In this document: positions 1 to 43,309 of the stretch, one piece after another
Position numbering within the stretch: position 1 is the stretch's first letter
Layout: the number at the start of each line of letters is the position of its first letter
Assembly (NCBI GenBank): GCA_902778855.1
Contig: CACYZM010000039.1
Coordinates: 1 to 43,309, forward strand
Length of the DNA: 43,309 bases
Source of the DNA: an uncultured Bacteroidia bacterium
GTDB taxonomy: Bacteria > Bacteroidota > Bacteroidia > Bacteroidales > UBA932
Direction: 5' to 3'
Made by a program: the position numbers and the translations under genes
Notes under the pieces: generated by a model
Seen by the model: the letters and a program-made list of their open reading frames with translations, nothing else
The model's database searches: none
What the model was told of the DNA's origin: nothing

Positions 1-536
1 CAGGATGGAGTTCCCGAAATCTTCATAGACGCCGCAGACAGTAAGCGGATAATCCGCATTATCATTCAAGGTTATGACCTGGCCAATAGGATCCTTGTCC
101 CCGAAATGGGCATTGGCGAATTCCCGGCTCACCATACAGCGGTCCCAGGACACACGCCAGTCGGCCTTATTGCCTTGCACCAGGTCATAGCTGAACATTT
201 CAAAGAAGGTGCTATCCGCTGCCATTGTGCTACCATACACCAATTCGCCTCCGATGGTAAAGGCCGAAGCAGAAGCAATATTGGCTACGCAGCAGCCCTT
301 CTCGATTTCAGGGAAATTGTTCTTGAGGTGTTTGTCCAGCCAATAGCCCATCGTGACCCGGTCGTCATTGGCAACCACATAGATCCGTCCGCATTCTTCT
401 GGAACGAATCCGTGGACAGCTGCCGCTGGACGTACGCCGCCAGCAGGAGCACGAACGCCATCGACACCGTCAGACCGACCAGGTTGACCGCCCCGTAGAG
501 CTTATTCTTTTTGAGGAAATTCCAAAAACTTTTCAT
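1..536 (-). pseudogene. FtsX/MacB-type ABC transporter permease, N-terminal part, frameshifted and cut by the window edge
   Basis: The start codon is at 536. The protein opens with a short basic stretch and one hydrophobic segment (about residues 17-35, VNLVGLTVSMAFVLLLAAY), as in MacB/FtsX-type permeases, followed by the start of the periplasmic MacB_PCD-like domain. The reading frame breaks between 386 and 387: the first frame reads QKNAD then runs to a stop at 285, while the next frame continues sensibly (IYVVANDDRVTMGYWLDKH) to position 1. Restoring one base would give NADRIYVV. The gene lies 39 bases downstream of the HlyD-like adaptor and completes a tolC-hlyD-permease export set. The substrate is unknown. 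The lesion may be a real mutation or a sequencing error; family assignment is fairly secure, exact subfamily is not. Confidence 0.75.
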
Positions 537-550
537 TGTTCTTTTCTCAG

Positions 551-571
551 ATTCCCGGTCAAGCCGGGAAT
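551..571. repeat. REP-like small palindrome (8 bp stem, 5 nt loop)
   Basis: ATTCCCGG at 551-558 is the exact reverse complement of CCGGGAAT at 564-571, with TCAAG between. It fills the gap between the HlyD-like stop and the permease start. Palindromes of this kind (GTCATTCCCGGcttgaCCGGGAATC when read on the minus side) are scattered through many bacterial genomes and translate to a familiar VIPGLTGN string. No T-run follows, so it is not a good terminator. Confidence 0.6.
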
Positions 572-575
572 GACG

Positions 576-1782
576 TTAAAAAACAAGGACATCCGAATCA
601 CCATACGTGTCATACCCCGAGGTAATGACCTTTTCACCGGGTTCCAGGCCCTCGAGTACCTCATAGTACTGGGGGTTCTGACGGCCGATGCGGATTTCGC
701 GCTTGACGGCTTTGTTGCCTTCTTTGTTGACCACATAGATCCATTTGCCGCCGGTCTTCTGGTAGAAGGAGCCGCGGGGGATGATGACGGCCTCTTCGGG
801 CTGGCCCAGCTGGAGGTTCAGGTAGTAGGTCTGGCCGGCGCGGATGTTGTCGGGCTGTTCGCCGTCGAACTTGAAGTCGGCTTTGAACTTGCCTTCGCGG
901 ACTTCCGGATAGACCTTGTCCCGCTACGACGCGGTCGATATAGTGTTCGTCGATCTGGGCTTCTACCTTGTAGAGACCCACCGAGTTGATCTGGCCGATC
1001 TTGGCACCGCTGGCGATCGTCTGGCCAAGCACCACGTCGAGCAGACCGAGTTCGCCGTCGATGGGCGCCTTCACGATGAGGTTGTCTTTCCGGCGGCGGA
1101 TCATCGACATATTCAGGAGCATGTTCTCCAGGGACTCCTCCATTCGGTCGATCTGCGTGCCGCGGTAGAGGCTGTCCTGCTTCGAACGTTCGCGGATGAG
1201 CTCGTATTTCTGCTGGGCGAGCCGGTAGTCCTCCTCGGCTTTCAGGTAATCTTCCCTGGCAATGAGTTTATCCTCATAGAGCGCTTTCTGCTGCTCGTAG
1301 GCACGCTTCAGGCGGTCCACCTGGGTGCCGTACTCCAGTTCGTTCTGACGGACGTCCAGTTTCTGCTGCTCCATCTGGATCTGCGTGTTGCGGAGGATGT
1401 TCTCCTTCTCGGCGAGTTCCGCTTCGGAGTTCAGGATCTGGAGGTCGAGGTTGTCGTTGGAAAGGACGAGGATGGGATCGCCCGCCTTTACGACCGAGCC
1501 TTCCTCAATGAGGATGGCCTGTACCATGCCACCCTCCTGCGGGCTCAGCTGGATCGTCGTCATCGGCTGCACGCGGCCGCTGATGCGGATATAGTCGTTG
1601 AATTCGCCCTTCACGGCGCTCGAGACCGTGATGGTATCCTTGTCCACCCGCAGCGTCTTGTTGTTCGGCCGCGCGATCAGGTAAATCACAAAGGCCAGCA
1701 GTAACGCTCCCAGCCACCAGGGCAGGGCTTTTTTCGTAAACGCCACGCGCCATCCCGTTTTCTTTTCAATGATCTTATCCAT
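576..1782 (-). pseudogene. HlyD/RND-type periplasmic adaptor of an efflux system, out-of-frame internal loss
   Basis: The membrane-fusion protein begins MDKIIEKKTGW, has one N-terminal transmembrane segment (about 20-38), a lipoyl/barrel-sandwich half (about 60-105, GRVQPMTTIQLSPQEGG), a long helical hairpin (about 115-225) and the second lipoyl half (APIDGELGLLDVVLGQTIASG). At about 918-921 the frame changes. The first frame ends in nonsense at 661; another frame resumes with KVYPEVREGKFKADF and continues through NIRAGQTYYLNLQLG and IRIGRQNPQYYEVLEG to the stop at 576-578. As I recall the family, about 20 residues normally lie between DRV-AG and KVYPEVREG, so a 3n+2 base deletion fits better than a single indel. 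It sits 3 bases after the tolC-like gene and feeds the permease downstream. Confidence 0.8.
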
Positions 1783-1785
1783 AGC

Positions 1786-3138
1786 TTACTGATTTATATA
1801 TTCAACTCCGTTATAATAGCGCACCACCGCCTGCTTGATGAGATATTTCAGCAGCGAATTCATCTCGTCGGCCTGGGCCTTGAGGAAATTGTTGGTGGCG
1901 GTCTGGTATTCGATGGAAGAGATCAGGCCCTGTTCCATCTTCTTGGCATTCAACTGATAGGCTTCTTCCTGCACCCGCGACTTCTTCAGCGCCTGTTCGT
2001 AGGCCGTGGCGGCGCCGTCGCAATCCTGGACGGCCCGGCGCACTTCCGAGGCCACGTCGCGGCGCTTCTGGTCGTACTGCGCCGTCATCCGCTTGAAGGC
2101 GTTGCGCTTGCGCGCCACATTGTCGTGCCCCTGCAGACGGTCGTAGATCGGGATCGACATCGAGAACTGGATGTACTCGCCCTGGTGGTTCCGCAGCTGA
2201 TCGCGATAGGGATCCAGGTGCAGGTCCTGTCCGGGATAATTGAAGTAGCTCGTGCTCCAGCCGGTGTTCAGGCTCAGGCGCGGCAGCAGCTGCCAGCGCG
2301 CGGTGGCCAGTTCCCGCTTCGCGTTGTCGGCCTGCCACCCGGCGATCTTCACGGCCGGATTGTTCGCCAAGGCAAAATCGACCACGTCGGCAGCGTTGAG
2401 ATCTCCGTCCAAGCTGGGAATGATGCTTTCCGTATCAATCACCAGTTCCTGATCCACCGGCCAGAACATCAGGTCGGCGAGATTCATCAGCTGGTCGTTG
2501 TACATATTCCGGGTATTGATGACCTCGTACTGCCGGTCGGCGAGGTCGGCTTCGGCCTGGACCACGTCGGCGTGGCTTTTCTGGCCGATCTCTTCCTGCT
2601 TCCGGAGCCGGGCGAGCGAAGACTCGGCCGTGACGGCCTGGGCTTCGTAGATGTCGACGAGCCGTTTGTAATAGACCACGTTGTAATAGGCTTCCATCAC
2701 CGCGAGGCAGATGTCGGCTTCCACCTGTTTCTCCTTCGTCTGCCCGATGGCCAGCGACGTCTTCGAGATCTTCAGGTTGTTGACCGCACTGAAGCCGTTG
2801 AACAGGTCGATGCCCGCCCCCACGGAATAGCCGTTGTGGAACGAGGTCTCCGTGACATAGGTATTCGTTTCCGGGTCGATGCTGCGGCCGAAATTGTAAT
2901 AGGCGTAGGTGTTTCCGCTCACCGAAGGCGTGAAAGCCCTGAGCACCGCATTGCGCCGCGCAATCTGCGCGTCGCCGGTTTCGGCCTGCTGGATCCGCAT
3001 TTTCGTGGAATTGGAGATGGCGTACTCCATACAGTCGTGGAGCGTCATCTTACGGGCCAATTGGGCCTGCGCCGGCCAAACCGGCGCAAGCCCGAACCCA
3101 ATAACCATAACTACTAATAAACGTGTTTTCATCGTCAT
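1786..3138 (-). CDS. TolC-like outer membrane efflux protein
   Basis: About 450 residues, the usual size for TolC-family channels. A Sec signal peptide (TRLLVVMVIGFGLAPVWPAQAQ) is followed by the typical opening LARKMTLHDCMEYAISNSTKMRIQQAE and by two long repeats rich in coiled-coil heptads. The second half contains ANNPAVKIAGWQADNAKRELATARWQLLPRLSLN, a standard OEP motif. It forms the outer-membrane exit duct for the adaptor and permease encoded downstream. Upstream GTG at 3162 lies at or before the likely transcription start of the -24/-12 promoter, so I place the start at ATG 3138; ATG 3132 is equally possible. Confidence 0.9.
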   Translation of the reverse strand: MTMKTRLLVVMVIGFGLAPVWPAQAQLARKMTLHDCMEYAISNSTKMRIQQAETGDAQIARRNAVLRAFTPSVSGNTYAYYNFGRSIDPETNTYVTETSFHNGYSVGAGIDLFNGFSAVNNLKISKTSLAIGQTKEKQVEADICLAVMEAYYNVVYYKRLVDIYEAQAVTAESSLARLRKQEEIGQKSHADVVQAEADLADRQYEVINTRNMYNDQLMNLADLMFWPVDQELVIDTESIIPSLDGDLNAADVVDFALANNPAVKIAGWQADNAKRELATARWQLLPRLSLNTGWSTSYFNYPGQDLHLDPYRDQLRNHQGEYIQFSMSIPIYDRLQGHDNVARKRNAFKRMTAQYDQKRRDVASEVRRAVQDCDGAATAYEQALKKSRVQEEAYQLNAKKMEQGLISSIEYQTATNNFLKAQADEMNSLLKYLIKQAVVRYYNGVEYINQ

Positions 3139-3163
3139 ATTTTTCCGAATGACGCCCGACACA

Positions 3164-3183
3164 GCAGCACCTGCCGTGCCAAA
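3164..3183 (-). promoter_or_regulatory. Sigma-54 (-24/-12) promoter candidate for the tolC-hlyD-permease operon
   Basis: On the minus strand, TTGGCAC begins at 3182 and GTGCTG ends at 3165. GG is at 3180-3179 and GC at 3168-3167, exactly 10 bases apart as sigma-54 requires, and TGGCACG matches the -24 consensus fully. The predicted start is near 3155, about 17-23 bases before the ATG. The NtrC-type activator is encoded just upstream. Confidence 0.65.
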
Positions 3184-3235
3184 ACAATCAACACGTTGAT
3201 TATGAGACGAAAACGTTTTTGGGCGGGTTCAAAAA

Positions 3236-3294
3236 AAGTGTAAAGACCTTTACACTTCTTTACACTTTCGGCTTTACACCTTTACACTTTACAC
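3236..3294. repeat. TTTACAC iteron cluster, candidate activator binding sites
   Basis: TTTACAC occurs in direct orientation at 3249, 3259, 3273, 3281 and 3288, and inverted (GTGTAAA) at 3238. The first two facing copies form a perfect palindrome with 10 bp arms (3236-3245 and 3248-3257) and a 2-base centre. The cluster lies 55-115 bp upstream of the -24/-12 promoter, the usual place for enhancer sites of NtrC-family regulators. Part of it may also act as a weak terminator for the kinase gene. Confidence 0.6.
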
Positions 3295-3304
3295 GCGGGA
3301 AAGA

Positions 3305-4182
3305 CTAGCGGAACTGCAGTTCGAAGACGGTCTGTGCGGCGTTGCTCTGCACCAGCTCGATGGTGCCGTTGTGGTTGCGCATGATCTGGCGGGCCAGCGA
3401 AAGGCCGATGCCCGTGCCTTCCTTCTTGGTCGTATAGAACGGGACGAAGATCTGGTCCTGCGCCGATTCGGGAATCGGGTCGCCGTCGTTGGCGATGCGG
3501 ATGATGACTTCGTCATCCTGCCCCAACCGCGCACTAATGTCGATGTGCTTCGCCCCGGCCTGGAGGGCGTTCTTGATGAGGTTGATGAGGATTTGGGAGA
3601 TCTGGCCTTCGTCGGCATAAATCATCAGGTCGTCCTCTTCGGGCCGATAGGTGCAGCGGGCATCGCACGAAGCGATGAATTCGCTGTTCAGGCCGATGGC
3701 GCCTTCGATCAGTTCCTTCAGGTCGAGCGCCTTGCGGATGGGCTTGGCCACGCCGGAGAGCTGGCGGTACGTCTGCACGAAACCAATCAGATTTTTCGAT
3801 GAATCGGAGATGGTCTCCAGCCCGGCCTTGATGTCCAGCTCACTATGGCCGTGCTCATCGACCGACTTGGCCATCGCATCGGAAAGGGAGGCGATCGGCG
3901 AGACGGTATTCATGATCTCGTGCGTGAGCACGCGGATGAGTTTCGTCCAGGAATCCTGCTCGTGCGCCTGGCGCTGCTTCTCGAAAATGGTGCGGATGCG
4001 GTTCAGCGTCCGGTTGAACTTGTTCTTGTCCTGAAAGCGGAAATTGAGTTCGCCGTCCTCCAGGGCGTCCAGCATATAGGCCACCTTCTTGATGTCCTGG
4101 CGGCGGGTCCGGAGCGAAGCGATCACCGCCACGACAATCGCGACGGCAGCGCAGATTCCGACGATATGCCAGACGGTAAAGG

Positions 4183-4186
<4 letters not shown>
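3305..4186 (-). CDS. Sensor histidine kinase, short form
   Basis: The 293-residue kinase has one transmembrane segment (about 7-25) and a linker with an RFQDKNKFNRTLNRI stretch. The DHp H-box is RVLTHEIMNTVSPIASLSD (H89). The ATPase domain shows an N-box (LINLIKNALQAG, N206), G1 box (IANDGDPIP), F-box (FVPFYTTKKEGTG) and G2 box (GTGIGLSLARQ). Its start overlaps the stop of the response regulator by 4 bases, so the two form a co-translated two-component pair. From memory, Bacteroidales homologues are about 430 residues with a PAS domain between linker and DHp; here FEKQRQAHEQDSW runs directly into the H-box. The signal it senses is unknown, but context suggests envelope stress or a toxic compound. 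Confidence 0.88.
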
Positions 4187-5553
<1,367 letters not shown>

Positions 5554-5560
5554 GGCGAGG

Positions 5561-5568
5561 CAAAGATA
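5561..5568 (-). promoter_or_regulatory. -7 box TATCTTTG of the response regulator gene
   Basis: CAAAGATA on the plus strand reads TATCTTTG on the minus strand, a full match to the Bacteroidota TAnnTTTG -7 element. It ends 7 bases before the ATG at 5553. I see no good TTTG at -33. It is back to back with the dcuB promoter within a 57-base gap. Confidence 0.55.
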
Positions 5569-5582
5569 ACGAAAAATAATCG

Positions 5583-5590
5583 TAACTTTG
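5583..5590 (+). promoter_or_regulatory. -7 box TAACTTTG of dcuB
   Basis: TAACTTTG matches TAnnTTTG exactly and ends 20 bases before the dcuB ATG at 5611. No clear -33 TTTG is visible at the expected distance. Confidence 0.55.
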
Positions 5591-5610
5591 AGAGATAAAA
5601 CACGACTCCC

Positions 5611-6987
5611 ATGACCTTCACCATGATCATTGAGCTGCTGATCGTACTGGCAGCCTTATACGTAGGTTCACGCTACGGCTCGCTCGCCCTGGGCGCTATT
5701 TCCGGTATCGGCCTGGCCATCCTCGTCTTCGGATTCGGCCTCAAGCCCGGCACGCCGCCCACCGACGTCATCTACATCATCATCGCGGCCGTCACCTGCG
5801 CCGGTACGCTGCAAGCCTCCGGCGGTATGGACTGGATGATCCAGATCGCCGAAAAGATGCTCCGGAAACACCCCGAACACATCACGTTCCTGGGCCCGCT
5901 GGTGACCTTCTTCCTGACCGTGCTGGTCGGTACGGGCCACGTGGTCTACACCGTGATGCCGATCATCTGCGACATCGCCCTGAAAAAGAACATCCGCCCC
6001 GAGCGTCCATGCGCCGTATCGTCGATCGCCTCGCAGGTGGGCATCACCTGCTCGCCCATCGCCGCGGCGGTCGTGGCTTTCGTCACCATCTCCAACGCCA
6101 ACGGCTATATGGTCACCATCCCGCAAGTGCTGATGGTCACCATCCCGGCCTGCATCTGCGGCCTGATGTGCGCCGCCCTGGCCTCCTACAAGCGCGGCAA
6201 GGACCTCGACAAAGACCTGGACTTCCTGCGTCGGAAAGAAGATCCCGAGCAGTACCAGTATATGTACGGCAACACCGCCACGACCCTCAACAAAGTCATC
6301 ACCAAGGAAGCCAAGGCTTCGGTGTTCGTGTTCCTGGGTTCGCTGCTCATCATCGTGGGCTTCGCTTTCTGCCAGATGATCCATATGTCCGACGGCCGGA
6401 CCGTGGCCCAGGCCATCGAACTCCCGAAGATGAACATCTGCATCCAGATCATCATGCTGATGGCGGCCGCCGCCAACATCATGTTCTGCAAGGCCTCGCC
6501 CAAGAAAGCCGTGGCCGGCGCCGTGTGGCAGTCGGGCATGGTGGCCGTGGTGGCCATCTACGGCATCGCCTGGCTGGCCGACACCTATTTCGGCAACTAT
6601 ATGGACCAGATGAAAGCCATGCTGGCCGGCTTGGTAACAAGCTATCCCTGGGCCATCGCCTTCGTGTTCTTCATCGTGTCGGTGCTCATCAACTCGCAGG
6701 GCGCCGTGGTGGTGGCGATGCTGCCGCTCGCCTATGAACTGGGCATCGCCGGCCCCGTGTTGCTCGGCGTACTGCCCAGCGTCTACGGCTACTTCTTCAT
6801 TCCGAACTATCCTTCCGACATCGCCACGGTCAACTTCGACCGGTCGGGCACCACGGTCATCGGCAAATACCTGCTCAACCACAGTTTCATGATGCCGGGC
6901 CTGATCTGCGTGACCGTCTCGACGATCGTCGGCTATCTGCTGACCAACGTGTTCTTCTCGGGCTACTTCGCCAGTTTCATCCAATAA
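5611..6987 (+). CDS. dcuB: Anaerobic C4-dicarboxylate transporter, DcuA/DcuB family
   Basis: The 458-residue protein has about 10-12 hydrophobic segments. The opening MIIELLIVLAALYVGSRYGSLALGAISGIGLAILVF and the GTGHVVYTVMPIICDIALKKNIRPERPCAVSSIASQVGITCSPIAAA block are typical of the Dcu family. These carriers exchange fumarate, malate or aspartate for succinate in anaerobic fumarate respiration, which suits a succinate-producing gut anaerobe. Its own -7 box lies 20 bases upstream; the glycosyltransferase gene follows after 18 bases. Family is secure; DcuA versus DcuB is less so. Confidence 0.92.
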   Translation: MTFTMIIELLIVLAALYVGSRYGSLALGAISGIGLAILVFGFGLKPGTPPTDVIYIIIAAVTCAGTLQASGGMDWMIQIAEKMLRKHPEHITFLGPLVTFFLTVLVGTGHVVYTVMPIICDIALKKNIRPERPCAVSSIASQVGITCSPIAAAVVAFVTISNANGYMVTIPQVLMVTIPACICGLMCAALASYKRGKDLDKDLDFLRRKEDPEQYQYMYGNTATTLNKVITKEAKASVFVFLGSLLIIVGFAFCQMIHMSDGRTVAQAIELPKMNICIQIIMLMAAAANIMFCKASPKKAVAGAVWQSGMVAVVAIYGIAWLADTYFGNYMDQMKAMLAGLVTSYPWAIAFVFFIVSVLINSQGAVVVAMLPLAYELGIAGPVLLGVLPSVYGYFFIPNYPSDIATVNFDRSGTTVIGKYLLNHSFMMPGLICVTVSTIVGYLLTNVFFSGYFASFIQ

Positions 6988-7005
6988 CGCGGAGGCGGCA
7001 GCCGG

Positions 7006-8571
7006 ATGCGGAGACTGTTCGATAGATATCCGGTAGAGGCGGTACTGCTGCTGATGCTGCTGTGCCTTTCCCCCTTTATGGCGCTGCGCGACCTCACGCC
7101 CGCCAACGAACTCCGCTACCTGAGCATCACCGACGAAGCCCTGCGCGACGGACACCTGTTCGCCTTCTTCAACCACGGCGTTCCCTACGCCGACAAGCCG
7201 CCGCTCTACTTCTGGCTGCTGATGCTTTGCAAGAAGCTCTTCGGCCGCCATTGTCTCTATCTGCTGTCGCTGTTTTCCTTCCTGCCCGCCGCCGTCGTCA
7301 CCTGCGTGATGGACCGCTGGGTCTTCCGCGGGCAAAGCGACGCCACGCCCCGCAACCGCGCCGCGATGGCCCTGCTGCTGGGCAGCACCATATACTGGCT
7401 AGCCCTGAGCATCTTCCTGCGGATGGATATGCTGATGACGATGTTCATCGTGCTGGCCCTCTACGCCTGGCACCGCGACAAGCCGTGGCTGTTCGCGCTA
7501 TATACTTTCTTAGCTCTCTTCACGAAGGGCCCCGTGGGCATCCTGATGCCGCCGCTGGTCGTGCTGGTCTGCATCCTTTCCTACGGCCGCAAGCGCCCGG
7601 ACCAGCCGCAGTACCGCCTCGGCCGTTTCCTCGGCTGGCGCTTCCTCCTGCTGGTCGGCGGCTGCTGCGCCGTCTGGTTCACCTGCGCCCGGCTCGAAGG
7701 CGGCGCCGACTACCTGCGCAACCTGCTTTTCCACCAGACCGTCGACCGGACCATCCACGCCACCCATCACCAGGAGCCGTTCTGGTTCTATCTTGTCCAA
7801 ATCTGGCCTTATCTGGTTCCCTGGTGCCTCCTGACCCTGCCGGTCTGCGTGGCCTCGCTCTGCCGCAAGGGCGGAGATCCGGTCGAGCGGCTGTTCCGCT
7901 GCGCCTTTTTCGTCCCGCTCGTGATGCTCAGCTGCGCCAGCGGCAAACTGCCGGTCTATCTGCTTCCCGTCTTCCCCTTCGTCACTTACCTGCTGCCGGT
8001 CTATGTCCGGCGCACGGGGTGGAAACGTTGGATGGATGCGACAGTAGGCGCAGCGGGCGTTGTGTTCGCCCTGATCGGAATCGGTCTGGCGATCGTTCCT
8101 TTGTTTGCTGAAAAGATTCCTGCCCTGGCGAAATATGGCTTCGCCACCAGTCCTTTCATTTCCCTGACAGGCGGCGTGCTCGCCTGCGGCGGCCTCCTGA
8201 CGGCCGTCCGGGCCTTCCGCCACGGCCGCGAACTGGCCGCTACTACGCCCCTCGCCCTGGCGATTCCGGCGCTTTTTCTGGCCCTAGCCCCCCTGCTGCC
8301 CGAAGGCAACGAATTCCTGGGCTACCGCTCGCTCTGCCGCGACGTCCCCGCCGGCGAAAAGGTCTATGTCCTGGGGCTCAGCCGCCCGGAAAACATGGAC
8401 GTCTATCTGGGACGCGCCGTCACCATTCTCGAACCGGAAGATCCCGTTCCGGCCGACGGCGTGCTGATTACCCGGCATCCGATCACCGATCCGGCCCTGA
8501 AAGGCCGGGAAAGTCACATCCACGGGGAATCCACCCTCTGGCTCCCCCGCCCTGCCAACCCGCTGCAATAA
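7006..8571 (+). CDS. ArnT-like (GT83/PMT-type) membrane glycosyltransferase
   Basis: The protein has 521 residues and many transmembrane helices. The first periplasmic loop carries the PMT/ArnT signature: DLTPANELRYLSITDEAL (Asp and Glu of the active site) and later NHGVPYADKPPLYFWLLML. Such enzymes move a sugar from a polyprenyl-phosphate donor to lipid A or another envelope acceptor at the outer face of the inner membrane. A soluble periplasmic tail (GLSRPENMDVYLGRAV) follows the helices. Its stop overlaps the next start (TAATG). The sugar and acceptor cannot be read from the sequence. Confidence 0.82.
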   Translation: MRRLFDRYPVEAVLLLMLLCLSPFMALRDLTPANELRYLSITDEALRDGHLFAFFNHGVPYADKPPLYFWLLMLCKKLFGRHCLYLLSLFSFLPAAVVTCVMDRWVFRGQSDATPRNRAAMALLLGSTIYWLALSIFLRMDMLMTMFIVLALYAWHRDKPWLFALYTFLALFTKGPVGILMPPLVVLVCILSYGRKRPDQPQYRLGRFLGWRFLLLVGGCCAVWFTCARLEGGADYLRNLLFHQTVDRTIHATHHQEPFWFYLVQIWPYLVPWCLLTLPVCVASLCRKGGDPVERLFRCAFFVPLVMLSCASGKLPVYLLPVFPFVTYLLPVYVRRTGWKRWMDATVGAAGVVFALIGIGLAIVPLFAEKIPALAKYGFATSPFISLTGGVLACGGLLTAVRAFRHGRELAATTPLALAIPALFLALAPLLPEGNEFLGYRSLCRDVPAGEKVYVLGLSRPENMDVYLGRAVTILEPEDPVPADGVLITRHPITDPALKGRESHIHGESTLWLPRPANPLQ

Positions 8572-10373
8572 TGAGAAAGGCCATCATCATCATCGGACTC
8601 CTGGGGATGTTCCTGCTGACGGCAGGAACCGCCGCAGCGCAGGACATCGCCGAGAAAAAGGGCAGCTGGTCGGGCCGCGTTTTACTGTCCGCCGGATACG
8701 GCAGCCCCATGCAGATCGAGGAAGAAGACGGTACGACCCGCGATACTCTCGGCCACCTCAGGAACCAGTTCGCCGCCAGGGTCGCCTATACGACGCCCAA
8801 GCTGACCTGGTCCACGGATGTGCAAAGTCTCTTCGAGCGGAACCATACCGAAAACATGCGGGTTGCCATCAAGGACGACGACAATTACGAGATGAACGTG
8901 CAGAAAGCCGAATTCCGGCGACCCTCCGCCAGCTGGCGGTCGGACCTGCGCTGGCAGCCGTCTGAAAAACGCCTGTACCAGGCCTTCATCTCCTATCAAT
9001 ATAACCAGGAGCACAAAGATGCCGGCAATGTCGAGGCCTTCACCAACTTCAATTACGACAGCCGGGTGTTCTTCTCGAACGAAGACCGTTTCGAACACCG
9101 GCACGGCGTAACGGCCGGCTTCCGGTCCAACCGCCAGTTGGGCTCCCAGCGCCGCATGCTGATGTTCTCCGCCGACTGGCGCGGCAGGTTCCAGACGGTC
9201 AATTCCGACTGGGTCAAAATCAGCGACCGGTATACGTCGGAGATCCTGGAACAAAGCACCTATACCTATCGGCTGACACCCCGCGCGAACACCTATGAGG
9301 GTATCGTGGACCTCAGTTACAGGGATTCCGTGCTGACCGGCCCGCATCGCCTGATGCTGGAACCCGGCGTCCGGGTCCGGGCCCAGGAAACCCGGGACTA
9401 CAACAGCGGGGCCGTGCTCGATGAAAATGAAACCTGGCGGGACAGCGTCCGGCTGCGGGAGAATTTCGATTTCGTCCAACTGTTCGTGATGCCGCATCTG
9501 CGGGCGGAGTACCGCCACCGGTATTTCCGGGCCGCCGCCGACTACACGCTCCAGTTCTACGGGCATCAGCTGACCAACGAGATGCATTACCAGGGACTGA
9601 CCTGGTCGCGGCCCGTCGTGACCGGCCGTTCCGTGGCCGAATGGAACGTATCGTCCTACAACCAACTGGTGCTGGGAACCAGCATCGCCGTGACCCATCC
9701 CGAATTCCGGCAGATCTGCTGGTTCGACAGGCAGGGAAGCGAACCCTCCCAGCTGTTCCGGGGCAATCCCGACCTGCTTTCCAGCCAGAACGTGTCGGCC
9801 GACCTGGCGTGGCTGCTGCGCTACAAGCGCTTCCGCCTGACCGCCCGGTCGACCTTCTCCCGCCGGATGAACGAACTGGAACAAACCTTTTTCGAAGAGA
9901 CCATCGGCGCACAGAAATACCGGATCTTTACTTGGTTCAATACGGCCCAGGCGGAAGTCTTTACTCAGGAGGGCGTCGTGGGATGGAACGGCAATATGTT
10001 TTCCTCCAATCTGACGGTGCTCTACCGGCAGACGAAACGGGACGCCCTGATCCAGGGCAATTCCAACAAGACCCATTACACCGAGATCGCCCTGGATGCG
10101 TCGTTCCGGCCAGGCCTGGGCTGGAACTTCTCGGCCAACGGTTTCTACCGGGGTGAAGTGAAGACCTTCTACAGCCTGCTGGGCGTCTACTACACGCTCA
10201 ACGCCCGGATCGAAAAGCAATTCAAGTCGGTCACCCTTTCGTTGGAAGGCCGCGACCTGCTCGATACGCCGGTCAGGAGCGAGTTCTATTCGGCCGATGG
10301 AAAAAACGCCTGGGCGACGGAAGTTCACCAGCACCGCCGCATCTTCCTGCTGGGATTCGCCTGGAATTTCTAG
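8571..10373 (+). CDS. Outer membrane beta-barrel protein
   Basis: A 600-residue protein with a Sec signal peptide (MRKAIIIIGLLGMFLLTAGTAAAQ). It has alternating hydrophobic/polar strands throughout, many aromatic-rich turns, and an aromatic C-terminus (FLLGFAWNF) as expected for BAM-inserted barrels. It resembles the C-terminal barrel of Bacteroidota OMP_b-brl_3/TonB-receptor-like proteins. I see no N-terminal carboxypeptidase-like repeat and no plug domain, so it is shorter than the 800-900 residue forms. It overlaps the glycosyltransferase gene by one base. Function is unknown. Confidence 0.75.
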   Translation: MRKAIIIIGLLGMFLLTAGTAAAQDIAEKKGSWSGRVLLSAGYGSPMQIEEEDGTTRDTLGHLRNQFAARVAYTTPKLTWSTDVQSLFERNHTENMRVAIKDDDNYEMNVQKAEFRRPSASWRSDLRWQPSEKRLYQAFISYQYNQEHKDAGNVEAFTNFNYDSRVFFSNEDRFEHRHGVTAGFRSNRQLGSQRRMLMFSADWRGRFQTVNSDWVKISDRYTSEILEQSTYTYRLTPRANTYEGIVDLSYRDSVLTGPHRLMLEPGVRVRAQETRDYNSGAVLDENETWRDSVRLRENFDFVQLFVMPHLRAEYRHRYFRAAADYTLQFYGHQLTNEMHYQGLTWSRPVVTGRSVAEWNVSSYNQLVLGTSIAVTHPEFRQICWFDRQGSEPSQLFRGNPDLLSSQNVSADLAWLLRYKRFRLTARSTFSRRMNELEQTFFEETIGAQKYRIFTWFNTAQAEVFTQEGVVGWNGNMFSSNLTVLYRQTKRDALIQGNSNKTHYTEIALDASFRPGLGWNFSANGFYRGEVKTFYSLLGVYYTLNARIEKQFKSVTLSLEGRDLLDTPVRSEFYSADGKNAWATEVHQHRRIFLLGFAWNF

Positions 10374-10375
10374 CC

Positions 10376-10400
10376 AGGCGCTTCCGGAATTGCGCTTTTC
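10376..10400 (+). terminator. Weak Rho-independent terminator after the barrel gene
   Basis: AGGCGC (10376-10381) pairs with GCGCTT (10392-10397, one G-U pair) around a 10-base loop and runs into TTTCTT. It separates the dcuB group from the hut operon. Confidence 0.4.
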
Positions 10401-10404
10401 TTCG

Positions 10405-10412
10405 TATCTTTG
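10405..10412 (+). promoter_or_regulatory. -7 box TATCTTTG of the hut operon
   Basis: TATCTTTG is a full TAnnTTTG match, 46 bases before the ftcD ATG. No strong -33 TTTG is seen. Confidence 0.55.
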
Positions 10413-10414
10413 AT

Positions 10415-10429
10415 ATTTCGAATCGAAAT
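10415..10429. promoter_or_regulatory. Inverted repeat at the hut transcription start, operator candidate
   Basis: ATTTCGA, one centre base, TCGAAAT: perfect 7 bp arms starting 3 bases after the -7 box. A dimeric repressor bound here would block initiation. No regulator gene is adjacent. Confidence 0.45.
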
Positions 10430-10458
10430 CAAATCAAACAACGCATAAACCTGTCAAA

Positions 10459-12070
10459 ATGAAACAAATCGTCGAATGCGTCCCCAACTACAGCGAAGGA
10501 CGCGATAAATCCGTGATTGACAACATCGTAGCCGCCATCGCCTCCGTCGAGGGCGTCAAGGTGCTCGACGTCGACCCCGGCGTGGCCACCAACCGCACCG
10601 TCGTCACTTTCGTCGGCGAGCCCGGTCCCGTCTGCGAAGCCGCCTTCCGCGGCGCCGCCAAGGCCCAGGAGCTCATCGATATGCGACACCACCACGGTGC
10701 TCATCCCCGCTCGGGTGCGACGGACGTGCTTCCGCTCATCCCCGTGGCGGGCATCACCCTGGAAGAGTGCGCTTCGTTGGCTCGAGAGCTGGCGAAGCGT
10801 CTTTATGATGAGCTGGGCATTCCGTGCTACTGCTACGAGGCCGCGGCCTACAAGCCCGAGCGCAAGAACCTCGCGGTGTGCCGCGCCGGCGAATACGAGG
10901 CCCTGCCCGAGAAGATCGCCGATCCGGCCCGCCGGCCCGATTTCGGCCCCGATACCTACAACGACACCGTGGCCCGCTGCGGCGCCACGAACATCGGCGC
11001 CCGCAATTTCCTGGTGGCCGTGAACTACAACCTCAACACCACCTCCACCCGTCGGGCGATGGCCATCGCCTTCGACGTGCGCGAAAAAGGCCGCAAGGCC
11101 CGCGAAGGCGGCTCGCTCACCGGCAAACTGCTCAAGGACGAGAACGGCGAACAGATCTGGATTCCCGGCACGCTGAAGGGCTGCAAGGCCATCGGCTGGT
11201 ACATCGACGAATACGGCATCGCCCAGGTGTCGATGAACATCACCGACATCGACGCCACGCCACTGCACGTGGCATACGAAGAAGTTTCCCGCGCCGCCGC
11301 AGCCCGCGGCCTGCGCGTCACCGGCGCCGAGATCGTCGGCCTGGTTCCGAAGAAAGTGCTGCTCGAGGCCGGCGTTCGATCCGAAAGAGAAAGTCATCGA
11401 ATTCCTGATGCAGGACGAAGAAGAGGAAGCCCGCAAGCACCGCCTCGTGCGGATGACCGCCGAAGGCTTCGCCCGCGAGACGGCCTCCGAGTCGCCCGCC
11501 CCGGGCGGCGGATCCATCTCCGCCTATATGGGCGCCCTTGCGGCCGCCCTCGGCACGATGGTGGCGAACCTCTCCGCCCACAAGCGCGGCTGGGACGACC
11601 GCTGGAAAGAGTTTTCCGACGTGGCCGAAGCCGGCCAGGCCGTGATGCAGGAACTGCTCGACCTCGTGGACGAAGACACCGCCGCCTTCGACAAGATCAT
11701 GGCCTGCTTCGGCATGCCGAAAGGCACCGACGAGGAGAAAGCGGCCCGTGCCGCCGCCATCGAAGAGGCCACGCTCTACGCCGCTTCCGTTCCGCTGAAG
11801 ACGATGGAAGCTTCGCTGAAGGCCCTGCCGCTGGCCCTCGAGATGGCCCGCAAGGGCAACCCGGCCTCCGCGTCCGACGCCGGCGTGGCGGCCCTCGCCG
11901 CCCGCGCCGCCTGCCGCGGCGCCGAACTCAACGTGCGCATCAACGCCTCCGGCCTGAAAGACCCGGCTCCCGCCAAACCGCTGATCGCCCGCGCCGCTGA
12001 AATCCTCCGCGAAGCCGAAGCCCTGGAAGCCCAGGTCCTGGAAGCCGTCAACAACCATATCAATCAATGA
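10459..12070 (+). pseudogene. ftcD: Bifunctional glutamate formimidoyltransferase / formimidoyl-THF cyclodeaminase, split by an out-of-frame loss
   Basis: FTCD moves the formimino group of N-formiminoglutamate to tetrahydrofolate and then releases ammonia to give methenyl-THF, the last step of histidine breakdown. The transferase domain (from 10459) starts MKQIVECVPNYSEGRDKS and has catalytic H82 in HHHGAHPRSGATDV. The cyclodeaminase domain resumes in another frame at or before 11378 (FDPKEKVIEFLMQDE) and continues with FARETASESPAPGGGSISAYMGALAAALG to 12070. The join near 11373-11375 goes from LLEAG straight to FDPKEKVIE. From family memory about 30 residues (YFL-KQQ-SxG region) are missing, so a 3n+2 deletion fits. 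Each domain might still be made separately, the second from ATG 11408. It overlaps hutU by 4 bases. Confidence 0.85.
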
Positions 12071-14082
12071 GTATGACTTTCCAAGAAGAAATCCTGGCGG
12101 GCATTCCGGCGGAACTGCCGGAAGTGAAAGCCTACGATCCCGAGATCAACCACGCTCCGCGGCGCAAGGACATCCTCTCGCCCGAAGAGAAAGTGCTGGC
12201 CCTGAAGAATGCGCTGCGCTACTTCCCCCAGAAGCACCACGCTGTCCTGGCCAAGGAGTTCGCGGAAGAACTGCACAAGTACGGCCGCATCTATATGTAC
12301 CGTTTCCGCCCCTCCTACGCGATGTATGCGCGGCCGATCGACGAGTACCCGGCCCGGAGCCGGCAGGCGGCGGCCATCATGGCGATGATCCAGAACAACC
12401 TCGATCCGCGCGTGGCGCAGCATCCCCACGAACTGATCATCTACGGCGGCAACGGCGCCATCTTCCAGAACTGGGCCCAGTACCGGCTGGTGATGCAGTA
12501 TCTGGCCACGATGACCGACGAGCAGACGCTCGTGATGTACTCCGGCCATCCGCTGGGGCTCTTCCCCAGCCACAAGGACGCCCCGCGGGTCATCGTCACC
12601 AACGGTATGGTCATCCCCAACTACTCCAAGCCCGACCATTGGGAGAAATTCAACGCCCTCGGCGTATCGCAATACGGCCAGATGACGGCCGGTTCCTATA
12701 TGTACATCGGCCCGCAGGGCATCGTCCACGGCACCACCATCACGGTGATGAACGCGGCCCGCAAGCAACTCCGCAAGCGCGGCCTCAACGGGGACGACCG
12801 CGGCGGCGTGCTCTTCGTGACCGCCGGTCTCGGCGGCATGTCGGGCGCCCAGCCCAAGGCCGGCAACATCGCCGGCGTGGTGAGCGTCACGGCCGAAATC
12901 AACCCCAAGGCCGCCGAGAAACGCTTCGAGCAGGGCTGGGTCGACGAACTCCACCGCGACCTCGACGAACTCATCCCGCGCATCCGCAAGGCGGTCGCCG
13001 CGAAGGAAGTCGTCTCGCTGGCCTATGTGGGCAACGTGGTCGACCTGTGGGAGCGGCTCGCCGATGAGCATGTGCCCGTTGACCTGGGCTCCGACCAGAC
13101 CTCCCTCCACAACCCGTGGGCGGGCGGCTACTATCCCGTGGGCTACAGCCTCGAAGAATCCAAGAAGATGATGGCCGATGAGCCGGAGCGGTTCAAGGAA
13201 GCCGTCCAGGCTTCGCTCCGCCGCCACGTGGCCGCCATCAACCGGCTGGCCGCCGGCGGAATGTATTTCTTCGACTACGGCAACGCCTTCCTGCTGGAAA
13301 GCTCCCGGGCCGGCGCCGACATCCTGCTTCCGGACGGCCGTTTCCGCTATCCGTCCTACGTGCAGGACATCATGGGCCCGATGTACTTCGACTACGGCTT
13401 CGGTCCGTTCCGCTGGGTCTGTATGAGCGAAAAGCCCGAAGACCTGGCGAAGTCCGACGCCCTCGCGGTGAAGGTGCTCGGCGAAATCGCCGCCACCGCC
13501 CCCGAGGAAATCACCGGCCAGATGCGCGACAACATCCACTGGATCGAAGAAGCTGGCCGCAACCACCTGGTGGTGGGCTCCCAGGCCCGTATCCTCTACG
13601 CCGACTGCGAAGGCCGCACGAAGATCGCGCTGGCGTTCAACGACGCCATCCGCCGCGGCGAAATCACGGCGCCCATCGTACTGGGCCGCGACCACCACGA
13701 CGTGTCCGGCACCGACTCCCCGTTCCGCGAGACCTCGAACATCTACGACGGTTCGCAGTTCACGGCCGACATGGCCGTGCAGAACGTCATCGGCGACGGT
13801 TTCCGCGGCGCCACGTGGGTCTCGATCCACAACGGCGGCGGCGTGGGCTGGGGCGAAGTGATCAACGGCGGCTTCGGTATGGTGATCGACGGTTCCGACG
13901 ATTCCGCCCGCCACATCCGGGAGATGCTCTTCTGGGACGTGAACAACGGCATCGCCCGCCGCAGCTGGGCCCGCAACGACGGCGCCCGCTTCGCCATCGA
14001 ACGCGAAATGGCCCGCACCCCCGGCCTGCGCGTCACCCTTCCGAACCTGGCAGATGAAGAACTGATCAAATCCGTATTATAA
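12067..14082 (+). CDS. hutU: Urocanate hydratase, long form
   Basis: Urocanase converts urocanate to imidazolonepropionate with a tightly bound NAD. The 671-residue protein is the long form seen in Bacteroidota and animals (about 670) rather than the roughly 555-residue form of Proteobacteria. Visible family blocks are ELIIYGGNGAIFQNWAQYRLVMQYL, YSGHPLGLFPSHKDAPRV, VTAGLGGMSGAQPKA and GSDQTSLHNPWAGGYYPVGYS. The C-terminal half has DIMGPMYFDYGFGPFRWVCMS. Its ATG overlaps the end of ftcD (4 bases) and it ends one base before hutH, so translation is coupled along the hut operon. Confidence 0.95.
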   Translation: MSMTFQEEILAGIPAELPEVKAYDPEINHAPRRKDILSPEEKVLALKNALRYFPQKHHAVLAKEFAEELHKYGRIYMYRFRPSYAMYARPIDEYPARSRQAAAIMAMIQNNLDPRVAQHPHELIIYGGNGAIFQNWAQYRLVMQYLATMTDEQTLVMYSGHPLGLFPSHKDAPRVIVTNGMVIPNYSKPDHWEKFNALGVSQYGQMTAGSYMYIGPQGIVHGTTITVMNAARKQLRKRGLNGDDRGGVLFVTAGLGGMSGAQPKAGNIAGVVSVTAEINPKAAEKRFEQGWVDELHRDLDELIPRIRKAVAAKEVVSLAYVGNVVDLWERLADEHVPVDLGSDQTSLHNPWAGGYYPVGYSLEESKKMMADEPERFKEAVQASLRRHVAAINRLAAGGMYFFDYGNAFLLESSRAGADILLPDGRFRYPSYVQDIMGPMYFDYGFGPFRWVCMSEKPEDLAKSDALAVKVLGEIAATAPEEITGQMRDNIHWIEEAGRNHLVVGSQARILYADCEGRTKIALAFNDAIRRGEITAPIVLGRDHHDVSGTDSPFRETSNIYDGSQFTADMAVQNVIGDGFRGATWVSIHNGGGVGWGEVINGGFGMVIDGSDDSARHIREMLFWDVNNGIARRSWARNDGARFAIEREMARTPGLRVTLPNLADEELIKSVL

Positions 14083-14083
14083 T

Positions 14084-15568
14084 ATGCATTCCATATCTCA
14101 CGAACACCTGACCCTGGAGCGGCTGCAGGAGATCCTCGACAACGGCGAGCATCTCGCCCTCTCGGAAGAGGCCGTCGCGGCCATCGAAAAGTGCCGCCAC
14201 TACCTCGACGCCAAAATGGAGGACATCGACCGGCCGGTCTATGGCATCACCACCGGCTTCGGCTCGCTCTATAATGTGACCATCCCGGCCGAAGACCTGT
14301 CGCAGCTGCAGCACAACCTCGTGATGTCGCACGCCTGCGGCACCGGCGAAGAAGTGCGCCCGGCCATCGTCAAGCTGATGCTCCTGCTCAAGGCGCAGTC
14401 GCTTTCCTACGGCCATTCCGGCGCCCAGCTGGTCACCGTCCAGCGGCTCATCGATATGTACAACAACGACATCCTGCCCGTTGTCTACCAGCAGGGCTCG
14501 CTCGGCGCCTCCGGCGACCTCGCTCCCCTGGCCCACCTCTGCCTTCCCATCATCGGGATGGGCGAGGTCCGTTTCAAAGGGAAGGTCCGCCCCACCGAAG
14601 AAGTCTGGAAGGAACTGGGCTGGGAGCCCATCCGGCTGCAGTCGAAGGAGGGCCTCGCCCTGCTCAACGGCACGCAGTTTATGAGCGCCCACGCCATCTG
14701 GTCGCTGATCCAGGCCAAGCGGCTCTCGAAATGGGCCGACCTGATCGGCGCGATGTCGCTCGAAGCCTACGACGGCCGCATCGAACCGTTCCTGCCGCTG
14801 AGCCACCGCATCCGGCCCCACAAGGGTCAGCTGGCCACCGCCGAGCGCTTCCTCCACGTGCTGGAAGGCAGCGAACTGATCCATCGTCCGAAGGAGCACG
14901 TCCAGGATCCCTATTCGTTCCGCTGCATCCCGCAGGTGCACGGCGCCGCGAAAGACAACCTGACCTATGTCCAGGGGGTCATCGAGAACGAGATCAACGG
15001 CGTCACCGACAATCCGAATGTCTTCCCCGATGAAGATATGGTGATTTCGGCCGGCAACTTCCACGGCGAGCCCATCGCCATTCCGATGGACACGATGGCC
15101 ATCGCCCTGTCGGAGCTGGCCAGCATTTCGGAGCGCCGCGTCTATCTGCTGATCCACGGCTATCGCGGTCTGCCGCGCTACCTGGCCCCGAATCCGGGCC
15201 TCAACAGCGGTTTCATGATTCCGCAGTACACGGCCGCTTCGATCGTGAGCCAGAACAAGGGGCTCTGCTGGCCCGCCTCCTGCGACTCCGTCCCCTCGTC
15301 GAACGGGCAGGAAGACCACGTGAGCATGGGCGCCAACTCGGCCACGAAGCTCGTGCGCGTGGTCGACAATGTGGAGACCGTACTGGCCATCGAGTTGTTC
15401 AACGCCGCCCAGGCGCTGGAATTCCGCCGTCCGGCCCACTCGTCGCCCCTGATCGAAAAGATTCACGCCGACTACCGCAAGGTCGTCCCCTTCATCGACG
15501 TAGACACCTATATGCACCCCCTGATCATCCGCTCCGCGGAGTTCATCCGGAAACATCAGTATATCTAA
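14084..15568 (+). CDS. hutH: Histidine ammonia-lyase
   Basis: HutH deaminates L-histidine to urocanate, the first step of the pathway. The MIO cofactor forms from A142-S143-G144 in GSLGASGDLAPLAHL, and the active-site tyrosine is in PVYGITTGFGSL (Y53). Other class blocks are YQQGSLGASG, NGTQFMSAHAIW, VQDPYSFRCIPQVHG and NGQEDHVSMG. At 494 residues it is normal length. It begins one base after the hutU stop. A palindromic element interrupts the operon just downstream. Confidence 0.95.
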   Translation: MHSISHEHLTLERLQEILDNGEHLALSEEAVAAIEKCRHYLDAKMEDIDRPVYGITTGFGSLYNVTIPAEDLSQLQHNLVMSHACGTGEEVRPAIVKLMLLLKAQSLSYGHSGAQLVTVQRLIDMYNNDILPVVYQQGSLGASGDLAPLAHLCLPIIGMGEVRFKGKVRPTEEVWKELGWEPIRLQSKEGLALLNGTQFMSAHAIWSLIQAKRLSKWADLIGAMSLEAYDGRIEPFLPLSHRIRPHKGQLATAERFLHVLEGSELIHRPKEHVQDPYSFRCIPQVHGAAKDNLTYVQGVIENEINGVTDNPNVFPDEDMVISAGNFHGEPIAIPMDTMAIALSELASISERRVYLLIHGYRGLPRYLAPNPGLNSGFMIPQYTAASIVSQNKGLCWPASCDSVPSSNGQEDHVSMGANSATKLVRVVDNVETVLAIELFNAAQALEFRRPAHSSPLIEKIHADYRKVVPFIDVDTYMHPLIIRSAEFIRKHQYI

Positions 15569-15576
15569 TATCTTAA

Positions 15577-15707
15577 AGCTATGTCCCAATCCATTTCCAG
15601 ACTACGGACCCCAAGGGGTCCTATCCCTCCCAAAGCGATCGCTTTGGGCCCCTCCCACTCACGGCTGCGTGGGCGCAGACGGTCTTGAAATGGATTGGGA
15701 CATAGCT
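15577..15707. repeat. 131 bp nested-palindrome element between hutH and hutI
   Basis: The outer arms 15577-15602 and 15682-15707 are 26-base inverted repeats with one mismatch (AGCTATGTCCCAATCCATTT begins the left arm). Inside are GGACCCC-AA-GGGGTCC (15606-15621), a perfect 20 bp palindrome (15629-15648) and CTGCG-TGGG-CGCAG with 4 loop bases (15665-15678). There is no ORF. It looks like a MITE- or REP-type insertion; target-site duplication is at most a couple of A's. Confidence 0.75.
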
Positions 15708-15718
15708 AAAGAACAAAA

Positions 15719-16939
15719 ATGAAAAGGCTGTTTAATAATATCGGTACGCTGGCCGGCATTGTGCCGGCGGGTATCGTCCGCAAGGAAGGGGCGGCGATGG
15801 ACGAGGTCGGGACGATCGACAAGGCCTGGCTGCTGGTCGAGGACGGCAGGGTTGCCGGGTTCGGCGGCGCGGGTTCGGCGGCGCCGGGCGGCGCCGACGA
15901 GGTCGTCGACTGCGAAGGCGGCCTGCTGATGCCGGCTTTCTGCGACAGCCACACCCATATCGTCTATGCCGGCTGCCGCGACGGCGAGTTCCTCGACAAA
16001 ATCCGGGGCCTCTCCTACGAGGAGATCGCGGCGCACGGCGGCGGCATCCTCAACTCCGCCGACCTGCTGCACCAGACTTCCGAAGACGAACTCTTCCGCC
16101 AGTCGATGGAGCGTGTCAACGAAATGATCGCCCAAGGAACCGGCGCCCTCGAAATCAAAAGCGGCTACGGCCTCAACCCGATCGACGAAATGAAGATGCT
16201 GCGCGTCATCGACCGCATCAAGGCGGCCTCCCCCACCCTGATCCGTACCACCTTCCTCGGCGCCCACGCCGTGGGCCGCGGCTACAGCCACGACGACTAT
16301 GTGGCCACCGTCTGCCGGATGATGCCGGAGGCGGCCCGCTACGCCGATTTCGTAGACATTTTCTGCGAAGAAGGCTTCTTCACGGTCGAGGACGCCGCCC
16401 GCGTCCTCGAAGCCGGCCTGCGGGCCGGCCTGCGGCCGAAGATCCACGCCAACCAGCTCGCCGTCAGCGGCGGCGTCCAGGTGGGCGTGCGCTACGGCGC
16501 CCTGTCGGTCGACCATCTGGAGAAATCGGGCGCCGCCGAGATCGAGGCCCTGCGGGGCGGGGCGACCATGCCGACGTTCCTGCCGGGATCGGCTTTCTTC
16601 CTCCGGATTCCCGACGGCCCGGCCCGCGATTACATCGCCGCCGGCCTGGGCGTCGCCCTGGCTTCCGACTACAATCCGGGCTCCTCGCCTTCCGGCGATA
16701 TGCGTTTCATCTGGGCCCTGGGCTGCATCCGGATGCGGCTCACGCCCAACCAGGCCTTCAACGCCGTGACCCTCAACAGCGCCTACGCGATGGGCGTGAG
16801 CGACCAGTGCGGTTCGATCACCGTCGGCAAACGCGCCGACCTGATCCTGACCCGCCCGGGCTGGAATCTCACGAAGATTCCCTACCTCCACCACTCGCCG
16901 TTCATCAGGCAAGTCTATCTCCAGGGAAAAACCGTATGA
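15719..16939 (+). CDS. hutI: Imidazolonepropionase
   Basis: HutI hydrolyses imidazolonepropionate to N-formiminoglutamate. It is an amidohydrolase-fold TIM barrel; metal ligands H78 and H80 are in CDSHTHIVYAG. Further family blocks are GTGALEIKSGYGLN, TTFLGAHAVG, FCEEGFFTVEDAARVLEAG, KIHANQLAVSGGVQ and ALASDYNPGSSPSGDM. At 406 residues it is full length. It starts 11 bases after the palindromic element, and its stop overlaps the next ATG. Confidence 0.95.
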   Translation: MKRLFNNIGTLAGIVPAGIVRKEGAAMDEVGTIDKAWLLVEDGRVAGFGGAGSAAPGGADEVVDCEGGLLMPAFCDSHTHIVYAGCRDGEFLDKIRGLSYEEIAAHGGGILNSADLLHQTSEDELFRQSMERVNEMIAQGTGALEIKSGYGLNPIDEMKMLRVIDRIKAASPTLIRTTFLGAHAVGRGYSHDDYVATVCRMMPEAARYADFVDIFCEEGFFTVEDAARVLEAGLRAGLRPKIHANQLAVSGGVQVGVRYGALSVDHLEKSGAAEIEALRGGATMPTFLPGSAFFLRIPDGPARDYIAAGLGVALASDYNPGSSPSGDMRFIWALGCIRMRLTPNQAFNAVTLNSAYAMGVSDQCGSITVGKRADLILTRPGWNLTKIPYLHHSPFIRQVYLQGKTV

Positions 16940-17202
16940 GAAAAGGGCGTGTCCGCCGGGTGGCGACAATCCTGGTCCTGCTGATGACGGTGGCCTCGTG
17001 CGGCATCTTTCCGCCGCGCGGGGCCACGGTCATATCGGACCACGAAGAAATCGAAGCCATTCTCCAGGAGCACTTCCCCGATCTTTACGATCTGCACGAA
17101 CAAGGCCGCATCGAAGTCGACGAAATCTACGTCTACACCACCCGCGGCGGCGAACCCAAATACAAAGTTTCCTTACGCTATATGCCGCCGCACGTCCACT
17201 GA
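16936..17202 (+). CDS. Small lipoprotein coupled to hutI
   Basis: An 88-residue ORF whose ATG overlaps the hutI stop (ATGA). A basic N-terminus (RKGRVRR), a hydrophobic stretch (VATILVLLMTVAS) and C22 after VAS form a lipobox. The mature part is short and acidic (DHEEIEAILQEHFPDLYDLHEQGRIEVDEIYVYTT is one block). I do not recognise the family. Position suggests co-expression with histidine utilisation, but a functional link is not shown. Confidence 0.65.
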   Translation: MRKGRVRRVATILVLLMTVASCGIFPPRGATVISDHEEIEAILQEHFPDLYDLHEQGRIEVDEIYVYTTRGGEPKYKVSLRYMPPHVH

Positions 17203-17206
17203 CGGG

Positions 17207-19321
17207 CTACCAGCGGATTTCCACCGGCACGCCGTCGGGATCGTTCTCGAAGCGCAGCAGGCAAGTGCGGCTTGCGGCATCCCAACCATAGGCGATTTCC
17301 TGGCCGCCTGCCGTCACACGGACAGGATGCCGGGGAACCCGGATGCGCGTCACATTGACCGTTTCGAGCGGCCCTTTACACAGATAAGAGAAGCGGCGGC
17401 GGTCTTTGCGGATCTCGCTGGCGCGGCTCGCGGCGGCCAGGATCGCCGGACCGCGAGGCGCCTTCCGCAGGTCGTAATAGAGACCCTGCGAGCCGGGCGC
17501 GAGCTCGACACCTTCACAGACGGGAAGATTCGGGTCGTACAGATCGATGAAACGGCCTTCCAGCCGCAGAGGGGCGTCACTGACGCTCTCATCCAGCACC
17601 GCAGCCACCGTGTAGGGCCCGCGTTCCAGAACGAAGTAATTCTTGGTTTCCAACCGGCCGTTCAGGTCGGCAACCGCCGCCAGCAACGGGGTTTCGCCGC
17701 CCTCCGCCAGAACGAACTCCATAGGATTCTGCCGCAGGATCCGGACCGTTCCCTTGCCACAGACATAACTGCCTTCCGGGGCCCCCGCCGGGATGCCCAG
17801 CAGCTCAAACAGATGCGTGGAAGGCGTCGCATAGCCTTCCGTCGTCCACCATTCCTGCACACCCTGGAAAGGATCGTCATCGCGGCCGCAGTAGACCAGC
17901 CGCCCGCCGTTCCGGACCCACGCGGCAAGCTGCCGGTGCGCCTCCGGATCGAGCGGTTTCTGATTGGCATAGGACATCAGCAACACTTTGACATTGCGCA
18001 AAGCCTCCGACCAGCCCAGGTTTTCGATATGGGTGATTCCGACGGGAATGCCTCGCTTCAGCAGCGGCATCGCCAGCCCATAGAAATTGGTCTGCACGGG
18101 GTCGTCGAACCGTTCCGCAACCGGATAATGCTGGAACATCATCGAATTGGCCATCAGAACGGAGATCGCCCCCGTTCCGTCGGGCTGCCGTTCGGAAACC
18201 GGCATGTCCGCCAGGGCCCCGATCATCACCTGCATCATCGACGCATAGTCGCGGGGGATGCGGATGCGGGTCGTGTCGGTCGCGCTCGTGGGATACAAGC
18301 GGCGGTAGATCCGTTCCGGCCAGGGCATCACCTCGTAGTCGGCGATGCCGGGATAGAGCAACTGCGCCGTGAAGGTCGCCTGGTAGTTGCGCTTGTAGTC
18401 GGCCCAGTCGCGGACGCCGTCTTCGATGGGATCCGTCAGGAACCAGACCCGGCGGCCGGTCGGCGCGGTCATCGAAGCCATGCAGCCGTATTCCAGGAAG
18501 GCGATCTCGAACACCCGCTCCCGGCACACGCCCGCGTAATAGTTCGGCATCCGGGAAGTGCCGGTCCAAACCTGCGCGATGTAGCCGTCCACACACGGCA
18601 GCGAAGCCAGGGACGCCTCCGGCGAGACGATGCGCCACTGCGCGTAGTTGATCAGGGAATGCGTCGGCACATAGCAGCGGATCGTCCGGCCCAGGGAGCG
18701 GCCGTATTCCTTCGCGTAGGTGAACGCCGCTTCCAGCGCCCGATAATAGAGATGGTATTTCAGTTTGGAGGAAAGGTAGGTCGCCTCGGCCGATTCATCC
18801 TGCGGCCGCCAGGGCGTGCCGTAATAGGCTTCCCATTCCCGCTTGAAAGCCTCGCTGTAGCCCGCATAGGCCCAGAACTCCGGCTCCTCGAGGAAGATGT
18901 CATCGATGCCTGCGTCGATGGCGCGTTTGATCTGGGTCTCTTTGAAATAAGCCAGGTAATTCTCCGTGGGGACGATATAGGGCACCTTCGGGCCGTGCCA
19001 GATCGTGTCGCCCGCCACGCTCTTCTGGCCCTCGTCCAGATGCGCGACGCCGTCCCAGGCCCCGGAGAAATAATCCTGATAGCCACCCCACGCAATTCCC
19101 GTCATAAACGAGGTCCGGTAGCCGCGCTCCCGCCACGACGCAATCCGCGCCTCCAGCGAATTCCCGGCACCGTACACCATCACCCCGTCCGCCCGATTAT
19201 CCACATACGGACTCCACGCCTGCCCCGTCTGGAACGTAGTCTTATCCAGGCGGCTTTCCGGCACGGAACAAGCCGCCAGCAGGAGCATCAGGACAAGATA
19301 TGCCTTCAGGTGTTTCTTCAT
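17207..19321 (-). CDS. Large lipoprotein resembling a clan-A (GH42-like) glycoside hydrolase
   Basis: A 704-residue lipoprotein with lipobox LLAAC (C18). Residues 35-330 read as a TIM-barrel hydrolase: RGYRTSFMTGIAWGG, then IDAGIDDIFLEEPEFWAYAGYSEAFKREWEAYYG with a cluster of acids (E145, E146, E148) at a strand end, as in GH42-like enzymes. Residues about 390-560 look like the GATase1-like domain that follows in GH42 (NVKVLLMSYANQ, AAWVRNGGRLVYCGRDDDP). The C-terminus is beta-rich. I cannot name a family or a substrate. It is monocistronic, with its own promoter, and converges on the hut operon with a 4-base gap. Confidence 0.6.
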   Translation of the reverse strand: MKKHLKAYLVLMLLLAACSVPESRLDKTTFQTGQAWSPYVDNRADGVMVYGAGNSLEARIASWRERGYRTSFMTGIAWGGYQDYFSGAWDGVAHLDEGQKSVAGDTIWHGPKVPYIVPTENYLAYFKETQIKRAIDAGIDDIFLEEPEFWAYAGYSEAFKREWEAYYGTPWRPQDESAEATYLSSKLKYHLYYRALEAAFTYAKEYGRSLGRTIRCYVPTHSLINYAQWRIVSPEASLASLPCVDGYIAQVWTGTSRMPNYYAGVCRERVFEIAFLEYGCMASMTAPTGRRVWFLTDPIEDGVRDWADYKRNYQATFTAQLLYPGIADYEVMPWPERIYRRLYPTSATDTTRIRIPRDYASMMQVMIGALADMPVSERQPDGTGAISVLMANSMMFQHYPVAERFDDPVQTNFYGLAMPLLKRGIPVGITHIENLGWSEALRNVKVLLMSYANQKPLDPEAHRQLAAWVRNGGRLVYCGRDDDPFQGVQEWWTTEGYATPSTHLFELLGIPAGAPEGSYVCGKGTVRILRQNPMEFVLAEGGETPLLAAVADLNGRLETKNYFVLERGPYTVAAVLDESVSDAPLRLEGRFIDLYDPNLPVCEGVELAPGSQGLYYDLRKAPRGPAILAAASRASEIRKDRRRFSYLCKGPLETVNVTRIRVPRHPVRVTAGGQEIAYGWDAASRTCLLRFENDPDGVPVEIRW

Positions 19322-19328
19322 CTTCCTA

Positions 19329-19336
19329 CAAATATA
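19329..19336 (-). promoter_or_regulatory. -7 box TATATTTG of the hydrolase-like lipoprotein gene
   Basis: The minus strand reads TATATTTG, a perfect TAnnTTTG, with ATTG (19360-19357) 20 bases further upstream as a near -33 TTTG. Only 7 bases separate the box from the ATG at 19321, so the message should be leaderless. Confidence 0.65.
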
Positions 19337-19493
19337 GTGATTCCCACTATTATATCCAATGCCCAGAGGAGAGTGCTATCTCCGCTCAAATGGCGAAAAA
19401 GGGAGCGGCATCGGTCGCTTGACGGCGAACTCCTCCTTATCCGGGCCAAGAGACCCGGAACGTTCGTCAAACAAAGCGCCGTCATGGCCTCTT

Positions 19494-19520
19494 AATTGCC
19501 GCAGGGTTCCTGCGGCAATT
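19494..19520. repeat. Strong hairpin, 12 bp perfect stem
   Basis: AATTGCCGCAGG (19494-19505) and CCTGCGGCAATT (19509-19520) are exact reverse complements around GTT. No T-run follows on the plus strand. It marks the left edge of the repeat region. Confidence 0.7.
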
Positions 19521-19532
19521 ATTCTACGGCCA

Positions 19533-20066
19533 CCGCTCCCTGCACAAGCCCACACACGTCCCTTTTGTCGCCAATTCGCTCCGACAGCACCCTCCTCCGC
19601 GTTTCAATGCGCCCGATAGACAAGCTCCGTGAGCAAATCAGAGCGATTTGCTCCCCAAAGCGGCCTTCCGATGACCGCGGTGAGCAGAAGGGCATCATTT
19701 GCACACCGATGGTGTCTTCCGTCATCCTCGGTGTGCAGGAGAGGCTCGTTTGCACACCGATGGCCGAAAAACAGAGCCTGGTGAGCAGGAAGCCCCGATT
19801 TGCACACCAAAGGGGTCTTCAGACGGTCGCGGTGAGCAGAATGCCTTGTATCACTCACCCGAGAACTTATCATCTTTCTTAGCGAGCGGGGTTGCCCATA
19901 TTGGCCTCTTTCTGTTCCGCCCGGGACAGAAAGACTTTCATAATTAGCTGATTTTTAATACCTTGTGAAACATATTTTAAACACTATGGGCAGACGCAGG
20001 CGGGAAAGGAACATTCTGGAGCGAATTGTCGAAAAAGGGACGTGGGCGGGCCTGTGCAGGGAGCGG
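19533..20066. repeat. 50 bp inverted repeat bounding the repeat array
   Basis: The reverse complement of 19533-19582 aligns with 20018-20066 at about 45 of 50 positions with one gap. Both begin GGAGCGAATTG and end GTGCAGGGAGCGG. The pair faces inward around the 51 bp repeat array, giving the whole a mobile-element-like outline. Confidence 0.7.
19629..19860. repeat. Array of about 4.5 imperfect 51 bp tandem repeats
   Basis: Units start at 19629, 19680, 19731, 19781 and 19832 (the last partial) with periods 51, 51, 50 and 51. Each opens GTGAGCAG or GTGTGCAG and has TTTGCACACC about 20 bases later. The two blocks can pair: GAGCAAATC with GATTTGCTC in unit 1, GTGTGCA with TGCACAC in unit 3. Because 51 is a multiple of three, several frames stay open on both strands, but these look like shadows: no promoter, no known domain. 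Confidence 0.75.
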
Positions 20067-20086
20067 AGGAATGTTCCTTTCCCGCC
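19999..20086. repeat. 18 bp perfect inverted repeat, right edge of the repeat region
   Basis: 19999-20016 (GGCGGGAAAGGAACATTC) is the exact reverse complement of 20069-20086. Its 52-base interior is almost entirely the right copy of the 50 bp inverted repeat. Confidence 0.75.
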
Positions 20087-20090
20087 ACCA

Positions 20091-20123
20091 TAAACAAAGA
20101 TGCCCGGGCAAGCCGGGCATCTC
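20091..20123 (-). terminator. Rho-independent terminator of the rny/DUF3467/acyl-CoA synthetase transcript
   Basis: On the minus strand a 9 bp GC-rich stem (GATGCCCGG with CCGGGCATC, 5-base loop; 20099-20121) is followed by TTTGTTTA. It begins about 20 bases after the stop at 20144. Confidence 0.8.
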
Positions 20124-20143
20124 TTGGGAGGAGGAGACGAGCG

Positions 20144-21790
20144 CTATTTGTACAGGAAGCGCTTGATCGACATCTTCGGGGTCTTCTCGAAGGGTTTGTC
20201 GACGAGTTCGACCTTGGAGAGCTGGCTGTAGGCAGGGAGCTGCCGGTTGGCACCGACCCGGATGTTCTCGGGGATGTTGGACTTGGCCTCGTTGTCGAGG
20301 AGCGCCTTGGCGATGGCCTGTTCATCGAGGAACACCAGTGCGACCAGTTTGCCGCCGCGGTCCACCACCACGTTTTCCAGCACATAGGTCTGGTTGTTGA
20401 CCACGGCCTCGATCTCTTCCGGATAAATGTTCTGGCCCGAAGGACCGAGAATCATGTTCTTGCTGCGGCCGCGGATAAAGATGTTGCCCTCGGCGTCGAT
20501 GATGCCCAGGTCGCCCGTCTTCAGCCAGCCGTCGTCGGTAAAGGCGTTGCGCGTGGCTTCCTCGTTCTTGTAGTAGCCGATCATGATGTTCTCGCCGCGG
20601 CACTGGATCTCGCCCACCACGTGCTGCGGGTCTTCGGAATCGATCCGGACTTCCGCCACGTCGACGCACTTGCCGCAAGAGCCGGCCACATACTTGGTCC
20701 AGTGCTCATAGGCCAGCAGCGGGCAGGCTTCGGTCATACCGTAACCCACCAGGTACGGGAACTTGATGCGCTTGAAGAGCCGCTCCACTTCCGGGTTCAG
20801 CGGGGCGCCGCCCATGATGAACTCGAGGACATTGCCGCCGAAGGCCTGCACCAGGCCGTCCTTCACCTTCTTGTAGATGATGTTGTTGATGCCCGGAATC
20901 TTCAGCAGCACTTTGATCAGCGGCTTGTCGAGCGTCGGTTTGACCTTCGACTTGTAGATCTTCTCCATTACCAGCGGCACCGTGATCAGCAGATACGGCT
21001 TCACGTCGGCGAACGCCTTCATCAAGGCGGCCGGCGTCGGGGCCTTGCCCAGCCAGTAGATGGAAGTACCGTTGCAGAGCGGATAGATGAACTCGATCAC
21101 CAGGCCGTACATATGGGCCATCGGCAGCATCGACACCATCTTGTCGCCGGCAGGGACATGGCGCTGGCTGTAGTCGACGTTCGCGGAGAAGTTGCGGTAG
21201 GTCAGCATCACGCCCTTCGGGTCGCCGGTGGAGCCGGAGGTGTAGTTGATGGTCGACAGGTCGTCCCAGTTGTCGGTCGGGAAATGGACGTCTTCGGGAC
21301 CGAAGCCCTGGGGATATTTCGCCGTGAAGAGGGCGTCCATCTGGTCGTAAATCTCCTGCACCGACGGGTCGGCCGTCCAGAGGGTCCGCCAGTTGTCCAC
21401 GTCGACGACGAGTTTCAGCTTGGGCATCTTGGCGATGTCGAGCTTCTTCCATTTGGCCTCGTTGGTAAACAGAGCGATGCTGTCGGAGTGATTGACCAGG
21501 TGGTTGACGCTGTCGGCCGTGAAGTCGGCCAGGATCGGCACGATGACGGTCTCGTAGGTATTGACGGCCAGGTAGGCCATGCCCCAGCGGGCGCCGTTCT
21601 GGGCGCAGATGGCGATCTTGTCACCTTTCTTGAACCCGAGTTTGTCGAAGACGAGATGGAATTTCTCGATCTGCGTCGCCATCTGGGCGTAGTCGAAGGT
21701 CTCGCCTCCGATGTTGTTGAGCGCGGGCTTGTTCCAGAATTTCCGGCAGGCAGCCTCAAGCCGCTCAAGATAGTGGGGGTAGGTACTCAT
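20144..21790 (-). CDS. Long-chain acyl-CoA synthetase (AMP-binding)
   Basis: The enzyme activates a fatty acid with ATP and then forms the CoA thioester. Adenylation motifs are INYTSGSTGDPKGVM (P-loop-like, 181-195), LVGYGMTEACPLL (A5) and DGWLKTGDLGIIDAEGNIFIRGRSKNMIL (A7-A8). The C-terminal lysine motif is KTPKMSIKRFLYK. At 548 residues it is complete. It is the last gene after rny and DUF3467, 33 bases downstream, with a strong terminator behind it. Fatty-acid preference cannot be read. Confidence 0.92.
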   Translation of the reverse strand: MSTYPHYLERLEAACRKFWNKPALNNIGGETFDYAQMATQIEKFHLVFDKLGFKKGDKIAICAQNGARWGMAYLAVNTYETVIVPILADFTADSVNHLVNHSDSIALFTNEAKWKKLDIAKMPKLKLVVDVDNWRTLWTADPSVQEIYDQMDALFTAKYPQGFGPEDVHFPTDNWDDLSTINYTSGSTGDPKGVMLTYRNFSANVDYSQRHVPAGDKMVSMLPMAHMYGLVIEFIYPLCNGTSIYWLGKAPTPAALMKAFADVKPYLLITVPLVMEKIYKSKVKPTLDKPLIKVLLKIPGINNIIYKKVKDGLVQAFGGNVLEFIMGGAPLNPEVERLFKRIKFPYLVGYGMTEACPLLAYEHWTKYVAGSCGKCVDVAEVRIDSEDPQHVVGEIQCRGENIMIGYYKNEEATRNAFTDDGWLKTGDLGIIDAEGNIFIRGRSKNMILGPSGQNIYPEEIEAVVNNQTYVLENVVVDRGGKLVALVFLDEQAIAKALLDNEAKSNIPENIRVGANRQLPAYSQLSKVELVDKPFEKTPKMSIKRFLYK

Positions 21791-21823
21791 AGCTTGGGTA
21801 TGGAGGTTTTAGTATTTACTGGA

Positions 21824-22117
21824 TCAGGCTTCCGCGTCTTTGATGGAGGGGATCATCATCGGATTCATCGGCAGGCGGATCTCGCCGAACTGGCCTTCGT
21901 ACTTCCGGATGTTTTCGGTCAGGGCGCCGAGGAGGCGTTTGGCGTGCTCGGGCGTCATGATGATGCGGCTGGCCACCTGCATTTTGGGCATGCCCGGCAT
22001 GTTCTGGGCGAAGTCCAGGATGAACTCGCTCGAGGAGTGCGTGATGATGGCCAGATTGGCGTAGCGGCCCTGGGCCACTTCGGGCTTGATTTCGATGTCG
22101 ATTTTCTTGGGGTCCAT
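21824..22117 (-). CDS. DUF3467 family protein
   Basis: A 97-residue soluble protein (MDPKKIDIEIKPEVAQGRYANLAIITHSSSEF is its start) matching my memory of DUF3467: a KPEVAQGxYANLA motif, then FVLDFA-like and MTPEHAKRLLxAL-like blocks. The function is unknown. It lies 9 bases after rny, so co-transcription with RNase Y is likely. Confidence 0.85.
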   Translation of the reverse strand: MDPKKIDIEIKPEVAQGRYANLAIITHSSSEFILDFAQNMPGMPKMQVASRIIMTPEHAKRLLGALTENIRKYEGQFGEIRLPMNPMMIPSIKDAEA

Positions 22118-22126
22118 GGGAGCGGG

Positions 22127-23662
22127 CTATTTGGCGAAAGCCACCGCGCGGGTCTCGCGGATGACGGTGATCTTGATCTGTCCGGGATAGGTCATCTCGT
22201 CCTGGATCTTCTTGGCGATCTCGGCCGAGAGTTCCTCACACTGCTGGTCGGACACGCTCTCGGCGCCCACGATGACGCGGAGTTCGCGACCGGCCTGGAT
22301 GGCGTAGGTCTTGGTCACGCCGGGATGCGAGAGGGCGATGCCTTCCATATCCTTGAGGCGCTTGATGTACGATTCGATGACCTCGCGACGGGCGCCGGGA
22401 CGGGCGCCGGAGATGGCGTCGGCCACCAGCACGAGCGGCGCGATGAGGGAGCTCATCTCGATCTCCTCGTGGTGGGCGCCGATGGCGTTGCAGATGTCGG
22501 GTTTCTCCTTGTATTTCTCCGCCACCTTCATACCGAGCAGGGCGTGCGGCAGTTCGGGATCTTCCTCGCACACCTTGCCGATGTCGTGGAGCAGGCCGGC
22601 GCGTTTGGCGGCTTTCGTGTTGAGCCCGAGTTCGGAAGCCATCGTGGCGCAGATGTTGGCCACTTCGCGCGAATGCTGCAGCAGGTTCTGGCCGTAGGAG
22701 CTGCGGTATTTCATCCGGCCGATGAGCCGGATGAGTTCGACGTGCAGGCCGTGGATACCCAGGTCGATGCAGGTGCGCTTGCCGGTTTCCATAATCTCGT
22801 CGTCGAGCTGCTTGCTCACTTTTTCGACCACTTCCTCGATGCGGGCGGGGTGGATGCGACCGTCGGCCACGAGCTGGTGGAGGGCCAGGCGGGCGACTTC
22901 GCGGCGGACCGGATCGAACGAGGAGAGCAGGATGGCTTCGGGTGTATCGTCGACGACGATTTCAACGCCGGTCGCAGCTTCGAGGGCGCGGATGTTGCGG
23001 CCCTCACGGCCGATGATGCGACCCTTGATCTCGTCGTTGTCGATGTTGAACACCGTGACGGCGTTTTCGATGGCCGTTTCGGGCGCGGTGCGCTGGATGG
23101 TGTTGATGACGATGCGCTTGGCTTCCTTGGCGGCGTTCAGACGCGCTTCGTCCATCACTTCGTTGACGTAGGACATCGCCTCGGTGCGGGCCTCGGCCTT
23201 CATGTTCTCGACCAGCTGGTTCTTGGCTTCGGCGGCCGTCATGCCGGCCACTTCCTCGAGTTTCTCGATGACCTTTCCGCGGAGTTTCTCGTACTCTTCC
23301 TGCTTCTTGCCCACGATTTCCATCTGGGACTTGAGGTTCTCGCGGATGGCTTCGACCTCTTTCTGCTTGCGGCCGATCTCGGAGTTCTGCTGGTTGAGAC
23401 CGAGTTCACGCTGCTTGAGCTTGTTCTCGAGCTGCAGCGCCTGGGCGTTGCGCTCGTTGATGTAGGCTTCGTGCTCGCTCTTGAGCTGGAGGAATTTTTC
23501 CTTGGCCTGGAAGATCTTCTCTTTCTTGATAGCCTCCCCCTCCGCCTCGGCCGCCTTGATAAGCTCGTCCCTGCGGCCCTTGAGTATGACGTTGCGCACG
23601 AGGACGGTGCCCAAGACACCCAGTCCCGCCGCAATGATCGCTGTAATGATGTAGGATAACAT
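22127..23662 (-). CDS. rny: Ribonuclease Y
   Basis: RNase Y is a membrane-anchored endoribonuclease that starts mRNA decay. The order is right: an N-terminal transmembrane helix (1-25), a long charged coiled coil (about 30-190), a KH domain ([15 protein letters not shown], 214-228) and an HD domain with the metal pair H359-D360 in [12 protein letters not shown], plus [11 protein letters not shown]. At 511 residues it is full length. It follows the 6S-like RNA on the same strand and leads the DUF3467 and acyl-CoA synthetase genes. Confidence 0.96.
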
Positions 23663-23712
23663 GGTGGTAATATATTGTGTTTACATTGTCACGATATACT
23701 CACCATTGAAGG

Positions 23713-23900
23713 AAAAAAGCCGTTAGTCCTGGTCTATCGAAAATCTTATAGAATAAGATTTGAGCTCCGGTTATGTCGCGGACTTCCAACGTCCTAAAAA
23801 AATAGAATCCCCCGAAGGGTCACCCAGGCCTGTCTTTGACGACCGAGTTGGCTCGGTTTGTTTTTTAATGTTGATTTTGGCAAAGAGCAGAACTAACGGC
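23713..23900 (-). ncRNA. ssrS: 6S-like RNA
   Basis: On the minus strand the 5' end GCCGTTAGT (23900-23892, overlapping the zapA stop) pairs with ACTAACGGC (23727-23719), and a T-run follows, so a roughly 185-nt RNA with a long closing stem and its own terminator is predicted. Inside are ACCGAG-CCAA-CTCGGT, a GACCC-TTCG-GGGGA hairpin and an 8 bp AATCTTAT/ATAAGATT hairpin on the 3' side, where many 6S RNAs have one. The zapA-then-6S order matches zapA-ssrS in gammaproteobacteria. I assign it from size, fold and synteny, not from a covariance search. Confidence 0.7.
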
Positions 23901-24180
23901 TAAGATATTCTCCGAGGCTGGCGTCCAGTTCTTCCAACTGGCGCAGCGCGCGCTGGTTTTCTTTACTGCTTCTGGCTTCCAGTTCCAGGAGTTTGGTCTC
24001 CTCCGAGAGGAGGAGCATGCTCAGGACATCGCTCAGATCCTGATCGCGGAAATCGAAGCGGAGCGCGTCGATTTCCTTGTTGATGCGGTCGGCGGCCGCA
24101 CGGATCATCTCCTCCCGCCCGGCATCCACCAGATGCTGGGTCTCCTTGCCGGCAATCTTCAACGTGATCCGCTGTTTCAT
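23893..24180 (-). CDS. zapA: Cell division protein ZapA
   Basis: ZapA crosslinks FtsZ filaments at the Z ring. The 95-residue protein has the ZapA start (MKQRITLKIAGKETQHLVDAGREEMIRAAADRINKEI) with the IxIxG strand and then a C-terminal coiled coil (LLLSEETKLLELEARSSKENQRALRQLEEL). An upstream ATG at 24210 would only add residues that overlap the previous gene, so I start at 24180, 5 bases after the ZapB-like stop. Confidence 0.88.
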   Translation of the reverse strand: MKQRITLKIAGKETQHLVDAGREEMIRAAADRINKEIDALRFDFRDQDLSDVLSMLLLSEETKLLELEARSSKENQRALRQLEELDASLGEYLSR

Positions 24181-24185
24181 CGTCC

Positions 24186-24470
24186 CTATTCGCTGAGCAG
24201 GCTTACGCAAGCGTCAATCTCCTTGATGAGCCGCGACACGGTACGCTTGGCTTGCGTCCGGTCGGCGGCGGTCCCCAGAAAAACTTCCTTCAATCGTAAG
24301 TCTTTTATCTGTTTTTCTAATTCGGTTATCTTGTTGTCTTTTTTCGTTAACTCGGCTTCCACGCGGTCCAGCTTCGCCTTGATCACAGCATTTTCCCGGT
24401 CGAGGGTCTCATACCGGGAGATGAGCTCTTCGACCTTGGATTTCAAGCGGATGGCCAGATCGTTTTCCAT
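24186..24470 (-). CDS. ZapB-like coiled-coil protein
   Basis: A 94-residue, almost wholly coiled-coil protein (heptads from LAIRLKSKVEELISRYETL to KITELEKQIKDLRLKE). Short coiled-coil proteins of this kind regularly precede zapA in Bacteroidota and may serve as ZapB-like partners. I choose ATG 24470 because the upstream ATG at 24485 lies only 1 base from the -7 box. The role is inferred from position. Confidence 0.7.
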   Translation of the reverse strand: MENDLAIRLKSKVEELISRYETLDRENAVIKAKLDRVEAELTKKDNKITELEKQIKDLRLKEVFLGTAADRTQAKRTVSRLIKEIDACVSLLSE

Positions 24471-24486
24471 AGAAGCAATAATCACA

Positions 24487-24494
24487 CAAAGTTA
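24487..24494 (-). promoter_or_regulatory. -7 box TAACTTTG of the zap operon
   Basis: The minus strand reads TAACTTTG, with ATTG 20 bases upstream (24518-24515) as a near -33 element. It lies 16 bases before the ATG at 24470. Confidence 0.6.
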
Positions 24495-24498
24495 AGGA

Positions 24499-26175
24499 TT
24501 ATTTTACAAATTTCCAATTGGTTGCCATTTCCGGCACGATTTCTCCCTTCGCGGCGATGTAGTCGCCGATCAGGGAGCGGATATCCTTGTACTTCTCCAC
24601 GACCTTCACCTCGGCGGGATCGACGCCGGCGCCTTCGCGCAGGAGGTCGCCGCCGCCGCTGGCGCGGTACGATGTCATCGCCACCTTGTAGGTCTTGTCC
24701 AGGTCGAACGGCTTGCCGTCGTTCATCGAGAGGATGCGGACCCGCTCGCCCTTCGGCGCGCTCTTGCTCACTTCATAGCGGATGCCGTCGGCCGAATCCC
24801 AGTTGTAGGACGGGCCCGAACGGTTCACCCAGTTGTCGTAGGAATATTCCAGATAGTCCTTGATCTGCCGGCCGGTGAGTTCGACCACGTAGAGCAGGTT
24901 CTCGAAGCGGTAGATCGACACCAGGTCCTGGAACTCGATGACGCCTTCCGGCACCACCCCGCTGTTGGACAGCGGCGCGGCGAACGCCACGTCCGCGCCC
25001 GAGGCGCCCAGCTGGACGGTCTGGATGAGATTGATGTAGGTCGACGGGCCGTCGAGCGCGTCGGCCAGGAAGATATTGTCAGACAAATGGCCGATCGGCC
25101 GGTTGGCGAACGCCTTCACGGCGTTGAAATCGTTTTTGAACGTCGCCACATAGTCGGGATCGACGGGCACCTTGTCCATCGGGACCAGCTTGTAGTCCAC
25201 GACCTTGTCGACGACCTTTCCGTTCTTGACCGTCAGCGTGAAATCGGCCTGTCCCACGACGGCCGCCTTCGTGCCGGCGTCCAGCAGGACGACTTCCCCT
25301 TCGGGGCCGTCGACTTCCTTGGCCACCGGCCGGTGGTCGTGCCCGTTGAGCACGAGGTCCACACCGCGGACGGTAGAAGCCAGATAGAGCGCTTCATTCT
25401 CGCGTTCCGCCTGTTCGGTGCCGGTGCCGGAATGGACGGCCAGGACCACCAGCTGCGGATTCTCCTTCTCGACGACCTGGTCGACCAGTTCCTGGGCGAC
25501 GTCGTGGATGAGCTGGAAATCGATGCCGTGCCACACGGCCGTGGAGAGCCAGCTCTTGATGTTGGCGTTGGTCATGCCGATGATGGCGACCTTCACGCCG
25601 CCGCGGTCCACGACACAGTAAGGCAGGAAGTACGAATCGGTTACGGCCTTGTTCTTCGGATCTTCGTCCATATCGGCCTTGCCGTTCTCGTCGCGGTCGA
25701 ACGCCGCGTTGGCGGCCAGGTACGGCATCGTGAGTTCGCGGGCCACGCGGTCGTATACGTCGTGGCCGGTCTCGATGTCGTGGTTGCCCACCACGATGGC
25801 GTCATAGCCCAGGTAGCCGGCGATGCGCGGATAGATATGCGGCATGTCGGTGGCCACGTAGTTGAAATAATAAGCGGCGTTGTCGCCCTGGAGATTGTCG
25901 CCCACATCGATCAGCACGGGCTGGACGCCACTGGCGCGCAACTCCTTCAGATAGGACGACACATTGGCCAGCGAGGTCTTGGCGGCCATATTGTCCACAT
26001 AAGCGGAATCGAAATAGGCGCCGTGCACGTCGGTGGTGGAACACACCGTCACGGTGTATTGCCCGTCAGCCAGCGTCTTTTTGGGGGACAGCAGGGAAAT
26101 CAGGCAGCCGATGCCGAATCCGACGCCGAAAAGGGCGATCAGGATGGCGGCGATATGCAAAACGTTTCTTTTCAT
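24499..26175 (-). CDS. 5'-nucleotidase/cyclic phosphodiesterase family phosphoesterase (UshA-like)
   Basis: A 558-residue exported enzyme with an uncleaved-looking N-terminal anchor (HIAAILIALFGVGFGIGCLISLL). The metallophosphatase motifs are all present: D49 and H51 (STTDVHG), D93 (DVGDNLQG), N131-H132 (VVGNHDIETG), H248 (AVHSG) and H279/H281 (NGHDH). The C-terminal 5_nucleotid_C domain follows from about residue 345 (RPIGHLSDNI through YKVAMTSYRASGGGD). It likely removes phosphate from nucleotides in the periplasm. An acidic insert at 160-172 (DRDENGKADMDED) resembles a calcium-binding loop. It is the last gene of the malY-DAACS-nitrilase group. Confidence 0.9.
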   Translation of the reverse strand: MKRNVLHIAAILIALFGVGFGIGCLISLLSPKKTLADGQYTVTVCSTTDVHGAYFDSAYVDNMAAKTSLANVSSYLKELRASGVQPVLIDVGDNLQGDNAAYYFNYVATDMPHIYPRIAGYLGYDAIVVGNHDIETGHDVYDRVARELTMPYLAANAAFDRDENGKADMDEDPKNKAVTDSYFLPYCVVDRGGVKVAIIGMTNANIKSWLSTAVWHGIDFQLIHDVAQELVDQVVEKENPQLVVLAVHSGTGTEQAERENEALYLASTVRGVDLVLNGHDHRPVAKEVDGPEGEVVLLDAGTKAAVVGQADFTLTVKNGKVVDKVVDYKLVPMDKVPVDPDYVATFKNDFNAVKAFANRPIGHLSDNIFLADALDGPSTYINLIQTVQLGASGADVAFAAPLSNSGVVPEGVIEFQDLVSIYRFENLLYVVELTGRQIKDYLEYSYDNWVNRSGPSYNWDSADGIRYEVSKSAPKGERVRILSMNDGKPFDLDKTYKVAMTSYRASGGGDLLREGAGVDPAEVKVVEKYKDIRSLIGDYIAAKGEIVPEMATNWKFVK

Positions 26176-26187
26176 CGAATATCGGGT

Positions 26188-26997
26188 TTAGATTTTGATT
26201 TCAAAGGAATCCGCGTCGCGGCTCACGGGGAAACGGTCGCGGTAATGGGCCAGCGGGGCCATGGGCATCTCGCCCGTGAAGAAACGGACGCCGCCGACGC
26301 GGCAGCTGCGGGCGATGCTGTGGCCCACATAGTCGAGGATCATCGACTTGCCGTCGTAATCGCAGAGCGCATCGGTGCCGATGCGGTTGCAGAACAGGGC
26401 GTAGGCGGCGTTTTCGACCGCCCGGGCGCGCAGGAGGATCTGGGCGGCGTCGATGCGCGAGGCCGGCCAGTTGGCGATGTTGACCAGCAGGTCGTAGCCG
26501 TTGCCGACGTTGCGGCTCCACACGGGGAAGCGCAGGTCGTAGCACACGTTCAGCTCGATCCGCCAGCCGCGGTAAGACACGGTGCAGCGGCGGTTTCCGG
26601 GCTCGAAAGCGGGATACTCGCCGGAAGGCGTGAAGAGGTGATGCTTGTCGTAGAAAACTTCCGTGCCATCAGGTTCGATGAACCGGCAGCGGTTGGTGAT
26701 GTGCGACGCGCCGTCGGGGCCGGTCCAGCGGGTGGGCACCGAAGCGATCACGGCGACGCCGCATTCAGCGGCGATGCGCCGGAGCCAGGTGGCCGAGGGG
26801 CCGTCCTCCGGCTCCGCCACGGCGTGATTCATCGTGAATCCCACCGAGAAAGTCTCGGGAAGCACCAGGATATCGGTCGAATGCTGGGCGCAGAAACGGC
26901 GCACGGGCGCATCGAGCCGGGCGATCGTGGCGGGCGCATTCTCCCACACGATGTCATGCTGACACAGGGCTACTTTCAGGACTTCCAGCGTTTCCAT
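26188..26997 (-). CDS. Nitrilase-superfamily omega-amidase (Nit2/YafV-like)
   Basis: The 269-residue protein has the full catalytic triad: E48 in LVLPETFSVGF, K118 in FYDKHHLFTPSGE and C152 in LNVCYDLRFPVWSRN. This branch hydrolyses alpha-ketoglutaramate and similar omega-amides left by transamination. The pairing with an aminotransferase-family gene two genes upstream fits such a repair role. Its ATG lies 44 bases inside the symporter gene in another frame; no later start keeps the first strand, so the overlap appears real. Confidence 0.88.
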   Translation of the reverse strand: METLEVLKVALCQHDIVWENAPATIARLDAPVRRFCAQHSTDILVLPETFSVGFTMNHAVAEPEDGPSATWLRRIAAECGVAVIASVPTRWTGPDGASHITNRCRFIEPDGTEVFYDKHHLFTPSGEYPAFEPGNRRCTVSYRGWRIELNVCYDLRFPVWSRNVGNGYDLLVNIANWPASRIDAAQILLRARAVENAAYALFCNRIGTDALCDYDGKSMILDYVGHSIARSCRVGGVRFFTGEMPMAPLAHYRDRFPVSRDADSFEIKI

Positions 26998-28162
26998 TCT
27001 TCAGTTTGATTTTGTTGATGATCAGTGCGATCGCGCCGTCGCCCGTCACATTGCCGGCCGTTCCGAAGCTGTCCATGGCGATATAGAGGGCGATCATCAG
27101 GCCCTGCATCGACGGATCGAAGCCGAGCATCGAGGCCAGCAGGCCGAGGGCCGCCATGATGGCGCCGCCCGGCACGCCCGGCGCGGCGATCATCGTGATG
27201 CCCAGCATCAGGATGAAGCCCGCATAGGTGGCGAAGCTGATATCGAGGCCCATGCTCAGGGAAATGGCGTAGGCGCAGGCCACGATCTTCAGGATGCTGC
27301 ACGACATATGGATCGTGGCGCAAAGCGGAATCACGAAGTCGGCCACATCGGGATTGACGCCGTTCTTGATGGCCTGGGCCCGCGTCACCGGAATGGTGGC
27401 TGCGGACGACTGCGTGCCGAGCGCCGTGACGTAGGCGGGCAGCATGGTTATCAGCGCCTTGAACGGATTCCGGCCCGCGATGGCACCGGCAATGCAGAAC
27501 TGCAGCACCAGCACCGTGACGTGCATCAGGAAAATGATCAGGATGATTTTCAGGAACATGCCCAGCACGGGGCCCACGTTGCCCTCGGCACCCATCTTCA
27601 GGAAGATGCCGAAGATGAACAGGGGCAGCAACGGGATGATGACCTTGCGGATGACCGAGAAGATGACTTCGCGGAGTTCCCGCATGGCGTTGCGGAGCGT
27701 ATCGCCTTCCAGGTGGATCAGGGTCAGGCCGAGGACGAAGGCCAGCACCAGGGCGGTGGTGACGCTCATCACGGAAGGCATCTCGATGGTAAAGAAGGGC
27801 TTCAGTTCGTGGGCCGACATATCGATGTTGCCCAGCGACACCGCCGCGTCGCCCAAAAGGGACGGGTAGGCCAGCCGGCAGGTCCCATAGGAGAACAGGC
27901 CGGAGAGAATGGTCGACAGATAGGCGATGGCGGCCGTGATCAGCAGCAGGCGGCCGGCGCCCTTGCCGAGCTCGAAGATACCCGGCGCAATCAGGCCCAG
28001 GATCAGGATCGGGATGATCAGCCCCAGGAAATTGCTGAATATGCCGTTGAACGTGACAAAGACGCGCGTGAGCCAGTCGGGGAAGAAGAACGAGCAAATG
28101 ATACCCAGCGCAATGGCTATCAATACTTTCGGGAGCAAGCCCCAGTCCTTGAACGATTTCAT
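26954..28162 (-). CDS. Dicarboxylate/amino acid:cation symporter (DAACS, possibly Ser/Thr type)
   Basis: A 402-residue membrane protein with about eight helices and two re-entrant loops. The family signature is present: ALGTQSSAATIPVT (248-260, the serine-rich HP1 loop) and later AAPGVPGGAIMAALGLL (HP2) and MDSFGTAGNVTGDG (the NMDGT-like helix-7/8 region, here variant). It imports an amino acid or dicarboxylate with Na+ or H+. The variant TAGNVTGD differs from glutamate carriers, so serine/threonine is possible. It lies 7 bases after malY; its 3' end overlaps the nitrilase gene. Confidence 0.88.
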   Translation of the reverse strand: MKSFKDWGLLPKVLIAIALGIICSFFFPDWLTRVFVTFNGIFSNFLGLIIPILILGLIAPGIFELGKGAGRLLLITAAIAYLSTILSGLFSYGTCRLAYPSLLGDAAVSLGNIDMSAHELKPFFTIEMPSVMSVTTALVLAFVLGLTLIHLEGDTLRNAMRELREVIFSVIRKVIIPLLPLFIFGIFLKMGAEGNVGPVLGMFLKIILIIFLMHVTVLVLQFCIAGAIAGRNPFKALITMLPAYVTALGTQSSAATIPVTRAQAIKNGVNPDVADFVIPLCATIHMSCSILKIVACAYAISLSMGLDISFATYAGFILMLGITMIAAPGVPGGAIMAALGLLASMLGFDPSMQGLMIALYIAMDSFGTAGNVTGDGAIALIINKIKLKNGNAGSPESSPVSA

Positions 28163-28169
28163 CGGCGAT

Positions 28170-29303
28170 TTATTTCAGGGTTTGTACAGCGGTTTCAAGC
28201 CGGTCGATCGCCTCGGCGAGCATCGCCCGCGGGGCGCCGACGTTCATGCGCATATGCCCCTCTCCGCCGGGGCCGAAGGCCTCGCCGTCGTTGAGGGCCA
28301 GCTGCGCCCGGTTCACGAAAAGGTCGATCAGGCGGTCGTGGTCGAGCCCGAGGCCGCGGCAGTCGAGCCACACCAGGAACGAGGCCTGGGGCCGCACGGG
28401 CCGGATGCCCGGGATGCGCTCAGGCAGCCATTTGCAGACGAAGTCGACATTCTCTTTCACATAGGCGAGCATCTGCTGGCGCCAGGCGCCGCAATGCTTA
28501 TAGGCCGCTTCCGTGGCGACCGTCGAGAGGAACATCGTCCCGTTGAGTTCATTGGCCTGGAGGTAGCCAAAGAATTTCTTCCGGATGGCAGGATCGGGCA
28601 CCACGCAGAACGAACTGACGATGCCGGCCATGTTGAAGGTCTTGCTCGGCGCGGCGAAAGTGATGGAATTCGCGGCCGCGTCGGCCGAGACCGTGGGGAA
28701 CGGATGGTGCTTGTGGGCGCCGAGGGTCATGTCGGCGTGGATTTCGTCGGAGATCACCAGCACGCCGAAGCGCTTGCAGATGTCGGCCAGGCCGGCCAGG
28801 TCGGCCTCGGGCCAGACGATGCCGGCCGGGTTGTGCGGGTTCGAAAGAATCAGCACCTTCGGAGACTCGGCGAGGCAGACCGCTTCCAGGTTCTCGAGGT
28901 CCATGCGGTACGTTCCCTTTTTCTCGTCGAACACCAGGGGATTATAAACGATCTTCCGGCCGTTGGCCCGGGGCAGATTGAGGAAAGGCATATAGACGGG
29001 CGGCTGCACCACCACCTTGTCGCCCGGCTTCGTGAAGCATTCCAGGACGAAGGCGATGCCCCGGACGATGCCCGGTATGAAGGTGAGCTGCTCGCGCTCG
29101 ATGGACCAGCCGTGCAGCTGGAGCTCCCAGTCGCGGATGGCCCACCAGTAGCTGTCGGGGGCGATGGAATAGCCGTAGATCTGGTGTTCCAGGCGCTTTT
29201 CGATGGCCTGCCGGATCGGGGCGGGCGTCTCGAAATACATATCGGCAATCCACAGGGGCAGCAGGTCGTCCCGGCCGAAAACCGCCTGGAGATTGTCGGT
29301 CAT
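28170..29303 (-). CDS. MalY/PatB-type PLP aminotransferase (cystathionine beta-lyase family), 5' end shifted by a duplication
   Basis: This fold-type I PLP enzyme has SNPHNPAG, DEIHADMTLGAHKH, and the Schiff-base lysine K221 in FAAPSKTFNMAG. The MalY/PatB group cleaves cystathionine or cysteine, releasing pyruvate, ammonia and homocysteine or sulfide. The open frame starts MTDNLQAVFGRDDLLPLWIADMYF, but the family begins earlier. Upstream ATG 29371 encodes MLYDFDKIVDRRGSGAIMTDNL, which is then thrown out of frame by a 17 bp tandem duplication (29288-29321). Either the gene is broken, or the internal ATG gives a form lacking about 17 residues. ADMYFETP replaces the usual ADMDF. Confidence 0.85.
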   Translation of the reverse strand: MTDNLQAVFGRDDLLPLWIADMYFETPAPIRQAIEKRLEHQIYGYSIAPDSYWWAIRDWELQLHGWSIEREQLTFIPGIVRGIAFVLECFTKPGDKVVVQPPVYMPFLNLPRANGRKIVYNPLVFDEKKGTYRMDLENLEAVCLAESPKVLILSNPHNPAGIVWPEADLAGLADICKRFGVLVISDEIHADMTLGAHKHHPFPTVSADAAANSITFAAPSKTFNMAGIVSSFCVVPDPAIRKKFFGYLQANELNGTMFLSTVATEAAYKHCGAWRQQMLAYVKENVDFVCKWLPERIPGIRPVRPQASFLVWLDCRGLGLDHDRLIDLFVNRAQLALNDGEAFGPGGEGHMRMNVGAPRAMLAEAIDRLETAVQTLK

Positions 29304-29321
29304 AGGAGATTGTCGGTCATA
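29288..29321. repeat. 17 bp perfect tandem duplication in the 5' end of malY
   Basis: GGAGATTGTCGGTCATA occurs at 29288-29304 and again at 29305-29321. Removing one copy restores a continuous frame from ATG 29371 through the whole gene. Confidence 0.9.
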
Positions 29322-29437
29322 ATGGCGCCGGAGCCACGTCGGTCCACTATTTTGTCGAAATCGTATAGCATGGCAGAAAAAGCAATTTAACCGGGTAAAG
29401 TTAGCAATAACCCGACAATTTTAGTACATTCGCGAAT

Positions 29438-29445
29438 TATTTTTG
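29438..29445 (+). promoter_or_regulatory. -7 box TATTTTTG of the nagA-hdr operon
   Basis: TATTTTTG matches TAnnTTTG and ends 7 bases before the nagA ATG, predicting a leaderless message. The -33 region is weak. Confidence 0.55.
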
Positions 29446-29452
29446 ATTAATT

Positions 29453-30619
29453 ATGCAAACTTATATCAGCCACGTCGACATCTACGCCGCTTCCGGACTC
29501 CTCCGCGACGGCGCCCTCCTGCTGGACGGGACGCAGATTGCGGGTGTATTTCCCGAAGACCGGCCCGACCTGGCGGAAAAAGCGGATCAACGGATCGACG
29601 GCCGCGGCCTGACCGCCGTGCCGGGTTACATCGACATCCACGTCCACGGCGGCGGCGGCCACGACATCGACGACGGCACCGAGGAATCCATCGTCGGCTC
29701 CCGCGACTTCTACGGGAAGCACGGCGTGACAGCCTTCGCGCCCACCTATATGGCCCTTCCCCTCCCCGTCATCCGGAAAGGCCTCGACTCCGTGCGCGAA
29801 GTGCAGCGCCAGAACGCTCCGGGCCATCCCGAAGTGCTGAACGCCCATCTGGAAGGGCCGTTCATCAACTTGGCCTACAGCGGCTGCCAGCCCAAGTCAA
29901 ACATCCTGACCCTCAACGAAGAGAACGTCCGGATCTACGAAGAATACCGCGACGTCATCTGCCGCACGACCATCGCCCCGGAAGCCGGCGACAACTTGAA
30001 ATGGTTCCCCCGCATCGCCGCTCTCGGCATCCAGATCTCGATGGGCCACAGCCAGGCCACCATCTCCCAGGCCCGCGAAGGTATGGAGCAGGGCGCCACG
30101 AGTGTTACCCATCTCTACAACGCCATGTCGCAGACCCACAAGGAAGGCCCTTACCGCATCGGCGGTATGGTCGAAGCCGGCCTGACGCTCGACGGGCTCA
30201 AGGCCGAAGTCATCTGCGACGGCTATCACCTGCCCAACGAACTGCTGCGCATCGCGTGGAAGTGCAAGGGCCCCGACGGGCTGCTCATCGTCTCGGACGC
30301 CAGCCTCTGCGCCGGCATGACCTCGGGCAGCGTGGTCCGCACGCCCGATATGGTCTATGTCGTGGAGAACGGCATCGCGATGAACGAAGCCCGCACCTCG
30401 TTCGCCTCGTCCACCACCCCGCTCGACAAGATGGTCCGCCACCTGATCTTCGATACCGGCCTCCCGGTGGAAGACGTGGTCCGGATGGCCAGCGCCACGC
30501 CCGCCCGCCTGCTGGGCCTCGACGGCCGCCTCGGCACCATCGCCCCCGGCAAAGACGCCGACATCAACCTGGTCGACGCCGGATTCAACATTGTAAGAAC
30601 ATTCTGTAAAGGAAAATAA
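29453..30619 (+). CDS. nagA: N-acetylglucosamine-6-phosphate deacetylase
   Basis: NagA removes acetate from GlcNAc-6-P for amino-sugar use and cell-wall recycling. The 388-residue amidohydrolase has H63/H65 (DIHVHGGGG), metal ligand E134 (AHLEGPF), H199 (MGHSQAT), H220 (THLYNAM) and catalytic D282 (IVSDASLCAGM). Length is normal. Its stop overlaps the ATG of the first Hdr-like gene by one base (TAATG), so the deacetylase heads a six-gene transcript. Confidence 0.95.
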   Translation: MQTYISHVDIYAASGLLRDGALLLDGTQIAGVFPEDRPDLAEKADQRIDGRGLTAVPGYIDIHVHGGGGHDIDDGTEESIVGSRDFYGKHGVTAFAPTYMALPLPVIRKGLDSVREVQRQNAPGHPEVLNAHLEGPFINLAYSGCQPKSNILTLNEENVRIYEEYRDVICRTTIAPEAGDNLKWFPRIAALGIQISMGHSQATISQAREGMEQGATSVTHLYNAMSQTHKEGPYRIGGMVEAGLTLDGLKAEVICDGYHLPNELLRIAWKCKGPDGLLIVSDASLCAGMTSGSVVRTPDMVYVVENGIAMNEARTSFASSTTPLDKMVRHLIFDTGLPVEDVVRMASATPARLLGLDGRLGTIAPGKDADINLVDAGFNIVRTFCKGK

Positions 30620-31320
30620 TGGGAAAAATCTACGACCGTCTCGCGCAGGACTACCGCGTCAAGGAAGGCTTGAAAGCCTGCATCAGCTGCGGCACCTGCA
30701 CCGCCATCTGTCCGGCGGCCGAATTCTACCGCTACAACCCGAAAAAGATCGTCACCATCGTCCAGAGCCGCGACGACGAAGCCATCATCGAACTGCTCAA
30801 GAGCGAAACCATCTGGTACTGCGGCGAATGCCTCTCGTGCGTGACGCGCTGCCCGCGCAAGAACGCGCCCGGCCTGGTCGTCATGGCCCTGCGCTCCCTG
30901 TCGATCGAACTGGGCTATTTCGCCGAGAGCGAAAAGGGCCGGCAGCAGCTGCCGCTGATGCACGCCATGCAGCGCAATATCCTCAACTACGGCTACTGCG
31001 TCTATCCCAAGACCTTCGCCTACGACAAGCACCCGGAATACGGCACCGTGGGCAAATGGACCCAGGACCATATGGAAGACGTGTACGAGCGCCTGGGTGC
31101 GCACCTGGGCCAGGTCGGTCCGGGCGCCCTGCGCAAGATTCCGCAGGAATCGCTCGACGAACTGAAAGCCATCTTCGACATCACCGGCGCCACCCGCTGG
31201 ATGGAGATCGTCGAGGAGAAATCGCGCGAGAAGGCCGCCGAAATGGGCCTGACGATGGAAGAATACGAGGCGCAGGCCTTCAACCAGACCAGCACCTGCC
31301 ACCTCAACCCCCAAGACTGA
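30619..31320 (+). CDS. HdrC-like iron-sulfur protein
   Basis: The 233-residue protein carries two [4Fe-4S] motifs: C21, C24, C27, C31 (CISCGTCTAICPA) and C68, C71, C74, C78 (CGECLSCVTRCPR). This is the HdrC layout, normally an electron wire between HdrA and HdrB. The tail from 90 on is unique and helical, ending with an acidic stretch (MGLTMEEYEAQAF). It starts on the last base of nagA and lies 7 bases before the HdrB-like gene. Confidence 0.85.
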   Translation: MGKIYDRLAQDYRVKEGLKACISCGTCTAICPAAEFYRYNPKKIVTIVQSRDDEAIIELLKSETIWYCGECLSCVTRCPRKNAPGLVVMALRSLSIELGYFAESEKGRQQLPLMHAMQRNILNYGYCVYPKTFAYDKHPEYGTVGKWTQDHMEDVYERLGAHLGQVGPGALRKIPQESLDELKAIFDITGATRWMEIVEEKSREKAAEMGLTMEEYEAQAFNQTSTCHLNPQD

Positions 31321-31327
31321 CAAGCGT

Positions 31328-32398
31328 ATGATCTACCAAGGCAAGAAACGCATCTGGTCCGAATACCAGAAAGAGATACCCACCGACCACTGGTTCTACG
31401 TGCGGAGCTGCATCCGCCAGAGCTTCTTCCCGGCCTCCGAGAAGACCTTCCTCGAAATCCTCCGCAACCGGCTGGGAAAAGACGTCTATGAGACGCCGCA
31501 TCACACCACCTGCGGCGGCATCGCCTACCACAGCGAAGCCATCCCGCAGGAGACGATGATGACCATCATCGCCCGCCAGTTCGCCCTGATGACCGAGGCG
31601 GGCTACGAGAACTACGTGTGCAGCTGCATCACCAGCTTCGGCCTCTACAGCGAGGTCATCGAAGACTGGCGCGAGTTCCCGGAACTCCTGGCCAAAATCC
31701 GCGAGAACCTCTGGAAGGCCACGAAGCGGGAGTTCAAGGTGCCGACCTACCTGGCGCACGCCAGCGACCTGGTCTACAAATTCCGCAACGAGATCGCCGA
31801 GCAGGCGAAATACCGCCTGGTCAACCAGAAGACCGGCCGCCCGCTGCGCGTGGTGGAGCACATCGGCTGCCACTATGCGAAGATGTTCCCCTCCAAGGGC
31901 GTCGGCGGCGCCGAATACCCCTACGTCCTGGCCGGCATGGTCGAGTCGTGGGGCGGCGAGGTCATCGATTACCCGGAACGCCGCCACTGCTGTGGTTTCG
32001 GCTTCCGCCAGTACCTGGTCAAGGCCAACCGCGGCTACTCGATGTCGAACACGCACAAGAAGTTCGAGAGCATGGAGCCCTTCGAGCCCGATATGATCAT
32101 CACCAACTGCCCGGGCTGCCCCTACTTCCTCGACCGCTGGCAGTACGTCATCGCCGAGCAGACCGGCAAGACCTACGGCAAAGACGGCTACGGCATCCCC
32201 GTGTTCACCTACGAGGAGGTCGCCGGCCTCGTCCTGGGCTACAACCCGTGGGATCTCGGCCTGCAGACCCATCAGGTGGCCGTCGAGCCGCTGCTCGACA
32301 AGATGGGCATCCCCTACAATCCGGAAGACAAATACAAGGGACTTGACGGCAAGCAGCTCCAGCGGCCGGAATTCCCGATGAACATCAAATGCTGCTGA
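31328..32398 (+). CDS. HdrB-like CCG-domain protein
   Basis: HdrB binds noncubane [4Fe-4S] clusters through CCG motifs and carries the heterodisulfide site. The second motif is intact here: C181, C221-C222, C261, C264 (HIGCHYAK, RHCCGFGF, TNCPGCPYF). The first is degenerate: C28, a single C62 where CC is expected (TTCGGIAY), and C98/C100 as CSC rather than CxxC. So one noncubane cluster is likely, the other altered or lost. At 356 residues it is longer than methanogen HdrB (about 300), with a C-terminal extension ending KCC. Confidence 0.83.
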   Translation: MIYQGKKRIWSEYQKEIPTDHWFYVRSCIRQSFFPASEKTFLEILRNRLGKDVYETPHHTTCGGIAYHSEAIPQETMMTIIARQFALMTEAGYENYVCSCITSFGLYSEVIEDWREFPELLAKIRENLWKATKREFKVPTYLAHASDLVYKFRNEIAEQAKYRLVNQKTGRPLRVVEHIGCHYAKMFPSKGVGGAEYPYVLAGMVESWGGEVIDYPERRHCCGFGFRQYLVKANRGYSMSNTHKKFESMEPFEPDMIITNCPGCPYFLDRWQYVIAEQTGKTYGKDGYGIPVFTYEEVAGLVLGYNPWDLGLQTHQVAVEPLLDKMGIPYNPEDKYKGLDGKQLQRPEFPMNIKCC

Positions 32399-32399
32399 T

Positions 32400-33419
32400 A
32401 TGAGCCAGAACATTGTCGTCATCGGCGGAGGGCCCGCCGGCATCGAAGCCTCCCGCAGGCTCCGCGACCTGGGCTACACCCCCATCCTCATTGAAAAAGA
32501 ACCCTTCCTGGGCGGCCATCTCGCCCGCTGGGACCGCCTCTTCCCCGACGGCGTCGAGGCGCGGACCTTCCTCGAGCCGATGCTCGCGGACCTGGAAGGC
32601 ATCAAATATTTCACCGACACCGAAGTCTCGTCGATCAACCGGCTCAAGGACACCTGGGTGGTCAAGCTCTCCAACGGCCTCTCGGCCCAGGTGCGCGCCA
32701 TCCTGCTGACCACCGGCTTCGACCTGTTCAAGGCCGAGAAGAAAGAGGAATACGGCTACGGCATCTACGACCGCGTGATCACCAACGCCGACCTCGAGGC
32801 CTGGTTCAAGAGCGGCGCCGCACCGCAGTTCGACGACGTGAAGACCATCGGCTTCGTCCATTGTGTGGGATCGCGCGACGAGAAGGCCGGCAACCGCCAG
32901 TGCTCGAAGGTGTGCTGCGTGACCGCCGTCAAGCAGGCCTGCGAGATCAAGGAACGCTTCCCCGAAGCCAACGTCTACTGCTTCTATATGGACCTGCGCA
33001 TGTTCGGCCGCAAATACGAAGACCTCTATCTCAAGGCCCAGAAGGAACACGGCATCCGCTTCGTGCGCGGCCGCGTCTCCGAAGTGTCGGAAGACCTCGA
33101 CGGCCACCTGTTCGTCAAGGCGGAAGACACGCTCTTCGGCAAACCGATGAAGATCAAACTCGATATGCTGGTCCTGATGGCCGGCATGGCGCCCGCCGCC
33201 GGCACCCAGGCCCTGGCCCGGATGGTGAACATCCAGACCGGCGATGACGGATTCTTCCTCCCCAAGAGCCTGATCGTCAGCCCGTTCACCTCATCGCGCG
33301 AAGGCGTCTTCTTCGCCGGCGCCGCCACGGGTCCCAAGACCATCCCCGAAACGCTGAGCGAAGCCTCGGCCGCAGCCCTGTCCATCGACCGCTATCTCAA
33401 AACGCCGGTGAAATCATGA
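32400..33419 (+). CDS. HdrA/QmoA-like flavoprotein, short form
   Basis: FAD-binding protein with NIVVIGGGPAGIEASRRLRDLG at the start. The HdrA cluster motif is C155 (HCVGSRDEKAGNRQ), C168 and C172-C173 (CSKVCCVTAVKQA). At 339 residues it lacks the N-terminal extension, thioredoxin-reductase-like insert and C-terminal ferredoxin of full HdrA (about 650), and is closer to QmoA. The C-terminus has FFAGAATGPKTIPETLSEASAAA, the second FAD contact. It starts one base after the HdrB-like stop and overlaps the next gene by 4. Confidence 0.87.
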   Translation: MSQNIVVIGGGPAGIEASRRLRDLGYTPILIEKEPFLGGHLARWDRLFPDGVEARTFLEPMLADLEGIKYFTDTEVSSINRLKDTWVVKLSNGLSAQVRAILLTTGFDLFKAEKKEEYGYGIYDRVITNADLEAWFKSGAAPQFDDVKTIGFVHCVGSRDEKAGNRQCSKVCCVTAVKQACEIKERFPEANVYCFYMDLRMFGRKYEDLYLKAQKEHGIRFVRGRVSEVSEDLDGHLFVKAEDTLFGKPMKIKLDMLVLMAGMAPAAGTQALARMVNIQTGDDGFFLPKSLIVSPFTSSREGVFFAGAATGPKTIPETLSEASAAALSIDRYLKTPVKS

Positions 33420-33754
33420 TCGACTTCGGCTACGGACTGACCCCGAGCGCCACGCTCAAGATCGAAACTGTCGACAACCCGTCGTTCGAGAAATTGCACG
33501 AATTGGAGCCCGACGTTTCCAAATGCATCGCGTGCGGCTCCTGCACCGCCAGCTGTTCGGCCGGCGTGTTCACGGAGATGAGCCTGCGGCGTGTCATCCT
33601 CTCGCTCCAGCGCGGCCGCGAGAAGGAGACGCTGCCGATGCTCCGCCACTGCATGCTCTGCGGCAAATGCCTGCTCGTATGCCCCCGCGGCATCAATACC
33701 CGTCACCTGATCCTGAGCATCGGGAAGGTGTATAAACTGGAGGAAGGCCTATGA
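33416..33754 (+). CDS. Small HdrC-like dicluster ferredoxin
   Basis: A 112-residue protein with two [4Fe-4S] motifs: C37, C40, C43, C47 (CIACGSCTASCSAG, with Ser instead of the usual Pro) and C79, C82, C85, C89 (CMLCGKCLLVCPRG). It is the second HdrC-like protein of the operon and probably carries electrons from the HdrA-like flavin to the membrane protein. Both ends overlap their neighbours by 4 bases. Confidence 0.83.
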   Translation: MIDFGYGLTPSATLKIETVDNPSFEKLHELEPDVSKCIACGSCTASCSAGVFTEMSLRRVILSLQRGREKETLPMLRHCMLCGKCLLVCPRGINTRHLILSIGKVYKLEEGL

Positions 33755-35610
33755 TGCGGGAACGTATCCTGAACGCCTACGACCCGTTCGTCCTGCCGTT
33801 CGTCTTCGGCATGACCTTCGTGCTGCTGTACTGCCTGGTCAGCCTGATCAAGGTCCTCATCCAGCTGCCGGCCGCCGACCGGCGCAAGTTCGCCATCTCG
33901 CTCATCACGCCCACCACCATCTGGAAAAACATCCGCGACATTTTCTGCGACTGCCTCTTCCACGTGAAACTGTGGAAGCGCAACCGGGTGCTGGGCTATA
34001 TGCACTCGAGCATCGCCTTCGGCTGGTTCATGATCATCGTCATCGGCCACATCGAGACAATCCTCTACATTCCCGAGCGGCTGCACAAACTCTACTACCC
34101 GATTTTCTTCCGCTACTTCATGGAAGTCAAGAACGAGACGCTGCAGGGATCGTTCTTCTTCTTCCTGATGGACTTTTTCCTGCTGCTCATCCTGAGCGGC
34201 ATCACCATCGCCATCATCAAGCGTTTCCGCTCGCGGATCGTGGGCATGCGCCGCACGACCCGGCTGACGCTGCTCGACCATATCGGCCTCTACAGTCTCT
34301 GGGCCATCTTCCCGCTGCGCTGGATCGCCGAAGGCTTCACCGCCGGCATCGCGGGCGGCAGCTTCATGACGGTTCCCATCAACTGGCTGCTCCACAACTT
34401 CATGAGCAAGCCCGAGAACTTCACCGTGGCCTGGTGGCTCTACTCCATCGCCCTGGGCACCTTCATGACCGTACTCCCGTTCACCCGCTATATGCACATC
34501 CCGGCGGAGATCCTCCTCATCCCGATGCGCAACGCGGGGCTCCAGGTGCGGCATACCCGCAAGGGGTTCGCGCTGGGCATGCTCTACTCCTGCCCGAGCT
34601 GCGGCGTCTGCATCGACGCCTGCCCGATGGGCGTCCAGAAGAAGAATGTCAAGGACGCCACCGTCTATATGGTCCGCAATCTCAAGCGGAAGAACCAGCG
34701 ACGATCCCTCGAGATCGCCGAGAAATGCCTGATGTGCGGCAAATGCGCCGCCCTCTGCCAGGTCCAGATGGACGCCTGCGGCCTCCGTCTGGCCTACCGC
34801 AGCGTCCAGGAGCGCAAGCACAACCAGATTCCGGCCGATTTCGGCTATCTGGAGGCGGTGGAGCAGCCGGAGATTGAAACCGCAGCCGCGCCGGAGGTCG
34901 GCTCCGGTTCAGGCACCGGTATGAAAGAGGTGCTCTACTACGCCGGCTGCATGAGCTCGCTCACGCCGGTGATCAGTCGCTCCGTCCAGCAGGTGCTCAA
35001 ACACGCGGGCGTCAACTACGAACTGATGGACGCCGACGGCAGCATCTGCTGCGGCCGCCCGCTGATGCTGGCCGGCCGCAAGGAAGAGGCCGAAAAACTC
35101 ATCGCCAAGAACCGCCAGATCATCGAGCACAGCGGCGCGCCCATCCTGCTGGTGAGCTGCGCCATCTGCTACCGCATCTTCAAGGAGCACTACGGCCTGA
35201 TCGGCGTGGAAGTGATGCACTACACGGAATACTTCAACCAGCTGATGAAGGAAGGCCGGCTCAAGGTCCGCAACGGCCACCAGACGATCGTCTACCACGA
35301 CCCGTGCGAACTCGGCCGCGGCTGCGGCATCTACGACGCCCCGCGCGAAGCGCTTCGCGCCGCCGGCCAGCTCGTCCCCGCCCCGAAGGAACGCGTCGAG
35401 AGCATCTGCTGCGGCGGCTCCGTCGGCTCGCTGACCCTCCGCTACGAAGACCGCGAGCCCATCACCCGCGGCGCCCTGGAGAACCTCACGGCCAACAACC
35501 CCGAGCAGATCGTCACCGCCTGCCCCCTCTGCCTCAAGACCTTCGGCCGCTACTCCCCCGTCCCCGTCAAAGACTTCGCCGAAGTCCTCGCGGAGCAGCT
35601 GGAAGACTGA
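33751..35610 (+). CDS. Membrane cytochrome b / HdrD-like fusion (DsrMK/QmoC/HdrED type)
   Basis: A 619-residue fusion. Residues 1-260 hold about five membrane helices with histidines placed to bind haem b (H85, H100, H177, H215, H249), as in HdrE, DsrM and QmoC. Then come two [4Fe-4S] motifs (C281-C291, C326-C336), a Gly/Ser/Pro linker (about 372-390) and two complete CCG motifs (C400, C433-434, C470, C473; C519, C553-554, C591, C594) as in HdrD and DsrK. It should link menaquinone to the soluble Hdr-like proteins and has its own noncubane-cluster site. The electron partner is unknown. It is the last gene of the operon and converges on the C10 peptidase. Confidence 0.85.
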   Translation: MMRERILNAYDPFVLPFVFGMTFVLLYCLVSLIKVLIQLPAADRRKFAISLITPTTIWKNIRDIFCDCLFHVKLWKRNRVLGYMHSSIAFGWFMIIVIGHIETILYIPERLHKLYYPIFFRYFMEVKNETLQGSFFFFLMDFFLLLILSGITIAIIKRFRSRIVGMRRTTRLTLLDHIGLYSLWAIFPLRWIAEGFTAGIAGGSFMTVPINWLLHNFMSKPENFTVAWWLYSIALGTFMTVLPFTRYMHIPAEILLIPMRNAGLQVRHTRKGFALGMLYSCPSCGVCIDACPMGVQKKNVKDATVYMVRNLKRKNQRRSLEIAEKCLMCGKCAALCQVQMDACGLRLAYRSVQERKHNQIPADFGYLEAVEQPEIETAAAPEVGSGSGTGMKEVLYYAGCMSSLTPVISRSVQQVLKHAGVNYELMDADGSICCGRPLMLAGRKEEAEKLIAKNRQIIEHSGAPILLVSCAICYRIFKEHYGLIGVEVMHYTEYFNQLMKEGRLKVRNGHQTIVYHDPCELGRGCGIYDAPREALRAAGQLVPAPKERVESICCGGSVGSLTLRYEDREPITRGALENLTANNPEQIVTACPLCLKTFGRYSPVPVKDFAEVLAEQLED

Positions 35611-35622
35611 GCCCTGAGGCCG

Positions 35623-37461
35623 CTATTTGACAGTGATATAAGTCACAAGCCGTTCCACCACGGAGCCGCCGACTTTATCGGCGATGGCCGCTTCGATCTT
35701 GTACACGCCGGGCTTGGTGAACTGGTATTCCTTGTTTGATTGAGGATATTTCTTGGAAGTCAGGTTATCGGGATCCCGGATCGTCCAGACGGTGCCGAGA
35801 TAGCGTTTATTGTAATTCATCAACCGGAAAGTAAAATAATCGCCCACCCGATAGTCAGGTTCTGTGCAGATGAAAGGAACCGGCGTCAACGGCCACTCGT
35901 AAACCGAGGAGCCATAGTAGGTGCTGGCCAGAATCTTCCATTTTTCGGTATTCTTGCCTTCTTCGTAATAATACACGACCTTGTCTCCGAACCCGATTTC
36001 CGGAATCTGAACTACGATGGTCGCCCTCAGATAACTACTGGCCGGCAATGAAAAGTCCTGAACAGCGAGCTGAGACTCTTCCCCATTCTTTTTTCGGACC
36101 GCGAATTTCACACGACCCTCATAGTCGACACTGCCGTTATTCACAATGGAATAATACACTTTATACCCGCCGGAAGACTTTACCAGCCTGAGCCCGGGAT
36201 AATTATCACTCACATAAGTAGGAGCCAAATCCAGGACATACTCCGAATTCTTCTCCGGATAGAAGTCGAAAAATGCGGAACAGTCATAGGAATAATCCAT
36301 GCCGAAATTCAGGTTCGAAATATAATAGTAACCGTTGTTCGAGCCTCCCCAGCCAAGATTCACGTGAAAGACCGTCGTATTCTCATAAGAAGCATATCCG
36401 TCGAGCACGAATGTGTGGCCGTAGCCGCTGGTGGTGAAGCCGGAATAGAGAATGGGACGCTTGTCCAGTTCAGCCACAAGCATCTCTACCCACTGGCTGG
36501 GCCTATAGTCGGAAGCATGTTTCAGCGTGGCGGCCTTGTTGAAGCCAAAATGTTCGCTCATATGGCGGACGATCAATCCGATATTCACGCCAGTTCCTTC
36601 TGGCGTATACTGCGCTTCCACGATGGCACCGATATCGGCAAGCAACTGACCCAGATTCTGCCGAATGGCAGAACCTTCCGCCGTTTTTTTAATGGTTTCG
36701 ATATCCGTCAATTGCCGAAGGGTAGCCCAATCATAGACCGTTCCCAATTCATACTCGGCCGGCGCCACGGCACCGGAAGGCACGGAATAACCGCCCACTT
36801 TGCCCGAAGCACTGGCCGGCATGATCACCTGACCACTTTCATACGTAATCAATTCTCCAATGGCAACGGGGACGCATCCGGCATAGGTCAAATTGCCGTC
36901 TATCTCAGGACATTTGCAATTGAACACATACTCCTTAAACCCATATCCCATGTCGTTGTTACCCTGATCCCATTCCGGCGTCCGTCTGTCGACTTGGACG
37001 GTCACATCGCCCTTGATGTCGGCCGCCTTCGTACCGACAAACTTCGTCCACAGGTCTTTCACTTCCTGGGGCTGCGACTTGACGGAACGGACATAAGCCT
37101 TCATGGCGTCCATCCACCACTTGACGTTATCGGGCATATTCTCCGTTTCGAAGCGGCCGGTGGTTGAGATGCCAAGCACCGGGGGGACATTATCGTCGCC
37201 GGCGATAATCACCCAACCGCCACCGTCACGGGAGAACACGTAAAAGGCAGGCTGGACAGCGGCTTTCGTGGCTACACCATCGACAGACTCGCCATCCCAC
37301 AAAAGCTTGCAGGCAACGGGACCCGCTGCCCGGGCCGAATTCTGAGCAGCGAAGATCTTCTGCGCAATATCACGCGCCTTTGAGGAGGAGACCGGAGCCG
37401 CCTGCAACGGGAAACTGCTGAACAGCACGGCGAGCACAAAGATAATGAGTCCTTTTTTCAT
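35623..37461 (-). CDS. C10 family (streptopain/SpeB-like) cysteine peptidase
   Basis: A 612-residue secreted protease with a signal peptide (KKGLIIFVLAVLFSSFPLQA). A Spi-like propeptide (AFYVFSRDGGGWVIIAGDDNVPPVLG is its core) is followed by the catalytic domain: C196 in LTYAGCVPVAIGELITY and H349 in SGYGHTFVLDGY, then FHVNLGWGGSNNGYY. Beyond about 400 are two Ig-like domains (YVLDLAPTY onward), the last with PGVYKIEAAI. Such enzymes digest host or dietary proteins outside the cell. It lies 3 bases after the fimbrillin-like gene, a pairing common in Bacteroidales. Confidence 0.93.
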   Translation of the reverse strand: MKKGLIIFVLAVLFSSFPLQAAPVSSSKARDIAQKIFAAQNSARAAGPVACKLLWDGESVDGVATKAAVQPAFYVFSRDGGGWVIIAGDDNVPPVLGISTTGRFETENMPDNVKWWMDAMKAYVRSVKSQPQEVKDLWTKFVGTKAADIKGDVTVQVDRRTPEWDQGNNDMGYGFKEYVFNCKCPEIDGNLTYAGCVPVAIGELITYESGQVIMPASASGKVGGYSVPSGAVAPAEYELGTVYDWATLRQLTDIETIKKTAEGSAIRQNLGQLLADIGAIVEAQYTPEGTGVNIGLIVRHMSEHFGFNKAATLKHASDYRPSQWVEMLVAELDKRPILYSGFTTSGYGHTFVLDGYASYENTTVFHVNLGWGGSNNGYYYISNLNFGMDYSYDCSAFFDFYPEKNSEYVLDLAPTYVSDNYPGLRLVKSSGGYKVYYSIVNNGSVDYEGRVKFAVRKKNGEESQLAVQDFSLPASSYLRATIVVQIPEIGFGDKVVYYYEEGKNTEKWKILASTYYGSSVYEWPLTPVPFICTEPDYRVGDYFTFRLMNYNKRYLGTVWTIRDPDNLTSKKYPQSNKEYQFTKPGVYKIEAAIADKVGGSVVERLVTYITVK

Positions 37462-37464
37462 GTT

Positions 37465-38721
37465 TTAGTCCTCCTCCGCCATTTTGATGACATAGCCCTG
37501 ATCCGCTCTCGCGTCGTAAAGCCAGGCGTGGTATGCCGTCAGTTTGATGATTTTCATCGATGCGCTGCTCTTCGAGACGATCGGCCCCGTTTCGCCCAAT
37601 GCGGTCACCGTGACCTTCGGCGTGGCATTCATCGTCATGGCAATCGGCAGAATGTTCAACGCGACGGAATACCCTTTATTCCAGTCCTGAAAACGAGCGA
37701 GACGTTCGTCATACCTGTCGTAGGTCATATAGGCATACTGACTTTCGCCTTGCGTATACAGGCAACAATTGACGGCAGCTTTCGTCGTAACGCCGCCGTA
37801 TGCAGCGAAATCGTCGGATTCCAAGAGGAAGTCGGCATTATACTGAGGCGTATAAGTAAAGGCCGGCATTCTGCGGATCTTGGAGCGGTTGATGACATTG
37901 GCTCCGCCGCCTTTCGCGCTCTTGATCATAGCCATACCCTCGCTATCGACAAATTCCACAAAAAAGCCATCTCCCAGAACGCCCGCAGGCGTGGAAATAT
38001 AGAAAGTGACGCCGTCGCCTTGATTGAGTTCCACGCCGCCGCCGGCACGGCAATCAAGCGTCAGTTTCCGGGAATTCTCGTTCCGGACATCCCCTCCTTG
38101 CACGATGGTTCCGGTGGAAGAATCGATTTGCATCGAACCGTTGAGGAATTCTTTTCCGTTGCCGGCCATCGTATAGAGATTCACCTCGACAATGGTAGCC
38201 GTTCCCTTCAAGCAGAAGGCAATCACGCCGCCGACATTGTGAAAACGAAGGTCTTTCTGCGTCATGGCCGTGCCCCAGGAAATGTTGGCTCCCCGGCCAA
38301 AACTATCCTCGGCATATGTCTGCGACTGCGGGAAGAAGCCGGACAACGTGCCGTCCGTTTCATTAAAAGAATCCGCCACAAAAGCGGGATAGACCGCATA
38401 ATAAGGTCCCGGGCCGAGGTCCGACCCCACAAAGGTTCCGCTCACATTCCCACCATCGCCGCGTTTCAGCATGAAGTTTTTTCCCGCCGGGTATTGCGCA
38501 CTGAAAATCTTAATCGTATCGCCTTCACTCCACACGACGTCCAGGCCGTCCATGGCGGTCTTAGTTCCATCTCCTTCCTCGAGCGTAGCATGAAACTCCA
38601 TCGTCTTGGGGGCGACAGTTTCCTCTTTTCCGACTTCGGTTTGTTCGACCGGGTCGACGCAGGCTTGAAGCACAAGCCCCAACAGGAAGGCCAAAGATCC
38701 GAAAAGATAAAACTTTTTCAT
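37465..38721 (-). CDS. Fimbrillin-family lipoprotein
   Basis: The 418-residue lipoprotein has lipobox VLQAC (C21). The N-terminal block TKTAMDGLDVVWSEGDTIKIFSA and the later GPYYAVYPA and LRFHNVGGVIAFCLKG blocks are the hallmarks of Bacteroidetes fimbrillin (FimA/Mfa-like) proteins. These are surface-exported, processed and polymerised into pili, or act as tip or anchor subunits. It sits directly upstream of the peptidase. Whether it polymerises is unknown. Confidence 0.8.
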   Translation of the reverse strand: MKKFYLFGSLAFLLGLVLQACVDPVEQTEVGKEETVAPKTMEFHATLEEGDGTKTAMDGLDVVWSEGDTIKIFSAQYPAGKNFMLKRGDGGNVSGTFVGSDLGPGPYYAVYPAFVADSFNETDGTLSGFFPQSQTYAEDSFGRGANISWGTAMTQKDLRFHNVGGVIAFCLKGTATIVEVNLYTMAGNGKEFLNGSMQIDSSTGTIVQGGDVRNENSRKLTLDCRAGGGVELNQGDGVTFYISTPAGVLGDGFFVEFVDSEGMAMIKSAKGGGANVINRSKIRRMPAFTYTPQYNADFLLESDDFAAYGGVTTKAAVNCCLYTQGESQYAYMTYDRYDERLARFQDWNKGYSVALNILPIAMTMNATPKVTVTALGETGPIVSKSSASMKIIKLTAYHAWLYDARADQGYVIKMAEED

Positions 38722-38735
38722 ACTACGAACACGAA

Positions 38736-38870
38736 TTAAATGTCATAATCACTATCTTCCCATGAACCTGGTGAATCCTCCGTATAATTAGAAGTATCGG
38801 AAAGGAGCATAGGCGCCGACAAGAGAATGATCTCCGATTGCGGCTCTTGATATTGTGCTTTTTGTATCAT
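38736..38870 (-). CDS. 44-residue small protein leading the fimbrillin/C10 peptidase operon
   Basis: ATG 38870 to stop 38736-38738 encodes MIQKAQYQEPQSEIILLSAP, then MLLSDTSNYTEDSPGSWEDSDYDI. Pattern (a QxPxSEIIxLxxxxMLxxS core and an acidic tail) matches short proteins I recall before secreted peptidase and fimbrillin genes in Bacteroidales. A full TAnnTTTG box lies 29 bases upstream, and the fimbrillin gene follows after 14 bases. It has no signal peptide. Confidence 0.7.
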   Translation of the reverse strand: MIQKAQYQEPQSEIILLSAPMLLSDTSNYTEDSPGSWEDSDYDI

Positions 38871-38899
38871 TGTAAAAAAACTTTTACGCCTATTTTCTA

Positions 38900-38907
38900 C
38901 AAAAATA
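38900..38907 (-). promoter_or_regulatory. -7 box TATTTTTG of the small ORF/fimbrillin/peptidase operon
   Basis: The minus strand reads TATTTTTG, with TTTG at 38933-38930 (22-base spacing, slightly long). The surrounding 38870-38960 is AT-rich. Confidence 0.55.
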
Positions 38908-39021
38908 AGCATAAAATTTGAATTATGAACAAAATATGACTAGTTATGAACTATTTATGAACAATAATTCCACATAGGCGATGAAGCTTTCCCAATATTT
39001 CGCGTTTTGGCATTTTTTGAT

Positions 39022-39029
39022 TAACTTTG
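39022..39029 (+). promoter_or_regulatory. -7 box TAACTTTG of the cysteate synthase gene
   Basis: TAACTTTG matches TAnnTTTG; TTTC lies 20 bases upstream as a near -33 TTTG. The start codon is 26 bases downstream at 39056. Confidence 0.6.
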
Positions 39030-39055
39030 GTGGATTAACAGGAAAAATAAAGAAA

Positions 39056-40342
39056 ATGAAAGAGTTTGAACCGACCGAATACGTGCTGGAGACTGTGGCG
39101 ACGGGGCGTCGTTTTGCGGACGGCGGCTGGGCGCTGGGGGATCCGGAGTGCAAGGAGCCGTCGCTGATCCGGGCGATTTATGAGAAGAAACAGATTGAAT
39201 TCGGACCCGAGAAATGGGGCATCTACCAGTTTGCGGACTGGATGCCGATCCGGCGGATGCTGAAGGGATCGGCGGCGACCGTCACCTACAAGAGCGAGAA
39301 GCTCGGGGCGAAGCTGGGTCTGCCGAATCTGTATATCGCTTTTTCGGGCTGGTGGCCCGAGAAGGGAGCGGGGATGTCGACCTGCTCGTTCAAGGAGACG
39401 GAAGCGTACAGCGTCTGCGCGCGCATCCCCGACGGGGAGAAGCGGGTGCTGGTGGTCGCTTCGGCCGGCAACACGGCGCGGGCGTTCGCCAAGGTCTGTT
39501 CCGAGAACAACATTCCGCTGCTGCTCAGCGTGCCGGAAGAAAACATCAGCGCGCTCTGGTTCGAGAAGCCGCTGAATGACTGCGTGAAACTGATCTGCTC
39601 GCCGAAGGGCACCGACTATTTCGACGCCATTGCCCTGGGCGACGTGGCCTGCACCTCGCCAATGTTCTTCGCCGAGGGCGGCGCGAAGAATGTCGCCCGC
39701 CGCGACGGCATGGCGACGACCGTCCTGTCGGCCGCGAAGGCCCTGGGCCGCATCCCTGACGCCTATTTCCAGGCCATCGGGTCCGGTACCGGCACCATCG
39801 CCGCGTGGGAGGCCAATCTCCGCCTGATCGAAGACGGCCGCTTCGGCAGCCACAAGATGAAACTCTTCCCGTCGCAGAACGTTCCGTTCCTGCCGATGCA
39901 CGATGCCTGGAAGGCCGGCAGCCGGCCGCTCCTGCCGATGGACGACGAAAAGGCCCGCGTCCAGGCGCTGGAGATTGACGCCAAGGTACTCTCCAACCGG
40001 CGGCCGCCGTACAGCCTGCGCGGCGGCGTCTACGATGCCCTCCGCGACGCCGGCGGCGATATAGAATGCGCCACCAACGCCGACATTGCCGCGATGAAGC
40101 AGCTCTTCCTCGACACGGAAGGCATCGACATCCACGAAGCCGCGGCCGTCGCCCTCCAAGGCATGATCAACGCCTTCGAGGCCGGCAAACTGCCCCGCGA
40201 AGCCACGGCCATGCTCAACATCACCGGCGGCGGCCAAGCCCGCTTCCAGCGCGAGCACAAGTGCCACTACCTCCAACCCAGCCTCATCGGCAACGCCACC
40301 GACCCCGGCATCCTCAAAAAAATCGAAAAACTTTTCCAATGA
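39056..40342 (+). CDS. Cysteate synthase
   Basis: A threonine-synthase-like PLP enzyme that makes L-cysteate from phosphoserine and sulfite. The 428-residue protein has the PLP lysine K113 in TCSFKETEAYSVCAR, VVASAGNTARAFAKVC and a phosphate-binding region (AIGSGTGTIAAWEA). In methanogens cysteate feeds coenzyme M; in Bacteroidota such as Alistipes it feeds capnine-type sulfonolipids, the likelier role here. I start at ATG 39056 because the promoter lies at 39022-39029 and an upstream ATG (38981) would precede it. The stop overlaps the GH89 ATG by 4 bases. Confidence 0.85.
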   Translation: MKEFEPTEYVLETVATGRRFADGGWALGDPECKEPSLIRAIYEKKQIEFGPEKWGIYQFADWMPIRRMLKGSAATVTYKSEKLGAKLGLPNLYIAFSGWWPEKGAGMSTCSFKETEAYSVCARIPDGEKRVLVVASAGNTARAFAKVCSENNIPLLLSVPEENISALWFEKPLNDCVKLICSPKGTDYFDAIALGDVACTSPMFFAEGGAKNVARRDGMATTVLSAAKALGRIPDAYFQAIGSGTGTIAAWEANLRLIEDGRFGSHKMKLFPSQNVPFLPMHDAWKAGSRPLLPMDDEKARVQALEIDAKVLSNRRPPYSLRGGVYDALRDAGGDIECATNADIAAMKQLFLDTEGIDIHEAAAVALQGMINAFEAGKLPREATAMLNITGGGQARFQREHKCHYLQPSLIGNATDPGILKKIEKLFQ

Positions 40343-42555
40343 AACGTTTCCTTCTTCTTTCCCTGGTTACCCTTGCACTGATGGCAGCCGGATGCGGCGC
40401 ACCCAAGACCGACGGAACGCCGGATGCGAAGGCGGCGGCGGAGCTGGCGGTGCGCGTCATTCCTGAGGCGGCGGGACACTTCGCCTTCGAGACCTTGCCG
40501 GCCGAAGCGGCCGACTATTTCACGCTCCGACAGGACGGCCGCAAGATCGTCGTCGGCGGCAACAACGCCAACTCGATGGCCGTGGGCCTCAACTACTACC
40601 TGAAGTACTACTGCCACGTAAACATCGGCTGGTTCGCCTGGGACAAAGGCACGATGCCCAAAACGCTGCCGCGCGTGGAAACGCCCGTCCGGCACGACGC
40701 GCGCGTGCCGCAGCGTTTCTTCCTCAACTACTGCACCTACGGCTACACGATGCCCTGGTGGAACTGGAAGGAATGGGAACATTTCATCGACTGGATGGCC
40801 TTGAACGGCATCAACCTGCCGCTCGCCATCACGGGCCAGGAATCCATCTGGTACCAGGTCTGGACCGAACTGGGCCTGACCGATGAAGAGGTCCGCAACT
40901 ACTTCACGGGCCCGGCCCACCTGCCGTGGCACCGGATGCTCAACATCGACCGCTGGGGCGGCCCGCTGCCGAAATCCTGGCTCGACGGGCAGGAAGCCCT
41001 GCAGAAACAGATCGTCGCCCGCGAACGCGAGCTGAACATGAAGCCCGTGCTCCCGGCCTTCGCCGGGCACGTGCCGCCGGAACTCAGCCGCATTTATCCC
41101 GACGCAAAAATCGAGCGGATGAGCGACTGGGCGGGCTTCGCCCTGGAAGACTACCCCTGGTTCCTGGATCCGGAGGACGAACTGTTCCCCGTCATCCAGA
41201 AAAAATTCCTGGAGAAAGAAGTGGCGCTTTATGGCACCGACCACATCTACGGCATCGACGTCTTCAACGAGATGATTCCCAAGAGCTGGGAACCCGACTA
41301 CCTGGCCGGCGTGAGCAAGGGCGTCTACGAATCGCTCGCCGCGGCCGACCCCAACGCCACCTGGCTCCAGATGACTTGGCTCTTCTACAACGAGCGCCGC
41401 TACTGGTTCGCCGATGACAGCGACGAACGCGTGAAGGCCTACCTGACCTCCTACCCCGCCGAACACTCCATCCTCCTCGACTACTATTGCGAACGGATGG
41501 AAGTCTGGCGCAAGACGCAGAGCTATTACGGCATCCCGTTCATCTGGTGCTATCTCGGCAACTTCGGCGGCAACACGTTCCTGGCCGGCAACATCCAGGA
41601 GATCGCGGGCCTGATCGAAGGCGCCTTCGCCGAAGCCGGGCCCAGTTTCCAGGGCCTCGGCTCCACGCTGGAGGGCTTCGACTGCAACCCGTTCATGTAC
41701 CAGTTCATCTTCGAGAAGGCCTGGGATTTTCCCGAGCACGCCAACCTCGATGACTACGCCGCTTCCCTCGCCCGGCTCCGTACGGGCTCGGACAGCGAAC
41801 TGGCGCGGGCCGCGTGGAAGGAACTCTTCGACGAGATCTACATCCACCGCTCCGTTCCGGGTCACAGCCCGCTAATGAACCTACGGCCCGCGTTCGGCCG
41901 TTCCAGCTCCTATCACTCCAGCTCCAGCGTCCGTTTCACCTATGAAAACGAGAAATTACAGGAGGTGATTACGGGTCTGCTGGCTGCCGGCGGCCAGGGT
42001 CCTGCCTATGAATTCGATCTGGTAAACCTGACACGGCAATACCTGAGCAACGGCTTCGAACTGAAGTTTGCTGCTTATAAGGAAGCCTACGAGGCCGGTG
42101 ACAAGGAGAAGATGGCAACCCTGCAAGCGGAAATGCTCGCCACCTTCGACACGCTCGACGAACTGCTGGGCTCGCAGGATTATTTCCTGGTCGGGAAATG
42201 GATCGCCGACGCCCGCGCCTGGGGCGCAACGCCGGCCGAAGCCGACTACTTCGAGACCAACGCCCGCAACCTGCTCACGAGCTGGGGCGACCGCGGCAAC
42301 CTGCTGACCGACTATGCCGACCGTTCCTGGAACGGCCTGGTCGGCACCTACTACAAAGGCCGCTGGGAAATGTTCTTCAAAGCCGTCGACGAAGCCCTCG
42401 CCGCCGGCGAGAAACTCGAAGGCGCCCGCTACGACACCCTGCTGGAGCAGATGAAGGACTTCGAGTACGCCTGGTGGGCCGAACGCCCGGGCCAATTCGC
42501 AGACAAGCCCGCCGGCAATCCCGTCGAGCTCGTCAAGAAAGTGTTTGCGGAATAA
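40339..42555 (+). CDS. GH89 alpha-N-acetylglucosaminidase lipoprotein (NAGLU-like)
   Basis: A 738-residue lipoprotein (lipobox MAAGC, C19). GH89 domains follow in order: an N-terminal domain, a TIM barrel from about 125 (PQRFFLNYCTYGYTMPWWNWKEWEHFIDWMALNGIN) with catalytic candidates E311 in DVFNEMIP and E445 in LGSTLEGFDCNP, and the C-terminal helical domain. These match human NAGLU E316 and E446. The enzyme releases terminal alpha-linked GlcNAc from mucin or heparan-type glycans. Overlap with cysteate synthase (ATGA) implies co-translation, though no metabolic link is plain. The stop is 4 bases from the convergent folC stop. Confidence 0.93.
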   Translation: MKRFLLLSLVTLALMAAGCGAPKTDGTPDAKAAAELAVRVIPEAAGHFAFETLPAEAADYFTLRQDGRKIVVGGNNANSMAVGLNYYLKYYCHVNIGWFAWDKGTMPKTLPRVETPVRHDARVPQRFFLNYCTYGYTMPWWNWKEWEHFIDWMALNGINLPLAITGQESIWYQVWTELGLTDEEVRNYFTGPAHLPWHRMLNIDRWGGPLPKSWLDGQEALQKQIVARERELNMKPVLPAFAGHVPPELSRIYPDAKIERMSDWAGFALEDYPWFLDPEDELFPVIQKKFLEKEVALYGTDHIYGIDVFNEMIPKSWEPDYLAGVSKGVYESLAAADPNATWLQMTWLFYNERRYWFADDSDERVKAYLTSYPAEHSILLDYYCERMEVWRKTQSYYGIPFIWCYLGNFGGNTFLAGNIQEIAGLIEGAFAEAGPSFQGLGSTLEGFDCNPFMYQFIFEKAWDFPEHANLDDYAASLARLRTGSDSELARAAWKELFDEIYIHRSVPGHSPLMNLRPAFGRSSSYHSSSSVRFTYENEKLQEVITGLLAAGGQGPAYEFDLVNLTRQYLSNGFELKFAAYKEAYEAGDKEKMATLQAEMLATFDTLDELLGSQDYFLVGKWIADARAWGATPAEADYFETNARNLLTSWGDRGNLLTDYADRSWNGLVGTYYKGRWEMFFKAVDEALAAGEKLEGARYDTLLEQMKDFEYAWWAERPGQFADKPAGNPVELVKKVFAE

Positions 42556-42559
42556 CGGC

Positions 42560-43309
42560 TCAGAGCACTTCGCAGACCACGAAATTGCTGCCTCCGATGA
42601 AGATCAGATCTTTGTCGGAGGCTTTTTCATCGGCCAGGGCGAGGGCGTCGGCAACGGTGAAGGCGACGCGGCCGGGAAGGCCGCAGTCGGACATCGTGTT
42701 GGCCAGGTCGACAGCCGGCAGGGCACGGGGGCTTGAAGCCTGGGTATAGATGTAGCTCACGTTGCGGGGCAGCAGCGGGATGATGGCCGAGAGGTCTTTC
42801 TCCCGGGCGAGCCCCAGGATGAAAAACACATTTTCATAGTCGCAGGAGATGCGGTCGATCTGCTCGGCCACCCAGCGGAGGCCGTGGGCGTTGTGGCCCG
42901 TGTCGCAGATGATCTTCGCCTTGCCGGCGGCTGGATCGGCTTCGCGGAGCGTCTCCCAGCGGCCGTGCAGGCCGGTGCGGTGCGCGGCCGCGCACACGCC
43001 GGTCCGGAAGGCCGCCAGATCGAGCGACAGCATCGGCTGCAAGACGCCGACGGCCGCCGACAGCGTGCACAGGTTCCGCTCCTGATAATCGCCCGGCAGA
43101 TCGAGGTCGGCCACCTTCAGGTCCAGGCACGGCGGCGCCTCGACGGCGAAGGTCAGCGGGCTGCCGCAGGCAGCGGCCTTCGCTTCGAACACCGGCCGCG
43201 TCTCGGGGAGGAACTCCCCGACGACCGCAGGCACGCCCGGCTTGATGATGCCGGCCTTCTCCCCCGCGATGGCCTCGAGCGTATAGCCCAGATGTTCGCA
43301 GTGTTCCAG
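42560..43309 (-). CDS. folC: Dihydrofolate synthase / folylpolyglutamate synthase, C-terminal 249 residues
   Basis: The frame is open to the window edge, beginning LEHCEHLGYTLEAIAGEKAGIIKPG, the FolC block containing the KAGI motif. The C-terminal Mur-ligase-like domain follows with ICDTGHNAHGLRWVAEQI (usually DGAHNPxG; here DTGHNAHG), NVFFILGLAREKD and a final FIGGSNFVVCEVL. FolC adds glutamate to dihydropteroate and to folates. The N-terminal half, with the P-loop, lies beyond 43309. DTGHNAHG is the usual variant in Bacteroidota. Confidence 0.93.
   Translation of the reverse strand: MEHCEHLGYTLEAIAGEKAGIIKPGVPAVVGEFLPETRPVFEAKAAACGSPLTFAVEAPPCLDLKVADLDLPGDYQERNLCTLSAAVGVLQPMLSLDLAAFRTGVCAAAHRTGLHGRWETLREADPAAGKAKIICDTGHNAHGLRWVAEQIDRISCDYENVFFILGLAREKDLSAIIPLLPRNVSYIYTQASSPRALPAVDLANTMSDCGLPGRVAFTVADALALADEKASDKDLIFIGGSNFVVCEVL

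Follow-up and report, generated by a model that had tools for sequence, protein, structure and literature searches.

The sulfur-oxidising heterodisulfide reductase-like system (sHdr), as in Hyphomicrobium denitrificans, is encoded by hdrC1B1A-hyp-hdrC2B2 together with LbpA, and its proposed product, according to the available text of PMC6067878, is sulfite. A related plasmid cluster of Picosynechococcus sp. PCC 7003 (L129) runs C1-B1-A-C2-B2-SQR, with sulfide:quinone reductase following B2; no GcvH or LbpA is annotated in a 31 kb stretch around it, nor any sulfonolipid gene at the cluster. QmoABC is built from an HdrA-like part, an HdrC-like part and a membrane cytochrome, and is not known to have a CCG domain. 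Sulfite is also consumed in biosynthesis, where cysteate synthase combines it with O-phosphoserine to form cysteate; CysH, the assimilatory PAPS/APS reductase, makes it from sulfate.

The window analysed here, a 43,309-nucleotide stretch of DNA from an uncultured member of the Bacteroidales, holds a five-gene Hdr set at 30619-35610 that is a real operon, conserved across this order:

30619-31320, + strand: hdrC1, HdrC-like, with two 4Fe-4S clusters (eight conserved Cys) and Pfam and NCBIfam matches
31328-32398, + strand: hdrB of the HdrB1 type, C-terminal CCG site complete, N-terminal site reduced to 3 Cys
32400-33419, + strand: hdrA, 339 aa, the short FAD-binding form of the sHdrA type with a conserved CX12CX3CC motif
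33416-33754, + strand: hdrC2, a small HdrC-like ferredoxin with two clusters, matched in Pfam and NCBIfam
33751-35610, + strand: cytochrome b/HdrD fusion with two 4Fe-4S motifs and two complete CCG sites

The five open reading frames lie on the same strand with spacings of -4 to +7 bases, Pfam and NCBIfam matches concur in their Hdr-type identities, and the window's order (C1-B-A-C2-cytochrome b/HdrD) recurs in 101 of 116 mapped related loci, a sample that includes near relatives and contigs ending in the operon, the best 80 of 159 relatives having been kept in one search. The original prediction of five tightly coupled Hdr-like genes, forming an Hdr-like membrane complex in a non-methanogen, is borne out. 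Two further loci (L157, L159) carry all five genes rearranged. The 13 without a complete set comprise seven in which the contig ends inside the operon (L043, L047, L068, L073, L084, L086, L100), the partial operons of L142 and L158, and other Hdr types (L152-L155). Anaerobic Bacteroidales of the gut and rumen carry it.

Invariant Cys and His residues were scored on 104-111 sequences per subunit. HdrC1 keeps Cys 21, 24, 27, 31, 68, 71, 74 and 78 in 103-104 of 104 sequences, and HdrA keeps Cys 155, 168, 172 and 173 in 110/110. Residues 4-328 of HdrA are matched by the sHdrA structure 6tjr, and the protein aligns to two internal segments of 5odc_A (654 aa); at 339 aa it is not the canonical full-length form of about 650 aa. 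HdrB is strongly conserved, with 59-98% identity across 28 relatives, and its AF2 model (mean pLDDT 84.9) has 5odc_B as top PDB match. Its C-terminal CCG site is complete and its N-terminal site retains 3 of 5 Cys, so that the two complete non-cubane sites that mark canonical HdrABC are absent. In one alignment, position 41 is T, S or H and position 81 is S in all seven Bacteroidales rows, both are S in the HdrB1 of PCC 7003, L152 and L153, and both are Cys in the two methanogen rows; it is on these rows that loss of C41 and C81 is taken as a mark of sHdrB1. The HdrB1 of L152 and L153 has also lost a C-terminal ligand, one still present in the window protein. The original prediction had placed one CCG active site in the soluble part and one in the membrane protein; the latter stands, with both sites complete, whereas soluble HdrB has only its C-terminal one.

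The cytochrome b/HdrD protein has five long helices, presumably in the membrane, and shares these, two 4Fe-4S clusters and two CCG domains with EtfD and HdrDE; its closest solved fold is EtfD (9ojn). His85 and His249 are probable haem b ligands, with a spacing almost equal to that of the EtfD ligands His78/His241 given in the available text of PMC13083937; His71 is likewise conserved. All ten CCG cysteines are retained, and in alignment an Ile occupies the position of the His that, in the same text (PMC13083937), makes the EtfD cluster non-catalytic. Unlike EtfD/HdrDE, the window fusion is fully Cys-ligated at its CCG sites, belongs to a larger HdrC1BAC2 set and has no ETF recognised beside it.

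The descent of the operon points the same way as its HdrB. In an HdrA tree of 58 rows, the window family groups with PCC 7003 (support 97/99), whose HdrA sits among the Bacteroidales rows, and falls on the sHdrA side with 6tjr, L152 and L153, apart from canonical HdrA (support 92/85, the bootstrap being not fully settled). The tree asked for by the original prediction therefore puts the window HdrA beside sHdrA, and this position, together with the absence of both N-terminal HdrB ligands that sHdrB1 has also lost, assigns the operon to the sHdr lineage, not to canonical Hdr. On sequence, the five genes belong with the sulfur-oxidising sHdr systems as a putative membrane-bound relative, distinct from canonical Hdr. 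Their gene order agrees with that of sHdr in part, with the C1-B1-A core followed by C2 and then by a CCG protein where B2 would stand, and the short HdrA is shared too. In contrast to sHdr, the operon has no hyp gene, its B2 role is fused to a cytochrome b with a haem b module, no LbpA adjoins it or is recognised in the genome, and it is tied to an anabolic pathway. The sole GCV_H protein of the window genome is a GcvH equivalog (149.6 bits, cut-off 115.85; the GcvH-related model gives 34.8 against 150), no LbpA was recognised among the frequent neighbour clusters of Hdr loci, and no DsrE, TusA or LbpA partner was recognised adjoining the operon. In a search outside Bacteroidota that covered a plasmid collection, PCC 7003 is the nearest relative (HdrB 40%, HdrA 45%); it has a separate B2 and SQR where the window has the fusion. 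Outside the order (395 genomes, six of them from the order, including the window's own), HdrB matches are distant only, at 26-31%, namely the LbpA-linked sHdr of L152 and L153 and HdrB-like genes beside SdhAB-like genes (L154, L155).

A Qmo identity, against which the original prediction was to be checked, does not hold: the QmoC profile reaches 47.5 bits on the operon proteins and at best 47 across the window genome (cut-off 300), and no AprAB was recognised in the window. The membrane protein also falls below the cut-offs for the CCG subunits of known dehydrogenases, LdhH (90.9 against 800 bits), GlcF (49.7 against 333) and GlpC (NF008369, 61.5 against 278). No placement within Qmo or lactate/glycerol dehydrogenases was seen, the dehydrogenases being compared by profile alone and the tree, one of HdrA, containing no QmoA.

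The partner of the operon emerges from its surroundings. The window holds a further sulfur gene:

39056-40342, + strand: cysteate synthase, TIGR03844 439.5 bits (cut-off 324.9), PDB 9k3c 'Cysteate synthase' at E 1.5e-180, with its start set where the 9k3c alignment begins

This gene lies 3.4 kb downstream of the operon on the same strand, with two opposite-strand genes between. The absence of an electron donor beside the operon, as originally predicted, stands within the 30 window ORFs scanned (two being alternative readings of one stretch), among which no hydrogenase, formate dehydrogenase, Flx or sulfate-reduction gene was found; the absence of any partner does not, since the survey of neighbours across loci returned cysteate synthase (cluster c0) as the commonest non-Hdr neighbour, in 37/116 loci. 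In 30 of these 37 it is the next same-strand gene, its distance from the last operon match being -29 to 78 bases. With HdrA beside sHdrA and this neighbour in place, the predicted unknown disulfide gives way to a specific partner pathway, which appears to be sulfonolipid (capnine) biosynthesis. The window genome also carries CFAT/SulA (G000:C15:18531-19760) with the equivalent of Lys281, and has no CysH match. Other candidates led nowhere: across the 116 loci, inspection by eye and family scans of the 30 commonest neighbour clusters recognised no constant electron donor (hydrogenase, formate, Flx, ETF), the conserved neighbours of L137, L140 and L165 look like housekeeping genes by eye (BirA-, FtsH-, CdsA- and PyrE-like), and CFAT in L222 is flanked by YfiO, Rpb6, DFP, DUF4835, a RecN-like and a Pyr_redox protein.

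CysH and the Hdr operon can occupy the same slot beside cysteate synthase. L184 reads CFAT-CS2-HdrC1-B-A-C2-cytb, and CFAT, CS2 and Hdr also occur together in L151, L157 and L159; L181, L182, L183 and L185 read CFAT-CysH-CS2, with CysH in the Hdr slot. L102, from a metagenome assembly labelled Alistipes sp., joins Hdr to cysteate synthase, CFAT, SDR and VOC genes. CS2 denotes genes with weaker TIGR03844 matches (E from about 5e-42 to 8e-24), a class that may include some other PLP enzymes and is accepted as cysteate synthase because its genes sit with CFAT and SDR in L157, L159 and several of L181-L189. Eight of eight loci picked because coordinates placed CysH near CS2 have the two side by side, at least this many among the matches listed; in L189, CysD-, CysN-, sulfate-symporter- and CysQ-like genes accompany them. 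Among the same matches, all CysH-adjoining synthases are CS2, and the nearest pair of CysH with CS1, the window's class, is about 12 kb apart (G116). Of the 48 genomes that have both Hdr and cysteate synthase, only seven have the two within 8 kb of each other. CysH, likewise a proposed sulfite source for cysteate synthase, is an unrelated protein that reduces activated sulfate and does not oxidise reduced sulfur.

This displacement extends to whole genomes. Across 295 Bacteroidales genomes, Hdr was scored by a short HdrA at E <= 9.1e-70, not by a check of all five genes, with genome sets compiled by hand from match tables. The 137 cysteate synthase genomes divide into 23 with Hdr and CysH, 25 with Hdr alone, 79 with CysH alone and 10 with neither (OR 0.12, p 3.6e-7, Fisher, shared ancestry ignored). 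Taking one genome per family (62 families, cysteate synthase set only) leaves a median OR of 0.12 and a median p of 8e-4 (95th percentile 0.015). Five single families show the swap (f18, f46, f48, f72, f115), but f4, f20, f58 and f116 each have one genome with both and another with neither, and in f66, f76 and f96 some genomes lack CysH and have no Hdr instead. Over all 295 genomes Hdr and CysH are not associated (p 0.60), and plain co-occurrence of Hdr with cysteate synthase is weak (any match OR 1.4, p 0.17; strong TIGR03844 OR 1.8, p 0.035); the signal emerges once CysH is considered or CFAT serves as marker. CFAT assignments were checked by the SulA Lys281 rule in the available text of PMC9304779, the column being Lys in 46/46 aligned CFAT and Ala in 11/11 Spt-type controls. 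Among 111 CysH-lacking genomes, Hdr is found in 30/46 with CFAT and 2/65 without (OR 59, p 3e-13, Fisher, shared ancestry ignored). Hdr or CysH is present in 193/209 CFAT genomes and in 23/86 genomes lacking CFAT; the 16 CFAT genomes with neither speak against a simple model.

From the partner genes and the displacement of CysH we infer that the operon may oxidise sulfane sulfur to sulfite. It is probably a menaquinone-linked, anaerobic sulfane/sulfide-to-sulfite oxidase, a variant of sHdr, that feeds cysteate and sulfonolipid synthesis. The complex could instead be a general energy-linked sulfane/sulfide oxidiser, a respiratory variant of sHdr on whose sulfite lipid synthesis merely draws in some lineages. 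The SQR beside the cyanobacterial relative is in keeping with the first reading and would suit this one too. The latter would also agree with the 43 Hdr genomes in which no cysteate synthase was recognised, 36 of which have CysH; Hdr and CysH are positively linked there (OR 7.7), which counts against a simple form of the first reading, as Hdr cannot merely replace CysH in such genomes. Yet CFAT accompanies Hdr in 85 of 91 genomes, and with Hdr in only 2 of the 65 genomes that lack both CysH and CFAT, incidental lipid synthesis is hard to square with the data, making this reading unlikely. A role elsewhere in sulfonolipid metabolism with no free sulfite, such as direct conversion of thiol to sulfonate or a redox change of the lipid, would account for seven Hdr genomes in which cysteate synthase was not recognised and CysH is missing as well, six of them with CFAT; it is improbable given that the commonest partner, cysteate synthase, needs sulfite and that the sulfite maker CysH fills the same slot. 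A reductase acting on an unknown disulfide, driven by menaquinol or flavin and working reductively like methanogen HdrDE, would agree with the ten CCG Cys of the HdrD domain and the Ile where EtfD has its His (PMC13083937, available text) but is very improbable, as the N-terminal site of HdrB is two ligands short of a canonical heterodisulfide site and such an enzyme would not stand in for CysH as a sulfite source.

The analysis shows which genes are present and conserved, their lineage, their linkage and the pattern of displacement. How an oxidase supplying sulfite would work, from its sulfur donor and the direction of its reaction to the path of the electrons and the reduction of quinone, may be pictured as follows. 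Sulfane or sulfide sulfur would bind the soluble HdrB/HdrA/C1 part and be oxidised there to sulfite. Electrons would pass from HdrA (FAD, Fe-S) through HdrC1/C2 to the pair of non-cubane clusters in HdrD, then to haem b and menaquinone. Cysteate synthase would join the sulfite to O-phosphoserine, and the cysteate would proceed via CFAT/SulA and 3-ketocapnine reductase to sulfonolipid; in genomes without CysH, the Hdr complex would take over as sulfite source. The menaquinone link of the original prediction is probably right. The window genome has two matches to the futalosine pathway (PF02621) and lacks MenA. It is reasonably likely that an undescribed LbpA-free, menaquinone-linked sHdr carries out assimilatory oxidation in strict anaerobes, turning reduced sulfur via sulfite into the sulfonate group of sulfonolipids in the gut, the electrons probably ending in fumarate respiration.

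Sulfonolipids are unusual membrane lipids of gut bacteria, with gut Alistipes and Odoribacter as prominent makers in the available text of PMC9304779. The word 'sulfite' does not occur in the main text of PMC9304779 or PMC11211663, so that sulfite supply without CysH goes untreated in the main text of both, and no paper in the open-licence library searched contains both 'sulfonolipid' and 'heterodisulfide reductase'. If the proposed route is true, sulfite for sulfonolipid building can be made without oxygen or sulfate, an enzyme family so far tied to energy-yielding sulfur oxidation gains a biosynthetic use, and a function is found for an operon that many Bacteroidales of the gut and rumen possess. 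It would also be a new membrane-bound form of sHdr, with a route testable in cultured gut bacteria.

Upstream of the operon lies one further gene of note:

28170-29303, - strand: PatB-family C-S lyase, TIGR04350 414.1 bits (cut-off 340), a divergent neighbour

As a speculation, this lyase might supply sulfide or persulfide to the operon; related PLP enzymes, grouped loosely as c2 and not PatB in every case, occur in 13/116 loci.

The operon comprises, as the original prediction held, five tightly coupled Hdr-like genes, and the same gene order recurs in 101 of 116 mapped loci. The window carries the following features:

5611-6987: DcuAB-type dicarboxylate transporter
11408-16939: histidine degradation genes (cyclodeaminase, urocanase, histidine ammonia-lyase family, amidohydrolase)
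30619-35610, plus strand: HdrC1, HdrB, HdrA, HdrC2 and a cytochrome b-like/HdrD-like fusion, coupled
35623-38721, opposite strand: C10-family peptidase (with Spi-type inhibitor domain) and a 418-residue protein, between the Hdr operon and the cysteate synthase
39056-40342: cysteate synthase (TIGR03844, 439.5 bits, cut-off 324.9; PDB 9k3c, E 1.5e-180)

HdrA is 339 residues long, and the fusion protein joins a five-helix cytochrome b-like part to an HdrD-like part. Cluster ligands are kept in at least 103 of 104 relatives for HdrC1, at least 104 of 106 for HdrB, 110 of 110 for HdrA, at least 109 of 110 for HdrC2 and 111 of 111 for the membrane protein. The window proteins fall far short of the cut-offs of curated models built for methanogen Hdr, QmoC, LdhH, GlcF, GlpC and DsrK.

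In the HdrA tree that had been proposed as a check (58 rows, rooted on full-length HdrA, bootstrap not fully settled), the Bacteroidales proteins and one Picosynechococcus plasmid protein form a clade (support 97/99) that sides with Hyphomicrobium sHdrA (PDB 6tjr) and the LbpA-linked HdrA of two loci from other Bacteroidota (L152, L153), while methanogen and other full-length HdrA are set apart (92/85). Window-family HdrB has other residues in place of the C41 and C81 ligands known from methanogen HdrB, and the same holds for HdrB1 of the cyanobacterial plasmid and of L152 and L153. The C-terminal site of window-family HdrB is complete, unlike that of L152 and L153 HdrB1, where one ligand is missing too; of the soluble and membrane CCG sites originally predicted, the membrane one and the C-terminal half of the soluble one are complete, and the N-terminal half has lost two ligands. 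L153 encodes DsrE, two ETF subunits, a GCV_H protein (taken as LbpA) and a CCG protein, with the same clusters in L152, a setting described for sHdr (PMC6067878). The Picosynechococcus operon runs C1-B1-A-C2-B2, and after it comes a gene whose product matches structures of sulfide:quinone reductase (2e-98). Together, the tree, the ligand losses and these settings argue that the window complex is sHdr-type, with the membrane protein in place of the HdrB2 that is separate in sHdr. The plasmid cluster itself (Picosynechococcus sp. PCC 7003, NZ_CP016476.1, L129:14242-19982), with no LbpA annotated nearby, possibly serves sulfide oxidation in a cyanobacterium.

The AlphaFold2 model of the membrane protein (mean pLDDT 91.5) has as its closest solved fold M. 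smegmatis EtfD (TM 0.71 by query), in which one haem b, liganded by His78 and His241, adjoins a menaquinone (PMC13083937). The conserved His85 and His249 of the membrane protein lie 164 residues apart, against 163 for the EtfD pair. Unlike EtfD, it keeps all ten CCG cysteines, and EtfD's blocking His583 aligns with an Ile (PMC13083937). The window genome (2.4 Mb, 79 contigs, 98% complete; the window is contig C39) has no MenA match and two PF02621 (futalosine-pathway) matches, which make it likely that the organism produces menaquinone.

A survey of neighbouring genes, likewise suggested earlier, yields cysteate synthase, a PLP enzyme, as the commonest non-Hdr partner, in 37 of 116 loci. It is the next same-strand gene in 30 of the 37 and lies 18-67 bases past the operon in L033, L034, L036 and L042. 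Cysteate synthase joins sulfite and O-phosphoserine. The route from L-phosphoserine to sulfobacin B has been described (PMC11211663). Further recurrent neighbours, in 13-14 loci each, are a CFAT/SulA-like cysteate acyltransferase, a short-chain dehydrogenase whose position suggests a ketocapnine reductase-like enzyme, and a VOC (glyoxalase-fold) protein. A VOC protein of ~355 residues occurs in both Hdr- and CysH-type sulfonolipid clusters (L157:14169-15239, L151:13402-14466, L183:12252, L187:13150). In L096, L098, L099 and L133 the gene after cysteate synthase encodes a possible sulfite or sulfate carrier, a SulP-like transporter (cluster c37, assigned by visual inspection of its sequence).

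By coordinates, at least 9 of 43 CysH-bearing genomes with the weaker synthase class (CS2) have CysH, the assimilatory PAPS/APS reductase, within ~6 kb of cysteate synthase. Eight such loci were fetched because coordinates predicted adjacency, and all eight show it, as selected. The order CFAT-CysH-CS2 is found in L181, L182, L183 and L185 (the last with one extra gene), and L186-L189 are larger, apparently sulfate-to-sulfonolipid clusters that combine CysH, cysteate synthase and CFAT with VOC genes and, in L189, CysD-, CysN-, sulfate-symporter- and CysQ-like genes. In L184 the five Hdr genes lie downstream of such a CFAT-CS2 pair, in the same orientation, and neither this stretch nor its genome has a CysH match; CFAT, CS2 and Hdr are joined in L151, L157 and L159, and CFAT directly follows the Hdr operon in L230. 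In L184-type clusters, Hdr occupies the place of the sulfite-producing step in CysH-type clusters. For the strong class (CS1), which includes the synthase of the window, the CysH pattern was not seen among the matches listed, where the nearest pair is ~12 kb apart (G116).

Across 295 Bacteroidales genomes, Hdr (short HdrA, E at most 9.1e-70) is present in 91, strong cysteate synthase in 82, the weaker class in 55, CysH in 184 and CFAT (E <= 1e-100) in 209. The 137 cysteate-synthase genomes divide into 23 with Hdr and CysH, 25 with Hdr only, 79 with CysH only and 10 with neither (odds ratio 0.12, p 3.6e-7); Hdr without CysH spans 15 families, and when each of 62 families is represented by a single genome (2000 draws), the median odds ratio is still 0.12, with a median p of 8e-4 (95th percentile 0.015). 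The CFAT test is stronger: Hdr or CysH is found in 193/209 CFAT-positive against 23/86 CFAT-negative genomes (odds ratio 33, p 1e-29), and among genomes lacking CysH, Hdr is found in 30/46 against 2/65. The copies are assigned to CFAT, not serine palmitoyltransferase, by the Lys281 rule (PMC9304779): that column is Lys in 46/46 aligned copies, among them those of all 20 genomes inspected out of the 40 that have Hdr and CFAT but no recognised cysteate synthase, and Ala in 11/11 Spt-type controls. The window genome has cysteate synthase, CFAT with the Lys281 equivalent (contig C15) and no CysH match. In a same-family 1.5 Mb genome (G126), none of Hdr, cysteate synthase, CysH and CFAT gives a match at the thresholds applied, a pattern that fits loss of the pathway as a whole.

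Several observations do not fit. Taken by themselves, Hdr and cysteate synthase co-occur only weakly in the 295 genomes, and of the 48 genomes that have both, just 7 have them within 8 kb of each other. Where cysteate synthase is not recognised, Hdr associates positively with CysH (36 of 43 Hdr genomes carry both), so that these genomes either make cysteate with a different synthase and draw on both sources of sulfite, or use Hdr in a further role. Neither Hdr nor CysH is found in 16 CFAT genomes, some fragmentary and others not (e.g. G003, G201). Within families, five contrasts favour the swap and four oppose it, and three more families lose CysH without Hdr.

The genes, their conservation, lineage and neighbours and the CysH displacement are observed directly; from these we infer the most likely reaction, direction, donor and electron path of a sulfite-producing complex as follows. 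The HdrB/HdrA part would oxidise reduced sulfur (sulfide or persulfide), supplied perhaps by the adjoining PatB C-S lyase or a cysteine desulfurase, to sulfite, and electrons would pass from HdrC1/C2 through the HdrD clusters and haem b to menaquinone. With potentials of about -116 mV for HSO3-/HS-, -74 mV for menaquinone and +33 mV for fumarate, sulfide-to-sulfite oxidation is feasible with menaquinone, not NAD+, which would account both for anchoring in the membrane and for the lack of LbpA. Already known are the sHdr family, with the product proposed for it (PMC6067878), and the sulfonolipid enzymes (PMC9304779, PMC11211663); no publication linking the two was found in the open-licence literature searched, and we rate as new the sHdr variant and its proposed role.

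In a marine survey, Proteobacteria accounted for 334 of 406 sHdr (PMC12345210). Among 395 genomes across the phylum (six from the order), besides the window's own, only distant HdrB (26-31%) was found. A scan of public species genomes returned 159 membrane-protein relatives, and the best 80 all belong by title to Bacteroidales or Bacteroidia (with one Alistipes sp. and two Lentimicrobiaceae), many of the titles naming rumen, omasum or caecum. An HdrB-like gene found in a single family of the phylum carries in-frame TGA codons in 10 of 14 matched genomes (L116, L117, L119-L121, L123-L127), which could reflect match overrun, sequence error or recoding; it adjoins SdhAB-like genes in both loci viewed.
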